DNA from: Anaerosacchariphilus hominis
GTDB lineage: Bacteria; Bacillota; Clostridia; Lachnospirales; Lachnospiraceae
Direction: 5' to 3'
Assembly (NCBI RefSeq): GCF_014290175.1
Contig: NZ_JACOOR010000002.1
Coordinates: 1-64,000, forward strand
DNA: 64,000 bases
Below the pieces are notes generated by a model, which worked only from the letters and a program-made list of their open reading frames with translations, was not told the origin of the DNA and did not search any database. Position numbers and translations under genes: made by a program. Of this stretch, positions 1 through 64,000 are shown piece after piece; position 1 is the stretch's first letter; every line of letters begins with the position of its first letter.

Positions 1-115
1 GATATCCCATTCGAAAGAAGTAAGACCCCTTGAAGACGACAAGGTAGATAGGGCAGAGGTGGAAGTGTGGTAACACATGGAGCTGACTGTTACTAATAGG
101 TCGAGGGCTTGACCA
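1..115 (+). rRNA. 23S rRNA, 3' end (partial)
   Basis: The first ~115 bases match the conserved 3' end of bacterial 23S rRNA: the block TGAAGACGACAAGGTAGATA, a stretch ending in GTTACTAATAGGTCGAGGG, and a terminal CTTGACCAA. The 5' part lies outside the window. The exact mature 3' end is approximate. Confidence 0.93.
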
Positions 116-352
116 AGAGCGGAGAAAGCGGCCAGACGGCTGGGCTGTGAAGACGAAGAGTGCTTGCACTCTGAGGCGGAACAGGACAGACGGATGGACA
201 TTTGCGAAGCAAAGGACATGAGGAAGAAGCGAAGCGGATTCCGAATGACCGCTTTCGTAAATGAAAGAAGTCGCAACTCTTCGCGAAGCGTCATAGGATA
301 GAAAATGTCTAAAAGATATGCAGTATATAGTTTTGAAGGTACAATACCTTAT
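116..352 (+). other. rRNA operon 3' spacer, no 5S gene seen
   Basis: This 237-nt spacer joins 23S to tRNA-Asn. It holds short stem-loops (for example GAGTGC-TT-GCACTC near 158-171) of the kind used for 23S end processing. I found no 5S rRNA-like sequence here, so tRNA-Asn is the first gene after 23S. A short GC-poor stretch before the tRNA resembles rRNA operon spacer sequence. Confidence 0.6.
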
Positions 353-424
353 TCCTCGATAGCTCAGTGGTAGAGCGTTCGGCTGTTAACCGAAATGTCG
401 TAGGTTCGAGCCCTACTCGGGGAG
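353..424 (+). tRNA. tRNA-Asn (GTT)
   Basis: A 72-nt cloverleaf. The acceptor stem TCCTCGA pairs with TCGGGGA, the anticodon loop has GTT in CTGTTAAC, and the T-arm is TAGGTTCGAGCCCTA. No CCA is encoded. It is the first tRNA after 23S and is probably co-transcribed with the rRNA operon. Confidence 0.96.
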
Positions 425-427
425 CTG

Positions 428-463
428 AAAGAACTGCTAATCGGGTTTAGCAGTTCTTTTTTT
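428..463 (+). terminator. Rho-independent terminator after tRNA-Asn
   Basis: Stem GAACTGCTAA / TTTAGCAGTTC around a short loop, followed by a run of seven T. It would end the rRNA/tRNA-Asn transcript. Confidence 0.85.
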
Positions 464-576
464 CTGTAAAAATATGAATTCTGCTCTTGCAAAAACATGC
501 AAAGTATGATAACATATTTAACGTTCAGGACATTTTACGTTCTGTAGTGTAAGGCCCTGAGGGGCATCATAGCTAA

Positions 577-648
577 GGCTCCTTGGTCAAGCGGTTAAGA
601 CATCGCCCTTTCACGGCGGTAACACGGGTTCGATTCCCGTAGGAGTCA
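577..648 (+). tRNA. tRNA-Glu (TTC)
   Basis: A 72-nt cloverleaf. The acceptor GGCTCCT pairs with AGGAGTC, the anticodon TTC sits in CCTTTCACG, and the T-arm is ACGGGTTCGATTCCCGT. No CCA is encoded. Confidence 0.96.
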
Positions 649-653
649 TTTAC

Positions 654-727
654 GGACCCATAGCTCAGTTGGTTAGAGCAACCGGCTCATAACCGGTCGG
701 TCCTGGGTTCGAGTCCCCGTGGGTCCA
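654..727 (+). tRNA. tRNA with CAT anticodon (Met or lysidine-type Ile2)
   Basis: A 74-nt cloverleaf. The acceptor GGACCCA pairs with TGGGTCC and the anticodon is CAT in GGCTCATAACC. It lacks the initiator C1-A72 mismatch, so it is not tRNA-fMet. The GGCTCATAACC anticodon arm resembles Firmicute Ile2 (lysidine-modified CAT) at least as much as elongator Met. I leave the choice open. Confidence 0.9.
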
Positions 728-758
728 CTTTTAAAAAGTAAACCTTATAATTTCATAT

Positions 759-832
759 GGCCCGATGGCTCAGTTGGTTAGAGCGCCGCCCTGTCACGGC
801 GGAGGTCGTGGGTTCGAGTCCCATTCGGGTCG
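759..832 (+). tRNA. tRNA-Asp (GTC)
   Basis: A 74-nt cloverleaf. The acceptor GGCCCGA pairs with TCGGGTC (one G-T), the anticodon GTC is in CCTGTCACG, and the T-arm is GTGGGTTCGAGTCCCAT. Confidence 0.96.
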
Positions 833-852
833 TTTGCACTGCTAGTGCATAT

Positions 853-938
853 GCCGGCATGGCGGAACTGGCAGACGCACAGGACTTAAAATCCTGCGGG
901 ACTAACATCCCGTACCGGTTCGATTCCGGTTGCCGGCA
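853..938 (+). tRNA. tRNA-Leu (TAA)
   Basis: An 86-nt class II tRNA with a long variable arm. The acceptor GCCGGCA pairs with TGCCGGC, the anticodon TAA is in GGACTTAAAATCC, and the T-arm is ACCGGTTCGATTCCGGT. It is the last gene of this cluster. Confidence 0.96.
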
Positions 939-942
939 TGAA

Positions 943-980
943 GAAAGAGCTTGATTCTCTGAGAATCGAGCTCTTTTCTT
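943..980 (+). terminator. Terminator after the tRNA-Glu-to-Leu cluster
   Basis: The long stem AAAGAGCTTGATTCTC / GAATCGAGCTCTTTT has a 3-nt loop and is followed by a T-rich tail. It ends the tRNA cluster transcript. Confidence 0.8.
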
Positions 981-1122
981 ATGGAATAGGAAATTCCGAT
1001 AGAATTCCCTATTCCATAAAAGCAAGCAGGGCTTGCAAAGATGCGCACTCGGCGCAGTGGTAGATGGTTGCCAAGGCAACCGCGCCTCAGCGCGAGAATG
1101 TGCCAACGGCACATTCTTTTTT
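980..1122 (+). other. Stacked stem-loops in a tRNA intergenic region
   Basis: No gene is evident. Successive inverted repeats are visible: a stem TATGGAATAGG / CCTATTCCAT (980-1018), GCAAGC/GCTTGC (1022-1037), a GGCGC...GCGCC stem enclosing GGTTGCC-AA-GGCAACC (about 1051-1086), and AGAATGTGCC/GGCACATTCT followed by T6 (1095-1122), which is terminator-like. The phrase GGCGCAGTGGTAGA resembles a tRNA D-arm, so part of it may be a decayed tRNA. Confidence 0.5.
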
Positions 1123-1199
1123 ATACAAAATCCAAAGTTTTGCACCGGTCTGATGCACCTGCTACTAAAAAAAGCTACTAAAAAAATTAAAAAAAGTAC

Positions 1200-1231
1200 T
1201 TGCATTCTGTTCATGGATATGATATTATAAT
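1200..1231 (+). promoter_or_regulatory. Probable promoter of tRNA-Arg(ACG)
   Basis: TTGCAT at 1200-1205 and TATAAT at 1226-1231, 39 nt before the tRNA. The spacer of 20 nt is longer than the usual 17, so the -35 assignment is tentative; the -10 is a perfect match. Confidence 0.5.
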
Positions 1232-1269
1232 CAGGCAGTCAAGAAACAGTACTTGTGAATGACTGAAAT

Positions 1270-1343
1270 GTGGGCGTAGCTCAGCTGGATAGAGCGTTTG
1301 GCTACGGACCAAAAGGTCGGGGGTTCGAATCCTCTCGCCCACG
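1270..1343 (+). tRNA. tRNA-Arg (ACG)
   Basis: A 74-nt cloverleaf. The acceptor GTGGGCG pairs with CGCCCAC, the anticodon ACG is in GGCTACGGACC, and the T-arm is GGGGGTTCGAATCCTCT. Confidence 0.95.
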
Positions 1344-1347
1344 CTGA

Positions 1348-1385
1348 AGAAAAAGGAATTCTGAGAAATCAGAGTTCCTTTTTTC
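1348..1385 (+). terminator. Terminator after tRNA-Arg(ACG)
   Basis: Stem AAAGGAATTCTGA / TCAGAGTTCCTTT with a GAAA loop and a T6 tail. Confidence 0.85.
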
Positions 1386-1449
1386 ATTATGTCCGGTTAT
1401 AATAGGGCTGTAACGAATAAAAAGGTAACATTATCCGGGAAAGTGTGTA

Positions 1450-1480
1450 TTGTTATTTTCACAGGAGTTTGCTATATAAT
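1450..1480 (+). promoter_or_regulatory. Candidate promoter of the 1541 gene
   Basis: TTGTTA at 1450-1455 is followed by overlapping -10 choices: TATATA at 1473-1478 (17-nt spacer) or TATAAT at 1475-1480 (19-nt spacer). It lies about 60 nt before the start codon and may serve the following exporter and surface-protein genes too. Confidence 0.5.
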
Positions 1481-1540
1481 ATAAGCAGAGTGTTAAGAGG
1501 ATATAAAATACTGGATTTTTGAGATCGGGAGGAAGGCACT

Positions 1541-2146
1541 ATGGCACATAAGATACTGACAATCGGAAGGCAGCTGGGAAGCGGCGGCCGGGAACTGGGA
1601 GAGCGTGTGGCAGAGCGGCTGGGCGTGCCATTTTTCGACCAGAATCTGATTTCCATGGCGGCAGAGCGTGGAGATCTGGCAGAGTCCTATCTGGCCCGTT
1701 TTGATGAGAAAAAGCATAATCCCTGGATGTACGAGATGGTCACCGGAGGTAATAAGCATGTGCCGAAGGGGGCGTCTCTGCAGGAGGCTTTGTTTAAGCT
1801 CCAGGGAGATGTGATCCGCCATATTTCCAAAAAGACGGACGCGGTGATCATCGGACGCTGTGCGGATTATATTCTGCGGGAACGGACTGACGCAAAGGTT
1901 TTAAGCGTCTTTGTGTCTGCGCCCATGGAAGCGTGCATTGAGCGTAAGATGGAGCAGAAGGGTATCACAGAGAAAGAGGCGGAGGCCCTGATTAAAAAGG
2001 TCGATAAAGATCGCAGAAAATACTATGAGTTCCATACAGGAAAGGACTGGAGCGATCCGGAGAGCTATGATGTTTATCTGGACAGCAGCAAACAGTCCAT
2101 GGAAGAAATGACAGAATTTCTCGTGAAACGATTTGAAGAGTTGTAG
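1541..2146 (+). CDS. Cytidylate kinase-like family protein
   Basis: A 201-residue predicted cytosolic nucleotide kinase of the cytidylate_kin2 type. The start has a glycine-rich P-loop-like motif GRQLGSGGRELGE (residues 9-21), followed by LGVPFFDQNLI, the arrangement seen in these CMK-like proteins. Mid-protein VIIGRCADYIL and a C-terminal lid region rich in Arg/Lys (KVDKDRRKYYEFHTG) fit phosphotransfer. The true substrate is not known for most members; they are distinct from the housekeeping Cmk. GATCGGGAGG lies just upstream as ribosome binding site. It is separated by 26 nt from the MMPL exporter gene and is probably co-transcribed with it; a functional link is not obvious. Confidence 0.85.
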   Translation: MAHKILTIGRQLGSGGRELGERVAERLGVPFFDQNLISMAAERGDLAESYLARFDEKKHNPWMYEMVTGGNKHVPKGASLQEALFKLQGDVIRHISKKTDAVIIGRCADYILRERTDAKVLSVFVSAPMEACIERKMEQKGITEKEAEALIKKVDKDRRKYYEFHTGKDWSDPESYDVYLDSSKQSMEEMTEFLVKRFEEL

Positions 2147-2172
2147 ACAGAGGAGCAGAGGAGAATTCTATT

Positions 2173-4662
2173 ATGGAAGAAAAGAAGCAGAAAAAGAATC
2201 CCATGGAGAAAATCGCCACTTTTATTGTGGATAAGCGCAATCTGTTTTTCCTGATTTATGTGGCGGCGTTTATCTTCAGTATTTTCGCAAAATCCTGGGT
2301 AAAGGTGGATAACGAGCTGACCGATTATCTGCCGGAGACCACCGAGACCCGGCAGGGCCTGGATATTATGGATAAGAATTTCATTACCTATGGAACCTCA
2401 CGTATCATGATTTCCAATATTACATATCCCCAGGCGGAGGCCCTGGTGGATCAGATCGAGGCTGTCAAGGGCGTGGATCAGGTGGAGTTCGACGATAGCG
2501 AGGACCATTTCAAGGGAACCAACGCCCTGTATTCCATCACTTACACCGACGAGGCAGAGAGTGATGTGAGCGTGCAGGCTCTGGATGATATCAAAAGTCT
2601 GTTGTCAGATTACGATGTGTCCGTGGCAGGAGAGGTGGGCAATGATATGTCCGTGACCCTGGCCCAGGAGATCAACGTAATCATGGGTATCGTAATCGTC
2701 ATCATTATTATCGTATTGCTGATTACGTCACAGACTTATGCGGAGATCCCGGTACTTTTACTTACCTTTGGCGCGGCCATTATCCTGAATCAGGGAACGA
2801 ACTTCATATTTGGCGAAATCTCATTCGTCAGCAATTCCGTCTGTTCGATCCTGCAGCTGGGCTTATCCATCGACTACGCCATTATCATGTGCCATCGGTT
2901 CAGCGAGGAGCGGGAGAATCTGGAACCCAGAGAGGCCTGCATTACTGCACTGAGCAAGGCCATCATCGAGATTTCCTCCAGCTCCCTGACTACCATGTCA
3001 GGTCTGCTGGCCATGATGTTCATGCACTTCCAGATCGGCTTCGACCTGGGCCGCGTGTTGATTAAGGCAGTTATCTTCAGTATGATCGTGGTATTTACCC
3101 TGATGCCGGGACTGCTGATGCTTTTCAGCAAATGGATTGACCGCACCCATCATCGGAAATTCATTCCGGAGATCAATGGATGGGGTAAACTCATTACGAA
3201 GATCTATCCGCTGCTGATGCCGATCTTTGTGGTGGCTATCGTATTCGGCTGCTATTTTTCCAATAAATGCCCTTACGTGTTCAGCCAGAATAACATTGAT
3301 ACGCTGAATCAGAGTGAGACGCAGCTGGAGGAGAAGAAGATCAAGAAAACCTTCGGCGACACGAATATCATGGCGCTGATCGTTCCATCCGGTCATTATG
3401 ATAAAGAGAAGGCGGTTCTGGAGAAGCTGGAAACCTACGACCAGGTGGACTACACCACGGGACTTTCCAATATCGAGGTATCCATGGACGACGAGGATGA
3501 GGACGGCGGCAGTTCCAAAAAATCAGACACATATATGCTGACGGATTCCCTGACTCCCCGACAGTTTGCCGAGATGACAGATATGGATATTGAGCAGGCG
3601 CGGATGATCTATTCGGCCTATGCGGTAGACAATGAAGAATACGGTCACATCATCAACAATCTGGACGGCTATGGCGTGCCGCTGCTGGATATGTTCCTGT
3701 TTGCGTATGACCATCTGGATTATGTGAATCTGGATCAGGATCAGGTGGATGATTTGAATGATCTGCACGACCAGCTGACCAAGGGCCAGGATCAGCTCCA
3801 GAGTGAAAAATATACCCGAATGCTGATCAGCCTGAATCTGCCTGAGGAGGATCAGGAGACATTTGATTTTCTGAGTACCATCCGGCAGGTGGCAGAGGAG
3901 GAATACGGTGAGGACGCGGAGATTTATCTGGTGGGTAATTCTACCAGCGATTACGACCTGTCCAGCAGCTTCAGCCAGGATAACCTGATGATCAGTATCC
4001 TCTCGGCGTTGTTTGTTATCATCGTTCTTTTGTTTACCTTCCAGTCCGTGGGTATGCCGATTCTGCTGATTATTGTGATTCAGGGCAGTATCTGGATCAA
4101 CTTCTCTGTGCCCTATCTGTCAGGTACGCCGCTGTTCTTCCTGGGCTACCTGGTAGTAAGCTCCATTCAGATGGGTGCGAATATCGACTACGCCATCGTT
4201 ATCGCGAACCGTTATACGGAGCTGAAGAAGGAAATGCCGATAAAAGAGGCGATTATTACAACGCTGAACCAGGCGTTCCCGACCATTATCACCTCCGGCG
4301 CTATCCTGGCGACGGCAGGCGTGCTGATTGCATTGATTACGACGAATCCGGCCATTTACGGCATCGGCGTATGTCTGGGCCGTGGTACGATCATTTCCAT
4401 GTTTCTGGTAATGGCCATCCTTCCGGCCATCCTGATTCTGGGTGACAACATTCTGGAGCGCACCAGATTCAATATCAAGTACCCGGAGCGGACCCACAGC
4501 GTCAGCGGCAAGGTACATGTGGACGGCCGTGTGCGGGGTTATATTTCCGGCCAGATTGACGCGGAGATTCACGGCGTGGTAGACGGCGATATCGACGCGA
4601 TGGTGGATGTGAAGCAGATTAAGAAACTGGATGAAGAGGAGGATGAAGAAGATGACTGGTAA
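2173..4662 (+). CDS. MMPL/RND-family transporter with bactofilin-like tail
   Basis: An 829-residue membrane protein of the MMPL (RND superfamily) type, proposed to export lipids or other hydrophobic cargo. A first TM segment (about 20-42) is followed by an extracytoplasmic domain, a five-to-six-helix bundle (about 165-345) containing the sterol-sensing-like stretch SIDYAIIMCHRF, a second extracytoplasmic domain, and a second helix bundle (about 610-765) with the matching NIDYAIVIANRY. This duplicated layout is diagnostic. The odd part is the C-terminus: after the last helix, residues ~775-812 form short G-V/I repeats (VSGKVHVDGRVRGYISGQI) like a bactofilin beta-helix, followed by an acidic tail. 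The gene overlaps the start of the GLUG surface protein, suggesting translational coupling and possibly joint work at the envelope. Confidence 0.88.
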   Translation: MEEKKQKKNPMEKIATFIVDKRNLFFLIYVAAFIFSIFAKSWVKVDNELTDYLPETTETRQGLDIMDKNFITYGTSRIMISNITYPQAEALVDQIEAVKGVDQVEFDDSEDHFKGTNALYSITYTDEAESDVSVQALDDIKSLLSDYDVSVAGEVGNDMSVTLAQEINVIMGIVIVIIIIVLLITSQTYAEIPVLLLTFGAAIILNQGTNFIFGEISFVSNSVCSILQLGLSIDYAIIMCHRFSEERENLEPREACITALSKAIIEISSSSLTTMSGLLAMMFMHFQIGFDLGRVLIKAVIFSMIVVFTLMPGLLMLFSKWIDRTHHRKFIPEINGWGKLITKIYPLLMPIFVVAIVFGCYFSNKCPYVFSQNNIDTLNQSETQLEEKKIKKTFGDTNIMALIVPSGHYDKEKAVLEKLETYDQVDYTTGLSNIEVSMDDEDEDGGSSKKSDTYMLTDSLTPRQFAEMTDMDIEQARMIYSAYAVDNEEYGHIINNLDGYGVPLLDMFLFAYDHLDYVNLDQDQVDDLNDLHDQLTKGQDQLQSEKYTRMLISLNLPEEDQETFDFLSTIRQVAEEEYGEDAEIYLVGNSTSDYDLSSSFSQDNLMISILSALFVIIVLLFTFQSVGMPILLIIVIQGSIWINFSVPYLSGTPLFFLGYLVVSSIQMGANIDYAIVIANRYTELKKEMPIKEAIITTLNQAFPTIITSGAILATAGVLIALITTNPAIYGIGVCLGRGTIISMFLVMAILPAILILGDNILERTRFNIKYPERTHSVSGKVHVDGRVRGYISGQIDAEIHGVVDGDIDAMVDVKQIKKLDEEEDEEDDW

Positions 4663-7600
4663 AATGAGACATGCAGCGAGCTTCTTTCTGGCGGCTGTGA
4701 TGACGCTGTCCCTGGCCTTTTCTCACGGCGTACCGGTATATGCGGACGGCGGGAATATTACGATTGCAAGCGTGGAGGATCTGGAAGGGCTGGCTAAGAA
4801 CTGCAAGCTGGATACCTGGTCCCAGGGAAAGACGGTGACCCTGACGGCGGATCTGGATCTGACGGATTCTGATTTTACGTCGATTCCCATCTTTGGAGGA
4901 ACCTTTGACGGCGGCGGACACACCATTTCAGGTCTGAGCTATACAAAGGATGGTTCCACCGAGGGCTTCTTCCGTTACATACAGGAAGGAGCAGTGGTAA
5001 GGAACCTTCGGGTGGAGGGAATCTTAAGCCCCACGGGAACCGGAAAGAATATCGGAGGTATCGCCGGAAGCAACAGCGGCGCGATTTCCTCCTGCACCTT
5101 CGCAGGAACCATTGAAGGAGAAACCAATGTGGGCGGCATCGCCGGTATCAATGAGGCCAGCGGTTCTATCTACAATTCCGCAGTGTCCGGTACGATCACC
5201 GGAACCCACAGCACCGGCGGCGTGACAGGCAGAAACCTGGGCCAGGTCATGGGCTGTACCAACAGCGCGGAGATCAATACGGGAGACTATGAAGAAAAGG
5301 GAAGCTCCCAGAGCCTGAATGTGAATCTGGACACGGATCTGAAGCAGCTGACCAATGACCAGAAGGATAAAACCGAGGTCGTGAACACCACCACAGACAC
5401 CGGCGGTGTCTGCGGTTACTCCTCCGGAAGCATTCAGAATTCTTCCAATCAGGCGGCTGTCGGCTATTCCCATATTGGCTATAACGTGGGCGGTATCGCC
5501 GGACGTTCGGAGGGATATTTAAGCGGAAACCAGAACCAGGGCGACATCCAGGGCCGGAAGGACGTGGGTGGTATCGTGGGACAGATGGCTCCCGATCTGC
5601 AGCTTCACTTTGACGAGGATAAGATCGAGACGCTCCGGGGGCAGATCAATAAACTAAGCGATCTGGTGGATACGGCTCTGAGCCATATGGACGATTCCCG
5701 TTCGGATATTTCGGGACGGATGGATAAGATTTCCGACTATGCGGACACAGCCAAGGACAGCTCCAAGGCACTGGCGGATAAGACCACCAAGTGGGCGGAC
5801 AGCAACCTTCAGAAGGTGAATCAGGCAGCCGCTTCCACCAAGCAGGTGCTGGAGGATCTGACGGTATTGTCCAAAGACCTTCAGGATATCTCCGGCGCAG
5901 CCCAGGACGCTATCCAGGCTGTGAAGAATATTCTGGATACCATTGCAGGTCATACGGATGAGATCAATTCCATTCAAAAGCACCTGACCAATGCTTCTTC
6001 TAAGCTGACGGAGGCCACCGAAGACCTGCAGGAGGCCATCGATGCCTATCAGAATGGCAACACTACAGAGGCCATCAGTAAGCTGACTGACGCGGTGAGC
6101 GCCCTGAACGAGGCTTCCGGCGAACTGAATCAGGCCCTGCAGGAACTGCAGGAGCTGATGAACAATCAGGATGTGAAGGATGCGCTACAGAACGCAGTGG
6201 ACGCACTGCAGAAGTCTGCGGATGATATTCAGAAGGCCCTGCAGAGCCTGCGGAAGAATCTGGAGCAGCTGGGTGGCGATTTGTCGAAGGTGGATCTGTC
6301 CTTTGATACCCTGGGAGACGGCTACCGGGAAGAGGGAGACCGGCTGTACGCGGCGGTGGGAGGCATTTCCCATCAGCTGGAGCGGCTGGGAGATAACCTG
6401 TCCGATATGACTTCGGATATGGTGGACGACTTCCGCGGAATCAACGATCAGTTCCAGAATGTGATGAACTCCATGCTGGATATCGTGTCCACCAATGACG
6501 AGTCCGATTCCCTGGAGGATCGGATCGTGGACGTATCCGACGAGGAGATCGAAAAGACCACCCGTGGAAAGGCATACGCCTGCCGGAATAGCGGAGAGGT
6601 GGAGGGCGATGTGAACGTGGGCGGTATCGCTGGTTCCATGGCCATCGAGTATGATCTGGATCCGGAGGACGATATCACCAAGGTGGGCAGCGACAGCCTG
6701 AACTTTACCTTAAAGACCAGGGCGATCATCCAGAACTGCGTAAATCAGGGTGAAGTCACTTCTAAAAAGGATAATGCCGGCGGTATCGCCGGAAACATGG
6801 CGCTGGGCCTGGTGGTAGGCAGCGAAAGCTACGGAAGTGTCCTGAGCACAAACGGTAATTACGTGGGAGGCATCGCAGGATACTCCGTATCCCTGATTCG
6901 CCAGTCCTATGCCAAGTGTACCCTGGAGGGCGGCAATTATGTGGGAGGCATCGCAGGCTGGGGTAAGGATATCCGGGACTGCTACAGCCTGATCGAGGTC
7001 ACCAAAGCGGACGAATACATGGGAGCCATCGCAGGCGACTGGGACGGGGACGGAACCCTGTCCGGCAACCGGTTCGTAGGTGACGATTTCGGCGGCGTGG
7101 ACGGAATCAGCTATGGCAGCAAGGCAGAGCCGGTGGACTTTGATACGGTGGCTGCCACCGGAGGTATTCCCGCAGCCTTCCTGAACTTTGAACTTCGGTT
7201 TGTGGCCGACGGCGAGGTGCTTAAGACCGTTTCCTTTGAGTATGGCGATGATCTCTCCGATGTGGAGTACCCGGATATTCCGAAAAAAGACGGGTATAAT
7301 GGAAAATGGGAAGAGGCAGATCTGTCCCACATGACATTTTCCAAGGATCTGAATGTACTGTACACCACAGAATCCACGGCGGTGGCCAGCGATCAGATGC
7401 GGGATCTGGCTCACTCCACCCTGCTGGCAGAGGGTACCTTCAGTCTGGACGCCAAGCTGGTACTGGCAGAGGCCGAGGAGGATACCGGCAACGTACCTAC
7501 CAGGGGACGTGTGCTGGAGCAGTGGACCTCCACCCTGCGGGATCCGGTTCTGACAGACGATACCAGCTATAAGCTGCGGTTTATCGCGCCGGAGATGAAG

Positions 7601-7852
7601 GGAAAGCCGGGACTGTATCGTCTGAACGAGGACGGCAGCTGGAAAAAGATCTCTTATCAGAAAGATGGAAGCTATCTGGTCTTCAACGCGGACAGCGCTG
7701 AGATCACCTTCTGCGTCACAGAGGAACCGGGCGGAAAGCTCTTTGTGATTCTGCTGGGTGCGCTGGCGGTCGTTTTGTTGGCTGTGGTGGTGCTCATAAA
7801 AAAGAGGCGGAAGAAGAAAAAGGACAGAGGTGAGGCAGATGGACAGGAATGA
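4652..7852 (+). CDS. Secreted/anchored GLUG-repeat surface protein
   Basis: About 1,066 residues from the chosen ATG at 4652, which sits 9 nt after AGAGGAGG and overlaps the MMPL stop by 11 nt; upstream in-frame ATGs at 4631 and 4643 have poorer spacing. An N-terminal signal peptide (hydrophobic FFLAAVMTLSLAF, then VYA) is followed by repeated GLUG motifs (VGGIAG / GGIAGS), five or so before and five or so after a central long Gln/Lys/Asp-rich coiled-coil region (roughly residues 330-610). The C-terminus has one hydrophobic helix (VILLGALAVVLLAVVVL) and a Lys/Arg-rich tail, so it is probably a membrane-anchored exported protein. No LPXTG is seen. Function unknown; adhesion or envelope structural roles are typical guesses. 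Its coupling to the MMPL gene suggests a shared envelope role. Confidence 0.8.
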   Translation: MTGKMRHAASFFLAAVMTLSLAFSHGVPVYADGGNITIASVEDLEGLAKNCKLDTWSQGKTVTLTADLDLTDSDFTSIPIFGGTFDGGGHTISGLSYTKDGSTEGFFRYIQEGAVVRNLRVEGILSPTGTGKNIGGIAGSNSGAISSCTFAGTIEGETNVGGIAGINEASGSIYNSAVSGTITGTHSTGGVTGRNLGQVMGCTNSAEINTGDYEEKGSSQSLNVNLDTDLKQLTNDQKDKTEVVNTTTDTGGVCGYSSGSIQNSSNQAAVGYSHIGYNVGGIAGRSEGYLSGNQNQGDIQGRKDVGGIVGQMAPDLQLHFDEDKIETLRGQINKLSDLVDTALSHMDDSRSDISGRMDKISDYADTAKDSSKALADKTTKWADSNLQKVNQAAASTKQVLEDLTVLSKDLQDISGAAQDAIQAVKNILDTIAGHTDEINSIQKHLTNASSKLTEATEDLQEAIDAYQNGNTTEAISKLTDAVSALNEASGELNQALQELQELMNNQDVKDALQNAVDALQKSADDIQKALQSLRKNLEQLGGDLSKVDLSFDTLGDGYREEGDRLYAAVGGISHQLERLGDNLSDMTSDMVDDFRGINDQFQNVMNSMLDIVSTNDESDSLEDRIVDVSDEEIEKTTRGKAYACRNSGEVEGDVNVGGIAGSMAIEYDLDPEDDITKVGSDSLNFTLKTRAIIQNCVNQGEVTSKKDNAGGIAGNMALGLVVGSESYGSVLSTNGNYVGGIAGYSVSLIRQSYAKCTLEGGNYVGGIAGWGKDIRDCYSLIEVTKADEYMGAIAGDWDGDGTLSGNRFVGDDFGGVDGISYGSKAEPVDFDTVAATGGIPAAFLNFELRFVADGEVLKTVSFEYGDDLSDVEYPDIPKKDGYNGKWEEADLSHMTFSKDLNVLYTTESTAVASDQMRDLAHSTLLAEGTFSLDAKLVLAEAEEDTGNVPTRGRVLEQWTSTLRDPVLTDDTSYKLRFIAPEMKGKPGLYRLNEDGSWKKISYQKDGSYLVFNADSAEITFCVTEEPGGKLFVILLGALAVVLLAVVVLIKKRRKKKKDRGEADGQE

Positions 7853-8333
7853 ATTTGTAAGCACGCTGCGGGCAGCATTGACAGGAGAGGTATCTCCGGC
7901 CGTCGTGGAAGACAATGTGCGTTATTATCAGGATTATATATCCCAGGAAATTGCTTCGGGAAAAAGTGAAAAAGAGGTGCTGGACAGTCTGGGAGATCCC
8001 AGACTGATCGCCAGAACCATCGTGGATACCCAGGGAGACGCTTCCTGTCAGGACGGCCCGGCCTACGGCTATTATGAAAAGGAGCCGGAGGAACAGAAGG
8101 GCTTCCACGCGGAGTTCAACGACGAGGGCGGTATCGATATCAAGTATAAAAAGTTTAATTTTAACACCTGGTACGGAAAGCTTCTGGTGACCGTGGTGCT
8201 GATCGCCATTCTGGTGCTGATAGTGGCCCTGATTACCGGAATCCTTTCGGTGGTACTGCCGGTTCTGGTTCCGATCCTGATCGTGGTATTCCTGGTGCGC
8301 CTGCTTCTGGTGCTCTTCGGAGACCGCTGGTAA
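7839..8333 (+). CDS. DUF1700/HAAS-type membrane protein
   Basis: About 164 residues from ATG 7839, eight nt after AGAGG; a GTG at 7830 is in frame but lacks room for a ribosome binding site. The N-terminal ~70 residues (MDRNEFVSTLRAAL, then YYQDYISQEIASGKSEKEVLDSLGDPRLIA) match the helical HAAS/DUF1700 domain found in envelope-signalling proteins. The last ~55 residues are strongly hydrophobic with two likely TM segments. It overlaps the end of the GLUG surface protein gene, so it belongs to the same operon. In relatives this domain often pairs with a PadR regulator; none is adjacent here. Confidence 0.75.
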   Translation: MDRNEFVSTLRAALTGEVSPAVVEDNVRYYQDYISQEIASGKSEKEVLDSLGDPRLIARTIVDTQGDASCQDGPAYGYYEKEPEEQKGFHAEFNDEGGIDIKYKKFNFNTWYGKLLVTVVLIAILVLIVALITGILSVVLPVLVPILIVVFLVRLLLVLFGDRW

Positions 8334-8372
8334 ATGCGGAACTGCATGCAGAACTACATGAAGAAAATGGAA

Positions 8373-8401
8373 ACATAATTTGCCCGCGTCCTGCCATACT
8401 A
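8373..8401 (+). promoter_or_regulatory. Sigma-G-like forespore promoter
   Basis: CATACTA at 8395-8401 matches the Bacillus/Clostridium sigma-G -10 consensus (CATWHTA) exactly. ACATA at 8373-8377, 17 nt upstream, matches GHATR at four of five positions. It lies 40 nt before the small Ser/Lys/Asn-rich gene. The assignment is inference from consensus. Confidence 0.5.
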
Positions 8402-8441
8402 GAAGTGTAAATCCAATACATTTCTCAAGGAGGCAGTGATC

Positions 8442-8606
8442 ATGGCAAATTACAGTGATACGAAAAACAGCAGCGAGAGCAAAAATTACACCGATATGAG
8501 TTCCGCAAAGAATTCTTCCAAGAGCAGCAAGAGCTCTTCCAAATCCAAGAGCTCCGCGAAGAATTCCAGGAACGCGCAGAATGAGTCGGAAAACTGTAAT
8601 TATTAA
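8442..8606 (+). CDS. Small Ser/Lys/Asn-rich protein, possibly forespore-expressed
   Basis: A 54-residue ORF that starts MANYSDTKNSSES and ends with a CNY tail; more than a third of residues are Ser and most of the rest Lys or Asn. A perfect AAGGAGG at 8427-8433, 8 nt before ATG, supports translation, and the sigma-G-like promoter upstream suggests expression in the developing spore. Its composition suggests an intrinsically disordered, possibly nucleic-acid or coat-associated spore peptide, but it is not an alpha/beta SASP. A strong terminator follows at once, so it is a stand-alone transcription unit. I do not recognise a named family. Confidence 0.65.
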   Translation: MANYSDTKNSSESKNYTDMSSAKNSSKSSKSSSKSKSSAKNSRNAQNESENCNY

Positions 8607-8633
8607 AACAGAGTCGTCAGAAAATCAGAAAAG

Positions 8634-8670
8634 AAAAGCCCCCGGGGACGTGAAGCTCCCGGGGGCTTTT
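8634..8670 (+). terminator. Strong GC-rich terminator
   Basis: Stem AAAAGCCCCCGGGG / TCCCGGGGGCTTTT with a short loop. It closes the small-peptide unit before the rhodanese gene. Confidence 0.88.
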
Positions 8671-8734
8671 GCCTGTCACCGGACGGGCTTTCCAGGCATA
8701 GGATAAAGCAGACCACGGATCTGAGGGGGAGAAG

Positions 8735-9076
8735 ATGGAATTCGGAACCATATCGCCCCGGGAGCTGGACGGATATCTGTTCCGGGACGGATTTTCGGTG
8801 ATTGACATACGGGAACCGCGGGAGTTTCGCAGACGGCATCTGAAGGGCGCGGTCTGCATTCCCTATGAATATCTGGAGGAGCGGGTGCGCTTTCTCCAGA
8901 ATCAGACGCTGGTACTGTACTGTGAACGGGGCAGTACCAGCATGAGGGCGGCCAGAGAGCTGAGCGCCAGGGGCTATCGGGTTCTGACGGTGGTGGGCGG
9001 CATTCAGGCCTATAAGGGACGAAACACCGAGAGCTATACGGGAAAAAACATTGACAGCGGAGAGAGGGCATATTAA
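8735..9076 (+). CDS. Rhodanese-like domain protein
   Basis: A 113-residue single-domain cytosolic rhodanese. It has the N-terminal VIDIREPREFRRRHLKGA motif and the active-site loop with catalytic Cys in YCERGSTS (about residue 69), then VVGGIQAYKG at the C-terminal end. Rhodaneses carry persulfide sulfur to acceptors. The Cys-led six-residue loop is intact, so catalysis is plausible. GAGGGGGAGA lies just upstream as ribosome binding site. It is followed by the rRNA methyltransferase gene after 83 nt; no specific pathway is indicated. Confidence 0.88.
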   Translation: MEFGTISPRELDGYLFRDGFSVIDIREPREFRRRHLKGAVCIPYEYLEERVRFLQNQTLVLYCERGSTSMRAARELSARGYRVLTVVGGIQAYKGRNTESYTGKNIDSGERAY

Positions 9077-9159
9077 GATAAACTATAAGTAGAATGCATG
9101 ACGGCATGCGCGGGGATTCCCGTGTCTGCCGTCTGTCTGAATGGAGAACAGAAAACTAT

Positions 9160-10317
9160 ATGGAGACATTTGAATTTCTTGCGCCCTGCCATTTCGGCCT
9201 GGAGGCGGTACTGAAACGAGAGATACAGGATCTGGGCTACGACGTGAGTCTGGTGGAGGACGGTCGGGTGACCTTTATCGGCGATATGGACGCCCTGTGC
9301 CGGGCGAACATCTTCCTGCGGACCGCGGAGAGGGTGATGCTGCAGGTGGGCCGGTTTAAGGCGGAGACCTTTGACGAGCTGTTTGAGGGAATCAAAGCCA
9401 TTCCCTGGGAACGTTATATACCTGTGGACGGAAAGTTCTGGGTGACCAAGGCCACCTCGGTAAAAAGTAAGCTTTTCAGCCCCTCGGATATTCAGTCCAT
9501 CGTGAAAAAGGCCATGGTGGAGCGGCTGAAGACAAAATATAACGTAGCCTGGTTCAGCGAGGACGGAGCCTCTTATCCCATCCGTATTACCTTTTTAAAG
9601 GACGAGGCGGTGGTGGGGCTGGATACCTCCGGGGTGTCCCTGCATAAGAGGGGTTACCGGAGACTGACCAGTAAAGCGCCCATTACGGAGACCCTGGCCT
9701 CCGCACTGATCATGCTGACGCCCTGGAAGGGGGACCGGATTCTGGTAGATCCCTTCTGCGGCTGCGGAACCTTCCCCATCGAGGCAGCCATGATGGCAGC
9801 CCACATCGCTCCGGGCATGAACCGGGAGTTCGTGGCGGAGGACTGGAAGAACCTGATTCCCAGGAAGCTCTGGTACAATGCGGTAGAAGAGGCAAATGAT
9901 CTCATCCAGGATGATATCGAGACAGATATTCAGGGCTATGATATCGACCCGGATATGGTGAAGGCAGCCCGGGAAAATGCCCGGGAGGCGGGCGTAGATC
10001 ATCTGATTCATTTTCAGGCGCGGCCGGTGGCGGAGCTCCGCCATCCGAAAAAATATGGCTTTGTGATCACGAATCCGCCCTACGGCGAACGTCTGGAGGA
10101 GAAGGAAGCCCTTCCGGCCCTTTACCGGGAGATCGGTGAGGCGTATAACCGGTTGGATGACTGGTCCATGTATCTGATTACCGGTTATGAGGACGCGGAG
10201 CGGTATCTGGGCCGGAAGGCGGCCAAGAACCGCAAGATCTATAATGGAATGTTGAAGACTTATTTCTATCAGTTTCCTGGACCGAAGCCGCCCCGGAGAC
10301 CGCGGCAGGATGTATGA
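9160..10317 (+). CDS. THUMP-domain class I SAM-dependent RNA methyltransferase (YpsC/RlmL-N type)
   Basis: About 385 residues from ATG 9160 (starting METFEFLAPCHFG), equal to the usual length of Bacillus YpsC; the longer ORF from 9094 adds 22 residues with no family resemblance. The N-terminal third is the ferredoxin-like plus THUMP region that binds RNA. The C-terminal half is a Rossmann methyltransferase: motif I-like DPFCGCGTFPIEAA and the NPPYGERL catalytic motif of N2-guanine/N6-adenine methylases. The family modifies 23S rRNA in Gram-negatives (RlmL). It ends with an ATGA overlap with the protease gene. Confidence 0.9.
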   Translation: METFEFLAPCHFGLEAVLKREIQDLGYDVSLVEDGRVTFIGDMDALCRANIFLRTAERVMLQVGRFKAETFDELFEGIKAIPWERYIPVDGKFWVTKATSVKSKLFSPSDIQSIVKKAMVERLKTKYNVAWFSEDGASYPIRITFLKDEAVVGLDTSGVSLHKRGYRRLTSKAPITETLASALIMLTPWKGDRILVDPFCGCGTFPIEAAMMAAHIAPGMNREFVAEDWKNLIPRKLWYNAVEEANDLIQDDIETDIQGYDIDPDMVKAARENAREAGVDHLIHFQARPVAELRHPKKYGFVITNPPYGERLEEKEALPALYREIGEAYNRLDDWSMYLITGYEDAERYLGRKAAKNRKIYNGMLKTYFYQFPGPKPPRRPRQDV

Positions 10318-11714
10318 AAAAAGCAGGAAGAAGACTGATATTGCTGTCACTGGCAGCAGGCTGTTTTCTGGCGGTGCAGCATATGGATATCCAGCCCACA
10401 GAGGAGCCCGTGAGCGGCGCGGCGCTGGTGGAATCCGTGCTGGAGGAGCGTACGGAAAGGACGGCTGAAAGTCTGGCCATCGTCCGGGAAAAGGAAGAGG
10501 TGGAGCTTCCGAAGCGGTATGATTATCGGGAGGAGGGGCGCAGCGTCCCGGTCCGGGATCAGGGGCAGCACGGGACCTGTTGGGCCTTTGCGGCTCTGAC
10601 AGCGCTGGAGACAGCCCTGATGCCGGAGGAGCAGCAGGATTTTTCCAGAGACCATCTGAATTACCATAATCATTTTAAAATGGGAACGGAAGAGGGAGGC
10701 TCCTATATCATGTCCGTGGCCTATCTGACTTCCTGGGCCGGACCGGTATCGGAGGCAGACGACCCTTACGGGGACGGAGTTTCGCCGGAGGATCTGGCGG
10801 CGGTCTGTCATGTGCAGCAGGTGCGGATGCCCGGGGCCAAGGACTATCAGGCCATCAAGCAGACAGTGTATCTCTACGGAGGCGTGGAGAGCTCTCTGTA
10901 TATGGATTTTACGGATCCCGCTCAGGATTCGGCTTATTATAATGAGGCCCACGCCAGCTACGGCTATACGGGCCAGGAGGCCTCCAATCACGATGTGGTC
11001 ATCATCGGCTGGGATGATAACTATCCCGCAGAATATTTCAACAGGCCGGTGACCGGGGACGGCGCCTTTATCTGCCAGAACAGCTGGGGCAGCCGCTTCG
11101 GCGAGGACGGAGTCTTCTATGTGTCCTACTATGACACGAATATTGGAAATGATAACGTGGCCTACACGGGGGTGGAGGACGCGGGCAACTACGATGTGCT
11201 GTATCAGTCGGATCTGTGCGGCTGGTGCGGACAGATCGGATATAACACAGAAAAGGCCAGCTTCGCCAATGTGTACGAGGCTACCGGCAGGCAGAGCCTT
11301 CGGGCGGTGGGTTTTTACGCCACCGGGCCGGATACGGAGTACCGGATCAGTCTGGTGCCGGAGTTCACAGACGAGAATGAACTGGGCCGGGCGGAGATTC
11401 TGCAGTCTGGCTATCTCCAGTACCCAGGCTACTATACCATAGAGCTTCCGGAGCCGGTGACGGTGGAGGAGGGCGGCCGGTTCGCGGTGGTGGTGCAGAT
11501 CACCACACCGGACAGCCAGTATCCTATTGCGGTGGAGTATGCTTCCGACGAGCTCCGGGATACAGTGGATCTGAGCGACGGCGAAGGATATATCAGCGCG
11601 GATGGCGCTTTGTACTGGGAGCGGGTGGAGACCACCCAGAAGAGTAATCTGTGTCTGAAGGTCTATGCCAATGAGGCAGACACAGGAGAATGGAAAACAG
11701 GAGAGAAAAGATGA
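10314..11714 (+). CDS. Secreted papain-like (C1) cysteine peptidase with lectin-like domain
   Basis: A 466-residue predicted exported protease. An N-terminal hydrophobic segment (LILLSLAAGCFLAV) acts as signal peptide or anchor. The papain fold has the full catalytic set: oxyanion Gln83 in RDQGQ, Cys89 in GTCWAF, His226 in NHDVVIIGWD and Asn256 in CQNSWG. The last ~190 residues form a beta-rich region that matches the lectin-like domain often following C1 peptidases in Clostridia (FYATGPDTEYRISLV, then GYYTIELPEPVTVEEG). There is no clear pro-region inhibitor. It overlaps the methyltransferase by 4 nt and rdgB by 4 nt, so it is embedded in a housekeeping operon. Confidence 0.88.
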   Translation: MKKAGRRLILLSLAAGCFLAVQHMDIQPTEEPVSGAALVESVLEERTERTAESLAIVREKEEVELPKRYDYREEGRSVPVRDQGQHGTCWAFAALTALETALMPEEQQDFSRDHLNYHNHFKMGTEEGGSYIMSVAYLTSWAGPVSEADDPYGDGVSPEDLAAVCHVQQVRMPGAKDYQAIKQTVYLYGGVESSLYMDFTDPAQDSAYYNEAHASYGYTGQEASNHDVVIIGWDDNYPAEYFNRPVTGDGAFICQNSWGSRFGEDGVFYVSYYDTNIGNDNVAYTGVEDAGNYDVLYQSDLCGWCGQIGYNTEKASFANVYEATGRQSLRAVGFYATGPDTEYRISLVPEFTDENELGRAEILQSGYLQYPGYYTIELPEPVTVEEGGRFAVVVQITTPDSQYPIAVEYASDELRDTVDLSDGEGYISADGALYWERVETTQKSNLCLKVYANEADTGEWKTGEKR

Positions 11715-12304
11715 AGAAACTGATATTTGCCACAGGAAACGCAGGAAAAATGAAGGAAATCCGGGAGATTCTCGGCAGCCCGGATTTGGAGATTCTTTCC
11801 CAGAAGGAAGCGGGTATCGAGACCCATGCGGAGGAAAACGGAACCACTTTTGAGGAAAATGCCCTGATCAAGGCCCGGGCCGTGGCGGAGCAGACAGACG
11901 CCCTGGTGCTGGCGGATGATTCGGGTCTGGAGATCGATTATCTGGGAGGGGAGCCGGGCGTGTATTCCGCTCGTTATCTGGGCGAGGATACGCCCTACGA
12001 GATCAAGAATCAGAAAATTCTGGATCGGCTGGAGGGTGTGCCGGAGGAAAAGCGGACCGCCCGCTTTGTCTGCGTGATCGCGGCGGTGCTTCCGGATGGA
12101 CGGACTTTCACCACCCGGGGAACCATCGAGGGTATCATCGGCTGGGAGTCCCGGGGAGAGGGCGGTTTCGGTTATGATCCCATCTTTTTTGTGCCGGAAT
12201 ATCATTGCTCTACTGCAGAACTGAGCATGGAGCAGAAGAATGAAATCAGCCACAGAGGAAAGGCTCTTCGGGCCATGAAGGAAGAACTGAAAGGGGTTCT
12301 GTAA
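11711..12304 (+). CDS. rdgB: RdgB/HAM1 non-canonical purine NTP pyrophosphatase
   Basis: A 197-residue enzyme that hydrolyses dITP, XTP and similar NTPs to the monophosphate and so cleans the nucleotide pool. The start at ATG 11711 gives MKKLIFATGNAGKMKEI, the family's opening, with GGAGAGAAA upstream; an earlier ATG at 11690 would add seven atypical residues. Conserved features are TGNAGK (nucleotide binding), LADDSGLEID (metal and catalysis) and GFGYDPIF near residue 155. It overlaps the preceding stop by 4 nt and is followed 11 nt later by a phosphodiesterase gene, a common Clostridial pairing. Confidence 0.95.
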   Translation: MKKLIFATGNAGKMKEIREILGSPDLEILSQKEAGIETHAEENGTTFEENALIKARAVAEQTDALVLADDSGLEIDYLGGEPGVYSARYLGEDTPYEIKNQKILDRLEGVPEEKRTARFVCVIAAVLPDGRTFTTRGTIEGIIGWESRGEGGFGYDPIFFVPEYHCSTAELSMEQKNEISHRGKALRAMKEELKGVL

Positions 12305-12315
12305 GGGGGAAAAGG

Positions 12316-12795
12316 ATGAAAGTACTGATTGTGAGCGATACCCATGGCAGACTGGGAAATCTGAAGGAGGTCCTGGAACAGGAAAAGCCCATCGATATGC
12401 TGGTACACTGCGGCGATGTGGAGGGCAGCGAGAAGCAGATCCGGGAGCTGTTCGGCTGTCCGGTACACATGGTGGCCGGAAATAACGATTTCTTTTCCGA
12501 TCTGCCCCGGGAGGAGGAGTTCTCCATCGGGAAGTATCGGGTATTGCTGACCCACGGCCATTACTATTATATTTCCATGGGACCGGAGCTGCTTCGGGAA
12601 GAGGCCCGTGCCAGAGGCTTTCAAATCGCCATGTTCGGGCATACCCACAGACCGTATCTGGATGAGAAGGATGGCGTGATCGTGCTGAATCCGGGCAGTC
12701 TGTCCTATCCTCGGCAGGAGGGACGCAGGCCCAGCTATCTGATCATGGAGGTGGACGAGGCGGGAATTGCTCATTTTACCCACCATTATCTGTAA
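12316..12795 (+). CDS. YfcE/MJ0936-family metallophosphoesterase
   Basis: A 159-residue calcineurin-like phosphoesterase. The metal ligands of the family are visible: SDTHG (residues 7-11), HCGDVEG, VAGNND, THGHYY and FGHTH, then NPGSLSYPR near the end. Homologues hydrolyse phosphodiesters in vitro; the physiological substrate is not settled. It starts 11 nt after rdgB behind GGGGGAAAAGG and is the last gene of the operon. No clear T-tract terminator follows. Confidence 0.92.
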   Translation: MKVLIVSDTHGRLGNLKEVLEQEKPIDMLVHCGDVEGSEKQIRELFGCPVHMVAGNNDFFSDLPREEEFSIGKYRVLLTHGHYYYISMGPELLREEARARGFQIAMFGHTHRPYLDEKDGVIVLNPGSLSYPRQEGRRPSYLIMEVDEAGIAHFTHHYL

Positions 12796-12871
12796 AAAAT
12801 CTGAAATTCCCGGTGCTTTTTGTGGCTTTTTCGGACGCTGATAAAAAAATAAAAAAATGTCAAAAAAGGTG

Positions 12872-12900
12872 TTGACATTTCGGGAAACATACAGTAGAAT
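12872..12900 (+). promoter_or_regulatory. Strong sigma-A promoter of the tRNA array
   Basis: A perfect TTGACA (12872-12877), a 17-nt spacer and TAGAAT (12895-12900), 40 nt upstream of tRNA-Pro. Confidence 0.9.
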
Positions 12901-12940
12901 ATATTGTGCGTCACGAAAAAGACGCGACGGTGAACAGCTT

Positions 12941-13015
12941 CGGGGTGTGGCTCAGCTTGGCTAGAGCGCCTGGTTTGGGACCAGGAGGTCGCAGGTTCGA
13001 ATCCTGTCACCCCGA
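12941..13015 (+). tRNA. tRNA-Pro (TGG)
   Basis: A 75-nt cloverleaf. The acceptor CGGGGTG pairs with CACCCCG, and the anticodon TGG is in TTTGGGA. First gene of the seven-tRNA array. Confidence 0.96.
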
Positions 13016-13025
13016 TTATACCTTT

Positions 13026-13096
13026 GCGGGTGTAGTTCAATGGTAGAACACCAGCCTTCCAAGCTGGATACGTGGGTTCGATTCCCATCACCCGCT
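13026..13096 (+). tRNA. tRNA-Gly (TCC)
   Basis: A 71-nt cloverleaf. The acceptor GCGGGTG pairs with CACCCGC, and the anticodon TCC is in CTTCCAA. Confidence 0.96.
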
Positions 13097-13136
13097 GCAC
13101 TTCTTGCAGCAGTCCGGATGGACTTGAGAAGTTTGT

Positions 13137-13210
<74 letters not shown>

Positions 13211-13258
13211 TTTGCGAATCTTCGGATTTGCAGTGGCCGGTTACTTGGCAATTTATAT

Positions 13259-13333
13259 GGTGGGTATAGCGCAGCTGGTTAGCGCGCCAGATTGTGGCTC
13301 TGGAGGCCAAGGGTTCGAATCCCTTTATCCACC
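13259..13333 (+). tRNA. tRNA-His (GTG)
   Basis: The acceptor GTGGGTA pairs with TATCCAC, and the anticodon GTG is in TTGTGGC. An extra 5' G at 13259 opposite the C discriminator matches the tRNA-His G-1 identity element. Confidence 0.95.
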
Positions 13334-13353
13334 CTTTTGCGAGAGCAAGATTT

Positions 13354-13425
13354 TGGGCTATCGCCAAGCGGTAAGGCACAGGACTTTGACTCCTGCATTC
13401 GCTGGTTCGAATCCAGTTAGCCCAG
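13354..13425 (+). tRNA. tRNA-Gln (TTG)
   Basis: A 72-nt cloverleaf. The acceptor TGGGCTA pairs with TAGCCCA, and the anticodon TTG is in CTTTGAC. The T1-A72 weak first pair is usual for tRNA-Gln. Confidence 0.95.
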
Positions 13426-13468
13426 TTGGGTGGGATGCAAAACCTTCCGCAGTTTTTATCATGAATAA

Positions 13469-13541
13469 GGAGCATTAGCTCAGTCGGTAGAGCACTTGAC
13501 TTTTAATCAAGTTGTCCCGGGTTCGAATCCCGGATGCTTCA
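13469..13541 (+). tRNA. tRNA-Lys (TTT)
   Basis: A 73-nt cloverleaf. The acceptor GGAGCAT pairs with ATGCTTC (one G-T), and the anticodon TTT is in CTTTTAA. Confidence 0.96.
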
Positions 13542-13602
13542 TGAAAAGGATCGAAGATTTTGTGAATTCAAGGTTTTCGGTCTTTTTATTTATCAGAGGT
13601 AT

Positions 13603-13683
13603 GCGGATATGGCGGAATTGGCAGACGCGCCAGATTTAGGTTCTGGTGGTAACCCCGTGCAGGTTCAAGTCCTGTTATCCGCA
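13603..13683 (+). tRNA. tRNA-Leu (TAG)
   Basis: An 81-nt class II tRNA with a long variable arm. The acceptor GCGGATA pairs with TATCCGC, and the anticodon TAG is in TTTAGGT. It is the last tRNA of the array and is immediately followed by the toxin-antitoxin segment, a typical integration position. Confidence 0.95.
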
Positions 13684-13689
13684 CTTATG

Positions 13690-13743
13690 CAGGAAATAAG
13701 GGCATTCAAAGGCTTTTAAGGCTTTTGGATGCCCTTATTTTTA
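13690..13743 (+). terminator. Terminator of the tRNA array
   Basis: A long stem AAATAAGGGCAT / ATGCCCTTATTTTT with a loop containing GGCTTTTAAGGC. It ends the tRNA array transcript. Confidence 0.75.
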
Positions 13744-13750
13744 TGCGGTT

Positions 13751-13772
13751 TGACATCAACGCTGACATCAAC
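13751..13772 (+). repeat. Short direct repeat next to tRNA-Leu
   Basis: TGACATCAAC occurs at 13751-13760 and again at 13763-13772, 12 nt apart, about 70 nt after tRNA-Leu. Short direct repeats at a tRNA 3' flank can be integrase arm-binding sites or attachment relics; no integrase gene is present. Confidence 0.4.
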
Positions 13773-13822
13773 GGGAGGTAAACTGGAAAGAAGAAATAGT
13801 TTTAGATGGAAAATGAAAAAGG

Positions 13823-13863
13823 TTGAAAAAAGATATAATTATGGTATAATTATACCATAATTA
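13823..13863 (+). promoter_or_regulatory. Autoregulated promoter/operator of the toxin-antitoxin pair
   Basis: TTGAAA (13823-13828), 16 nt, TATAAT (13845-13850). The -10 sits inside a perfect 28-bp palindrome (13836-13863) whose half-site is TAATTATGGTATAA. Binding of an antitoxin dimer there would cover the -10, the usual autorepression design of Phd/YefM systems. AAGGAGGT directly follows as ribosome binding site. Confidence 0.8.
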
Positions 13864-13877
13864 AGGAGGTGCTAATT

Positions 13878-14138
13878 ATGCCACAGATAATTCCGATTAA
13901 AGATTTAAAAAATACAGCAGAGATTTCCGATATGTGTCACAAAATGGAGGAGCCGATTTTTGTTACAAAGAATGGTTATGGAGATATGGTTATTATGAGT
14001 ATGGAGATTTATGAAGCAACAATGAGACAGCTTACCATGTATAAGGATATTGAAATATCTGAAAAACAGGTGGAGAATGGACAGGTGCGAGATGCAAGGG
14101 TAGCGCTCAGAGAGACGAGGGCAAAATATGGCTTATAG
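13878..14138 (+). CDS. Phd/YefM-family antitoxin
   Basis: An 86-residue protein from ATG 13878, 8 nt after AAGGAGG; the GTG at 13869 is inside the ribosome binding site region and is unlikely. The N-terminal part (MPQIIPIKDLKNTAEISDMC, then EEPIFVTKNGYGDMVIMS) is the Phd/YefM DNA-binding fold, where the antitoxin dimer contacts a palindromic operator; the C-terminal tail (residues ~60-86) is charged and would wrap the toxin. The stop overlaps the toxin start by 11 nt, so the two are translationally coupled. It sits directly downstream of the tRNA array. Confidence 0.92.
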   Translation: MPQIIPIKDLKNTAEISDMCHKMEEPIFVTKNGYGDMVIMSMEIYEATMRQLTMYKDIEISEKQVENGQVRDARVALRETRAKYGL

Positions 14139-14439
14139 TTTGAATATTACAGAACATGCCAATGAGCTGCTTGATAATCTGGTGTATCATTTGATTTACC
14201 GCTTGAAGAATAAGCAGGCAGCTGGGCATTTATTGAATGGGATAGATGATATTTACGATAGATTAGAAGATAATCCTTTTCAATTTCCCGAATGTAGAGA
14301 TGCGTATCTGGCGAAGAAGGACTACAGAGAAGCCATCGTTTCGGGTATGAGCTATAGTGTGATTTTCAATGTAAATGGAAATGTAGTCAATGTACTTGGA
14401 ATTTTTCACCAGTTGGAAAACTATCAGAGTAAGATGTAA
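14128..14439 (+). CDS. RelE/ParE-family toxin
   Basis: A 103-residue protein with the ParE/RelE toxin layout: an N-terminal helical hairpin (MAYSLNITEHANELLDNLVYHL, LKNKQAAGHLL) and a C-terminal beta-sheet (REAIVSGMSYSVIFNVNGNVVNVLGIFHQLENY). Members either cut mRNA on ribosomes or poison gyrase; the sequence alone does not say which. It overlaps the antitoxin gene by 11 nt and is followed by a hairpin terminator. Lower GC than the flanking genes suggests acquisition at the tRNA-Leu 3' end. Confidence 0.9.
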   Translation: MAYSLNITEHANELLDNLVYHLIYRLKNKQAAGHLLNGIDDIYDRLEDNPFQFPECRDAYLAKKDYREAIVSGMSYSVIFNVNGNVVNVLGIFHQLENYQSKM

Positions 14440-14454
14440 TACAATAATAATCTG

Positions 14455-14490
14455 AAAAGTCCGTAGGGTATAAACACCCTGCGGACTTTA
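14455..14490 (+). terminator. Hairpin between the toxin gene and the convergent acyltransferase-like gene
   Basis: Stem AAAGTCCGTAGGGT / ACCCTGCGGACTTT with a short loop. Both strands have A/T flanks, so it may act in both directions. Confidence 0.75.
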
Positions 14491-14518
14491 TGCGCCCGGC
14501 GGACAGCCGGGGACGCGG

Positions 14519-15427
14519 TCAGTCGATGTGATCGTGGATGACCTGTCTGGGCCGATCCATCAGGATCTCCGGCTTGGAGATGGCGGTCTTGATGTGCTTG
14601 AAGCCCACAGCGTAGATGAAGCCGTCGCAGATACGCTCGTCTACCACGAACTTCATGTTCAGGTAGGTCTTTCGCTGCATGACCCCATTGCGGTCCAGTT
14701 CCCGGACCGTCTCCTTGCTGCCGATGGCGCCGAAGATGGAGAGGGTGCCGAACTCATAGATGTGATGGTACACCGGCTGCATGCCGATGGAGCCCATATT
14801 GGTGATAAAAAAGCTGGAGTGGAAGGGGCTCAGGTCCGTGACCTGCTTCGGAATCCAGCCGAACCGGTCCAGAAAACGCAGAAGGGTAAACACAAAGGAA
14901 ATCAGGAAGTTCGGAATAATGCTCAAAGCCACCTGAAGCTTGTCGAAATCGTTCTTATTTTCATCCTCCCTGACCTTCTTGGTGCGGTCAATGGGATTGG
15001 CCAGGGCCTCGATGCCTGAAGCCACCTCGGGCAGGGTCGCGTCCATGTCAAAGCGGGGCATAATGGTGGTACGCTCGCTGTCACGCTGCATGCCTTTCAT
15101 GACCACCATGGCGCCCTTCATTTCATTGCGGGCATAAATATTGCTGCCCTTGATAAAGCGGTTCAGCTCCGGCACCTGGGAATAGGCCCGGACCACGGCG
15201 GCGAAGATAATATGATACAGAGTCAGTCCCGGAAGATCAGTCTTCCGCATGGTATGCAGAAAATCCTGGGTATGGGTAATATCGATGCGATCTTCAAACA
15301 GCACCCAGCTGTCTGATTTACTTTTCATGATAAAGGGAATCAGCTTCCCCATGGGATCCAGATTCCGTACGAGAAATCCGTCCCTTCTGTCGCCGAAGCG
15401 GCGCTTTCTTCCTTCCAGTGGTTTCAT
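14519..15427 (-). CDS. Stand-alone 2-oxoacid dehydrogenase acyltransferase-like (E2/CAT fold) protein
   Basis: A 302-residue protein with the CAT-like fold of E2 acyltransferase catalytic domains but no lipoyl or subunit-binding domain. Near the C-terminus the family active-site motif DHRxxDG appears as VDERICDG: the His that should activate the thiol is Glu, so ordinary acetyl transfer is unlikely. Supporting features are SSFFITNMGSIGMQPVYHH and LNMKFVVDE, which match the trimer-forming beta-strands of the fold. Such proteins are widespread in Lachnospiraceae and uncharacterised. It is transcribed alone, convergent to the toxin gene and divergent from the ABC lipoprotein gene. Confidence 0.78.
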   Translation of the reverse strand: MKPLEGRKRRFGDRRDGFLVRNLDPMGKLIPFIMKSKSDSWVLFEDRIDITHTQDFLHTMRKTDLPGLTLYHIIFAAVVRAYSQVPELNRFIKGSNIYARNEMKGAMVVMKGMQRDSERTTIMPRFDMDATLPEVASGIEALANPIDRTKKVREDENKNDFDKLQVALSIIPNFLISFVFTLLRFLDRFGWIPKQVTDLSPFHSSFFITNMGSIGMQPVYHHIYEFGTLSIFGAIGSKETVRELDRNGVMQRKTYLNMKFVVDERICDGFIYAVGFKHIKTAISKPEILMDRPRQVIHDHID

Positions 15428-15518
15428 TTCATAGTTCTCCCATCGTAAATTAGTATGCCCGGCAGGGTATACACAAGCATTTTACTGCATGATGGAAAAG
15501 GCTGTCAACTGTTACCAC

Positions 15519-15547
15519 TTGTTCACAGCCGGTATCTATGTTAGAAT
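15519..15547 (+). promoter_or_regulatory. Promoter of the ABC lipoprotein-pyrC unit
   Basis: TTGTTC (15519-15524), 17 nt, TAGAAT (15542-15547), 37 nt upstream of the chosen start. Confidence 0.6.
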
Positions 15548-15584
15548 GAGCAGAGATAAAGGAGCATCGAGGAGGCTTTCAAGA

Positions 15585-16994
15585 ATGTCACAAATGAAAT
15601 TTTGGAAAAAGGGACTCGCTCTGGGGCTCTGCGGAGCGCTGCTGGTATCCACGGCAGCCTGCGGAGGCAAAAAGAAGAGCGATGACGATATAGAAGTAAC
15701 AGAAAGTACGAAGGAGACCACCACGGAGCCGGAGACCACGGAGGAAGTGGTGTCGGATCTGTCGGCGGAGATTTCCTGGTGGACCTATCCGATTTTTGTA
15801 CAGGACGAGGGGCAGGAGGACGGAACCTACGAGCAGAGTCTGATTGACCGGTTCAACAAAAAGTATCCGAATATCAAGGTAAACTTGAAGGTACTGAGCT
15901 ATACGGACGGCCCGGAGCAGCTGCAGGCGGCCATCGACGCAGAGGGCGGCGAGCTGCCCAATGTGCTTCTGGATGAGCCGGGACGCATCAGCGGTTACGC
16001 CAAAGGGGATCTGCTTTCCGATCTGGGCGACCTGTTTACAGAAGATGTGACATCGGATGTGGTCAGTGAAGGAATCCTGGATGCCTGCAAAAACGGGGAT
16101 CAGTATGTGATGTACCCCTTAAGCGGTTCCAACTACGTGATGGCCTTTAACCGTTCCATGATCGAGGATTCGGGAGCCATCGAGCTGATGAACAGGGAGG
16201 GAGCCTGCACCTGGACCACAGAGGCCTTCGAGCAGGTGCTGGAGCGCCTGGACAATTCCGGCTTCAACAGCGGTATGCTGTTCTGTTCCGGCATTGCCGG
16301 AGACTACGCCACCCGTTCCTTCCTGACGAACCTCTATGACGGAAGCCTCATGAATGGGGACGAGACCGCTTACACCATGGACAGCGACGAGAACCGCCAG
16401 GCCCTGAACAAGGTGAAAGAATGGATGGATAAGGGATGGATTCTGAACGGATCCGGTTCCGCAGGCGCGGACGCGGTGGCCTCCTTTGTGGAGGGCAATA
16501 ACGCCTACTGCCTGCTGTGGAGTCTGCCCCAGGCCATCAGCAACGCGGAGGCTCTGGCCCAGAACGGCGTGAATGTGGTGGTCATGCCCTACCCGTCCGC
16601 AGACGGCACGCCTTCCCTGGAATATATGCTGAACGGCTTCTGCGTATTCCGGACAGAGGATGAGCAGAAGGAGCAGGCGTCCCGTTATCTCATCGACTTC
16701 CTGTGTAATGATGAGAGCGTGGCGGTGGAAAACGTGGTGCGAAGCGGCGCGTTCCCGGTGCGGTCCTCCATGGGAGACATATACGGCGGCAATGAGGAGG
16801 CCCAGTTATTCGAGGCCCTGATGCCCTACAGCGGCACTTATTACAATAAGGTAAATGGCTTCGAGGAGATGCGGGTATACTGGTATCAGATGCTGGGCGA
16901 GATCCTGGACGGAGAGTACAGCGTGAACGACGCCACCTCAAGCTTTGTGGAATACGCAAATAAGACACTGACGAAGGACGGAGAAAAAGAATGA
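15585..16994 (+). CDS. Extracellular solute-binding lipoprotein of a sugar-type ABC transporter
   Basis: About 469 residues from ATG 15585, placed 9 nt after GGAGG; an upstream in-frame extension to 15489 lies across the promoter. A type II signal peptide ends in the lipobox VSTAAC, so the mature protein is lipid-anchored on the outer face of the membrane. A Thr/Glu-rich linker follows, then a family 1 (MalE-like) binding domain: ISWWTYPIF, NKKYPNIKVNLKVLSY, then YVMYPLSGSNYVMAFNR and LLWSLPQAISNAEAL. No permease or ATPase gene is adjacent, so it depends on a transporter encoded elsewhere. Its stop overlaps pyrC by 4 nt, an unusual pairing. Confidence 0.88.
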   Translation: MSQMKFWKKGLALGLCGALLVSTAACGGKKKSDDDIEVTESTKETTTEPETTEEVVSDLSAEISWWTYPIFVQDEGQEDGTYEQSLIDRFNKKYPNIKVNLKVLSYTDGPEQLQAAIDAEGGELPNVLLDEPGRISGYAKGDLLSDLGDLFTEDVTSDVVSEGILDACKNGDQYVMYPLSGSNYVMAFNRSMIEDSGAIELMNREGACTWTTEAFEQVLERLDNSGFNSGMLFCSGIAGDYATRSFLTNLYDGSLMNGDETAYTMDSDENRQALNKVKEWMDKGWILNGSGSAGADAVASFVEGNNAYCLLWSLPQAISNAEALAQNGVNVVVMPYPSADGTPSLEYMLNGFCVFRTEDEQKEQASRYLIDFLCNDESVAVENVVRSGAFPVRSSMGDIYGGNEEAQLFEALMPYSGTYYNKVNGFEEMRVYWYQMLGEILDGEYSVNDATSSFVEYANKTLTKDGEKE

Positions 16995-18256
16995 CAGGGA
17001 TTCGCGGAGGCCGGATTCTGGATCCGGCGACAGGAACAGAAAAAACAGCAGATCTGCTGATTCAGGATGGAAAAATCGCAGCCATGGGACAGGGACTGGA
17101 CTTCAGCGGCTGTGAAGAAATCATTGAGGCCGAAGGCCTGACTGTGGCGCCGGGACTGGTGGACGTGCATGTACACTTCCGGGACCCGGGACTGACCTAT
17201 AAAGAGGATATCCACACAGGCGCGGCAGCGGCGGCAGCGGGCGGTTTTACCACCGTAGTCTGCATGGCAAATACCAGGCCGGTGACGGACAATCCGGAGA
17301 CCCTCCGTTACGTGCTGGAGCAGGGAAAGGATACCGGCATCCATGTGCTGGCCTGCGCTTCCGTGACAAAGGGCATGCAGGGAAAAGAGCTGACAGACAT
17401 GCAGGAGCTGCGCCGCCAGGGAGCCGCGGGCTTCACCGACGACGGTATTCCCATTCTGGATCGGGAGCTTCTGCGCCGGGCTCTTCTGGAGGCAGACGCC
17501 CTTCAGGTGCCGGTGAGTCTCCATGAGGAGGATCCGGCCCTGATCGCCCAGAACGGCATCAACCGCGGCCGGATATCGGAAAAGCTCGGCATCGGCGGAT
17601 CCCCGGCGGAAGCGGAGATTACCATGGTGGAGCAGGACTGCCGCCTGGCAGAGGAGACCGGAACCGCAGTAAATATCCAGCATATTAGCACGGCGGGAGC
17701 TGTGGAGGCTGTGCGCCGTTCCAAGGCCCGGGGCTCCCGGGTGACGGCGGAGGCAGCGCCCCATCATTTTACCCTGACTGAGGACGCGGTGCCGGAGTAC
17801 GGAACCCTGGCGAAGATGAATCCGCCCCTTCGTACGGAGGCAGATCGGCAGGCGGTCATCCGGGGACTCCAGGACGGAACCATTGATATGATTGCCACCG
17901 ATCACGCGCCCCACAGCGTCGCGGAGAAGGCAAAGCCCCTGACCGAGGCCCCAAGCGGCATCATCGGCCTGGAGACGGCCCTGGCTCTTGGCATCACAGA
18001 GCTGGTGAAGCCTGGCCATCTGACCCTGATGGAATTGATGGAGAAAATGAGCCGGAATCCGGCGAAGTTGTACCATTTACCCTTCCCGGGCGTCGCAGCG
18101 GGAGCCCCGGCGGATCTGGTGATTTTCGATGAAAATCAGGAATGGGTACCGGAGCATTTCGCCTCCAAGGCGGTGAACACCCCCTTTAAGGGAAGAAAGC
18201 TGACCGGGCAGGTGCGGTATACCATCTGTGGCGGGAAGATCGTTTATCAGGCATAA
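16991..18256 (+). CDS. pyrC: Dihydroorotase
   Basis: A 421-residue type I dihydroorotase that interconverts N-carbamoyl-aspartate and dihydroorotate in pyrimidine synthesis. Metal-site motifs of the amidohydrolase fold are complete: DVHVHFRDPG (residues ~54-63), the aspartate/His cluster in SLHEED and NIQHIST, and ATDHAPHS near residue 300. Length is normal for the Firmicute PyrC. The gene starts inside the last codon of the lipoprotein gene (ATGA), so it is co-transcribed with it rather than with other pyr genes. A bulky terminator follows. Confidence 0.96.
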   Translation: MTGIRGGRILDPATGTEKTADLLIQDGKIAAMGQGLDFSGCEEIIEAEGLTVAPGLVDVHVHFRDPGLTYKEDIHTGAAAAAAGGFTTVVCMANTRPVTDNPETLRYVLEQGKDTGIHVLACASVTKGMQGKELTDMQELRRQGAAGFTDDGIPILDRELLRRALLEADALQVPVSLHEEDPALIAQNGINRGRISEKLGIGGSPAEAEITMVEQDCRLAEETGTAVNIQHISTAGAVEAVRRSKARGSRVTAEAAPHHFTLTEDAVPEYGTLAKMNPPLRTEADRQAVIRGLQDGTIDMIATDHAPHSVAEKAKPLTEAPSGIIGLETALALGITELVKPGHLTLMELMEKMSRNPAKLYHLPFPGVAAGAPADLVIFDENQEWVPEHFASKAVNTPFKGRKLTGQVRYTICGGKIVYQA

Positions 18257-18267
18257 AACAGAGATAG

Positions 18268-18326
18268 AAAAACACCGGATGATTCGTGTATCGCGCAGGG
18301 CGATATGGGTCATACGGTGTTTTTTA
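18268..18326 (+). terminator. Terminator after pyrC
   Basis: Outer stem AAACACCGGATGA / TCATACGGTGTTT with an inner stem (GTATCGC / GCGATAT) and a T6 tail. Confidence 0.75.
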
Positions 18327-18403
18327 AATATTTATGATGATTCTGTCTGGTACTTCTGTTTCAGATATTTCTGAAGTCTGCGGTCAGCGTAGAAATATGG
18401 CGA

Positions 18404-18829
18404 TTATGGCGTGCCGCCCTGCCCCGGATTATCCTTGGCCAGCAGATGCTTCTTGAAACGGATAAACTCGCGGACCTCCCGCTGGACTTCCATGGGGAAG
18501 GACTTGTAATCCATCAGCATTTTCGCGTCCGCGCCGTTTAAATGCATACAGCTGTTGTCAGGCCCCGCCGCAGTGTGATAGTGGGCGGGATGGTCGGCCA
18601 GCTGTCCGTTCACGAAGGAACCGAACAGTAAGGTCTCCACCGGGATCTGATAGATATCCGCCAGCCGGCACACGGTCATGGTATCGGGAATCCGCTTTCC
18701 TGTCTCGTACAGGGAATAGGTTTGTCGGGCGATATGAAGCATATCACTGACTTCCTGTTGGGAATATTCATTTGCTGCGCGCAGATTGCGCATGTTGTCA
18801 GAAAGATTCAGTTCCGGCATCCCGCTCAT
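18404..18829 (-). CDS. XRE-family helix-turn-helix regulator
   Basis: A 141-residue regulator. Residues ~8-65 are a lambda-Cro/XRE HTH: LSDNMRNLRAANEYSQQEVSDMLHIARQTYSLYETGKRIPD, with the recognition helix around RQTYSLYE, then LADIYQIPVETLL. The C-terminal ~75 residues are not a domain I recognise; DAKMLMDYKSFPMEVQREVREFIRFKK is probably helical and may dimerise. It is transcribed alone, with nothing nearby that identifies its target. Confidence 0.88.
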   Translation of the reverse strand: MSGMPELNLSDNMRNLRAANEYSQQEVSDMLHIARQTYSLYETGKRIPDTMTVCRLADIYQIPVETLLFGSFVNGQLADHPAHYHTAAGPDNSCMHLNGADAKMLMDYKSFPMEVQREVREFIRFKKHLLAKDNPGQGGTP

Positions 18830-18963
18830 CCTCCAGTATTCTAGCCATCTTGTGTGGCAATACAGGTATTATAGCAGTTTTCGGTCTCGCTGATACGCAA
18901 TGGAAGAAAACGTTGCGGGGATGAAAAATATGTCGCCAAACGACGGCAAAGCAGGAAACGGTT

Positions 18964-19413
18964 TCAGACATGTTTACGGCTTAAGGTGCTGTTGTGGTAC
19001 TTAGAAGACCAGGTCACATCTTCGCCGAACCAGGGGGGAGGAACAAAGGCCAGGGCTTCTTCCTCGGAAGAAAATTCCACCTCGGCCAGACGCAGATCCT
19101 CAAAGGGAGTGTCAAAGAGATCCAGTTCGATGGTGAGACCGGACTCCAGAGGAATGCGGTAACGGCGCTTGCGGATCACATTGCCGTCGGCCTTGGCTTT
19201 CAGATGCTCGTAGCTGTCCCGGGTCAGGGGAAGGTTATATTCCTCCCGGCTCATGAGCCCTTTGGATTTGTAGGTCAGGGTATAGGTATCGTCGCTGCGG
19301 CGCACCCGGACCACGGGCTCGGTGCAGAGATAGGCCTGCTCCAGGGTGCTGGATGGATAGGAATCCAGATCCTCCGGCAGGGTATGGATGAGAAATTTAC
19401 GTTCGATTTCCAT
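18964..19413 (-). CDS. CYTH-domain protein (triphosphate tunnel metalloenzyme family)
   Basis: About 149 residues from ATG at 19413, which follows AAGGAGACTATC on the minus strand; the longer frame to 19452 has no binding site. The opening MEIERKFLI is the EXEXK signature of CYTH proteins, whose acidic and basic residues line a tunnel binding inorganic triphosphate or nucleotide triphosphates. Further tunnel strands are VVRVRRSDDTYTLTYKSKG, NVIRKRRYRIPL, LTIELDLFDTPFEDLRLAEVEF. Bacterial members are triphosphatases more often than adenylate cyclases. Single gene, divergent from the DJ-1 gene. Confidence 0.9.
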   Translation of the reverse strand: MEIERKFLIHTLPEDLDSYPSSTLEQAYLCTEPVVRVRRSDDTYTLTYKSKGLMSREEYNLPLTRDSYEHLKAKADGNVIRKRRYRIPLESGLTIELDLFDTPFEDLRLAEVEFSSEEEALAFVPPPWFGEDVTWSSKYHNSTLSRKHV

Positions 19414-19554
19414 GATAGTCTCCTTGTATTCTTTGGAAATGCTTGATTGCATCAGGATTATGTTTCTTCATTTTTAACATATTCGTATGGATAATTCAAC
19501 GGAAATCTGATACAATCTGGAATAAAAGAAATAGTGAAAGGACGGGGAAAGCAA

Positions 19555-20106
19555 ATGAAAAAAGTCGGCGTTTTTCTGGCAAAGGGATTTGAAGAGGTAG
19601 AGGCACTGACACCGGTGGATCTGCTCCGCAGAGCGGGCGCGGAGGTGACCATGATTTCCATCGGCGAGATTCGCGAGGTGACGGGCAGCCATGGGATCGC
19701 CATTGCGGCGGATAAGGTATTTGAGGATATAAAATTTGACGAGATGGATCTGTTGGTGCTGCCGGGCGGCATGCCGGGCACCCGGAACCTGGCGGACAGC
19801 GGACGGCTCCTGCAGGTACTGCAGGACGCGGATCAGGCAGGCAAGCTGATTGGAGCCATCTGCGCGGCGCCCACAGTACTGGGTAAGGCAGGCCTTCTGA
19901 AGGGCAGAAAAGCCACCTGCTACCCGGGCTGCGAAGAAGGTCTGACCGGAGCGCTGGTACGGACAGAGCCGGTAGTGACCGACGGCCGCATCACCACCAG
20001 CCGGGGCGTAGGAACGGCTATTCCCTTTGCACTGCGGCTGATCGAGCTGCTGTTCGGGGAGAAGAAGGCGAAGGAGATCGCGGAGAGTATCGTGTACGGG
20101 GCATAA
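19555..20106 (+). CDS. DJ-1/YajL/ThiJ-family protein
   Basis: A 183-residue cytosolic protein from ATG 19555 (MKKVGVFLAKGFEEVEA); the frame opens earlier at a GTG (19534) but GGGGAAAG before 19555 fits better. Class I glutamine-amidotransferase-like fold with the nucleophile-elbow Cys103 in GAICAAP and Glu in GFEEVEA that contacts it. LVLPGGMPGTRNL and TSRGVGTAIPFALRLIE complete the DJ-1 signature. Family members act in oxidative and carbonyl stress, with disputed deglycase activity. It precedes the SASP gene, without an obvious link. Confidence 0.93.
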   Translation: MKKVGVFLAKGFEEVEALTPVDLLRRAGAEVTMISIGEIREVTGSHGIAIAADKVFEDIKFDEMDLLVLPGGMPGTRNLADSGRLLQVLQDADQAGKLIGAICAAPTVLGKAGLLKGRKATCYPGCEEGLTGALVRTEPVVTDGRITTSRGVGTAIPFALRLIELLFGEKKAKEIAESIVYGA

Positions 20107-20178
20107 CGCACATTCCCAGCACTTCCCAGTATCATCCCACCGCCCGCCGCACACACTACTGCCATGGAGGTGATACAC

Positions 20179-20388
20179 ATGACAGAACAGTCCAAATCCA
20201 ATCAGATGGCAGTGCCGGAAGCGAAGGAAGCTATGAACCGCTTCAAGGAAGAGGTGGCCAGCGAACTGGGCGTTCCCTTAAAAGAGGGATATAACGGAGA
20301 TCTGACTTCTGCCCAGGCAGGTTCCATTGGCGGAGAGATGGTCAAAAAGATGATCAGGAAGCAGGAACAGCAGATGGGCGGAAAGTAA
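20179..20388 (+). CDS. Alpha/beta-type small acid-soluble spore protein (SASP)
   Basis: A 69-residue SASP from ATG 20179, behind ATGGAGGTGAT; the ATG at 20164 lies in that binding site. Two signature regions are present: EAMNRFKEEVASELGVPL with the Glu-Leu germination-protease site, and YNGDLTSAQAGSIGGEMVKKMI. SASPs coat and protect DNA in dormant spores and are degraded on germination. The presence of this gene argues that the organism sporulates. A hairpin terminator follows. Confidence 0.95.
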   Translation: MTEQSKSNQMAVPEAKEAMNRFKEEVASELGVPLKEGYNGDLTSAQAGSIGGEMVKKMIRKQEQQMGGK

Positions 20389-20443
20389 CAGCCTGAGACG
20401 CGAAAAGAAGTAAAAGAAGCGAAAAAAGAAACGGAAAAGAAAC

Positions 20444-20489
20444 AAAAAGAGGGCAGCCTCCGGGAAAAATCCCCGCGGCTGTCCTTTTT
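20444..20489 (+). terminator. Terminator after the SASP gene
   Basis: Stem AAAGAGGGCAGCC / GGCTGTCCTTTTT with an internal loop (TCCGGGAAAAATCCCCGC). Confidence 0.7.
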
Positions 20490-20534
20490 GCGCGGAACAG
20501 GACCCTTCAGCACGAACTTTTTCCGCGTAAATAC

Positions 20535-20564
20535 TTGATTTTTTCGGATCCTTCATGCTATACT
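20535..20564 (+). promoter_or_regulatory. Promoter of tig
   Basis: TTGATT (20535-20540), an 18-nt spacer and TATACT (20559-20564), about 85 nt before the start of tig. Confidence 0.6.
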
Positions 20565-20649
20565 GTTAAAATGACTGTAAGTATGTAAATATACACAGAT
20601 AGAAAACGTGGAGGGTGAGAATCCCCACACTTAAGGAGGAAAATAGAAG

Positions 20650-21936
20650 ATGAGTTTACAGGTAGAAAAATTAGACAAGAACATGGCAAAGCTTACCATC
20701 GAGGTATCCGCAGAGGAGCTGGAGGCAGCGCTTCAGAAAGCTTACCAGAAGAATAGAAAGCAGATTTCTGTTCCGGGCTTCCGTAAAGGAAAGGTACCGC
20801 GTCAGATGATCGAGAAGATGTACGGCCCGGGCGTATTCTACGAGGACGCAGCAAACGAGCTGATTCCCGACGCTTACGCAAAGGCGGCTGACGAGAGCGA
20901 GCTGGAGCTGGTATCCCGTCCGGAGATCAGCGTGGTACAGATCGAGAAGGGCAAGCCCTTCATCTTCACCGCAGAAGTAGCAGTAAAGCCGGAAGTAACT
21001 CTGGGCGACTACAAGGGCATCGAGGTAGAGAAGGCAGACACCACAGCGACTGATGAGGAAGTAAACGCAGAGATCGACAAGGAGCGCGAGAGCAATTCCA
21101 GAACCATCACCGTAGAGGACAGAGCAGTTCAGGACGGCGATATGACCGTCATTGACTTCGAGGGCTTTGTAGACGGCGTTCCCTTCGAGGGCGGCAAGGG
21201 TACCGATTATCCGCTGACCATCGGTTCCGGCGCATTCATCCCGGGCTTCGAGGAGAAGCTGATCGGTGCAGAGCTCGGTAAGGAAGTAGACGTGGAGGTA
21301 ACCTTCCCGGAGGAGTACCACGCAAAAGAGCTGGCAGGAAAGCCTGCAGTATTCAAGTGTACCGTAAAGGAGATCAAGGTAAAAGAGCTTCCGGAGCTGG
21401 ATGATGATTTCGCTCAGGACGTATCTGATTTCGATACTCTGGAGGAGTACAAGGCAGACGTCCGCAAGAAGGTAGAGGAGAAGAAGGCAGCAGAGGCTAA
21501 GGCACAGAAGGAAGACGCTGTCATCGAGAAGATCATCGAGGGCGCTACCATGGAGATTCCGGAGGCTATGGTAAAGACTCAGGCGGAGCGTATGGTAGAC
21601 GAGTTCGCACAGAGACTGCAGATGCAGGGACTGACCATGGATCAGTACATGCAGTTCACAGGTTCTACCGTAGACGCACTGGTAGAGCAGTCCAAGCCCC
21701 AGGCTCTGAAGCGTATCCAGAGCCGTCTGGTACTGGAAGCAGTAGCGGCAGCTGAGAATCTGGTTGCTTCCGAGGAGGAGACTGAGGCAGAGCTTTCCAA
21801 GATGGCAGAGCAGTACAAGATGGAAGTTGAGAAGCTGAAAGACCTGCTCGGCGAGGAAGAGCTGAAGAATATCAAAGAGGATCTGGCTATTCAGAAGGCC
21901 GTAGATCTGGTAACTGAGGCGGCAGTAGAGAAATAA
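20650..21936 (+). CDS. tig: Trigger factor (ribosome-associated chaperone, PPIase)
   Basis: A 428-residue trigger factor. The N-terminal domain carries the ribosome-docking motif GFRKGKVPR (residues ~44-52) preceded by the usual IEVSAEELE start. The FKBP-type PPIase domain lies at ~150-245 (DMTVIDFEGFVDGVPFEGG, then GSGAFIPGFEEKLIG). The C-terminal helical chaperone arms are long and Glu/Lys/Ala-rich. AAGGAGGAAAATAGAAG gives the binding site. It heads the conserved tig-clpP-clpX-lon-ysxC block: newly made chains meet the chaperone and failed ones the proteases. Confidence 0.97.
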   Translation: MSLQVEKLDKNMAKLTIEVSAEELEAALQKAYQKNRKQISVPGFRKGKVPRQMIEKMYGPGVFYEDAANELIPDAYAKAADESELELVSRPEISVVQIEKGKPFIFTAEVAVKPEVTLGDYKGIEVEKADTTATDEEVNAEIDKERESNSRTITVEDRAVQDGDMTVIDFEGFVDGVPFEGGKGTDYPLTIGSGAFIPGFEEKLIGAELGKEVDVEVTFPEEYHAKELAGKPAVFKCTVKEIKVKELPELDDDFAQDVSDFDTLEEYKADVRKKVEEKKAAEAKAQKEDAVIEKIIEGATMEIPEAMVKTQAERMVDEFAQRLQMQGLTMDQYMQFTGSTVDALVEQSKPQALKRIQSRLVLEAVAAAENLVASEEETEAELSKMAEQYKMEVEKLKDLLGEEELKNIKEDLAIQKAVDLVTEAAVEK

Positions 21937-21956
21937 ATAACGAAATTGCGAATGTG

Positions 21957-21986
21957 GCTCAGGCGTACCGGCGTGTATGCCTGAGC
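21957..21986 (+). other. Hairpin between tig and clpP
   Basis: GCTCAGGC and GCCTGAGC flank a 14-nt loop (GTACC...). There is no T-tract, so this is more likely an mRNA stability or processing element than a terminator, with clpP still read from tig. Confidence 0.55.
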
Positions 21987-22034
21987 GACCGAGCTTTTAC
22001 AGGCCGCCGCGAGACAGAAAGGGATTGAGAAGAC

Positions 22035-22628
22035 ATGGCAAATATGAGTTTGGTACCTTATGTAATTGAACAGACCAGCCGGGGAGAGCGTTCCTACGAC
22101 ATCTATTCCCGCTTGCTCAAGGACAGAATTATCTTTCTGGGGGAGGAAGTCACAGACGTATCCGCAAGCCTGATCGTATCCCAGCTCCTGTTTCTGGAGT
22201 CTGAGGATCCGGGAAAGGATATCAGCCTGTATATCAACAGCCCGGGCGGTTCCGTGACCGCGGGCATGGCTATCTACGATACCATGCAGTACATCAAATG
22301 CGACGTGTCCACCATTTGTATGGGAATGGCAGCCAGCATGGGAGCATTTCTGCTGGCAGGCGGAGCAAAGGGAAAGCGTATGGCGTTGCCCAATGCGGAG
22401 ATTATGATTCATCAGCCCTCCGGCGGAGCCCAGGGCCAGGCTACCGATATTAAGATTGTAGCGGATCATATTCTGAAGACAAAGAAGAAACTGAACGAGA
22501 TTCTGGCTGCAAATACGGGACAGCCGCTGGAAGTGATCGCAGCAGATACCGAGCGCGACAATTACATGAGCGCAGAGGAAGCTGTTGCCTACGGTCTGAT
22601 CGACAGTATTGTGACTAAAAGAGCATAG
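22035..22628 (+). CDS. clpP: ATP-dependent Clp protease proteolytic subunit
   Basis: A 197-residue ClpP. The serine protease triad is intact: Ser101 in GMAASMGAF, His126 in IMIHQPSGG and Asp175 in [11 protein letters not shown]. The N-terminus [22 protein letters not shown] is the usual axial loop. It forms a double-heptamer chamber and degrades proteins fed by ClpX or ClpC. It lies about 100 nt after tig and 13 nt before clpX, so ClpX is its natural partner. Confidence 0.97.
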
Positions 22629-22641
22629 AGGAAATAAGTGA

Positions 22642-23913
22642 ATGGCCAGAAATAACGATGATAAGGTAAGGTGTTCCTTCTGTGGAAAGACAGGAGACCA
22701 GGTACGGAAGATGATATCCGGGCCCAGCGGCACCTATATCTGCGACGAATGCGTGGAGCTCTGCGCGGAGCTCATTGACGAGGAGCTGGATCAGGAAGGT
22801 CTGGAGGAAGAACCGGATCAGGAGGAGATCAATCTCCTGAAGCCCAGGGAGATCAAAGAATTCCTGGATCAGTATGTAATCGGACAGGAGGACGCCAAAA
22901 AGGTGCTTTCCGTAGCGGTGTATAACCACTACAAGCGGATTCTCGCCATGAAGGACAGCAAAAAGGAATCCGATGTGGAACTGCAGAAGAGCAATGTGCT
23001 GCTTCTGGGGCCCACCGGTTCCGGAAAGACCCTGCTGGCCCAGACCATGGCGCGTCTTCTGAACGTACCCTTCGCCATCGCGGACGCCACCTCTCTGACA
23101 GAGGCCGGTTATGTGGGCGAGGACGTGGAGAATATTCTGCTGAAGATTATTCAGGCGGCAGATTATGATATCCAGCGCGCGGAGCACGGTATCATTTACA
23201 TTGACGAGATTGATAAGATTACGAGAAAGTCCGAGAATCCTTCCATTACCCGGGATGTATCCGGCGAGGGAGTGCAGCAGGCGCTTCTGAAGATTCTGGA
23301 GGGAACCGTGGCGTCTGTACCGCCCCAGGGAGGCAGAAAGCATCCCCATCAGGAGCTGATTCAGATCGACACCACAAACATCCTCTTCATCTGCGGCGGG
23401 GCATTTGAGGGACTGGAGAAGATCATTGAGCACCGGATGGACAGACGGACCATCGGTTTCGGCGCGGAGCTGGGCAAGCCCAATGAGAGCGACGATATCG
23501 GACATCTGCTCCATGAGATGCTGCCGGAGGATCTGGTGAAGTTCGGCATGATTCCCGAGTTCGTGGGACGTGTGCCGGTGACCGTAGCCCTGGATGCCCT
23601 GACCAAGGAGGACATGGTGCGGATCCTGGTGGAGCCCAAGAACTCCATCGTCAAGCAGTACAAAAAGCTGTTTGAGCTGGACGGCGTGAAGCTGTCCTTT
23701 GAGCGGGAGGCCATCGAGGCCATCGCGGAGCAGACTGTGACGCGAAAGACGGGAGCCAGAGGACTGCGTTCCATCATGGAGGGTATCATGATGGATACCA
23801 TGTATGAGATTCCGTCTGATGATACGATCACCAACTGCATGATTACAAAGGAAGTGGTGGAGGGCACAGGCAAGCCTGTGACCACCAGCAATGAGATGAG
23901 AGCCCGGGCATAG
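22642..23913 (+). CDS. clpX: ClpX ATPase subunit
   Basis: A 423-residue AAA+ unfoldase. An N-terminal zinc finger ([14 protein letters not shown], then [10 protein letters not shown]) binds adaptors and substrates. The AAA+ core has Walker A GPTGSGKT, Walker B IIYIDEID and sensor/arginine regions including GFGAELG, which matches the IGF-containing ClpP-docking loop region. It recognises substrates and feeds ClpP. It follows clpP by 13 nt, has GAGGAAATAAGTGA upstream and precedes lon after a hairpin. Confidence 0.97.
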
Positions 23914-23925
23914 ATCCGGGTGAGA

Positions 23926-23953
23926 AAGAGTTCCGCTTGCGGGACTCTTTCGT
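23926..23953 (+). terminator. Hairpin between clpX and lon
   Basis: Stem AAAGAGTTCCGC / GGGACTCTTTC with a 4-nt loop and a short T run. It may partly terminate clpX mRNA or separate the clpX and lon transcripts. Confidence 0.5.
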
Positions 23954-23990
23954 GCATAAGACAGAATATACGAAAGAGAAGGTGGAAACC

Positions 23991-26318
23991 ATGACAGATT
24001 TAATCGAAACCTTACCCGTGATAGCATTGCGCGGGATGACCATCCTTCCCGACATGGTAATACATTTTGACGTGAGCAGGGAGCGTTCGATCAAGGCCAT
24101 CGAAGAAGCCATGCTGAAAGATCAGAGGACTTTTCTGGTGACCCAGAGGGATCCACAGGTGGAAAATCCGGGATCGGAGGATCTGTACCGCATCGGAACT
24201 ATTGCCTGCGTCAAGCAGGTGATCAAGATGCCTCACAGCGTCATCCGGGTGCTGGCAGAGGGCCTGGAGCGGGCGGAGCTGTCCCAGTTTCATCAGGAGG
24301 ATCCCTATCTGGAGGCGGAAGTGCTCCGCTTTGAGAAGGATACGGAGCTTCAGAACCTGCCGGAGAGCTGCCGGGAGGCCATGGCGCGGAATCTGGGAGA
24401 GACCTTCCAGATGTACTGCGCGGAGAACCCGAAAGGCGGCAAGGAGCTGGCCCGTCAGGTATCCCAGGAGCCGAATCTGGAAAAGCTCATGAGCCAGATC
24501 ATGATCAATCTGCCCCTGTTTTACGAGGATAAACAGAAGCTTCTGGAGGCGGACAGCCTTTCCGACCGGTATGAGCTGCTCTGTCTTCTGATGAATAAAG
24601 AGATCGAGGTCATGCGGTTCAAACGGGAGCTCCAGGAGAAGGTCAAGAACCGGGTGGACAAGAACCAGAGAGAATATCTGCTCCGTGAGGAGCTGAAGGT
24701 CATCCGTGAGGAGCTGGGAGAGGACAATCTCCTGTCTGACGCGGATCATTTCCGGGAGGAAGTGGCGAAGCTGAAGGCCTCCAAAGAGGTCAGGGAAAAG
24801 CTGAACAAAGAAATCAGCCGGTTCCAGAATATGGGAATGAATTCCTCCGAGAGCGCAGTGCTCCGGGGCTACATCGAAACCATGCTGGAGCTGCCCTGGG
24901 ATAAGGCGTCCCGTGACAGCAGCGACCTGAAGCGGGCGGAGGAGATTCTGAATGAGGATCACTACGGCATGGAAAAGGTCAAGGAGCGGGTGCTGGAGTA
25001 TCTGGCCGTGCGGATTCTGACAAAGAAGGGCAGCAGTCCCATTCTCTGCCTGGTGGGCCCGCCCGGAACCGGTAAGACCTCCATCGCCCGGTCCATCGCT
25101 AGAGCCCTGAATAAAAAGTATGTCCGCATTTCTCTGGGCGGCGTCCGGGACGAGGCGGAGATCCGGGGACATCGGAGAACCTATGTGGGAGCCATGCCGG
25201 GCCGGATCGCGGCGGGCATGAAGCAGGCGGGGGTGAAGAATCCTCTGATGCTGCTGGACGAGATCGACAAGGTCAGCAGCGACTACAAGGGCGATACTTC
25301 CTCAGCTCTTCTGGAGGTGCTGGATTCCGAGCAGAACAGCCGCTTCCAGGATCACTATGTGGAGCTTCCCATGGATCTGTCCGAGGTGCTGTTCATTGCC
25401 ACGGCAAACGACGTGCAGACCATTCCCCGTCCTTTGCTGGACCGGATGGAGCTCATCGAGGTCAGCAGCTATACGGAAAATGAAAAGGTACATATTGCCA
25501 GAGAGCACCTGATTGGAAAGCAGATGGAGAAGAACGGCCTGAAGGAAGGACAGCTTACCATCAGTCCCAAAGCACTGGAGCATCTGATTCACAGCTACAC
25601 CCGGGAGGCGGGCGTGCGCCAGCTGGAGCGGAAGCTGGGAGAGGTATGCCGGAAGGCGGCCCGGGAGATCCTGGAGCAGAGCCGGGAGAGTGTCCGTCTG
25701 ACTGAGAATAATCTGGAAAAATATCTGGGCAAGCCCCGGTACAGTTACGATATGGCAAATGAGACCGACGAGGTAGGTATCGTCCGGGGCCTGGCCTGGA
25801 CCAGCGTGGGCGGCGACACCCTGCAGATCGAAGTAAATATCATGCCCGGAAAGGGTGAAATCTCCCTGACCGGTCAGCTGGGTGATGTAATGAAAGAGTC
25901 GGCCCGCACGGGACTGAGCTATATCCGTTCCGTCAGCGGCAGCTACGGTATTGACAAAGAGTTCTTCCGGGAGCATGATATCCATATCCACATTCCCGAG
26001 GGCGCAGTGCCCAAGGACGGTCCCTCGGCCGGAATCACCATGGCTACGGCCATGCTGTCGGCTATGACGGATATCCCGGTTTACGCCCATGTGGCCATGA
26101 CCGGAGAGATCACCCTGCGGGGACGGGTGCTTCCCATCGGCGGTCTGAAGGAAAAGCTTCTGGCGGCGAAAAATGCCGGAATCAAGACGGTTATCGTGCC
26201 GGAGAAGAACCGCCGGGACGTGGCGGAGATTTCCGCGGAGATCAAAAAAGGTCTGCAGATCGTCTATGCGGAGCAGATGGAAGACGTACTGAAAATCGCG
26301 TTTCACGAAAAAGCGTAA
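23991..26318 (+). CDS. lon: ATP-dependent protease La (Lon)
   Basis: A 775-residue Lon protease from ATG 23991; the longer frame from 23937 crosses the upstream hairpin and is not likely translated. The N-terminal substrate-binding domain begins METLP-like ([16 protein letters not shown]), followed by coiled-coil, AAA+ domain with Walker [10 protein letters not shown] and Walker [10 protein letters not shown], and a C-terminal Ser-Lys protease domain: Ser679 in PKDGPSAG and Lys ~720 in GGLKEK. It degrades misfolded and regulatory proteins. Lon and ysxC sit together in many Firmicutes. Confidence 0.97.
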
Positions 26319-26339
26319 GACGCGCTGTGGAGAAAGCAT

Positions 26340-26960
26340 ATGATTATTAAAAATGTGAATCTGGAGACGGTCTGCGGTATCACCAGCCGTCTTCCGGAAA
26401 ATGAACTGCCGGAGATCGCCTTTGCGGGCAAGTCCAACGTGGGAAAATCCTCCCTGATCAACGGACTCCTGAACCGCAAATCCCTGGCCCGGACCTCGGC
26501 CCAGCCGGGAAAGACCCAGACCATCAACTTTTACAATGTCAATCAGGCCATGTATCTGGTGGACCTGCCGGGCTACGGCTACGCCAAGGTAACCCAGGAG
26601 ATTCGGGAAAAATGGGGCAAGCTCATCGAGCGGTATCTCCATGGATCCAAGCAGCTGAAAGCAGTGTTCCTGCTCATTGATATCCGGCATGAGCCATCGG
26701 AAAATGACAAGCGTATGTACGAGTGGATCGTCTGGAACGGCTACGACCCGATCATCATTGCAACCAAGCTGGATAAGATCAAGCGCAGCCAGATTCAGAA
26801 GCAGCTGAAGCTGATCCGTACCGGACTGAATGTGAAGCCGGGTACCCAGATCCTGCCCTTCTCCGCGGAGACCAAGCAGGGACGGGACGAGATCTGGGCG
26901 CTGATTGATACACTGATTACGCCGGAAGCGGAGGAACAGGCAGAACTGCCGGAAGCCTAA
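26340..26960 (+). CDS. ysxC: YihA/YsxC-type ribosome-assembly GTPase
   Basis: A 206-residue EngB/YsxC GTPase needed for 50S assembly. G1 is GKSNVGKSS (about residues 31-39), G3 LVDLPGYGYAK, G4 ATKLDKI and G5 FSAETKQG. The C-terminus is a short extension after the G domain, normal for the family. It starts 21 nt after lon and ends 30 nt before the AI-2E-type permease, so the three are probably co-transcribed. Confidence 0.96.
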   Translation: MIIKNVNLETVCGITSRLPENELPEIAFAGKSNVGKSSLINGLLNRKSLARTSAQPGKTQTINFYNVNQAMYLVDLPGYGYAKVTQEIREKWGKLIERYLHGSKQLKAVFLLIDIRHEPSENDKRMYEWIVWNGYDPIIIATKLDKIKRSQIQKQLKLIRTGLNVKPGTQILPFSAETKQGRDEIWALIDTLITPEAEEQAELPEA

Positions 26961-26990
26961 CAGAACAGAAAATCGAAAAGAGGTAAGAAT

Positions 26991-28109
26991 ATGGACAGAA
27001 AGTACTTGAGAAATCTGGTAAACATCGTACTGTTTCTTGTGGGGGTGGTGCTGGTCTGTCTTCTGGTTCCGAGACTGGTGATTTTCTTTATGCCCTTTGT
27101 GGTGGGCTGGATCATCGCCCTGATCGCGAATCCCCTGGTGCGGCTGATGGAGAAGCGGCTGAAGATTGTGCGGAAGCACAGCTCGGCCCTGATCATCGTC
27201 GGCACCATCGCCCTGATCGTGCTGGGCGGCTACGGCATTCTGTCCTGGCTGGTCCGGGAGATCTACGGCTTTATCGGTGTGCTGCCGGATCTCTATGAGG
27301 CACTGCTGGGCGATTTGGAGACCACCAGCGTGAACCTGGCCGGAATCTCCGAGAAGATCCCGCCGGAGCTTCTGGAGAAGCTGTCTGCCACCGTTCACAG
27401 CCTGACGGAATCCCTGGGTAATGTGATCAGTACCATCGGCGTGCCTACAGTGGCGGCCGCCGGAAATATCGCGAAAAATATCCCCAATATCCTGGTGCAT
27501 GTGATATTCACCATCCTGTCCGCTTACTTTTTCATCGCGGAGCGGGACAAAATCATCCAGTGGGGCAGAGAGCACACGCCGGAGGAGCTGCGCTCCAAAT
27601 GGCGTTTCATCACGGAAAAGTTCCGGAATGCCGTGGGCGGCTACTTTAAGGCCCAGTTCAAAATCATGGGCGTGGTGGCGGTGATTCTGTTGGTGGGATT
27701 CTTCATGCTGCATATCAAATACGCCATTCTCTGGGCCATTCTCATCGCCCTTCTGGACTTTCTGCCCTTCTTTGGGACGGGAACGGCCCTGATTCCCTGG
27801 GCAGTGCTGAAAGTCCTGAGCGGCAATTATAAATTTGCCGTGGGCCTGGTGATTATCTATCTGGTGAGCCAATTGGTACGCCAGCTGATCCAGCCCAAGA
27901 TCGTGGGCGACACCATGGGCCTGAATCCGCTGGCCACCATGGTATTCATGTATATCGGTTATAAGATCGGCGGAATCGTGGCTATGATTATTGCAGTGCC
28001 TGTGGGATTGATTCTGATTAATCTTTATGAGGCAGGAACCTTTGATGACATCATTGAGGACGTCCGGGAACTGGCAAAAGGATTGAATGAGTACCGGAAG
28101 GGGAAATAG
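26991..28109 (+). CDS. AI-2E-family (PF01594) membrane transporter
   Basis: A 372-residue polytopic protein with about eight hydrophobic segments. Family marks are the paired helices at the start (IVLFLVGVVLVCLLVPRLVIFFMPFVVGWIIALIANPL), the long soluble loop after the third helix, and the C-terminal DFLPFFGTGTALIPWA and QPKIVGDTMGLNPL motifs. Such proteins are related to TqsA/YdiK and to Na+/H+ antiporters; substrate is not predictable. A likely ribosome binding site is AAAGAGGTAAG. It is convergent with the DUF4364 gene. Confidence 0.9.
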   Translation: MDRKYLRNLVNIVLFLVGVVLVCLLVPRLVIFFMPFVVGWIIALIANPLVRLMEKRLKIVRKHSSALIIVGTIALIVLGGYGILSWLVREIYGFIGVLPDLYEALLGDLETTSVNLAGISEKIPPELLEKLSATVHSLTESLGNVISTIGVPTVAAAGNIAKNIPNILVHVIFTILSAYFFIAERDKIIQWGREHTPEELRSKWRFITEKFRNAVGGYFKAQFKIMGVVAVILLVGFFMLHIKYAILWAILIALLDFLPFFGTGTALIPWAVLKVLSGNYKFAVGLVIIYLVSQLVRQLIQPKIVGDTMGLNPLATMVFMYIGYKIGGIVAMIIAVPVGLILINLYEAGTFDDIIEDVRELAKGLNEYRKGK

Positions 28110-28126
28110 AGTATTTTTACAAACTT

Positions 28127-28639
28127 TTACAGCAGCGCTTTCATCAGCGAAGCATAAATCTCCTGGCTCTTGTCCCGCCAGTGGCCGCAGATGGCCTCTG
28201 CCTGCTCCCGTACCGGAACGGTCAGGGTCAGGTCAATGAGCACCGAATTCTTTTCCAGAACCCGGCAGCGGGCGGCGTACTCCCCGGAGCTGGTCTCGTA
28301 GTAGTCTGCAGGCATGGAAATGTCATTGCGCAGCTCATAGCTGTGTTCCGCCAGAAAGGCGTCGATCTCCTCCCGGATCTGGGAGGAGATTTTTTTGCCG
28401 AAATAGGACAGGGTATTCTGTCCCTCCTTGGTGATGGTGTAAAGAGAGGTATTCCGGACGGACTTCAGCCGGATAAAACGGGCCTCCACCAGCTCCGACA
28501 GGGCGGTCTGGATGGTGAAATAATCCGTATACTCCTTTTCCAGAATAAATTCAGAGATCTGGGCGTTGCTCATGGGAAAGCTGACCCGGTCCAGCATATA
28601 GAGCACAATCAGTTTTGATAAAGTAAGTGTTTCCGCCAT
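28127..28639 (-). CDS. DUF4364-family protein
   Basis: A 170-residue cytosolic protein of the DUF4364 type common in Clostridia. Residues ~5-75 read as a winged helix-turn-helix (TLSKLIVLYMLDRV, SNAQISEFILEKEYTDYFTIQTALSELVEARFI, TLYTITKEGQNTL), followed by a smaller alpha/beta C-terminal part. It is probably a regulator of unknown target. It lies 3 nt downstream of the radical SAM gene on the minus strand and is presumably read from it. Confidence 0.88.
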   Translation of the reverse strand: MAETLTLSKLIVLYMLDRVSFPMSNAQISEFILEKEYTDYFTIQTALSELVEARFIRLKSVRNTSLYTITKEGQNTLSYFGKKISSQIREEIDAFLAEHSYELRNDISMPADYYETSSGEYAARCRVLEKNSVLIDLTLTVPVREQAEAICGHWRDKSQEIYASLMKALL

Positions 28640-28642
28640 AAA

Positions 28643-29575
28643 TCAAATCTCCCTTCCGGCAGGCTCCCAGAGCCTTCCCTGAAATGTATCCCGTATTTTC
28701 AACTCCCGGTGGATATGGTTCAGCACCTGGCGCTTGGCCTGGCTCCACAGGGGAGCCATGAGCAGATCCTTTGGTCCGTCCCCGGTGAGCCGGTGAATCA
28801 CCAGATCCGGACGGCACACCTCCAGGCAGCGGATGACCAGATCCACATAAGCCTCCTCGGACAATACCGAAAAGCCGGGATTCTCATAATAGGAGGCCAG
28901 ATCCGTACCCTTCAGCACATGGAGCAGCTGAAGCTTGATACCGGAGGCGGTGGAAGCGCTGACGAAACGAACCGTGTCCAGCATCCGTTCCGGCGTCTCG
29001 CCGGGCAATCCCAGAATCACGTGAACCACCGTCTCGATGCCCCGGGCGTGAAGCTCCTCCATGGCCCGCTCAAAGACGGCTAGGGGATAGCCCCGCCGGA
29101 TAAACCGGGCGGTATCCTCATGGATGGTCTGAAGGCCCAGCTCCACCCAGACAGGTTTGATCCGGTTCAGCTCCCCCAGAAGCTCCAGAATCTCCGGCTC
29201 CAGACAGTCGGGCCGGGTGGCGATGGACAGTACGGCCACTTCCGGCCGGGTGATGGCCTCCAGAAAGATGGGGCGTAAGTACTCCGCCGGAGCGTAGGTA
29301 TTCGTGTAGGCCTGGAAATAAGCGATATACCGGTTCACCGGCCGCTTTCCGGAGAGGCGCGCCTTGGCGTCCTCGATCTGCTCCGACACGGACAGAGCCG
29401 CGCTGGAAGCAAACTCCCCGGATCCTCCGGCACTGCAGAAGATACAGCCCCGGGTACCCAGCTTCCCGTCCCGGTTGGGACAGCTGCAGCCTGCATTCAG
29501 CGTGAGCTTATACAGTTTTTCACCGAAGCGCTCCCGGACAGCGTCGTTCAGGGAGCGGTAACGGGCCTCAGCCAT
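28643..29575 (-). CDS. TIGR01212-family (YhcC-like) radical SAM protein
   Basis: About 310 residues from ATG at 29575, which follows AAGGAGG on the minus strand; the longer frame to 29635 lacks a binding site. The cluster-binding motif is the variant CSCPNRDGKLGTRGCIFC, typical of TIGR01212 proteins such as E. coli YhcC. Radical SAM barrel elements follow: YFQAYTNTYAP, ATRPDCLEPEILELL, VWVELGLQTIHEDT, then VVHVILGLPGET. The family's substrate is unknown. Paired with the DUF4364 gene. Confidence 0.93.
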   Translation of the reverse strand: MAEARYRSLNDAVRERFGEKLYKLTLNAGCSCPNRDGKLGTRGCIFCSAGGSGEFASSAALSVSEQIEDAKARLSGKRPVNRYIAYFQAYTNTYAPAEYLRPIFLEAITRPEVAVLSIATRPDCLEPEILELLGELNRIKPVWVELGLQTIHEDTARFIRRGYPLAVFERAMEELHARGIETVVHVILGLPGETPERMLDTVRFVSASTASGIKLQLLHVLKGTDLASYYENPGFSVLSEEAYVDLVIRCLEVCRPDLVIHRLTGDGPKDLLMAPLWSQAKRQVLNHIHRELKIRDTFQGRLWEPAGREI

Positions 29576-29756
29576 GGTCCGGGCCTCCTTTTTCAGTCTG
29601 TTTCTATTATAGGTGGAAAGACGAGAGGTTGTCAAGGAAGGGGACAGCTGGGGAGAATCAGCCGGAGCGCCCGGCGCCGGGCAGACTGGCCGACTGTGAA
29701 ATAAAATGGAAAAATATTAAAAAAGTATAAAAATTTGGAGAACTCTACCATGGGGA

Positions 29757-29880
29757 ATATGGTATAATGTTGTTAAACATTATACTCTGCCGAATGGCAT
29801 CCAAAGCGGAGCGGCATATCCGGAGGATATGGTATAATGTTGTCAAACATGATACTCTGCCGAATGGCATCCAAAGCGGA
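29757..29880 (+). repeat. Tandem 70-bp repeat with two operator/promoter copies
   Basis: A unit of about 54 bases occurs twice with a 70-base period (29757-29810 and 29827-29880). Each copy carries an extended -10 (TGGTATAAT, at 29760-29768 and 29830-29838) overlapped by an inverted repeat: in copy 1 GTATAATGTT (29762-29771) pairs with AACATTATAC (29776-29785), perfectly; in copy 2 the right arm is AACATGATAC with one mismatch. Each is followed by an identical GAATGGCATCCAAAGCGGA tail. The giant gene starts 46 nt later. Most likely a duplicated, repressor-controlled promoter. Confidence 0.75.
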
Positions 29881-29925
29881 ACTGATACATTCGGAACAAC
29901 AAAGCATAAAGTGAGGAGAGCACAG

Positions 29926-32900
29926 ATGAAAAAGAGATGGAAAGCAGCAGTCTCCTGGCTGCTTATTATCGCAATGCTGGGAGGCTACGGAGACACCGCC
30001 CTGGCGGCCGGAACCGGCTACGGCGTGCCCCAGAACCCGGAGCAGCAGACGCTGACCGGGGACGACACCCTGACAGGCGCGGCAGACGCCGGGGAGGGGC
30101 CCGCAGCAGAGGAAAGCGGAAGCGCCGGAAACGAAACCGGAAACGCTGGGGAAGCCCGGGAAGAGCAGCCCCAGGGCGGAACGGATGAGACCGACGGGAA
30201 GGGCGGAGAAGAAAAGGGAAGCCCGGAGAAGAGTCAGGAGGAAGGGCAGGAGGATACAGAGCTGACGGAAGCCCCCGATGGGGAAGTGCAGATCCTGACC
30301 GACAGCGTCGAGATCCGGAACCCCTTCGACGCGTTCCGGGAGCAGACGGACGAAGATTTCCCTGCGCTCTATAGCAATGAAACCTATGTGGATTCCTTTG
30401 GCAGCCAGATCAAAGATGAGCTGGCAAAGGAGATTTATGCCCAGATGGTGGACAAGTATGTGACCAGACGGGAAGTGGGAGACGTGGGAAGCCTCAATGT
30501 GGAGAAGGCTCCTACGGTGACCGGAAGCACACAGAGCGAAGTGGGCACAAATCTTCAAAGTGAACTGATGAACAGTCTGAATATGGCAGCGGCTGCATTT
30601 TTAATGGATTACCCTTCCGTATTCTGGATCAAAACTTCCGGCTTGAGCTGGCGGTATTCCCTTTATCAGGATACGCAGAATACGGACGAACCCTATTACG
30701 GCAAAGTCACCACACTGAATATGACGGTGAACGCGACATACAACATCGGAGTCTCCGCCCAGATGGTCAGCGATTTCGACCAGGCCGTAGAGCAGGTGAA
30801 GCAGCAGATCCGGACCGCCGCAGGCGACCACGCGGACCGCTACGAGCTGGTCACAGCCATTCACGACTATCTCTGCGACAAGCTGAGCTACGATACGCCG
30901 GCAGCCAACGGCCTGGGCAGCGACGCCTATGACTATGCCCACGTGGCATCCACGGTTTTTCTCGGCCATAACGGAGACTACAAAGTAGTCTGCGAGGGCT
31001 ATGCGAAAGCATTCAAAGTCCTCTGCGATGAGTTTGACATCCCCTGCGCCCTGGTCATCGGAACCGGAAAGACCAACGGCGGATCCGGCCCCCATATGTG
31101 GAACTATGTCCGCATGGAGAACGGCGGCTGGTACGGCATGGACGTGACCTGGGACGATTCCATCGTAAGCAAAGACTACTTCCTGTCCGGAAGCGAGACA
31201 GAGGGAGCCTGGTACGGTTCCACCTTCTCAGGAGAGCATATCGAGAGCATGCAGATCCTGACAAACGCAGCGGCGCCCTTTGTGTATCCGGTGCTGGAGA
31301 CAGAAGGCTATGTCCATGACTATCAGGGAACCGTGTACACAGATGCGAATGGCGAGTCCGAGCTGTGGATCAGCGATCTGGACGCAAGAAGCCATCTCAG
31401 CAGTGCAGATATACTGAAGATTCTGGAGACCTGCTATCAGGGAAGGCAGTTCCGGGAGATTCACATCGTACGTTCCGGAGACGGGGAAGCTGCATTGAAT
31501 CAGACACTGGAAGCAGAACTGCTGAACGGACTGACCGCTTATCTGACCAAAGAGGGTATGGTTGAGTTCGAACTGTGGGATTCCGAAAAGCAGGAACTGA
31601 CCCAGTGGAGAATGAAAGGTCTCAAGGGCGCCACCGCGGATGTGAATGGCACCGTGACCGTGAAAAGCGGTACGACACCGACTCTGGCAGCGGAGGTAAA
31701 GGGCGTCACCGCAGATGAACTCTCTCTGTATTACTCCTCAGCAGAGGTGAAGAACATCTGGCAGACGGCACTGGACGCATCCGGAGAGGAAGAACTGCCT
31801 CTGTATCTCTACGAAGAAGGCGATCCCCAGGCAGTTACAGGGGGAAGCTATACCCGAATGGAAAGCGACACCTATGGCTCATTGGGAACCCTGTATATCC
31901 GGGATCCGGAAAAGCTGGCAGGGGACACAGTCTATGAGATATCTACCGCATCCTACGACTGGATGATGGAGGAGCAGGGAAATGCGGATCAAGTTCGCAG
32001 TGATATCATCTGTGCGGCTTCTCTGGATCAGCTGCTGGAGAAGATGGATCAGCTGTCGATTCAGGCAGGGGATACGATTCAGATCTTCTGTATTGGCGAG
32101 ACACAGCCGACGCAGATCCCGGCCAGGGTATTTGAAGCGATTGCCCGGTACGGTGCGGTTCTGAACTTCCGTATCGATGGAGAAAAAGAGAATTCCTATT
32201 ATTTCTGGACATTCCGGGGACTGAAGCAGGGAAGCAGATTTGAAGACTTTTCCATGGCCTTCAGTCTGACGGCAGGCGGAAATGGAGCGGCGGATAAGCT
32301 ACTGGGCGCAGGCCAGTATCTGGCATTTACGCCGGAAAGCTCCGCGCCGGACTGCGAGAAAGCAACTCTGTTACTTCGGGAGGAAGGTATCGCTTCTGCA
32401 CTGCGGGAAGGCGAATACCAGGATATCTGGAAAATGACCCAGGGTGAACTGACTTCCACAGGAGAGCAGGCTACGGTATCGCTGGACGGCGATATGCTGG
32501 AAATTAATTCCTGGACAGCCGGAGAGACTTATTTTATCGGAAATATCAATTCTTCCGAGGGCTACGGCTGGAAGCAGGTAACAGACGCCGAGGGCGGTTA
32601 TCGTATGGTTTATATCGCAGATGAGACCGGAGAGCGCCTTCGTGGCTGGCAGCTGATCAATGGAAGAAAATGCTGGTTTGATGAAAATGGTTATCTGGCC
32701 CAGGGTCCCACGAAGGTGGACGGAGTCTGGTATCTGTTCGGAGACTATCTCTATGGAGCGGAGGATCCCGGCGATTACGGACTGCTGACCGGCTATGTAA
32801 ATTACGAAAATGTATGGAACTATTATACCGATACACAGGGAGTCTTACAGACCGGCTGGCAGAAGATCGGGAATGAATGGCATTACTTTGATTCGGACAA

Positions 32901-35900
32901 CCATTTTGCGGAAATCCCTTCTGTACAGGAAGGAAACTGGGTAACCCTGGAGAATGGAAAGCGTTATTACTTCTACTACAATGCCTATCTGCTGACCGGC
33001 TGGCAGACCCTGGAGGATGGACGCTACTACCTGAACGCGGATGGAAGTACCTATACCGGATGGCTCGCTTACGGCGGTTACTGGTACTATTTTGACCAGA
33101 TGGGCGCCCTGCAGACGGGATATATCGAAGCACAGGAGAATGGAAAAACTGTTCATTACTATGTATCTGCTGCAGGAATTCGAGTAACCGGCTGGCAGAA
33201 GCTGCAGGATGGCTGGCATTACTTTGACCCGGAGACCGGAAAAGAGCAGCAGGCAGAGAACATCGGCGGATTCTGGTATCAGATGAATGGCGCGAAATAT
33301 TATTTTGGCGCGGACAGCTGGCTTGCCACCGGATCCCAGTATATCAACGGACATTATTATTACTTTGACAGCACCGGAAAGATGTGCACCGGCCTTCAGT
33401 GGATCGCGGGCAATCCCTATTACTACAAAGAGGATGGTACCCAGGGAACCGGACTCTTTACGGACGGCGGAAAGACCTATTACGCGACTGCTTACGGAGT
33501 CCTTTATCGCGGCTGGCAGAAGGTAGACGGGGAATGGAGATTCTTTGACCTGGATACCGGCGCGGAAAGCCCCTGTGAGATTCAGAGCGATTATTGGGCC
33601 TATGTGGACGGAAAAAGAAGCTATTACTTCATCAATGGCGTATATCTGGCCACAGGCTTCCAGAACATCGAGGATCATCTGTACTATTTTGACGGAACCG
33701 GAAAGCTGCAGACCGGCTTCTTCCGGCTGGGCGCGAATACCTATTACGGCGAACCGGACGGAGAGAACATCGGACAGCTGGCGCTGGGCGCAAAGACCAT
33801 TGATGGAAAAGACTATTATTTCGGCTCTAACTATGTAATGTACACCGGCTGGCAGAAGCTGGACGGAGCATGGTGCTATTTTGATACGGATAAAGAACAG
33901 TACGGCGTCCGGAAAAGCGTAACCTTCCTGGGTGATAACTGGTATGAGGCAGACGGAAAGCGCTTTTATTTCCTGTATGACGCTTATCTGCTGACCGGAC
34001 TGCAGAATATAGGAGGTTATCTGTACTATCTGGATCCGGCCACCGGAGCCATGGTAACCGGAGAAATGCAGATCTGGGGTAACTGGTACTGCTTCGGCGC
34101 AGACGGAAAGATGCAGATGAACGCCATCGTGAACGGCTATGGCTATAATGCCAGCGGCGTGCGGGTAACCGGATGGCAGTACATTGAAAACGCATGGCGG
34201 TACTTTGACCCTGCAACCGGTCTGTATCAGGAGACCACAGCCCTGGGAGATAACTGGTATCAGGTAGGAACTGAGAAATATTACTTCCTCTACGGTTCTT
34301 ATCTGGCCACGGGCTTCCAGTATCTGAACGGACATACCTACTACTTCAGTCCGCAGACAGGAGCGCTGCAGACAGGCATCTTCCGGAACGGAACCAGCTG
34401 GATGTACCTGGGTGAGGACGGCGCGCTTCAGTATGGCTGGATTACCACAGAAAAGGGCAGTTACTACGCAAACGGAGCGGGCGTACTGGTGAGCGGCTGG
34501 CAGAAGATCGACAACCAGTGGTTCTACTTTGATACGGAGACACGGATTCTGGACAAGGGAGCTTCTGTAGACGATGATTACTTTGCTCATGATTCCAGGG
34601 GAAACACCTATTACCTTTACGAGGGCTACTATGTAACCACCGGTTGGGCCTATATTCAGGAAACATGGCATTATTTCGATCCGTCCACAGGTATCATGCA
34701 GACCGGTTTCATCCATGTGGGCGGAGTGGGCTATTATCTGGACGAAAATGGCGTACCCCTGACCGGCTGGCAGACCTATAATGGAGAAACTTATTACTGC
34801 GCCAACGCCTATGGGCAGGTGCTGACCGGGCTTCAGTATGTGGATGGAAGTTATTACTACTTCGGAAGCGCCGGAGCCATGCAGAAGTACTGGCAGCAGA
34901 TCGGATACAATTACTACTACTTCGGTGCTGACGGAAAGATGCGTACGGGCTTCATCGAAGCTTTTGGTACGACCTATTACTGCTACTCCAACGGCGTGAT
35001 GGCTACAGGCCTTCAGTGGATCGAGGGCGCGTACCGCTACTTCAACAGCTACGGAGCCATGCAGTATGGCTGGCAGACCATCAATGGAAACCGGTATTAT
35101 TTCCAGAAATCCCAGAAGGGAGCCATGGCCACAGGCCTGACGGAGATCGAGGGAGATACTTACTATTTCGGTCCCTATGGTAATATGCTGACGGGCTGGC
35201 AGTGGCTGAATAACCGGTATCATTATTTTGACCAGGCAGACGGCAGAGAGCTGGCGATCCGGATCGACGTGGACTACTGGGGAACCGTAGGCACACATCG
35301 GTGCTATTTCGCCAACGGCGTGTCTCCGGTCAGCGGCTTCCAGTATCTGCACGGAGCATATTATTACTTTGACGGAAACTGTTTTCTGCAGGGGGAGGGA
35401 GAGTTCTCTCTCAATGGATCCTATTACCGTGCCAAAGCAGATGGCAAGCTGTACTTGAATGAGTTCTATACGGATCCGGACAGCGGAAAGACTTATTATT
35501 ATGGAGCAGGTCTGTACCGGGTCAGCGGCTGGAACGCCATCGGAAGCGACTGGTATTACTTTGACGGAAGCGGCGTGATGCAGATAGGCCGCATGGACAT
35601 CGCGGGAATCGAGTACTACTTTAATACAAAGGGCCAGTTACAGCTGGGCCTGTTCGAGGCAGACGGAAATACCTACTATACCGGAGGCGGCTGGGCGCTC
35701 CTGAGCGGCTGGCAGTATGTGAACGGCAGCTGGATGTATTTCGATCCGGCCACAAAGGCCAGAAGAACGATTCAGACCTCCGGGGATAACTGGTACGTGG
35801 TAGATGGAAAGACCTACTACTTTGTGAACGGCTGGTATCTGGCTACCGGTTTTCAGGTCATCGGCGGAAAGTATTATTACTTCGACGGCAATGGCGTTAT

Positions 35901-38900
35901 GCAGACCGAAGGCGAGTTTTCGCTTAACGGATATTACTATCGGGCCAAGGCGGACGGAAGCCTGTACTGGAATGAATTCTATACAGATTCCGCCAACGGA
36001 AAGACCTATTACTATGGAGCGGGCGTCTATCGTGTCAGCGGCTGGAACGCTGTGGGAAGCGACTGGTATTACTTCGACGCCTCCGGCGTCATGCAGACGG
36101 GCCGGGTGGATATCGCGGGAACCGAGTATTACTTTAACGGAAAGGGTCAGCTGCAGCTGGGCCTGTTCGAGGCGGACGGAAATACTTACTACACCGGAGG
36201 CGGCTGGGCGCTCTTAAGCGGCTGGCAGTATGTGGGAAGCCAGTGGTACTACTTCGATCCGGATACCAAGGCATCTGTGGCATACACCATGTCCGGAAAC
36301 TGGGCGGAGATGAAGGGTGAGAAGTATTACTTCGTCAACGGCTGGTATCTGGCTACGGGCTTCCAGTATCTGAACGGAGCATGGTACTACTTTAACGGAA
36401 ATGGCGTGCTGCAGACCGGAGACTACGTCGTCGGACAGACCTGGTACCGGAGTAACGAGGATGGTACCCTGTATACAGGCGAGTATCAGAAAAACGGAAA
36501 GACCTACTACTACAACAACGGACAGCGGTATACCGGCTGGCTGACCCTGGATGGACAGCGCTACTTCTACAATACAAACGGTGAGAAGCGCTTCGGCAAG
36601 GTATGGATGAACGGAGTCTACTATTACTTCGATCCCACCAGCGGCGCACTGCAGACCGGCCTCATCGAGCTGCCTGAAAAGGACAGCGCAGGAAATCCGG
36701 TATACTACTACACCGGATATTATGAGTATCTCCAAAGCGGCTGGCATAAGATAGACGGCAGCTGGTACTACTTTGCGGCAGACACCAAGAAGAGCGTGCC
36801 CCTGGTTCAGAAGGAAAACTGGGTCACCATGGACGGCCGGCAGTATTACTTCATCAACGGCTGGACCCTGGCCACAGGCATCCAGGTCATCGATGGCTCC
36901 TATTACTACTTCGACGGAACCGGAGCCATGACCACAGACCGGGAATTCTCTTCAAACGGTTACTGGTATCGCGCCAAGGCCGACGGCAAGCTGTACTGGA
37001 ATGAGTATTATACGGCGGAAGATGGAACCAGGTATTACTATGGAGCCGGAGTTTATCGGGTGAGCGGCTGGCAGTGGATGGAGAATGCGTGGCATTACTT
37101 TGATACAAAGGGTGCGATGGCAACCGGATGGAAAAACATCGGCGGTTACTATTACTATTTCCAGAAAGACGGAGCACGTCTGGAGGGATATCAGAATATA
37201 GATGGTTCCATGTATTATATCGGAAGTGGCGGTTATCGTCTGACGGGTTGGCAGTGGCTGTCCGGAAGATACCATTATTTTGATGTTGCGACCGGAAAAG
37301 AAGCGGAGACGAAGATCGATGCTGATTATTGGGCGACCGTGGATGGAAAACGCTGCTATTTTGCAAATGGAACTTCACCGGTCAGTGGATTCCAGTATAT
37401 TCATGGAAAATACTATTATTTTGACGCACAGTGTTTTCTGCAGACAGGCGACTTTTCTCCGAACGGATACTGGTATCATGCAGATGATACAGGTGTGTTA
37501 AAATGGAATGAATTTTACACAGACGAGAAGGGGAATACCTATTATTATAACTCCGGGCTCTGGAGAGTCAGCGGCTGGAATGCGATAGATGGAAGTTGGT
37601 ATTACTTCGATAACAGTGGAGTAATGCAGAAAGGTTATACGGATATCGCAGGAGCAAAATATTATCTTGGAACAGACGGAAAGCTTCAGACAGGTAAAAT
37701 CATCATTGACGGGGAGATGAAATACTATTCCGGAAATGGATGGAATCTGTTGAGCGGCTGGCAGTATGTGGACAATAGCTGGTGTTATTTCTCCCCGACA
37801 AACTATGAGAAGACTGAGGTGAGCCGAAATGGTAACTGGGCGGTCATGGACGGAAAGAAGTATTATTTCGTAAACGGCTGGTACCTGGCTACTGGTTTCC
37901 AGTATATAGACGGTAAGTATTATTACTTTAATGCTTCCGGAGAAATGCAGACAGAAGGCGAATTCTGCCCCAACGGTTATTCCTACAGGGCAAAGAAGGA
38001 TGGAAGTCTGTATTGGAATGAATTCTATACAGATCCGGAGACCGGAAAGACCTGTTATTACGGTTCCGGTGTTTATCGTGTGGCAGGATGGCTGAGCCTC
38101 TACAATGGCAGTACAACGGATACCTATTATTTCAATAACCTGGGTGTTATGAGCAAAGGGGTTACCTATATCGGAAATACCGCTTTCTTATTTGACATGG
38201 ATGGAAAACTGGTCCGCGATCAGGTAACGCTTCAGGGAGTAACTTATTACGCAAACTGGAATGGAACCCTGAGGAATGGTCTGCTCTGGGAGAACGGATC
38301 TTATCATTATTATGTAAGCGGCCTTGTACAGACAGGAATGCAGAAGATAGGAGACAACTGGTATTATTTTGACACAGCTACAGGCCAGATGCAGATCGGA
38401 TGGGTCAGAGAAGACGGAAAGGACTATTGGTTCGCTTCCAATGGTGTTCGTGTCAGCGGCTGGCAGTATGTGGACAATAGCTGGAAGTATTTTGCAAAAG
38501 AGACCGGAGAGAATCTGGAAGTAAAGAACCGGGGAGACGGCTGGTATGAGATGGAAGGCGACACCTACTATTTCATCAGTAACTGGTATCTGGCTACCGG
38601 ATTCCAGTACATCAATGGAAGCTATTACTATTTCAATGGAACAGGTATTCTGCAAAAAGGAAGTCTCCGGGTAAATGGATATCGATATCAGACGGATGAG
38701 AACGGAAAAGTCCTGAAGAATCAGTTCTATACAGACGCAAAGACAGGAAAAACTTATTATTTCGGAGCCGGATTGTATTGTATCAGCGGTTGGCAGTACA
38801 TTGATGGCAACTGGTATTACTTTGACGCTTCCGGCGTGAAAAAAACGGGAATCCAGACGATCAACGGAAATAAATATTATCTGGATGAAACCGGACACCT

Positions 38901-41900
38901 GAGAACCGGATTCATCGAAGCAAAAGAAGGAACATACTATTCCGGAAATGGATGGGAACTTTTAAGCGGCTGGCAGAATGTAAATAACCAGTGGTATTAC
39001 TTCGATTCAGAAACGAAGAAGAGCGTCGAGATACAGTATCATGGAAACTGGGCGGAAAAAGACGGCGAAAGATATTACTTTATCTATGGCTGGTATCTGG
39101 CTACCGGATTCCAGTACATCGACGACGCATGGTATTACTTCAATGGCAGCGGCGTACTGCAGACTGGAAGCTATGCAGTGGGCCAGACCATGTACCGAAG
39201 TGACGCGGACGGAAAACTTCTGACAGGAGTATATAAAGAGGCCGGAAAGGAGTATTACTATAACGGAGGACAAAGAATAACAGGCTGGCTGGTATTGGAC
39301 GGCAAAAAGTATTATTACAATGCAGATGGTGAAAAGCAGTTTGGAAAAGTACAGATTGGAAGCGTTTTCTATTATTTCGCACCGGAAACAGGAGAGCTGA
39401 AGACCGGACTGATTACAACAGAGGAAAACGGACAATCAGTAACTTATTATACAGGCTGGTACGAGTATCTCCAGAGCGGCTGGCACCGGATTGATAATCA
39501 GTGGTATTACTTTACATCGGATACAAAAGAAAGTGTAAAACTGGAAAAATCAGATGCTGAAGAGAACTGGATTACCATGGAAGGAAAAACCTATTACTTT
39601 ATCAACGGATGGACTTTGGCTGTCGGTTTCCAGTATATCGATGGAGCATATCATTATTTCGACGGTAATGGCGTAATGCAGAAAGGAACCTTCTGTGTAG
39701 GAAACAACTGGTATCAGACCGATGAGAAAGGAGCCGTGCTTCAGAATCAGTTTTACATAGACACAGCTACAGGGAACCGTTATTATTATGGAAGCGGACT
39801 GAATCGTGTGACAGGCTGGCAGTATCTGGACGGAAACTGGTACTATTTTGATGGAAATGGCATTCAGCAGACCGGAATCACAAAGATAAATGGAGAACTG
39901 TATTATCTTACAGAGGATGGAGTTTTGAAAACCGGACTGATTGAGTCTCAGGATGGAACCTATTACAGCGGCGGCGGTTGGACTCTGTTGAGCGGCTGGC
40001 AGAAGATTCAGGATCAGTGGTACTATTTTGACGCGGAAACAAAGAAGAATGAAGAACTGCAGCAGAACGGAAACTGGGTTACCAAAGCAGGTGAGAAGTA
40101 TTACTTTATCTATGGCTGGTATCTGGCTACCGGTTTTCAGTGGATTGATGGTAAGCTGTATTACTTTGACGGAACCGGAGCATTGCAGACCGGAAATTAT
40201 AAGGTCGGACAGATCTGGTATCGCAGCAATGAGGATGGTACTCTTTATACAGGAACTTATAAAGCAGAAGATGGCAGGGAGTACTACTACAATCAGGGAC
40301 AGCGGTATACAGGCTGGTTGAGCCTGGAGGGTAACAAGTATTTTTATAATGCAGCCGGAGTAAAACAGTATGGAAAGATCTGGAGCGGAGGCGTCTACTA
40401 TTATCTGAATGAAACAACAGGCGCGTTAGAGACCGGACTGATCATTGGAGTGAACGCAGAAGGAAAATCCGTAACCTATTATACGGGTGGCTATGAATAT
40501 CTGCAGAGCGGTTGGCACAGAATTCAGAATCAATGGAGATATTTCTCGGATGATTCTAAAGAGGAGCTTCCAGTAAAATCCCTGACCGCTGATGGAAACT
40601 GGGTGATGATGGAAGGAGATACCTATTATTTCGTCAATGACTGGACGCTGGCTACAGGCTGGCAGTACCTGAACAACAAATGGTATTATTTTGACGGAAA
40701 CGGAATCCTTCAGAAGGGCTGGTTTACGATCGGGGCAAGCTGTTATTATGCAGACCCGGAACAGGGTGGAGCATATACAGGGTTTAAGGAGTTCGGTGGA
40801 AAAAATTACTATTTTGACGGCTACGGGACCATGTATCGAGGCTGGCTTACCCTGAATTCCGGTTCTAAGACTGGTACGTTCTATTTTGACGAGAAAGGGG
40901 AACTCTGCACCGGCGTAACGCAGATAGGAGCTACCTACTATCTGTTCGATACCGAGGGAAAACTGGTAACGACGCAGACGGTCATTGGTGGAGTAACCTA
41001 TTATGCGACAGTATATGGAACACTTCGCAGCGGGCTGAACTGGGAGAACGGAGGATACTATTATTATCTGTCGGGACTCAGAAAGACAGGACTGCAGGAG
41101 ATAGGAGGAAACTATTATTACTTTGATGCCGCCACAGGATTGATGAAAACCGGCTGGGTTACCGTGGAGCAAGACGGAGAAAGTAGAACCTGGTGGTTTG
41201 CCGGAAATGGTGTCCGTGTAACGAGCTGGCAGTGGATTGATAATGAAATGTATTATTTCAATCAGAACGGAGTCCTTCAGAAAGGCTGGTTCAACGTGGG
41301 AGCAAGTCATTGCTATGCAGATCCGGCTACCGGCATTCTGGCGTATGGACTTCAGAAGATTGGAGAAGACACCTACTATTTCAACCGAAATGGTATAGCA
41401 TTGGAAGGCTTCGTATATGTAGATGGATGGCGATACTTTAAAAACTATAAGATGCAGACCGGAATCGTTCCGGTAGGAGAACTCTTTTATTTCTTTGATA
41501 AGAATGGAATCCGGCAGACCGGTCTGGTGACAGTGGAAGAAAACGGGCAGGAGGCCGAGTATTATCTGGACAGAAATGGAATCGTTCAGAGAGGCTGGTT
41601 CTACACAAACGGCGGCTGGAATTATTATTCCTGGGAAACAGGAAAGAAAACAGCGGCAGAAAAGATCCCAGCAAGCGAACTGAAGGAAGACCTGAGCTCT
41701 TACTGTCAGTGGTATCGGGTAACCGAGAACGGCAAGGAAAGCTGGTACTGTGTCTACGCAAACAGCTATGCGTTGACGGGTCTGGTAACCCTGGGAAATT
41801 ATCGTTACTACTTTGATAATCATGGAGCCCTTTACAAGGGCAGATTCGAGGTAGACGGAACCTCCTGGTACGCAGACGAGGCAACCGGTTCGATTCCGGT

Positions 41901-44112
41901 GGCCGGTGTCTTCTATACAGATGAGAATGGAGACATCTACTTCTATAATACCTACGGTCAGATGGCCAAGGGCTGGGTGTATTATAACGGCAAATCCTAT
42001 TATTTTAACCAGGTGAACGGAGCGGCATATCGAAGCGGCTGGTATTATGTGGACAATGTGCTGTATCTGTTCTCACCGCTGGGTTCCGTAGTAACTCAGC
42101 CGATCCTGACCGGTCTCTACAATATCAATTACAAGACCATGGAACTGACCTGGAACGCTTACGACGGAGCGGATCAGTACTGCATCGAATACTCAGAGCT
42201 TCCGGATTTTTCAGAAGCGAAGGCAGTATATTACGATAAGGATACGGTGAAAACACAGATCGAAGATCTGAAAGAGAATACCGTATACTATGTGAGAATC
42301 CGTTATCAGATGACCGGAACCGTATTACATTCTGAGGATGGAAAGGATGCTGTGGGTGAAAACCTGTACAGCGACTGGAGCCAGGCTTACAGCATCCAAT
42401 CACAGGGAAAGACCGCTCCCTATTATGGGGCAGCGGCTCTGAACCGGTGCGATGTGGTTACCGTAGAGAATGGAAGCGTAGAAGAAGGCAGTGAGCAGAA
42501 CAGCAGTACTTCCTACGGTATCCAGATGCGTATCAATATCAGCGGAATGCTGAACAGCGACGACGACCAGTATTATATCGTACATCTGGATACCTATAAC
42601 GGCGGTATCGTGGACAATCAGGCACTGTACAGCTTCTCAAAAGAGGATGGAGTAAAGTCCGAGGACAAGCGGAGCTACGTGTACGATATCACCATGCCGG
42701 TCGATAATACAAATGAAAGTATCATGAACAAATATGCGGTAGCTGTGAAATGGGGCGGTTATTATTCCCTCATCAGCGCCGGAAGCTTCGTGTCCAATCC
42801 GGGATATGTGGCAGAAAATCAGAGTCCCTACTTTATGCCGGCTTCCAAGAAGGGAATCCAGAGCAGTCAGTGGGCACAGGATTCCGGCACAAAGAATGTG
42901 ACGATGAATCTGCTGATGTCCAGCGTATTGAAATACGGAAATATCCCCTATGAATACAAGGGAAAAACCTATTACTTTACCGACCTGGCAGATCAGATAG
43001 CTACCGTAAAGGAATATAACCGGGGTGATGAAGGAAATAAGATACAGGTAACCATGATCCTGTTGCTGGATTACCGCTCTTCCACAGAAGACATGATTCA
43101 TCCGGCAGCCCGAAACCGTGGCGCAGCACCTTACTACATGTTTGACACGACCTCACAGGCAGCACAGGAGAAGCTGGAGGCAGTATTCAGCTACCTGGGC
43201 GAAGTGTTTGGACGGAAAGACTGCTTTGTGTCCAACTGGATTCTGGGGAATGAGGTGAACTCCTGTAATGCGTGGAACTATAAGGGAGGCTTAGATGATT
43301 ATTCATATATACGCGGATATGCTAATGCATTCCGGACATTGTACTACGCAGTGAAGAAAAGTTGTGCAAGTTCTAGGGTATTCATATCTTTGGATAATGC
43401 CTGGAACTGGGCAGTGGCGGGGTATAGTGGAAAATATATCTTGGATAATTTTGCGTATTATATATGGGTAGAGAATCCTAATGTGGAATGGAACGTAGCA
43501 TTTCATCCATATTCTCAGCCTATGACGAGAGTAGATTATTGGAATGATGGCTCTAATACAACGAATAGTTATGATACTCGTACTATTTCCATGCAAAATA
43601 TATCAGTGTTAACTAGCTATATGGCTTATATGGAAAATATTTATGAAAAGCCATCTGGAAGCATCCGGGTGATATTATCTGAACAAGGATGGAGCGCCGG
43701 AGGCGGTGAATGGAATCAGGCATTTGCCATTGCACTGGGATATTATATCGCGGAGTTCAATGATCGGATTGATGCATATATTATTCGGGCAGAAATTGAT
43801 GACTGGTCGGAGGTGTACTGGAATAATCTGTATCTGGGATTGAAGGATTTGAATGAGAATAAGCGTATGGCCTATTATGTATACAAGTATATGGATACGC
43901 CGCGAGTGTCAAATCCGGATGGCAGCAGTATCGATTACGCGCTGAAGGACTACAATGCCAGCAGCATTGGCTTCAGTTCAGATGCAAACAGACAGCGATT
44001 TATAGATACACAAAATTTATTGCAGAATTGGAACTGGGCAGCCTGGGTAGCCGGATATGATGAAAGCAAGTTGAATAAGATGCCTTATGCGTATTCGGAG
44101 TTGAATCCGTAA
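29926..44112 (+). CDS. Giant secreted choline-binding-repeat protein with transglutaminase-like and DUF5722-like domains
   Basis: About 4,728 residues from ATG 29926, 7 nt after GAGGAGAG; the frame is open from 29767 but that part is the promoter repeat. Order: signal peptide (SWLLIIAMLGG...ALA), Gly/Glu-rich disordered linker, a transglutaminase-like domain with Cys356 (VVCEGYA), His390 (PHMWNYV) and Asp406 (MDVTWDD), a region of unknown fold, then from ~905 to ~4045 continuous choline/glucan-binding-type repeats (GWQ..DG.WYYFD..G.MQTG). Next come an FN3 domain (~4058-4165) and a ~560-residue C-terminus resembling DUF5722 with GNEVN (Glu4443) and SEQGW (Glu4586), placed like GH-A acid/base and nucleophile. 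Probably an extracellular surface-bound protein with crosslinking or glycan-active roles. Choline binding fits the lic genes downstream, but glucan or teichoic binding is possible. Confidence 0.85.
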   Translation: MKKRWKAAVSWLLIIAMLGGYGDTALAAGTGYGVPQNPEQQTLTGDDTLTGAADAGEGPAAEESGSAGNETGNAGEAREEQPQGGTDETDGKGGEEKGSPEKSQEEGQEDTELTEAPDGEVQILTDSVEIRNPFDAFREQTDEDFPALYSNETYVDSFGSQIKDELAKEIYAQMVDKYVTRREVGDVGSLNVEKAPTVTGSTQSEVGTNLQSELMNSLNMAAAAFLMDYPSVFWIKTSGLSWRYSLYQDTQNTDEPYYGKVTTLNMTVNATYNIGVSAQMVSDFDQAVEQVKQQIRTAAGDHADRYELVTAIHDYLCDKLSYDTPAANGLGSDAYDYAHVASTVFLGHNGDYKVVCEGYAKAFKVLCDEFDIPCALVIGTGKTNGGSGPHMWNYVRMENGGWYGMDVTWDDSIVSKDYFLSGSETEGAWYGSTFSGEHIESMQILTNAAAPFVYPVLETEGYVHDYQGTVYTDANGESELWISDLDARSHLSSADILKILETCYQGRQFREIHIVRSGDGEAALNQTLEAELLNGLTAYLTKEGMVEFELWDSEKQELTQWRMKGLKGATADVNGTVTVKSGTTPTLAAEVKGVTADELSLYYSSAEVKNIWQTALDASGEEELPLYLYEEGDPQAVTGGSYTRMESDTYGSLGTLYIRDPEKLAGDTVYEISTASYDWMMEEQGNADQVRSDIICAASLDQLLEKMDQLSIQAGDTIQIFCIGETQPTQIPARVFEAIARYGAVLNFRIDGEKENSYYFWTFRGLKQGSRFEDFSMAFSLTAGGNGAADKLLGAGQYLAFTPESSAPDCEKATLLLREEGIASALREGEYQDIWKMTQGELTSTGEQATVSLDGDMLEINSWTAGETYFIGNINSSEGYGWKQVTDAEGGYRMVYIADETGERLRGWQLINGRKCWFDENGYLAQGPTKVDGVWYLFGDYLYGAEDPGDYGLLTGYVNYENVWNYYTDTQGVLQTGWQKIGNEWHYFDSDNHFAEIPSVQEGNWVTLENGKRYYFYYNAYLLTGWQTLEDGRYYLNADGSTYTGWLAYGGYWYYFDQMGALQTGYIEAQENGKTVHYYVSAAGIRVTGWQKLQDGWHYFDPETGKEQQAENIGGFWYQMNGAKYYFGADSWLATGSQYINGHYYYFDSTGKMCTGLQWIAGNPYYYKEDGTQGTGLFTDGGKTYYATAYGVLYRGWQKVDGEWRFFDLDTGAESPCEIQSDYWAYVDGKRSYYFINGVYLATGFQNIEDHLYYFDGTGKLQTGFFRLGANTYYGEPDGENIGQLALGAKTIDGKDYYFGSNYVMYTGWQKLDGAWCYFDTDKEQYGVRKSVTFLGDNWYEADGKRFYFLYDAYLLTGLQNIGGYLYYLDPATGAMVTGEMQIWGNWYCFGADGKMQMNAIVNGYGYNASGVRVTGWQYIENAWRYFDPATGLYQETTALGDNWYQVGTEKYYFLYGSYLATGFQYLNGHTYYFSPQTGALQTGIFRNGTSWMYLGEDGALQYGWITTEKGSYYANGAGVLVSGWQKIDNQWFYFDTETRILDKGASVDDDYFAHDSRGNTYYLYEGYYVTTGWAYIQETWHYFDPSTGIMQTGFIHVGGVGYYLDENGVPLTGWQTYNGETYYCANAYGQVLTGLQYVDGSYYYFGSAGAMQKYWQQIGYNYYYFGADGKMRTGFIEAFGTTYYCYSNGVMATGLQWIEGAYRYFNSYGAMQYGWQTINGNRYYFQKSQKGAMATGLTEIEGDTYYFGPYGNMLTGWQWLNNRYHYFDQADGRELAIRIDVDYWGTVGTHRCYFANGVSPVSGFQYLHGAYYYFDGNCFLQGEGEFSLNGSYYRAKADGKLYLNEFYTDPDSGKTYYYGAGLYRVSGWNAIGSDWYYFDGSGVMQIGRMDIAGIEYYFNTKGQLQLGLFEADGNTYYTGGGWALLSGWQYVNGSWMYFDPATKARRTIQTSGDNWYVVDGKTYYFVNGWYLATGFQVIGGKYYYFDGNGVMQTEGEFSLNGYYYRAKADGSLYWNEFYTDSANGKTYYYGAGVYRVSGWNAVGSDWYYFDASGVMQTGRVDIAGTEYYFNGKGQLQLGLFEADGNTYYTGGGWALLSGWQYVGSQWYYFDPDTKASVAYTMSGNWAEMKGEKYYFVNGWYLATGFQYLNGAWYYFNGNGVLQTGDYVVGQTWYRSNEDGTLYTGEYQKNGKTYYYNNGQRYTGWLTLDGQRYFYNTNGEKRFGKVWMNGVYYYFDPTSGALQTGLIELPEKDSAGNPVYYYTGYYEYLQSGWHKIDGSWYYFAADTKKSVPLVQKENWVTMDGRQYYFINGWTLATGIQVIDGSYYYFDGTGAMTTDREFSSNGYWYRAKADGKLYWNEYYTAEDGTRYYYGAGVYRVSGWQWMENAWHYFDTKGAMATGWKNIGGYYYYFQKDGARLEGYQNIDGSMYYIGSGGYRLTGWQWLSGRYHYFDVATGKEAETKIDADYWATVDGKRCYFANGTSPVSGFQYIHGKYYYFDAQCFLQTGDFSPNGYWYHADDTGVLKWNEFYTDEKGNTYYYNSGLWRVSGWNAIDGSWYYFDNSGVMQKGYTDIAGAKYYLGTDGKLQTGKIIIDGEMKYYSGNGWNLLSGWQYVDNSWCYFSPTNYEKTEVSRNGNWAVMDGKKYYFVNGWYLATGFQYIDGKYYYFNASGEMQTEGEFCPNGYSYRAKKDGSLYWNEFYTDPETGKTCYYGSGVYRVAGWLSLYNGSTTDTYYFNNLGVMSKGVTYIGNTAFLFDMDGKLVRDQVTLQGVTYYANWNGTLRNGLLWENGSYHYYVSGLVQTGMQKIGDNWYYFDTATGQMQIGWVREDGKDYWFASNGVRVSGWQYVDNSWKYFAKETGENLEVKNRGDGWYEMEGDTYYFISNWYLATGFQYINGSYYYFNGTGILQKGSLRVNGYRYQTDENGKVLKNQFYTDAKTGKTYYFGAGLYCISGWQYIDGNWYYFDASGVKKTGIQTINGNKYYLDETGHLRTGFIEAKEGTYYSGNGWELLSGWQNVNNQWYYFDSETKKSVEIQYHGNWAEKDGERYYFIYGWYLATGFQYIDDAWYYFNGSGVLQTGSYAVGQTMYRSDADGKLLTGVYKEAGKEYYYNGGQRITGWLVLDGKKYYYNADGEKQFGKVQIGSVFYYFAPETGELKTGLITTEENGQSVTYYTGWYEYLQSGWHRIDNQWYYFTSDTKESVKLEKSDAEENWITMEGKTYYFINGWTLAVGFQYIDGAYHYFDGNGVMQKGTFCVGNNWYQTDEKGAVLQNQFYIDTATGNRYYYGSGLNRVTGWQYLDGNWYYFDGNGIQQTGITKINGELYYLTEDGVLKTGLIESQDGTYYSGGGWTLLSGWQKIQDQWYYFDAETKKNEELQQNGNWVTKAGEKYYFIYGWYLATGFQWIDGKLYYFDGTGALQTGNYKVGQIWYRSNEDGTLYTGTYKAEDGREYYYNQGQRYTGWLSLEGNKYFYNAAGVKQYGKIWSGGVYYYLNETTGALETGLIIGVNAEGKSVTYYTGGYEYLQSGWHRIQNQWRYFSDDSKEELPVKSLTADGNWVMMEGDTYYFVNDWTLATGWQYLNNKWYYFDGNGILQKGWFTIGASCYYADPEQGGAYTGFKEFGGKNYYFDGYGTMYRGWLTLNSGSKTGTFYFDEKGELCTGVTQIGATYYLFDTEGKLVTTQTVIGGVTYYATVYGTLRSGLNWENGGYYYYLSGLRKTGLQEIGGNYYYFDAATGLMKTGWVTVEQDGESRTWWFAGNGVRVTSWQWIDNEMYYFNQNGVLQKGWFNVGASHCYADPATGILAYGLQKIGEDTYYFNRNGIALEGFVYVDGWRYFKNYKMQTGIVPVGELFYFFDKNGIRQTGLVTVEENGQEAEYYLDRNGIVQRGWFYTNGGWNYYSWETGKKTAAEKIPASELKEDLSSYCQWYRVTENGKESWYCVYANSYALTGLVTLGNYRYYFDNHGALYKGRFEVDGTSWYADEATGSIPVAGVFYTDENGDIYFYNTYGQMAKGWVYYNGKSYYFNQVNGAAYRSGWYYVDNVLYLFSPLGSVVTQPILTGLYNINYKTMELTWNAYDGADQYCIEYSELPDFSEAKAVYYDKDTVKTQIEDLKENTVYYVRIRYQMTGTVLHSEDGKDAVGENLYSDWSQAYSIQSQGKTAPYYGAAALNRCDVVTVENGSVEEGSEQNSSTSYGIQMRINISGMLNSDDDQYYIVHLDTYNGGIVDNQALYSFSKEDGVKSEDKRSYVYDITMPVDNTNESIMNKYAVAVKWGGYYSLISAGSFVSNPGYVAENQSPYFMPASKKGIQSSQWAQDSGTKNVTMNLLMSSVLKYGNIPYEYKGKTYYFTDLADQIATVKEYNRGDEGNKIQVTMILLLDYRSSTEDMIHPAARNRGAAPYYMFDTTSQAAQEKLEAVFSYLGEVFGRKDCFVSNWILGNEVNSCNAWNYKGGLDDYSYIRGYANAFRTLYYAVKKSCASSRVFISLDNAWNWAVAGYSGKYILDNFAYYIWVENPNVEWNVAFHPYSQPMTRVDYWNDGSNTTNSYDTRTISMQNISVLTSYMAYMENIYEKPSGSIRVILSEQGWSAGGGEWNQAFAIALGYYIAEFNDRIDAYIIRAEIDDWSEVYWNNLYLGLKDLNENKRMAYYVYKYMDTPRVSNPDGSSIDYALKDYNASSIGFSSDANRQRFIDTQNLLQNWNWAAWVAGYDESKLNKMPYAYSELNP
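32640..42065 (+). repeat. Choline-binding-type repeat tract inside the giant gene
   Basis: About 9.4 kb encoding aromatic repeats of roughly 20 residues (cores WYYFD, YYYFNG, GWQ, TGFQ). Dividing the tract by the unit suggests on the order of 150 repeats; I did not count each. Longer modules are visible: a GAGVYRVSGWN-type module and a VGQ.WYRSNEDG-type module recur several times. Confidence 0.8.
35401..36240 (+). repeat. Recent 513-nt internal duplication in the giant gene
   Basis: The stretch beginning GEFSLNG at 35401 is repeated from 35914, a 513-nt (171-codon) period, with very high identity through YYYGAG, DIAG.EYYFN.KGQLQLGLFEAD and TGGGWALLSGWQYV. This is a recent copy within the array. 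Confidence 0.8.
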
Positions 44113-44116
44113 TTTG

Positions 44117-44155
44117 GAAAAGAGATCTCATTACAGAATGGGGTCTCTTTTTTGC
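44117..44155 (+). terminator. Terminator of the giant gene
   Basis: Stem AAAGAGATCTCATT / AATGGGGTCTCTTT with a 4-nt loop, then T-rich tail, five bases after the stop. Confidence 0.85.
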
Positions 44156-44248
44156 GAAGTAGTCCAGTACAATAAACTGAATAAAAACTGAATAATAATT
44201 GAAAAATAGAAAATGATGTGGTATGGTAAAGAAAAGGGGGTGAGACGA

Positions 44249-44695
44249 GTGGTTCAGATAAAAAGACTGTATAACATACTTGCGCTGGCGATACAAAAGA
44301 TAGAACAGAAAATGAAACCGGATGACTTTAAGAATCTTAAAAATATTCATCCATCTTACGGACAAAAAATACTGAGAAGTCTGCAGATAAAAATGCCGGA
44401 ACTGTTTGCGGAGGACGGAAGCCTGAACAGCGGCAGAGCATCTGAATGGAAATTGAAGAAGACAACGCTGGTAGAAAGAGTAGAGGAGTGTATCAGTTTT
44501 GAGGAAGATACAGAAAAATTGGTATATCTGATACGACAGTTGGATTTGTTTCTGGAAAAAAGTATCAACGGTTTTATTCCTGTGGGAGAGGATAGCTATC
44601 GATTTGAAAGCCTGAATGATAATGTGAAGGAAAGCGGGATTTTTTATTGCCAAGGCTTGAGTGCAGGTGGGAACATAAAAGCAGAAATACCGTAG
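44249..44695 (+). CDS. Helical protein, probable N-terminal part of a frameshifted nitrilase gene
   Basis: About 148 residues from GTG 44249, after GAAAAGGGGGTGAG; the frame is open from ATG 44213 but that start has no binding site. The protein is mostly alpha-helical (IKRLYNILALAIQKIEQKMKPDD, LVERVEECISFEEDTEKLVYLIRQLDLFLEK). I recognise no family. The last residues GGNIKAEIP are followed by TAG, but the sequence directly after the stop reads VGVYDITCYL in the neighbouring frame, which looks like the natural continuation of a beta-strand. One extra base near 44690 would join it to the nitrilase ORF. Alternatively these are two overlapping coupled genes. Confidence 0.6.
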   Translation: MVQIKRLYNILALAIQKIEQKMKPDDFKNLKNIHPSYGQKILRSLQIKMPELFAEDGSLNSGRASEWKLKKTTLVERVEECISFEEDTEKLVYLIRQLDLFLEKSINGFIPVGEDSYRFESLNDNVKESGIFYCQGLSAGGNIKAEIP

Positions 44696-45603
44696 GCGTT
44701 TATGATATCACATGCTATCTGAAAAATTTCTATTTTCTCAGAGCGGGAAATGAAAGTTATAAAGTAGAACATATCTTACTAAAGGCAAATCGATTTAAAC
44801 AGGCCATTTACAGAGGAGAACTGAGAATAGCAGTCTCTCCGATTACTACAAAAGATGTCTTGAATGTCAGAGAATATACAAAAGATAACCGTGAATATAT
44901 ATCTGTAGAACCATTTTCGCAATCAGCGGAAGAAGAGTTGAAAAAACGGATTTTAAATATGATATGTCGCGCAGAAGCAGAAGAAGCGGACCTTCTACTG
45001 TTTCCAGAAATACTGGGAACAAAAAGCATACAGGAGGAAATAGAGGCTGCGCTTTATGAGAATGAAAGCGAGTATCCGCGGATGACGATATGCCCAAGTA
45101 TATGGAAGAGAAATAAAAATAGTTGCAGAATTCTGGACGAAATGGGTATGCTTCTGGCAGAACAGGAAAAGCACTTTGGCGCGCAGCTCGGTGGAAAACT
45201 GGAGGATATCAAGTCAAATCAGAAAGTGTATTTGTTTCACTGCGAAGGAATAGGAAGAATCGCCGTACTTATCTGTATGGACTTTCTGGTGAACACATAT
45301 CGGGAGTTTGTAGTGAAAGAATTAAAAGCTACGTTGGTACTGGTTCCGTCTTATTCGTCAGGAGAATACAATTTTGAAACAAAGGCGATGAATTATATGG
45401 ATTTGGATTGCCAGGTTATATGGATAAATTGCTGCAGCGCCGCTAAAGGAAAGAATGAGCCGATTACATTGCGGTATGGGGCAGGCAGGAAAGGAGTATA
45501 TAGGGAAAGAAAGATGGTAAATGAATTGTGTGGGGAGCATTGTACAGGTGAGTGTCTGTGGATTTATGAAATAGAACTGGAAGGAGGAACACAGGAAAGA
45601 TGA
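44647..45603 (+). CDS. Nitrilase/carbon-nitrogen hydrolase-like protein
   Basis: A 318-codon frame whose formal start is TTG 44647 inside the preceding gene, without a ribosome binding site, so the true N-terminus is probably the upstream ORF. The catalytic triad of the nitrilase superfamily is present with normal spacing: Glu121 in LLLFPEIL, Lys175 in QEKHFG and Cys210 in VLICMDF. DCQVIWINCCSA is the usual later beta-strand. These enzymes hydrolyse or transfer nitriles, amides or similar C-N bonds; a substrate cannot be read. The stop overlaps the next start (ATGA), placing it in an operon with the wHTH, all-alpha and HAD genes. AT-rich, accessory. Confidence 0.75.
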   Translation: MPRLECRWEHKSRNTVGVYDITCYLKNFYFLRAGNESYKVEHILLKANRFKQAIYRGELRIAVSPITTKDVLNVREYTKDNREYISVEPFSQSAEEELKKRILNMICRAEAEEADLLLFPEILGTKSIQEEIEAALYENESEYPRMTICPSIWKRNKNSCRILDEMGMLLAEQEKHFGAQLGGKLEDIKSNQKVYLFHCEGIGRIAVLICMDFLVNTYREFVVKELKATLVLVPSYSSGEYNFETKAMNYMDLDCQVIWINCCSAAKGKNEPITLRYGAGRKGVYRERKMVNELCGEHCTGECLWIYEIELEGGTQER

Positions 45604-46274
45604 AAGAAACAGGATGGGACTTCCTGAAAACCCTGGAAATGTTAAACGGACTGAGTGAAAAGAGCCAGGAAGAAATAAAGACCTATATAGCAGTTGTGAA
45701 ATCAAGAAATCAAACCTATATCCGCAGTACAGTTCAGGCGGTAGAGGAACAGGATTACGCTACCGTAGATCAGATTGTAAAAGAGTGCAAGAGAGCGCAA
45801 AAGCAGATAGCGCATCTGCAGAAAAATATGGATGAGATGCTATATTATGAATTAGGAATTTTCAATGGGTTTTATGAAATAGTGGAATCTTTGAAAGAAA
45901 TAAAAGAAAAGAAGGAGGAGCATCGCAAAAAAGAAGATATCTTAGGAAGAAAGCATGTAAAAAATATTTTGGCTTATCTGTATGAAAATCCCTATGCAAG
46001 ACAGGGGCAGACGGCAGAGGCAGTGGGAATAAAACCCAATCAGTTAAGTGAATTACTGAACTATCTGATGGATGCAGATTATGTGAACAGGTATGGAAAA
46101 AATAAGAGTACACAATATGTGCTGACCAGGGAAGGCCAGCAGCTATGCAGAGACAAGATAAAAGTCAGAAAAAATGAAACAATATTAGAATATAGCTATG
46201 AAGCAGAACTGAAGGAGAATGATTATGGTTATGAGAAATGGAAGGATAGAGAATATTATATCCCAACTATATGA
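45600..46274 (+). CDS. Coiled-coil protein with C-terminal winged helix
   Basis: A 224-residue protein overlapping the nitrilase gene by 4 nt. Residues ~1-120 are long Lys/Glu-rich helices (a probable coiled coil with IVKECKRAQKQIAHLQKNMDEM). Residues ~120-190 form a winged helix: VKNILAYLYENPYARQGQTAEAVGIKPNQLSELLNYLMDADYVNRYGKNKSTQYVLTREGQQL. It may regulate this operon or sense a signal through the helical part. I do not recognise a named family. Confidence 0.7.
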   Translation: MKETGWDFLKTLEMLNGLSEKSQEEIKTYIAVVKSRNQTYIRSTVQAVEEQDYATVDQIVKECKRAQKQIAHLQKNMDEMLYYELGIFNGFYEIVESLKEIKEKKEEHRKKEDILGRKHVKNILAYLYENPYARQGQTAEAVGIKPNQLSELLNYLMDADYVNRYGKNKSTQYVLTREGQQLCRDKIKVRKNETILEYSYEAELKENDYGYEKWKDREYYIPTI

Positions 46275-46839
46275 ATTGGATGAAAAATGGGAAGTGCATC
46301 TTCTGAAAAATGAAAAAAATCCAGTACAGGTTACGAATAAAATAAGGGAGCTGAAGCAGGAATTAAAAAATCTGGGTAAATATGAGGAAGCGGGAGAAAT
46401 AAAAAGTCTTTTATTAAATAGCAATTTGCAGGAGGAGACTATAGAATATTTGCTTCAGGAAATGGAAAACGAGCTCGGTTTTTACAGAAGTTTTGCTTAC
46501 CTGCGTTTCAGAGAAGAAGAAGGAGAAATAGAACTACGTGGTTTTATCGATGCAGTATACCGAAATTATATTTTGAGATTTGACGCACAATTTATGAACC
46601 AATGGTGTTCCGGACCACAGGGAGAGGAAATACGCGACGTCATCTACAGAATGCGTTTTCTGACGGAACAGTGGATAAAAGGCAGAACATCCAAGAACGG
46701 CATTATCAGGATACTTCAGCAAGAGGCAGGACTCGAGATCGAAAACTGTATATATTGGGCGGAGATTGTGGAAGCGAATTATATGGAATTGAAGTTGGAT
46801 TATATTATGGAACAGTTGAAACAGGAGAATGGGAAGTAG
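46225..46839 (+). CDS. All-alpha protein of unknown function
   Basis: About 204 residues from ATG 46225, 7 nt after AAGGAG; the frame opens six bases earlier. It overlaps the preceding gene by about 50 nt. Composition and repeating charged/hydrophobic pattern (IENIISQLYELDEKWEVHLLKNEK, LGFYRSFAYLRFREEEGEIELRGFID, FLTEQWIKGR) suggest a helical bundle. No catalytic motif, signal peptide or TM segment is seen. Its tight overlap implies co-function with the wHTH and nitrilase proteins. Confidence 0.6.
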   Translation: MVMRNGRIENIISQLYELDEKWEVHLLKNEKNPVQVTNKIRELKQELKNLGKYEEAGEIKSLLLNSNLQEETIEYLLQEMENELGFYRSFAYLRFREEEGEIELRGFIDAVYRNYILRFDAQFMNQWCSGPQGEEIRDVIYRMRFLTEQWIKGRTSKNGIIRILQQEAGLEIENCIYWAEIVEANYMELKLDYIMEQLKQENGK

Positions 46840-46875
46840 TAAAAAACCAATCTGGTTAAAGAAGGGGGTTGTACT

Positions 46876-47751
46876 ATGGGATACGAAAGAAAACACAAGG
46901 AAAAATTTCCTGTACTGGCCATCTGCTATGATTTTGATAAAACCTTATCGCCGGATGATATGCAGGCCCAGGGATATATTCAGTCTGTAGGATACGACAC
47001 AGGGCAGTTCTGGAAAGAGTCCAATAGTATGGCTTCCGCCAATGATATGGATAATAATCTGGCCTATATGTATAAAATGGTTCTAGAATCAGAAGGAAAT
47101 TTTATCTTTAATAAAAAAACACTTGCCGAGTATGGTGCAAAGGTGAAACTGTTCAATGGCGTGAATGGATGGTTTGAACGTATCCGTGAATATGGAAAAG
47201 AACGAAACGTGCTCGTGGAACACTACATTATTTCATCGGGACTGAAGGAAATGATAGAAGGAACGGCCATTGCGAAGAATGGAGCGTTTGAAAAGATTTA
47301 CGCAAGTTCCTTTTATTATAACGAACGAGGAGTCGCAAAATGGCCGGCACAGGTGATTAATTATACCAGTAAAACACAATTCCTGTTTCGGATAGAAAAA
47401 GGAGTCCTGGACATCAACGATCCCGGTGTGAATGATTATTTCCCACCGGAAGAAATGAGAGTTCCGTTTCGAAATATGGTTTACATAGGCGACAGCGATA
47501 CAGATATTCCCTGTATGAAACTCGTGAACGCATACGGAGGGCATTCCATCGGTGTCTATAATCCAGATACGCAGGATAAGACAAAGGTATTAAAAATGAT
47601 TCGTGATAAACGCATTAAGTATTTTGTACCCGCGGATTATTCAGAAGGCCTGGAATTGGACAAGTTAATAAAGTCCATCATTGATAAGACAGCAGCGTAT
47701 GAAGCCCTGGAAAATCAGTATTTTAAGAATCTGGCGGAAGCGAGAGAATAA
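46876..47751 (+). CDS. HAD-superfamily hydrolase
   Basis: A 291-residue phosphatase-like protein. HAD motif I is DFDKTLSP (nucleophile Asp19, acid Asp21), motif II the YIISSGLKEM stretch, motif III Lys in GVAKWPAQ region and motif IV YIGDSDTDIP. A cap between motifs I and II is helical. This conserved type of ~290-residue HAD is found in accessory regions of many bacteria; its substrate is unknown. Its position 36 nt after the all-alpha gene suggests it belongs to the nitrilase operon, though it also sits upstream of the choline genes. Confidence 0.82.
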   Translation: MGYERKHKEKFPVLAICYDFDKTLSPDDMQAQGYIQSVGYDTGQFWKESNSMASANDMDNNLAYMYKMVLESEGNFIFNKKTLAEYGAKVKLFNGVNGWFERIREYGKERNVLVEHYIISSGLKEMIEGTAIAKNGAFEKIYASSFYYNERGVAKWPAQVINYTSKTQFLFRIEKGVLDINDPGVNDYFPPEEMRVPFRNMVYIGDSDTDIPCMKLVNAYGGHSIGVYNPDTQDKTKVLKMIRDKRIKYFVPADYSEGLELDKLIKSIIDKTAAYEALENQYFKNLAEARE

Positions 47752-47761
47752 GGAAACGGTG

Positions 47762-47801
47762 AAAAAAGCAGTGGGAAATTAGAGCGTTTTCTGCTGCTTT
47801 T
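47762..47801 (+). terminator. Terminator after the HAD gene
   Basis: AAAAAAGCAG pairs with CTGCTTTTTT around a 20-nt loop. Confidence 0.65.
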
Positions 47802-47829
47802 TTAGAATATCTAGTAAAAAGGGGAGCCC

Positions 47830-47967
47830 TACATAGAAAAAGTATTGCAGGAAGACTTCAGATATGATAAGATAGCAAAAGAATATCAGGCTTCTTTAAA
47901 GCCGGAGACTTTTCAGAAGAAATATAAAATGTTATATGAAGAAGTTATAAGCAGAGCGTCCAGATAG
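47830..47967 (+). pseudogene. C-terminal gene remnant upstream of the choline operon
   Basis: An open stretch of about 46 codons (YIEKVLQEDFRYDKIAKEYQ, then KPETFQKKYKMLYEEVIS) ends at TAG 47965-47967 but has no start: the frame is blocked by TAA at 47815. It reads like the tail of a real protein, perhaps a glycan-biosynthesis enzyme, left by a deletion. I cannot assign a family. Confidence 0.45.
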
Positions 47968-48020
47968 CGGTCTGCTTCATCTTAAATTTAATGTTCACGA
48001 AAAATAGAAAGGAACAGTTA

Positions 48021-49775
48021 ATGAACAAACAAAAATGCGATATTCTCCTCGCACTTAACAACTCCCCATTCATCAACCAGCGTCTCTTATCAGAAACATC
48101 CGGCTACTCCCTTGGCATCGTAAACCGTTGCCTGAAGGAGCTGCTGGAAAAAGGATATCTGAATGAGGAGATGCAGCCGACGGAACTGGCGAAAGAAGAA
48201 TTGGAAAAGAGCCGTCCGGAACGGGCAGTGATTCTGGCAGCAGGATACGGTATGCGGATGATTCCCATTAACACGGAGACGCCAAAAGGCCTTTTGCAGG
48301 TCAATGGGGAGACCCTGATAGAACGGGTGATCCGGCAGCTCCAGGAGGTTGGTGTTCGTGATATTACGGTGGTGACAGGTTTTATGAAGGAGGCCTATGA
48401 ATTTCTCATTGACCAGTATGAAATTCAGATGGTCATCAATATGGACTATGCCTCAAAAAACAACCTGCATTCCATGGCTCTGATAAAGGAAAAGCTGCGG
48501 AATGCTTATGTGGTTCCCTGCGATATCTGGTGTGAAGAGAATCCGTTTCATCGGAACGAACTGTATCCCTGGTATATGGTCTGTGATTTGGTGGATGATG
48601 AAAGTAATGTGCGGGTAAATCGGAAGCAGGAGCTGGTCAGAACGGAGTTGGGCGGCAATCGGATGGTGGGAATCGCCTATATCACCGGGGAGGCGGAACA
48701 GAAGCTGCAGGATAAACTGGGAAACATGGATGTATGCCCGGAATATCAGGAATGTTTCTGGGAGGAAGCGCTCTTTGATGATGACAGGATGTATGTGGCG
48801 GCGCGGATGGTTCCCTCGCAGAAGGTGTATGAGATTAATACCTATGAAGAACTGCGGGAACTGGACGCGTCCTCCAAGCAGCTGGATTCCAGAGTGCTGC
48901 GGCAGATTTCAGAGATCTTACAGGTCACGGATCAGAAGATTGAGAGTATTACAGTCCTGAAAAAAGGAATGACGAATCGGTCCTTTTTGTTTTCCTGTGA
49001 GGGGCAGCGCTACATCATGCGGATTCCGGGAGAAGGAACGGGAGAACTGATTAACCGGCAGCAGGAATATGCTGTTTATCAGGCCCTGGCTGACAGTCAT
49101 ATCAGCGATCAGGTTGTGTATATGAATCCGGAAAACGGGTATAAGATGACCCGGTATCTGGAACAGGTGCATAACTGTGATGCGAATGATCAGGAGGAAG
49201 TTCGGAAGTGTATGGTATTTCTGCGGAAATTCCATGAAAAGAAGTTACAGGTAGCTCATGCGTTTGATTTGTTTGAAAAGCTGGAATTTTACGAGGCATT
49301 GTGGAAAGGCGCGGATTCCTGTTTTCGGGACTATCGTGAGACAAAGCGAAAGGTCTATGAACTGAAAAAGTATATTGATGAGCAGCCGAAGGAATGGACG
49401 CTGACACATATAGACGCGGTTCCGGATAATTTTCTGATAGCAGATTCTGATGAGGCAGAGATACATCTGATCGACTGGGAGTATGCGGGAATGCAGGATC
49501 CCCATGTGGATATCGCCATGTTTGCCATCTACGCCATGTACGACAGAGCGCAGGTGGAAGCGCTGATAGACGCCTATTTTCCGGAGGGGTGTTCTGAGGC
49601 GGTACGTCGTAAGATTTATTGCTATATCGCAGTCTGCGGGCTGCTTTGGAGTAACTGGTGCGAGTATAAACGACAGCTGGGCGTGGAGTTCGGTGAGTAT
49701 TCCATCCGTCAGTATCGTTATGCCAAGGAGTATTATCGGATTTTTCAGGAGGAGCAGAATGGGATATCAGGTTGA
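48021..49775 (+). CDS. wHTH-LicC-LicA fusion: CTP:phosphocholine cytidylyltransferase plus choline kinase
   Basis: A 584-residue three-domain protein from ATG 48021 (after AAAGGA); the earlier ATG at 47991 has no site. Residues ~1-65 are a winged helix (LSETSGYSLGIVNRCLKELLEKGYL). Residues ~70-300 are a nucleotidyltransferase: AVILAAGYGMRM and ETPKGLLQVNGE are the LicC-type opening. Residues ~315-584 are an APH/choline-kinase domain: catalytic loop THIDAVPDNFL and LIDWEYAG. It would phosphorylate choline and activate it to CDP-choline. The N-terminal wHTH suggests self- or choline-dependent regulation. It overlaps the next gene by 17 nt. Confidence 0.88.
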   Translation: MNKQKCDILLALNNSPFINQRLLSETSGYSLGIVNRCLKELLEKGYLNEEMQPTELAKEELEKSRPERAVILAAGYGMRMIPINTETPKGLLQVNGETLIERVIRQLQEVGVRDITVVTGFMKEAYEFLIDQYEIQMVINMDYASKNNLHSMALIKEKLRNAYVVPCDIWCEENPFHRNELYPWYMVCDLVDDESNVRVNRKQELVRTELGGNRMVGIAYITGEAEQKLQDKLGNMDVCPEYQECFWEEALFDDDRMYVAARMVPSQKVYEINTYEELRELDASSKQLDSRVLRQISEILQVTDQKIESITVLKKGMTNRSFLFSCEGQRYIMRIPGEGTGELINRQQEYAVYQALADSHISDQVVYMNPENGYKMTRYLEQVHNCDANDQEEVRKCMVFLRKFHEKKLQVAHAFDLFEKLEFYEALWKGADSCFRDYRETKRKVYELKKYIDEQPKEWTLTHIDAVPDNFLIADSDEAEIHLIDWEYAGMQDPHVDIAMFAIYAMYDRAQVEALIDAYFPEGCSEAVRRKIYCYIAVCGLLWSNWCEYKRQLGVEFGEYSIRQYRYAKEYYRIFQEEQNGISG

Positions 49776-50634
49776 CAATGCGGTGATTATGGCGGCGGGA
49801 TTATCCAGCCGATTTGCCCCGCTTTCTTATGAGCGGCCGAAAGCCTTGATTACGGTAAAAGGAGAGGTGCTGATAGAGCGGCAGATCCGGCAGCTCCGGG
49901 AAGCCGGAATCAGAGAAATTATTCTGGTGGCAGGATATAAAAAAGAGCAGTTTTATTATCTGCGGGAAAAATATGGAGTGATCGTGATTGAGAATCCGGA
50001 ATATCTGACCCGGAATAATAACAGCAGCATCTATGCGGCAAGAAAGTATCTGAAAAACAGTTATATCTGTTCGGCGGATAATTATTTTGCGGAAAATCCC
50101 TTTGAAAAACAGGTGGAGGACAGCTATTATGCGGCGGTTTATGCCGAAGGAGCTACGGAAGAGTGGTGTATGACATCGGATAGGGAAGGATACATTACCG
50201 GGGTGCAGGTAGGCGGAAAAGACGCCTGGTATATGCTGGGCCATGTGTTCTGGTCTGAAAAATTCAGCCGCAGGTTTCTGGAGATTCTGGAGCGGGAATA
50301 TGACAGGGCGGAGACCCGGGATAAGCTGTGGGAAAGCATTTTCATCGAGCATTTGCGGGAGCTTCCTATGAAAATAAGAAAGTATCCAGAAAATGAGATT
50401 TATGAATTTGATTCTCTGGATGAATTAAGACAGTTTGATACATCCTATATTTCCGATACCCGCTCTGAGATTTTGAAAGAGATAGCAGGAAAGCTGTCCG
50501 GAACAGAAGCAGAGATACAGAATATTCGGGCATATAAAGCCGGAAACGCAGCGGCGGGATTTACCTTTGATTTTCGGGGAAAAAAGTATCGCTACAGTTA
50601 TGAGGATGAAGAACTGGGAGAGGAAAGAGCATGA
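49759..50634 (+). CDS. Second LicC-like nucleotidyltransferase
   Basis: A 291-residue protein from ATG 49759, behind AGGAGGAGCAGA, overlapping the fusion gene by 17 nt. It opens with the same nucleotidyltransferase signature (NAVIMAAGLSSRFAPLSYERPKAL) and continues as NTP-transferase fold (YICSADNYFAENPF, GHVFWSEKFSRRFLEILE). The last ~60 residues are an extra beta-rich extension. With a cytidylyltransferase already in the fusion, this copy may act on another acceptor or form a complex with it. It overlaps the BCCT gene by 4 nt. Confidence 0.85.
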   Translation: MGYQVDNAVIMAAGLSSRFAPLSYERPKALITVKGEVLIERQIRQLREAGIREIILVAGYKKEQFYYLREKYGVIVIENPEYLTRNNNSSIYAARKYLKNSYICSADNYFAENPFEKQVEDSYYAAVYAEGATEEWCMTSDREGYITGVQVGGKDAWYMLGHVFWSEKFSRRFLEILEREYDRAETRDKLWESIFIEHLRELPMKIRKYPENEIYEFDSLDELRQFDTSYISDTRSEILKEIAGKLSGTEAEIQNIRAYKAGNAAAGFTFDFRGKKYRYSYEDEELGEERA

Positions 50635-52136
50635 AAGAGAAAAAAATTGACTGGATGATCACATTAGTGCCATTGGTTTTAGTGGTAGGACTGAGCATTT
50701 TGTTTTTCCTGCTGCCGGAACAGTCGAATCAGGTATTGAGTCAGATTCGATTTTTCTTCGGAGATACCTTTGGCGTTTATTACCTGCTGATTGGTCTGGG
50801 AATTTTTCTGCTGTCCATATATATTGCGGCATCCAGATACGGAACGATTGTTTTGGGAGCGCCGGATGAGAAGCCGAAATATTCGTTTTTTGCCTGGGGA
50901 TCCATGATGTTTACCTGCGGTCTGGCAGCGGATATTCTTTTTTACAGCTTTTCGGAGTGGGTGCTTTATGCGGTGGATCCGCATATTGCGGAGCTGGGAA
51001 GCATGCAGGAATGGGCAGGGGTATTTCCGCTGTTTCACTGGAGCTTTATCCCCTGGGGCTTTTATCTGGTGCTGGCAGTGGCCTTTGGGTTTATGCTTCA
51101 TGTGAGAAAGCGGGAGCGCCAGAAATACTCGGAGGCATGTCGGCCGCTCCTTGGGAAATACACGGATGGCCTGGCGGGCAGAATCATTGATTTGCTGGCG
51201 GTCTTTGCGCTGCTGGCAGGAACAGCCACGACCTTCAGCGTAGCGACGCCGCTGATGGCAGGAATCGTCAGCGAACTCTTTCATGTGGAAATCAGCCGGA
51301 CGGTGATTACCATTATCATTTTGCTGATCACCTGTGTGATTTATACCTATTCATTGCTGCATGGGTTCAAGGGGATCAGTGTGCTGGCGAAAGCATGTAT
51401 TTATCTGTTCTTTGGTCTTCTGGCTTATGTGCTGCTTTTCGGAGGTGAAGGCAGATATATCATAGAGACCGGACTCACGTCACTGGGCAAAATGGTGGGA
51501 AATTTTCTGGAGCTTTCCACCTATACGGATCCCCTGCGGACTACGAATTTTCCGCAGAACTGGACCATATATTACTGGGCCTACTGGATGGTCTGGTGTG
51601 TGGCTGCTCCATTCTTTATCGGAAGCATCAGCCGGGGACGGACAGTACGGCAGACGATTCTGGGCGGTTATGTATTCGGCGTCGGTTCCACACTGACCAG
51701 CTTTATCGTTCTGGGCAATTATTCCATGGGCCTGCAGGTGACCAAGGCAGCTGATTTTATCGCGATTTACCAGGCGGACGGAGATTTGTATGGAATGATT
51801 ATCGCCATGATCAAGACGTTGCCCTGCACGCCGCTGGTGCTGTTAGTGCTTCTGGTGACCATGATAGCTTTCTATGCCACATCCTTTGATTCCATTGCGT
51901 TGACGGCGTCCTGTTACAGCTACCATCGGCTGGGAAAAGAGGAAAAGCCTCACCGGATGATTCAGCTCATGTGGTGTATTATGCTGATTGTGCTTCCGAT
52001 TGCGCTGGTATTTTCCGAAAGCTCCATGAGTAATCTGCAGTCGGTGAGCATCGTGGCGGCGTTTCCCATAGGGGCAGTGCTGGTGATGATAGCGGCCAGC
52101 TTTTTGAAGGATGCGAAGGCGTATCTAAATAAATAA
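50631..52136 (+). CDS. BCCT-family choline/betaine transporter
   Basis: A 501-residue integral membrane protein with about 12 hydrophobic helices, typical of betaine-choline-carnitine transporters. The signature aromatic region YYWAYWMVWCVAAPFFIGSISRGRTVR is intact, as is FAWGSMMFTCGLAADILFYSFSEW early on. In this context it imports choline for the adjacent kinase/cytidylyltransferase, the role LicB plays in other lic operons. It starts inside the last codon of the nucleotidyltransferase gene. Confidence 0.9.
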   Translation: MKEKKIDWMITLVPLVLVVGLSILFFLLPEQSNQVLSQIRFFFGDTFGVYYLLIGLGIFLLSIYIAASRYGTIVLGAPDEKPKYSFFAWGSMMFTCGLAADILFYSFSEWVLYAVDPHIAELGSMQEWAGVFPLFHWSFIPWGFYLVLAVAFGFMLHVRKRERQKYSEACRPLLGKYTDGLAGRIIDLLAVFALLAGTATTFSVATPLMAGIVSELFHVEISRTVITIIILLITCVIYTYSLLHGFKGISVLAKACIYLFFGLLAYVLLFGGEGRYIIETGLTSLGKMVGNFLELSTYTDPLRTTNFPQNWTIYYWAYWMVWCVAAPFFIGSISRGRTVRQTILGGYVFGVGSTLTSFIVLGNYSMGLQVTKAADFIAIYQADGDLYGMIIAMIKTLPCTPLVLLVLLVTMIAFYATSFDSIALTASCYSYHRLGKEEKPHRMIQLMWCIMLIVLPIALVFSESSMSNLQSVSIVAAFPIGAVLVMIAASFLKDAKAYLNK

Positions 52137-52735
52137 TGTAGGAAATCCTACAGAATACATTCGATTGGGCAGGGAAATGTCTTGACGAGGTGGTTCACAA
52201 AAAAGTGCTGATGAGCATGTAGTGTGCTTCTCAAAAGTTTCTACAAACCGCCAGCTGGAAAACGCATCAATCGCAGTATACTGATAAAAATGCAGGCTTT
52301 TGGCTTCGTTTACAAGGCATATAGTGGGAACAAATTTTACATCAACCTGAATTCGCTGACCGAGATAATTCATCTTCTCGTAAGACTTAGGAATATATTT
52401 AGGATTAGCAGGCTTTATGCCCTAAGCTTTTGTTTTCGAAGAAAACGATATAAGCCTGGAATCGAGTGTGTATAGCCGCACTGCATAAGCTTTACCCAGA
52501 AGATAACAAGCCCGGCATCGGGATTACGTCTACGCATATTTGAAATAAGTTTGATTTCTTCTGGAGTATGCTGATTAGGATGGTGATGGGGTCTGCGGGA
52601 ACGCTCTCGTAGGGACTCTATAGAACCATTATAGTAACGTTTCCACCGATAGACGTACTGACGATTTGTTTTGTGTTTGATGGTAGCCTTTGTGATACCG
52701 AATTTTTCAAGAAAAGAAATGCCAGTGAGGGAATT
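52130..52735 (-). pseudogene. IS481-family transposase relic
   Basis: Read on the minus strand, a broken transposase. The N-terminal HTH region (ISFLEKFGITKATIKHKTNR, then RYYNGSIESLRERSRRPHHHPNQHTPEEIKLI) and the linker GLVIFWVKLMQCGYTHSIPGLYR match the IS481 family; a frameshift or stop follows, then the integrase core resumes at MNYLGQRIQVDVKFVP and YQYTAIDAFSSWRFVETFEKHTTCSSALF and ends prematurely. The catalytic C-terminal part is missing and no terminal inverted repeats were identified, so it is inactive. Confidence 0.85.
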
Positions 52736-52773
52736 GAAGATTGCTGTTTTTACCAGAAAGTGGTAAAATAAAT

Positions 52774-52803
52774 TTGAATTAGTTAAAAATGTGCTTTGAT
52801 AAT
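52774..52803 (+). promoter_or_regulatory. Candidate promoter of the SIR2-type gene
   Basis: TTGAAT (52774-52779), an 18-nt spacer and GATAAT (52798-52803), about 130 nt before the SIR2 gene. It would drive the defence-like genes downstream of the IS relic. Confidence 0.4.
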
Positions 52804-52936
52804 TTACCCAGTAAGACAGAGATTGTTTTATTGGGCTTTATTGTTATTGGGGGATAACAAAGAACACGACTTATTACAGAAAATAGTAATTGAGAAACGT
52901 ATAAAACTAAGAAAATAAAAAGGGAGTGAAATAGTA

Positions 52937-55501
52937 ATGTGTGACGCTATTTTGAAATTAAAGTTGTCTTTAGAGGAAAAAACACCAGCGCTGCTATTAG
53001 GAGCCGGATTTTCGTATGGAGCAAAAAACGAAAGAGGTGAATTACTGCCAATGGGGAGAGAACTGACTGAAAAATTATATAAATATATGTTTATAATGAA
53101 TCCTCCCGAAGAGGATATTTTAGAAGAGGACAAGGAGGGGGCAGAACGGTATAAAGAAAATGGAGATTTAAAAGGATTATGTGGTCTGTTGCGTGATGAA
53201 GGAAGGGTTGATGAGCGTAATAAGTATTTAACATCTATTTTTAGTGGTGCAACTATTGATAAAAAAAGTAAAATTTACAATATTAAAAATTATAAATGGG
53301 ATAAAATATTTACTTTGAATATTGATTGCCTTCTAGAAAATATATTTGAGCAGGAAGCGGTTTCATATAGGGTGTGGAATCGGGATAATGATGATAGAAG
53401 GAATACGTATTCGGATACAGTGATAATTAAATTACACGGTTGTGTAAATAATGCTAAGGCAGGTTATATTTTTGATGATCAAGAATATATTAATTTTTTA
53501 AATGATGATGATTGCTTTGCCAGAGATTTTGGCGATGCGTACTCAAAAGGAGATATGATATTTATTGGAACGGAGTTTCAAGAAGATGATTTGAAAACTA
53601 TTATTACTAAATATGGTTCTAAAGGGTATGATACAAGTGCAAATAATTACTTCTTTGTTTGTCCTCAAATAAATAGTGTACGTTTAAATAGACAAATTAG
53701 AAATACTACAAATTTTTATTGGATTCCGTGGACGGCTGAAAAATTTTTTGATTTTCTTTATGATAACGTGAGCGTGAAAAAGGATATCAAAAAGATTTTA
53801 TTAGAGAAAGGTATGCGTTCATTAGACGATATATATAAAGAAAAGGGAAAAGGGTATGAAAGTAAACTATATATGGGATATGAATCACAATATGCAGATT
53901 TTTTCGATGAGTGGGATATTATTCATCCTGGAGTAGTACGATTTGAAGAAAAGATTATAAATAGTAAGAAAAATTTATTTGCAGTAATATATGGAAAAAG
54001 CTATGTGGGAAAAAGCTGTATTGCAAAAAGAGTTTTAATTGATTTAAGAAAACAAGGCTTTTTGGCTTTTGAATTTAATATGAGATCTTCGGAATATATA
54101 CATCTTTTTAGAGAATATATTGCACAATTGCCGGAAAATACGAAGATCGCAGTTTTATTTGATGAAGCAACATTTTATTTCAACTTACTATATACAAACC
54201 TTATTGATAAATGCCCGAGTAATATAAAGCAGCTCATAGTTATAACATCAGATAATAGTAGTAATTACTTTGCTAAGCGAGATATTTTGGAAAGTAAACA
54301 TTGTGTAGAAACATTTAAAACAGATGAGCATATCTCGTGTTTTTTTGCTGAAGAAATATATATTAAATTAAAAGATAAACATTGGCTAAATAAACCAGGG
54401 ATACTTGGAAGCAAAAAAAGTGAAATAAAAAATTATGCGATTCAGGTAAATGATATTATAGAATTTTTGTATAATATTTCTCATGGACATGGATTTGAAG
54501 CACATTATGAAGATATGTTCACATTATTGACACACGATGTTAATTATAAATATTTACAAGCATTGGCAGTTCTAGAGGTATTAGGCTTAGGAAGTATAAC
54601 GACTAGAATTTTACCTAGTTTAATTAAAAGTGAATGTAATAATTTTAATTTTGCAGAATTTAAGAAGAAATTCGATGAAATATTATTAGTTTCAGATCAT
54701 AGAGTGAAAATTAGATGTTTGCGATTAATACAAAAAGCAATTTTTACAGATATGAATAAAGAAAATATAATTAATATTCTTGAGGAAATTGTACGCCAAA
54801 CATATGGTCAATTTAATGAAGGAGATATTAACGAGTGGAGCGAGATTTTTCAAAAAGCATTGACGGTAAAGAAAATTTTAAAAGAAAAATTACTTACATT
54901 AGAGGATATAAGAGAATTACTAAATAATGTAGAAAAATATGGAGAAAACTATAGCTTTTATTGGATTCAAAGAGGAATTGCGGCACAAAAAGCCAATGAG
55001 TTTGATTTGGCAGATCATTATTTTAGAGAGGGAATTCGGATTAGACCTGTATCTTATCAAGCGCGTCATGCATTAGCAAAAAATTTGATGGAACGAGCTG
55101 TAGAACAGGTGAATAATATGAATTTGTCATATGCAGCATATTATATGGATGAAGGTATTAGAGAAATGAAAAGTATCATAGATGATAGTGCATTTAGTAG
55201 AGGCTACAAGTACTCTTTACATGCACTTATAGATATGAGCATAAAATATTTTAATGCGTGTCAAAAAATTATGGAATTTGAGCATATGAAATATATCCAA
55301 AGTAAAATATTACATATGTCTACAAAGGAATTGGATACCTGTATTCTTGCAGAAATCCAGAGGTATATTGATTATTGTATTTATAATGGATGTAGTAAAA
55401 TTTGTGAACCTATTATACTTAAACATTATGAAAAAATTCCTTTAATAAAAGAAATTACAGAGCAAGATTACTTGATAGAAAATTTAGATTGGGAATCTTA
55501 A
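52937..55501 (+). CDS. SIR2 domain / P-loop NTPase / helical repeat protein, putative defence gene
   Basis: An 854-residue cytosolic protein. An N-terminal SIR2-like fold (about 1-275) has GAGFS (22-26), FTLNID with Asn128 and Asp130, and KLHG with His167, the usual NAD-handling residues. Then a P-loop NTPase region: Walker A GKSYVGKS (353-360) and Walker B-like VLFDE (Asp409). The C-terminus (~620-854) is alpha-helical, TPR-like (FYWIQRGIAAQKANEFDLADHYFREGI). SIR2-STAND proteins of this shape are anti-phage NADases in Avs-type systems: the repeats sense, the NTPase oligomerises and SIR2 depletes NAD. That is inference here. Strongly AT-rich, unlike the core genes, and flanked by an IS relic. 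Confidence 0.8.
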   Translation: MCDAILKLKLSLEEKTPALLLGAGFSYGAKNERGELLPMGRELTEKLYKYMFIMNPPEEDILEEDKEGAERYKENGDLKGLCGLLRDEGRVDERNKYLTSIFSGATIDKKSKIYNIKNYKWDKIFTLNIDCLLENIFEQEAVSYRVWNRDNDDRRNTYSDTVIIKLHGCVNNAKAGYIFDDQEYINFLNDDDCFARDFGDAYSKGDMIFIGTEFQEDDLKTIITKYGSKGYDTSANNYFFVCPQINSVRLNRQIRNTTNFYWIPWTAEKFFDFLYDNVSVKKDIKKILLEKGMRSLDDIYKEKGKGYESKLYMGYESQYADFFDEWDIIHPGVVRFEEKIINSKKNLFAVIYGKSYVGKSCIAKRVLIDLRKQGFLAFEFNMRSSEYIHLFREYIAQLPENTKIAVLFDEATFYFNLLYTNLIDKCPSNIKQLIVITSDNSSNYFAKRDILESKHCVETFKTDEHISCFFAEEIYIKLKDKHWLNKPGILGSKKSEIKNYAIQVNDIIEFLYNISHGHGFEAHYEDMFTLLTHDVNYKYLQALAVLEVLGLGSITTRILPSLIKSECNNFNFAEFKKKFDEILLVSDHRVKIRCLRLIQKAIFTDMNKENIINILEEIVRQTYGQFNEGDINEWSEIFQKALTVKKILKEKLLTLEDIRELLNNVEKYGENYSFYWIQRGIAAQKANEFDLADHYFREGIRIRPVSYQARHALAKNLMERAVEQVNNMNLSYAAYYMDEGIREMKSIIDDSAFSRGYKYSLHALIDMSIKYFNACQKIMEFEHMKYIQSKILHMSTKELDTCILAEIQRYIDYCIYNGCSKICEPIILKHYEKIPLIKEITEQDYLIENLDWES

Positions 55502-55697
55502 TAGGAAAAAGATGATATGACAGTATGATATGGAAAATAAAGTTAGTCAGTGAAGTAAATTGAAAAGTAAATGTGATCTTTGTGAAATTGATAATTAATA
55601 GAGCAAGAGAGGGTATATATTTTAAGATTATTAAACGAAATTGGTAATCGCTTATAAAATTATATTTTATAAAGTATTAAAATGAGGAGGTGATGTG

Positions 55698-58600
55698 ATG
55701 ATAGTGGAGTTGTTAAGTGCCATATTAGAAAGCTTTATATATGACATCACCAGTTCTGGAATAAAGAATTGGATAGATAAACGGCGCTTGAATGAGTTAC
55801 TTAAAGGTATTAGAGAAGATATCCGTAATTTTTGTGGAAAAAATGAATGCAGTTATCTCGACTCGAGTGCCTTCGAATATTTTATTAGAAATACAGAATT
55901 TTTACAAAGAGTGATTGAGAGGGCGGTGACAACTAAACTTGAAAAGACAGAAAAAGAGTTCCTTAGGGATGAGATTAAAAAGGCTAGAGAAATTGCTGTA
56001 GCGGAAAATATTTTATTTACAAATAATGAAGAACGTATAGTACGTGATCTGTATCATATTACGACGGAAAAAGTAGAGAATTATTATCGAAATAAACTTT
56101 CTGCGGGACAGCGTCACGCAGTGGCAGTATACTTGGCTAATCTTACGGAATTAAGGGAGTCAATGGAGGAGTTTAGGGATAAGAGTTTGGCAAATGATAA
56201 GGAAATCCTTAAAGCGATTAAAGAAAAAGGAAAGATTAGTGATACTAAAGCAGCAAAGATAGCATATTTGCTATCAGAGGAATTAGTTGAAGGCCGTTTC
56301 CTGGAATACAATAGTCTTGCAAAAGCAATTGAGGATAAATCTGATGATTTGGCAGTCTTTTACGAGTGCTTGTTGCATATATTCTGTTCAGAAAAATGCA
56401 CAGATGCGGTGCGAAAAATAGGGGGTATTTCCAATGCAGATATTAGAGATATCGCTGTTAGAACGGCACTTCCTATACTTGTTTATAGAAAAGAACAGTT
56501 AGATTGTTTGTATGAGTTTTCATCTGCAAGTTCACTGAAAGGTATTATCTATGGTTTGGTAAATGATGATTATACAGATATTTTTTTGGAGAAGATTACG
56601 TTTGAAGAAGGGGTTGAGATTCATAACCTTACTTTCAATAAAAAATTACTTTATGAAGAGGAACAGCTTGTAAAGCAGATTGCTATTATATCTTTATATA
56701 AGAGACAGATCAGAACCGTGCATCTGGCCATGGAAGAACTGGAAAATGGAAATCAAACATGGTTAACGGAGCTCTTAATAGCGGATAAGAGAGTGGATAG
56801 TCTTATCGGTGGAGATGTTATTGATGGAAAATATGCGGGACTAAATGAGCTGGTGGAGTATATACAGCAATATCAAAACATTTATGATGGCTTGTGTAAA
56901 GAACTTCGAACGGTTTACTATTCTGTTTTGGTAAAAGCTTATTTATTCATAAATAAGGTAGATAAAGCAGAGCAATCGATCCCGATTGAATTAGCAAAGG
57001 AGCGTCCTCTTTCAGATTATATGTATGAAATAAAGATTGAAAAAAATGAAGTAGAATTAGCGGAAGTATATTCATATTCTGTACAAAATGAAACTTTTTG
57101 GTTACTTAATAACTATTTTTCGTTACGTAGAAATGAACGGGAGTTGATAGAATTTTGTAGAAAACATGAAGATATTTTTGAAAAAGATTGGCCGTTATTC
57201 TTTATGTATCAGGGCGCATTACAAGCGCTGGGATTTCAGAACGAGCGGGAAAAACAATTGAGAAAACATTCTGATAAATTAAATCAGACATACGAGTATT
57301 GGAATGAATTACTGAATATAGATACTTCAAAAAAAACTCGGGAGGAGTTTGTTGAGGCATGTCAAAAAGGAAAAATGACAAGCTTATTTTATAATTCTGA
57401 GTATTTAATAATTGAGCGTCTTTTAAATTATCAAGAATATGCACTTGCAGAATTATATATAGCAAAGCATGAAAGAATTGGTGGAACGAATTATCAGATC
57501 AAAAAATATAAAGCTATCATTCAGCAAAGTAAAGAAAATGAGATTGAGGCATTGAAGTGGTATAGGGCTTCGTTCGATGAGAACCAAGAAGATGCATTTG
57601 TTATAGATTCTTTAATTACTTTGTTACTGTGTAATAGACGAAATGTGAGTAAGAATATAGTAGATGCGGCATTGAAAGCGGATACATCAAGGCTTCATAT
57701 GTTGGTGGCAGCCTGCTATTTGAAGGATGGGAATATATCTAAAGCAAAGTGTGAAAACATAAGAGCTATATTGATGGAAAAAGAAGGGGATGTTTCTGTT
57801 TATTGTCAATATATTTCCATTTCAACAAGTGCTCATAATAACGAAACAGTAACTTTAGCTGGAGTGGATGCTGATACAGCAGTGTATTGTAAAAAAGTTG
57901 ATGGTGGGCATCGGTGGCTATGTATATATAAAGATAGTATTTTACCAAGTTCTCCATATGTGTGGAATAATGATTATCATGTACATATTGACGATGCTGC
58001 TAGGTTAGGGTATCTGAGAAAACACAGAGGTAGTCAAATTATAATTGAAAATGAGCTATACGAAATTGTGGAAATAATGACATTAGATTGTTATCTGTTT
58101 AGAACATGTATGGCCAAGATGATACAAAATGGTGTTGCAAAGGAGATATCAATACCATTGAAGGACGGAGAGATGGATATTTCTACCCTTACAGAAATGC
58201 TTGGTCAAAAAACACCGAATGAAAGAAATGCGTATGATTGGCTTGAACAATATAATAACCTTCAATATGTTCCGCTTCCGTTGTATGCATATAAACAATT
58301 TACCCGGTTATCATATTTTCAGTTTGTAGATATGATTCTTGATTCCCCAAATTATTTTGTGCGGGAGAAGATTAGTACATTCAGGCAAACAAAAAAAGGC
58401 GTTGTTTCATTTGCTGCTCTAGTTACTTTGTATAAGATCGGGTTTCCGGCAGAAAGTATTCGTGAAGCAGGTGGAGTTATTATGGAGTCGACATTAGTTC
58501 AAGCCATTTCTGATTCTGCGGAAATTATCAAAGAATATGATAGAGAAACTGTTGCTTCTTTAGGAATGATAGATGGAAATCTTTTTTTGAATCAAGTGGA

Positions 58601-59279
58601 TGATACTGGAAAAGAGTATTGGTTAAAAGAAGCGGGAAGCTTTAAAAAATATTGTGAGGCAATACCTGTTATTACAAATGATAGTGATCTATTAGAGGAA
58701 ATTTTTGGCGGACATGATATTAAAGACGTATTCGGGATATGTGATTATGATGCAATATCTTTCGTACATCATAATGAAGGATATTCTCTTATAGCGGTTG
58801 AAGCGATATTAAATTCTTTATCAATGGATGAAGAGCTTAAGTTAAATGTTATTACCATTCCAGACTGGCTGGTTATTCAAGAAATAAGTGGTGAAAGGTT
58901 ACTTGGGTATACAAAAAGTCTATTAGATAAGGGATGTTTAATATCTGTTACTAAGAATGTGATTGATTATTTGTCTTTAGAAATCTCGAAAGCTGATGAA
59001 GGGACTAAGAAAAAATTATATTTATTATGGGATAGATTGTTATCGGATGTTGAAAAATATCCAGAGAAGCAAAGGATAGTGTTTATACAGGCAATATCTG
59101 AGATTATAGTTTCTTATAAGGATGAGATAAAAAGTGTCGATGTGGGAATTCTTCGGATATTAATGAATAACATACTTTTGCTTCGAAAACAGAAAATAGA
59201 GATGATTTTTGACGGGGAACAATTGTCATTTGCGCTTGTAAATGCAGAATCAGAAGAACAAATTCTAGAAATAAAGTAG
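55698..59279 (+). CDS. Large helical-repeat protein with GreAB-C-like and PIN-like C-terminal regions
   Basis: About 1,193 residues from ATG 55698, 7 nt after GAGGAGG (GTG 55695 is too close). Residues 1-~720 are helical, with TPR-like pairs (YQEYALAELYIAKHERIGG, EIEALKWYRASFDENQEDAF). Residues ~728-795 resemble the GreA/GreB C-terminal fold (ARLGYLRKHRGSQIII and ENELYEIVEI). The last ~330 residues look like a PIN-type nuclease (acidic stretches such as ITNDSDLLEEIF and CDYDAIS), though I could not confirm all metal ligands. This order matches the TPR-GreAB-C-PIN conflict systems described from comparative genomics (recalled, not checked). It lies 196 nt after the SIR2 gene. Confidence 0.68.
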   Translation: MIVELLSAILESFIYDITSSGIKNWIDKRRLNELLKGIREDIRNFCGKNECSYLDSSAFEYFIRNTEFLQRVIERAVTTKLEKTEKEFLRDEIKKAREIAVAENILFTNNEERIVRDLYHITTEKVENYYRNKLSAGQRHAVAVYLANLTELRESMEEFRDKSLANDKEILKAIKEKGKISDTKAAKIAYLLSEELVEGRFLEYNSLAKAIEDKSDDLAVFYECLLHIFCSEKCTDAVRKIGGISNADIRDIAVRTALPILVYRKEQLDCLYEFSSASSLKGIIYGLVNDDYTDIFLEKITFEEGVEIHNLTFNKKLLYEEEQLVKQIAIISLYKRQIRTVHLAMEELENGNQTWLTELLIADKRVDSLIGGDVIDGKYAGLNELVEYIQQYQNIYDGLCKELRTVYYSVLVKAYLFINKVDKAEQSIPIELAKERPLSDYMYEIKIEKNEVELAEVYSYSVQNETFWLLNNYFSLRRNERELIEFCRKHEDIFEKDWPLFFMYQGALQALGFQNEREKQLRKHSDKLNQTYEYWNELLNIDTSKKTREEFVEACQKGKMTSLFYNSEYLIIERLLNYQEYALAELYIAKHERIGGTNYQIKKYKAIIQQSKENEIEALKWYRASFDENQEDAFVIDSLITLLLCNRRNVSKNIVDAALKADTSRLHMLVAACYLKDGNISKAKCENIRAILMEKEGDVSVYCQYISISTSAHNNETVTLAGVDADTAVYCKKVDGGHRWLCIYKDSILPSSPYVWNNDYHVHIDDAARLGYLRKHRGSQIIIENELYEIVEIMTLDCYLFRTCMAKMIQNGVAKEISIPLKDGEMDISTLTEMLGQKTPNERNAYDWLEQYNNLQYVPLPLYAYKQFTRLSYFQFVDMILDSPNYFVREKISTFRQTKKGVVSFAALVTLYKIGFPAESIREAGGVIMESTLVQAISDSAEIIKEYDRETVASLGMIDGNLFLNQVDDTGKEYWLKEAGSFKKYCEAIPVITNDSDLLEEIFGGHDIKDVFGICDYDAISFVHHNEGYSLIAVEAILNSLSMDEELKLNVITIPDWLVIQEISGERLLGYTKSLLDKGCLISVTKNVIDYLSLEISKADEGTKKKLYLLWDRLLSDVEKYPEKQRIVFIQAISEIIVSYKDEIKSVDVGILRILMNNILLLRKQKIEMIFDGEQLSFALVNAESEEQILEIK

Positions 59280-59402
59280 AAATAATATGGGGAAATGGCT
59301 GTAAATTAGATTCAATGTCATGGGGCAAAGAATTGAATGCAGGCACTTTCTTAATCTGTCAGGTTATAATATTGGCCAAGCAAAAGAAAAGAGGCGTTAA
59401 TA

Positions 59403-60350
59403 TTGAAAAATACTATTAAAGTAGATACATCGTCTGCTACAATAGAAAAGTCAATGACTAAAATGCTAGAGGCATCTAAGAGGTTATCTAACTCGTTAGC
59501 AGTAACTGTAAATGAAATAATGAAAAGTAATGCAAAATATTCGCAGGATAGGATGTTTGAATTAACAGAAGTAATGCGAAAAACAATGAATTCATATGTG
59601 AAAATAAATACAGCCTATTTAACTAATAGTATGTTTTCTGATTTGATAAAAAATACTATGGAATCACTAGTGGAGTCATTTAAAGAATATGAGAAAATTG
59701 ATATTTCAAAATCAGCCAGAGCAATGGCGGAATCAATGAACAAAATTTCAAAAAATATTGCAACAGAGCAATTGAGACAGCTACAACAAATAGATTTTTC
59801 GACTGTGTTTGCGAATATAATATCTGAATCAACATCTTTTTTGGAAATTATTGGAGCGGCATATGATGTGGTTCGAGGTGAGGATGAAGAGAAAATTGGA
59901 AAAAGTGATTTATTTACAGAAGAAGAGATGCGAGAGGCGTTATCTGAACAGGTAACTAACCCGAAAGGGTTTCAAACAAGAGTTTCCGAATGGTCAGAAA
60001 AGAAAAAAGTGCAATTTTTTATTGCTTGGCAATTGATATGTTTTATATATGCAAATTTTTTACAACCATATTTCACAGAAAAAATAGGTATGCCAGTAAC
60101 TACATATGTTGTTAGTAATGTAAAAGAACTTCCGGAAAAGGGAGCAAGGATAGTTGGACAAATTCAAGAAAATATTGAAGCAATAATTGTCGAAAATACA
60201 AATTATTATTATAAAATTACTTTTACAGATGAGAACGGCGAGACGAAAGAAGGATATGTGGCGAAGCGGAATTTAAAGATTGTTGAATATAAAAAGGAAG
60301 AGAACGTCAATGAAAAATCAGCGCCAGATAATGATACGGAGACGAAATAA
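59403..60350 (+). CDS. Membrane-anchored coiled-coil protein with SH3-like tail
   Basis: A 315-residue protein from TTG 59403, with AAAGAGG about 10 nt upstream. Residues 1-~150 are helical and rich in Ser, Met and Asn (KSMTKMLEASKRLSNSLAV, MAESMNKISKNIATEQLRQ). One hydrophobic helix lies at ~205-226 (VQFFIAWQLICFIYANFLQ). After it a bacterial SH3-like beta-domain begins ~240 (EKGARIVGQIQENIEAIIV, TKEGYVAKRNLKIV). It looks like an envelope-associated sensor or effector of the preceding defence-like genes. Low GC. It may also be a phage-derived protein. Confidence 0.6.
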   Translation: MKNTIKVDTSSATIEKSMTKMLEASKRLSNSLAVTVNEIMKSNAKYSQDRMFELTEVMRKTMNSYVKINTAYLTNSMFSDLIKNTMESLVESFKEYEKIDISKSARAMAESMNKISKNIATEQLRQLQQIDFSTVFANIISESTSFLEIIGAAYDVVRGEDEEKIGKSDLFTEEEMREALSEQVTNPKGFQTRVSEWSEKKKVQFFIAWQLICFIYANFLQPYFTEKIGMPVTTYVVSNVKELPEKGARIVGQIQENIEAIIVENTNYYYKITFTDENGETKEGYVAKRNLKIVEYKKEENVNEKSAPDNDTETK

Positions 60351-60535
60351 TTTTATACAATTAATATTTTAGATAATTTTTTATATAAAATAAGGTCAAA
60401 TAAAATAAATTTTGAACTTGTAAGGATTCTTTACATGTTCAGCATATAGTAGTCGAAGAAATAAGGAAGAATGCGAATAGAGATGAATGAAATGGAATGA
60501 ATTTACAACGAATAATGTAAGAGATTTACAGTATC

Positions 60536-60564
60536 TTTACACTCTATTTCATAAGTGTTATAAT
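60536..60564 (+). promoter_or_regulatory. Strong extended -10 promoter of the glycan cluster
   Basis: TTTACA (60536-60541), 17 nt, TATAAT (60559-60564) with TG at -15/-14 (TGTTATAAT). A second TTTACA lies about 12 nt before it. It begins transcription 35-45 nt before the dehydratase gene. Confidence 0.8.
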
Positions 60565-60605
60565 AAAATTGTATGTGTAATTCTATAACCTGTGAGGATG
60601 AAACC

Positions 60606-62480
60606 ATGAGTTTGGAGAGATTTATTGAAAAAAATGCACCAAAGAATCGCATTGCGCTACTGGTGGTGCTTGATATACTAATTATTACAATTTCAGGCTT
60701 TTTAGCATTATATGTCCGTTTTGATTTTAGTTTCAGTAAAATGGATATGACGTATGTAGATTATGAACTATATTATCTGCCGACAAATCTGATCTTAACG
60801 TTATTGATTTTTGTGGCGTTTAAGTTGTATCGTAGTGTTTGGAGGTTTGCAAGTACTACAGAGCTTTTGAATGTCATTGGAGCTTGTTCGGGTAGTATTC
60901 TGGTGCAGATAATTTTGATGGCGATTCTGGGAATGCGGATGCCGGTCAGCTATTATATGATGAAATATGTGCTTCTGATCGCAGGGATTGGATGTTTACG
61001 ATTCACATATCGAATTCTACGCATGTTCCAGGAAAGGCGGCTGGGATTACAGAGAGACAAGCGGAAGAATACTATGGTAGTCGGTGGTGGAGAAGCGGGC
61101 GCTATGATTATCAAGGAGTTTCAGAATAGCCGCTATCTGGATCAGAAAGTCTGCTGTGTGGTGGACGATAATACGTCAAAGGTAGGCAAATATATCCGTG
61201 GTGTGAAGATCATGGGAACAAGAGAGGATATTCCCTATCTGGCCCATGAGTTGGATATTGATGAAATCATAGTAGCACTTCCTTCGGTATCCCAAAAGGA
61301 AGTGAGTGCAATTCTGCAGATCTGCCAGAAGACAGATTGTCAGTTACGCGTCCTGCCGGGCTTGTATCAGATGATCAATGGGGAAGTCAGCGTTTCACGG
61401 CTGCGTAAAGTAGAAATTGAGGATTTGTTGGGACGTGAACCTATCAAGTTACAGGTAGAATCCGTCATGGGATATGTTCAGGGTAAGGTGGTACTGGTTA
61501 CAGGCGGAGGTGGTTCTATTGGAAGTGAGCTTTGCCGTCAGATAGCTGCACATGATCCGAAGCAGTTGATTATCGTAGATATCTATGAAAATAACGCTTA
61601 TGACATCCAGCAGGAATTGAAGCGAAAGTATCCGAACCTGGATTTGGTAGTACTGATTGCTTCTGTACGGAACACCCATCGTATTAATACGATATTTGAA
61701 ACCTATCGTCCGGAAATCGTGTACCATGCGGCCGCGCATAAGCATGTACCCCTCATGGAGGACAGCCCCAATGAGGCTATCAAGAATAATGTATTTGGAA
61801 CTTACAAGACAGCTCAGGCAGCGGACAAGTATGGTGTAAAGCGTTTCGTGCTGATTTCCACAGATAAGGCAGTAAATCCCACCAATGTCATGGGTGCGTC
61901 CAAGCGTATGTGTGAGATGGTAATTCAGATGATGAACAGCCGCTCTAAGACAGACTTTGTGGCGGTTCGCTTCGGAAATGTACTGGGCAGTAATGGAAGT
62001 GTCATTCCTCTGTTCAAGAAACAGATTGAACAGGGGGGGCCTGTCACTGTAACGCATCCGGATATTATTCGTTATTTTATGACCATACCGGAAGCGGTTT
62101 CTCTGGTGCTTCAGGCAGGAGCTCTGGCAAAAGGCGGAGAAATCTTTGTGTTGGATATGGGGGAGCCTGTAAAGATTCTGGATCTGGCAGTGAACTTGAT
62201 TAAGCTGTCCGGGTACAAGCCTTATGATGAGATTCCTATCGAATTTACTGGACTGCGTCCGGGTGAGAAACTTTATGAAGAACTTTTGATGAGTGAAGAA
62301 GGACTGCAGGAGACGGAGAATAAGCTGATTCATATCGGAAAACCCATTGACTTTGATGAAGAGTGGTTTCGAAAGAAATTAGACGAGATATATGAGCTGG
62401 CTAATGAAGATTATATAGATATTCGGGATAAAATACAGGAAATTGTACCGACTTATGTAAGAAAAAAACAGAACAAATAG
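60606..62480 (+). CDS. CapD/PglF-type nucleoside-diphosphate-sugar dehydratase (membrane-anchored)
   Basis: About 624 residues from ATG 60606 (MSLERFIEKNAPKNRI). Four N-terminal TM helices are followed by a CoA-binding-like Rossmann domain (~130-260, TMVVGGGEAGAMIIKEF) and the NAD(P)-dependent epimerase/dehydratase domain with VLVTGGGGSIGSELCRQI (~295) and the catalytic STDKAVNPTNVMGASKR segment (~415). In homologues this makes 4-keto-6-deoxy sugars from UDP-GlcNAc. AAACC/GAGG-like site upstream is weak. The start is in the promoter-proximal stretch; a longer frame begins at 60573. Followed by the aminotransferase gene 12 nt later. Confidence 0.92.
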   Translation: MSLERFIEKNAPKNRIALLVVLDILIITISGFLALYVRFDFSFSKMDMTYVDYELYYLPTNLILTLLIFVAFKLYRSVWRFASTTELLNVIGACSGSILVQIILMAILGMRMPVSYYMMKYVLLIAGIGCLRFTYRILRMFQERRLGLQRDKRKNTMVVGGGEAGAMIIKEFQNSRYLDQKVCCVVDDNTSKVGKYIRGVKIMGTREDIPYLAHELDIDEIIVALPSVSQKEVSAILQICQKTDCQLRVLPGLYQMINGEVSVSRLRKVEIEDLLGREPIKLQVESVMGYVQGKVVLVTGGGGSIGSELCRQIAAHDPKQLIIVDIYENNAYDIQQELKRKYPNLDLVVLIASVRNTHRINTIFETYRPEIVYHAAAHKHVPLMEDSPNEAIKNNVFGTYKTAQAADKYGVKRFVLISTDKAVNPTNVMGASKRMCEMVIQMMNSRSKTDFVAVRFGNVLGSNGSVIPLFKKQIEQGGPVTVTHPDIIRYFMTIPEAVSLVLQAGALAKGGEIFVLDMGEPVKILDLAVNLIKLSGYKPYDEIPIEFTGLRPGEKLYEELLMSEEGLQETENKLIHIGKPIDFDEEWFRKKLDEIYELANEDYIDIRDKIQEIVPTYVRKKQNK

Positions 62481-62491
62481 AGGAGAATGCT

Positions 62492-63598
62492 ATGGATATT
62501 CCAGTTACGAGATCGTCAATGCCGAGTTTTGAAGAGTATGTAGAGGAAATTAAAGAATTATGGGAGTCCCATTGGTTAACTAATATGGGAATAAAACATA
62601 AAACTTTAGAAGAACAGTTGAAAAAATATTTAGGAGTGAATGGAATATCTTTGTTCTGCAATGGTCATATGGCTCTTGAAATGGCTATTCAAGCAATGAA
62701 TTTATCTGGCGAAGTAATTACGACACCGTTTACATTTGCATCGACAACACATGCAATTGTAAGGAACGGTTTGACACCGGTTTTTTGTGATATTAACGAA
62801 AAAGATTATACAATAGATGTAGATAAAATAGAAACACTTATTACAGATAAAACATCCGCTATTATACCGGTACATGTTTATGGAAATATGTGTGACGTTG
62901 AAAGAATAGAAAAATTGGCGCGTAAATATGATTTAAAGGTTATTTATGATGCAGCACACGCATTTGGTGTCAAGTATAAGGGAAAAAGCGCGGCGGTCTA
63001 TGGAGATGCAGCTATGTTTAGTTTTCACGCTACAAAAGTATACAATACGATTGAAGGTGGAGCAGTTTGTTTTGAGTCAGATGATTATGGATTAGATTTG
63101 TACAGAATAAAAAATTTTGGTATAAGGAATGAAGAAGTCGTAGATGCTGTAGGTGCGAATGCTAAGATGAACGAATTTCAGGCAGCAATGGGAATTTGTA
63201 ATTTACGCCATCTTGATGAAGAAATTGCAAAACGGAAAATAGCACATGATATTTATATAGAGCAATTAAAAGGCATAAAGGGATTATATTTACCGCAACA
63301 GCAGGAAAATGTTGAGAGCAATTATGCGTATTTTCCAATTCGGATAAATGAAAATGAATTTGGTATGTCCAGGGATGCATTATATTTATATCTGAAAGAA
63401 CATGGAGTGTTTTCCAGAAAATATTTCTATCCATTAACAAATTCGTTTGAATGTTATCGAGATAAATTTGATGTAGAAAAAACACCAGTGGCTTTATCGG
63501 TATCTAATGAAGTTTTAACATTGCCTTTATATGCGGAGTTATCTGAAGCAGATGTGAAAAAAATATGTAAGATAATAGCACAAAGAGCAAAAGCATGA
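62492..63598 (+). CDS. DegT/DnrJ/EryC1/StrS-family sugar aminotransferase
   Basis: A 368-residue PLP-dependent aminotransferase. Signature pieces are GHMALEMAIQAM, DAAHAFG and the PLP Lys in SFHATKVYNTIEGGAV; the C-terminal REKYFYPL-like SRKYFYPLT completes the family. It would transfer an amino group to the 4-keto sugar made by the upstream dehydratase, as PglE does. It starts 12 nt after it, with AGAGGAGAATGCT as ribosome binding site. Confidence 0.92.
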   Translation: MDIPVTRSSMPSFEEYVEEIKELWESHWLTNMGIKHKTLEEQLKKYLGVNGISLFCNGHMALEMAIQAMNLSGEVITTPFTFASTTHAIVRNGLTPVFCDINEKDYTIDVDKIETLITDKTSAIIPVHVYGNMCDVERIEKLARKYDLKVIYDAAHAFGVKYKGKSAAVYGDAAMFSFHATKVYNTIEGGAVCFESDDYGLDLYRIKNFGIRNEEVVDAVGANAKMNEFQAAMGICNLRHLDEEIAKRKIAHDIYIEQLKGIKGLYLPQQQENVESNYAYFPIRINENEFGMSRDALYLYLKEHGVFSRKYFYPLTNSFECYRDKFDVEKTPVALSVSNEVLTLPLYAELSEADVKKICKIIAQRAKA

Positions 63599-63625
63599 GA
63601 TAAAAACAGGATAAGGAGAACGGAT

Positions 63626-64000
63626 ATGAAAAAGTTAATGATTTTAGGTGGTTCCAGATATATAATTCCAGTTATCGAAACAGCTCATAAGTTGGGCATA
63701 TATGTAATAACATGCGACTATTTACCAGATAACATAGCACATAAATATTCAGATGAATATCACAATGTTAGTATTATAGATAAGGAAGCAACGTTACATG
63801 TGGCAGAAGAAATAGGAATAGATGGAATAATCTCATTTGCATGTGATCCAGGTGTTGTTACGGCAGCTTATATTGCAGAAAAAATGGGGCTCCCATTTCA
63901 ATGCTCATACAAAGCAGCTGACATATTACAAGATAAAGGGAAATTCAGAAAATTTTTAGCGGACAACAATTTTAATGTACCAAATGCAAAAAGATATACA
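63626..64000 (+). CDS. ATP-grasp family protein, 5' part (truncated by window end)
   Basis: The frame opens at ATG 63626 (MKKLMILGGSRYIIPVIETA) after AAGGAGAACGGAT and runs open to the end. The N-terminal pre-ATP-grasp Rossmann-like domain is visible (GIYVITCDYLPDN, IGIDGIISFACDPGVVTAAYIAEKMGLP), leading into the start of the ATP-grasp lid (KGKFRKFLADNNFNVP). Such proteins form amide or ester bonds and often modify sugars in these clusters. The rest lies outside the window. Confidence 0.88.
   Translation, partial: MKKLMILGGSRYIIPVIETAHKLGIYVITCDYLPDNIAHKYSDEYHNVSIIDKEATLHVAEEIGIDGIISFACDPGVVTAAYIAEKMGLPFQCSYKAADILQDKGKFRKFLADNNFNVPNAKRYT

What the first reader, a model, noticed from the sequence alone, without database searches (positions are those of the whole stretch)
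52937..60350. Putative defence island: SIR2-NTPase, TPR-GreAB-C-PIN-like and a membrane SH3-like protein
Three consecutive AT-rich genes sit between an IS relic and the glycan cluster. The first has SIR2 residues (GAGFS, Asn128, Asp130, His167) plus a P-loop (GKSYVGKS) and helical repeats, as in Avs-type NADases. The second joins long helical repeats to GreAB-C-like and PIN-like regions. The third has a coiled coil, one TM helix and an SH3-like tail. Whether they act as one system is unknown; this trio has no counterpart that I recognise.
Basis: partly seen in the sequence, partly recalled or inferred. Interest (0 to 1): 0.75.

Follow-up and report, generated by a model that had tools for sequence, protein, structure and literature searches.

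The report
Two solo anti-phage genes, not trio
Next to a sugar-coat gene cluster this bacterium carries two separate predicted anti-virus genes of already described kinds, one that probably destroys the cell's NAD and one that probably attacks transcription, plus a third, possibly membrane-bound protein of unknown role; we found no good sign that the three form one new system.

Summary
The three AT-rich genes are real (31.7% G+C against 47.6% for the window). They are best read as a row of independent cargo genes.

Gene 1 (854 aa) is a SIR2-STAND-TPR protein. Its predicted model matches solved EfAvs5 (9jap) and AVAST5 filaments first. NADase residues and Walker A are invariant in 43 of 43 aligned sequences. 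PADLOC's Avs5 model does not detect it, so I call it Avs5-like, a divergent clade.

Gene 2 (1193 aa) is a distant relative of the published TPR-GreA/B-C-PIN conflict proteins (PMC8195603). A relative passes Pfam PF20698's cut-off; the window protein does not. Some relatives sit beside BREX or type I restriction genes.

Gene 3 (315 aa) has a helical N-terminus, a possible TM helix and a bacterial-SH3-like tail; its role is unknown.

In 15 related loci none holds two of the three families. One shared contig length (8,191) weakly hints at a gene 2-gene 3 pairing in close strains. Interest is modest: new members of known kinds.

The parts
52937..55501 (+). Gene 1: 854-aa Avs5-like SIR2-STAND-TPR protein, predicted NADase
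   Evidence: SIR2_2 6.9e-14; model, pLDDT 86.9; top PDB match 9jap EfAvs5, E 6.5e-23; profile-profile 99.6%
52937..53770 (+). Gene 1 SIR2 effector domain, residues about 1-278; N128, D130, H167 invariant in 43 of 43
53933..54376 (+). Gene 1 P-loop NTPase core, residues about 333-480; Walker A 353-360 (53993-54016)
   Evidence: strand-helix order; G353, G358, K359 in 43 of 43; nSTAND3 14.3 bits and ATPase_2 19 bits, both below cut-off
54386..55471 (+). Gene 1 C-terminal helical/TPR region, residues about 484-845; candidate sensor
   Evidence: TPR_8 675-704 and TPR_2 674-704, below cut-off; helices; W676 in 43 of 43, Q678 in 42 of 43
55698..59279 (+). Gene 2: 1193-aa TPR-GreAB-C-PIN-like protein (ORF can also start at GTG 55695)
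   Evidence: relative L004 passes PF20698; model, pLDDT 85.2
55698..56180 (+). Gene 2 N-terminal helical domain, residues 1-161; no named family; position of the variable effector in the published system
   Evidence: helices 2-161; no Pfam hit there at E <= 1
56196..57830 (+). Gene 2 helical/TPR-like superhelix, residues 167-711
57876..58127 (+). Gene 2 candidate GreA/B-C-like beta domain, residues 727-810
   Evidence: strands 727-795, helix 796-810; assigned by position relative to the published architecture, not by a direct match
58389..58871 (+). Gene 2 PIN-like domain, residues about 898-1058; D1016, D1018, E1035 invariant in 31 of 31
   Evidence: (PF20698 matches residues 903-1030 of relative L004, 30.1 bits, cut-off 27.8)
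59403..60350 (+). Gene 3: 315-aa protein of unknown role, possibly membrane-bound (TTG start)
   Evidence: (179 proteins at E <= 0.001)
60009..60065 (+). Gene 3 possible TM helix, residues 203-221
   Evidence: hydropathy mean 1.39
60117..60278 (+). Gene 3 bacterial-SH3-like domain, residues 239-292
   Evidence: SH3_3 E 9.5e-5, below cut-off; 2kt8, E 6.4e-4

Best explanation
The stretch is a small accumulation of independently acquired, solo-acting anti-phage type genes between a phosphocholine-type locus and a surface-glycan cluster. It is not one three-gene system.

Gene 1 most likely works like Avs5. Its C-terminal repeats recognise a phage protein; the STAND NTPase then drives assembly, probably a filament as solved for Avs5; the SIR2 domains hydrolyse NAD+ and the infected cell stops supporting the phage.

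Gene 2 most likely works as proposed for TPR-GreA/B-C-PIN proteins: the Gre-like domain docks at the RNA polymerase secondary channel, the PIN domain cuts the transcript, and the N-terminal domain is a second effector.

Gene 3 is a separate, possibly membrane-anchored protein with a bacterial-SH3-like tail and a helical N-terminus; my guess is that the tail binds cell wall, but its function is open.

Shown here: domain content, conserved active-site residues, model similarity of gene 1 to Avs5, solo context of relatives in the loci read. Inferred: NAD hydrolysis, phage sensing, filament formation, RNA polymerase docking, RNA cleavage, topology and role of gene 3.
For: Gene 1: SIR2_2 6.9e-14. 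N128, D130, H167, G353, G358, K359 and W676 in 43 of 43 aligned sequences. Model pLDDT 86.9; top PDB matches are EfAvs5 9jap (6.5e-23) and AVAST5 filament 9nc9 (4.1e-18); hhalign against five Avs5-like proteins 99.6%, E 1.1e-23, 655 columns. Walker A 353-360, TPR 675-704, W676 and Q678 fall at nearly the positions printed for PaAvs5-1: 357-364, 672-705, Trp675, Gln677 (PMC12931631, passages).

Gene 2: relative L004 (23% identity over an alignment of 1194 positions) has PF20698 at 30.1 bits against a cut-off of 27.8. D1016, D1018, E1035 in 31 of 31 rows. [quoted passage not shown]

Neighbours: BREX PglX, PglZ and BrxL beside gene 2's relative in L002, hsdM and hsdR in L057, all above their models' cut-offs; hsdR and a SNF2-type helicase in L003, both below cut-off; ORFs read by eye as conjugation and ParA genes in L059 and as relaxase, IS and integrase genes in L056. 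Gene 1's relatives: end of a viral contigs record with phage-like genes (L034), about 2 kb from an integrase read by eye (L060).

No two families in any of 15 loci.
Against: PADLOC's Avs5 model does not hit gene 1 at E <= 1. It hits 2 of 43 aligned sequences at E <= 0.01, and in the one I looked at (P0111) only the SIR2 part. My gene 1 profile did not find the full-length Avs5 of L064 at E <= 1e-3. With only two Avs5-like proteins hhalign aligned the SIR2 domain alone. Foldseek TM-scores to 9jap are low (0.34/0.35, rmsd 26.9), so the domain packing differs; SAMD9 superposes somewhat better (TM 0.44), and single-domain SIR2 proteins give the best Z. I checked PaAvs5's Tyr661 only at residue 661 here, which is mostly Leu.

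Gene 2: neither PF20698 nor a Gre domain is found in the window protein at E <= 1. The aspartate expected at the end of the first PIN strand (recalled) is replaced by S/T followed by F/T/Y in 31 of 31 rows, so nuclease activity is uncertain. The fold searches were filled by helical-repeat chains and did not test the Gre and PIN parts. PADLOC has no hit for gene 2 or for relatives L004 and L059.

Not every gene 2 relative has defence neighbours: those of L004, L005 and L058 showed none that I recognised with certainty.

System question: no terminator-like site lies in either gap between the genes, so co-transcription is possible; the shared contig length 8,191 could mean that genes 2 and 3 travel together in close strains.
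Confidence: 0.78

Rival explanations
1. The three genes form one operon-encoded defence system: a membrane-anchored sensor or scaffold (gene 3), a transcription-targeting arm (gene 2) and an NADase arm (gene 1).
For: Same strand and similar low G+C; gaps of 196 and 123 bases without a terminator-like site; the 8,191-base contig length shared by P0121 (gene 2, 98%) and P0162 (gene 3, 87%).
Against: 0 of 15 related loci hold two of the three families. Gene 2 relatives sit beside unrelated genes. P0121 ends at residue 851, which makes the contig coincidence ambiguous: a gene 2 cut off by the contig end would leave no room for gene 3 downstream.
Confidence: 0.1
2. Genes 2 and 3 are a recent two-gene unit (gene 3 an accessory), with gene 1 unrelated.
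For: 123-base gap; contig-length coincidence. In L063 a gene 3 relative lies just downstream of a RES-domain gene (PF08808, 2.1e-7, above cut-off), and in L061 just downstream of an ORF that looks HEPN-like by eye: gene 3 may follow different effector genes.
Against: No gene 3 relative near any of nine gene 2 relatives. In L062 the upstream ORF is a small helix-turn-helix protein by eye. The HEPN-like ORF matched no Pfam, PADLOC or NCBIfam family. Only three distant gene 3 contexts could be read.
Confidence: 0.2
3. Gene 1 is a SIR2-NTPase of another kind (DSR2-like or a bacterial SAMD9-like protein) rather than Avs5-like.
For: DSR2 and SAMD9 chains also match the model; PADLOC's best hits are ThsA SIR2 domains; Avs5 HMM silent on the window protein.
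Against: By Foldseek E-value the best chains of EfAvs5 (6.5e-23) and AVAST5 (4.1e-18) stand ahead of the best SAMD9 (5.0e-15) and DSR2 (5.1e-9) chains. Length and motif positions fit Avs5; the DSR2 chains listed with an NTPase-length match are 919 to 1002 residues long.
Confidence: 0.15

Closest known systems
Avs5 (AVAST type 5, SIR2-STAND)
   Same: SIR2 effector, P-loop with Walker A near residue 357, C-terminal TPR with invariant W and nearly invariant Q at nearly the same positions, top solved-structure match
   Different: Not detected by the PADLOC Avs5 model; 18% identity to the Avs5-like proteins of L064 and L050 in the alignment; canonical HG motif where PaAvs5-1 has NG; different packing in the model (TM 0.34)
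TPR-GreA/B-C-PIN conflict system (Pfam PF20698; PMC8195603)
   Same: Order N-terminal domain, helical repeats, beta domain, PIN-like domain; solo gene in changing contexts
   Different: Window protein below Pfam detection; N-terminal domain is none that Pfam names; expected first PIN aspartate missing
DSR2 / ThsA (other SIR2 defence NADases)
   Same: SIR2 domain similarity in sequence (ThsA) and fold
   Different: ThsA has a SLOG-type sensing domain instead of an NTPase (recalled); DSR2 is longer and ranks below Avs5
SAMD9 (human)
   Different: 12% identity; eukaryotic restriction factor with further domains (recalled)
Bacterial SH3 (SH3_3) proteins
   Same: C-terminal domain of gene 3
   Different: Helical N-terminus and linker matched no named family above cut-off

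Membership tests
Avs5 | N-terminal SIR2 (PF13289) domain with catalytic Asn, Asp and His/Asn | tested here: met
   52.6 bits, cut-off 24.5; N128, D130, H167 in 43 of 43
Avs5 | Central STAND NTPase (nSTAND3, PF20720) with Walker A | tested here: inconclusive
   Walker A invariant and strand/helix order fits; PF20720 14.3 bits, below 27.2, in the window protein; 13 of 43 aligned sequences at E <= 0.01
Avs5 | C-terminal repeat sensor domain with conserved Trp and Gln | tested here: met
   Helical region, TPR matches below cut-off, W676 43 of 43 and Q678 42 of 43; the conserved Tyr661 of PaAvs5 was not matched at residue 661
Avs5 | Detected by the PADLOC Avs5 profile | tested here: inconclusive
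   No hit for the window protein at E <= 1; 2 of 43 aligned sequences at E <= 0.01. Not a biological defining feature: the three tested Avs5 homologs share only 18-21% identity
Avs5 | Whole-length structural similarity to solved Avs5 | tested here: met
Avs5 | Phage-triggered NAD+ hydrolysis and protection | not testable with these tools
   Needs an assay
TPR-GreA/B-C-PIN system | C-terminal PIN domain of family PF20698 | tested here: inconclusive
   No hit in the window protein at E <= 1, in L002 at E <= 1 or in L057 at E <= 0.1; above cut-off in relative L004 (30.1 vs 27.8); below cut-off in L059, L058 and L005. Homology window-L004 E 9.6e-67 over an alignment of 1194 positions
TPR-GreA/B-C-PIN system | TPR repeats | tested here: inconclusive
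TPR-GreA/B-C-PIN system | GreA/B-C domain between repeats and PIN | tested here: inconclusive
   Beta domain at the right place; no Pfam Gre hit; not searched alone
TPR-GreA/B-C-PIN system | Mostly standalone gene without conserved neighbours | tested here: met
   Nine loci, no gene 1 or gene 3 family; differing neighbours
   0 of 15 loci hold two of the families; flanks of L001, L005, L011, L034, L057, L059 and L061 are about 3 kb or less on at least one side

The most novel reading that the evidence does not exclude
Gene 3 belongs to a family of membrane-anchored SH3 accessory proteins that attach to different intracellular effectors (a TPR-GreAB-C-PIN protein here, a RES-domain protein in L063, a HEPN-like protein in L061) and place or control them at the membrane. 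The window would then hold a membrane-tethered, transcription-targeting defence unit beside an Avs5-like NADase.
Probability: 0.1. Interest if true: 0.6.

Novelty: new member of a known kind. Interest (0 to 1): 0.33.

Why it matters
It extends two kinds of anti-phage protein into a low-G+C branch (named relatives are mostly Lachnospiraceae): an Avs5-like SIR2-STAND family whose window member PADLOC's Avs5 model misses, and a branch of TPR-GreA/B-C-PIN proteins whose window member Pfam misses. Defence surveys that rely on these models would undercount both. The TPR-GreA/B-C-PIN mechanism is a prediction in the paper I read (PMC8195603, section 7); this branch, a solo gene with a conserved acidic triad but without the first PIN aspartate, is a usable test case. 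The finding does not reveal a new type of system.

Tried and rejected
One system: rejected on context, with the limits told above. In one search I gave 16 loci; the 16th, L064, is the Avs5 comparison locus and matched none of the three families at E <= 1e-3. In one search (55 loci, many with only about 1.5 kb of flank) no locus held two families either.

Plasmid and phage carriage: gene 1 had no tblastn match at E <= 1e-5 in plasmids or phages, gene 2 none in plasmids (relatives L059 and L004 none either), gene 3 none in phages. Gene 2 in phages and gene 3 in plasmids were not searched. Gene 2 and gene 3 had no confirmed relative in viral contigs; gene 1 had 7 loci there, the best 33% identical over residues 17-833.

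Element ends: repeats in 51900-61200 gave no long near-identical flanking pair among those listed; no boundary could be set.

Promoter scan: 39 sites against 45.8 expected, so uninformative; terminators 4 against 2.4.

Genome tallies: gene 2 in 5 of 397 genomes of the family of G001, G001 itself among them. Gene 1 in 22 of 397, of which two hits cover most of the model. Gene 3 in 8 of 397, of which three extend beyond the SH3 tail or a helical piece; a second draw of 299 gave only genomes already seen, 5 of 299. Genus draws for gene 3: 1 of 2, 1 of 1, 1 of 6, each being the starting genome; 0 of 5 in the genomes of L001-L005. One genome (G390) has both a gene 2 relative and a partial SIR2 hit, on different contigs.

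Avs5 profile in genomes: 7 of 200 and 4 of 291; 0 of 14 controls both times, so the search had no positive control.

First hhalign with only two Avs5-like proteins matched the SIR2 domain only; adding three more gave the whole-length match. L064 was scored by PADLOC hmmscan and L050 by the genome search with the Avs5 model; L065, L066 and L067 were chosen by similarity to these and not scored.

Gene 3 profile against the PDB: its top hit is a designed coiled-coil protein (8qae, E 3.7e-4), a composition-type match that I set aside.

Literature: six paper searches were answered and one was rejected for wording. I claim no absence from print. PMC12931631: passages only. PMC8195603: passages and section 7 in full. 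PMC7159879: passages only, not useful for Gre/PIN.

Dropped rows: A1 used 26 of 38 hits, A2 42 of the 120 listed, A3 36 of the 120 listed, A4 25 of 38 plus five loci, each plus the window protein.


Full report
The observation. Three + strand genes of low G+C lie at 52937-55501, 55698-59279 (the ORF also has a GTG at 55695) and 59403-60350. Upstream are a choline kinase/nucleotidyltransferase, a second nucleotidyltransferase and a BCCT transporter, which read as a phosphocholine locus. Downstream are genes that by eye are a sugar epimerase and an aminotransferase. The transposase relic is plausible by eye but unsupported by Pfam.

Gene 2. The window protein has no Pfam match above cut-off. Five distant relatives at 21-32% identity align over most of their length. 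One of them, L004, passes the cut-off of PF20698, 'PIN domain associated with the TPR-GreAB-C-PIN system' (30.1 vs 27.8 bits); L059, L058 and L005 match below cut-off, and L057 does not match, nor does the closer L002. The model (pLDDT 85.2, pTM 0.71) shows a helical N-terminus (1-161), a long helical superhelix (167-711), a beta domain (727-795) and an alpha/beta C-terminal part (about 898-1058). In 31 aligned sequences 14 columns are invariant, eight of them from residue 889 on, among them D1016, D1018 and E1035. The aspartate that I recall at the end of the first PIN strand is absent in 31 of 31 rows, so nuclease activity is an inference. PMC8195603 section 7 (read whole) describes this system: variable N-terminal effector, constant TPR, GreA/B-C and PIN region, mostly standalone genes. 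It proposes docking at the RNA polymerase secondary channel and cleavage of the transcript by the PIN domain.

Gene 3. The C-terminus resembles bacterial SH3 (SH3_3 E 9.5e-5 below cut-off; 2kt8 E 6.4e-4). The best hydrophobic stretch is 203-221 with a mean of 1.39, a possible TM helix. The C-terminal third is the most conserved part of the family. In L063 a relative follows a RES-domain gene; in L061 it follows an ORF that looks HEPN-like by eye, although no Pfam, PADLOC or NCBIfam family matched that ORF; in L062 it follows a small ORF that looks like a helix-turn-helix protein by eye.

Are they one system? I searched 15 loci (9 with gene 2 relatives, 3 with gene 1, 3 with gene 3) with the three proteins and the three profiles: none holds two of the families. 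Seven of the 15 (L001, L005, L011, L034, L057, L059, L061) have a flank of about 3 kb or less on at least one side. Gene 2's relatives sit behind brxL of a BREX operon (L002), before type I hsdM/hsdR genes (L057), near hsdR-like and SNF2-like genes below cut-off (L003), or among ORFs that by eye are conjugation, relaxase, IS or integrase genes (L056, L059); for L004, L005 and L058 I recognised no sure defence neighbour. Gene 1's relatives lie at the end of a viral contigs record (L034) and near an integrase by eye (L060); L011 is a 3,959-base contig. The single hint of linkage is that the longest contig of P0121 (gene 2, 98%) and of P0162 (gene 3, 87%) both measure 8,191 bases. Since P0121 ends at residue 851, this is ambiguous, and a chance match among 38 x 120 length pairs is not excluded (I did not calculate it).

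Verdict. These are two predicted solo anti-phage proteins of described kinds plus one unassigned protein.

Noticed in passing
47991-52136: Choline kinase fused to a nucleotidyltransferase, a second nucleotidyltransferase and a BCCT transporter in a row: reads as a phosphocholine-decoration (lic-like, recalled) locus next to the glycan cluster.
   Followed up: partly
29767-44109: One open frame of 4781 aa, perhaps a giant surface protein; not analysed.
   Followed up: no
L061:15449-18842: Gene 3 relative beside a HEPN-like ORF, a short uvrB-like fragment and what looks like a GNAT toxin with its antitoxin, all by eye.
   Followed up: partly
L034:6761-10490: viral contigs record ending in a 312-aa membrane-type ORF (by eye) followed by a 33% relative of gene 1; the ORF has no Pfam, PADLOC or NCBIfam match.
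   Followed up: partly
L002:1669-13582: BREX-1 pglX, pglZ and brxL with a TPR-GreAB-C-PIN-like gene directly behind brxL.
   Followed up: yes
L060:8086-10638 and L064:9068-11443: Two different SIR2-STAND proteins in genomes drawn from the family of G001; L064 is a full-length PADLOC Avs5 match (5.4e-57), its neighbours not identified.
   Followed up: partly
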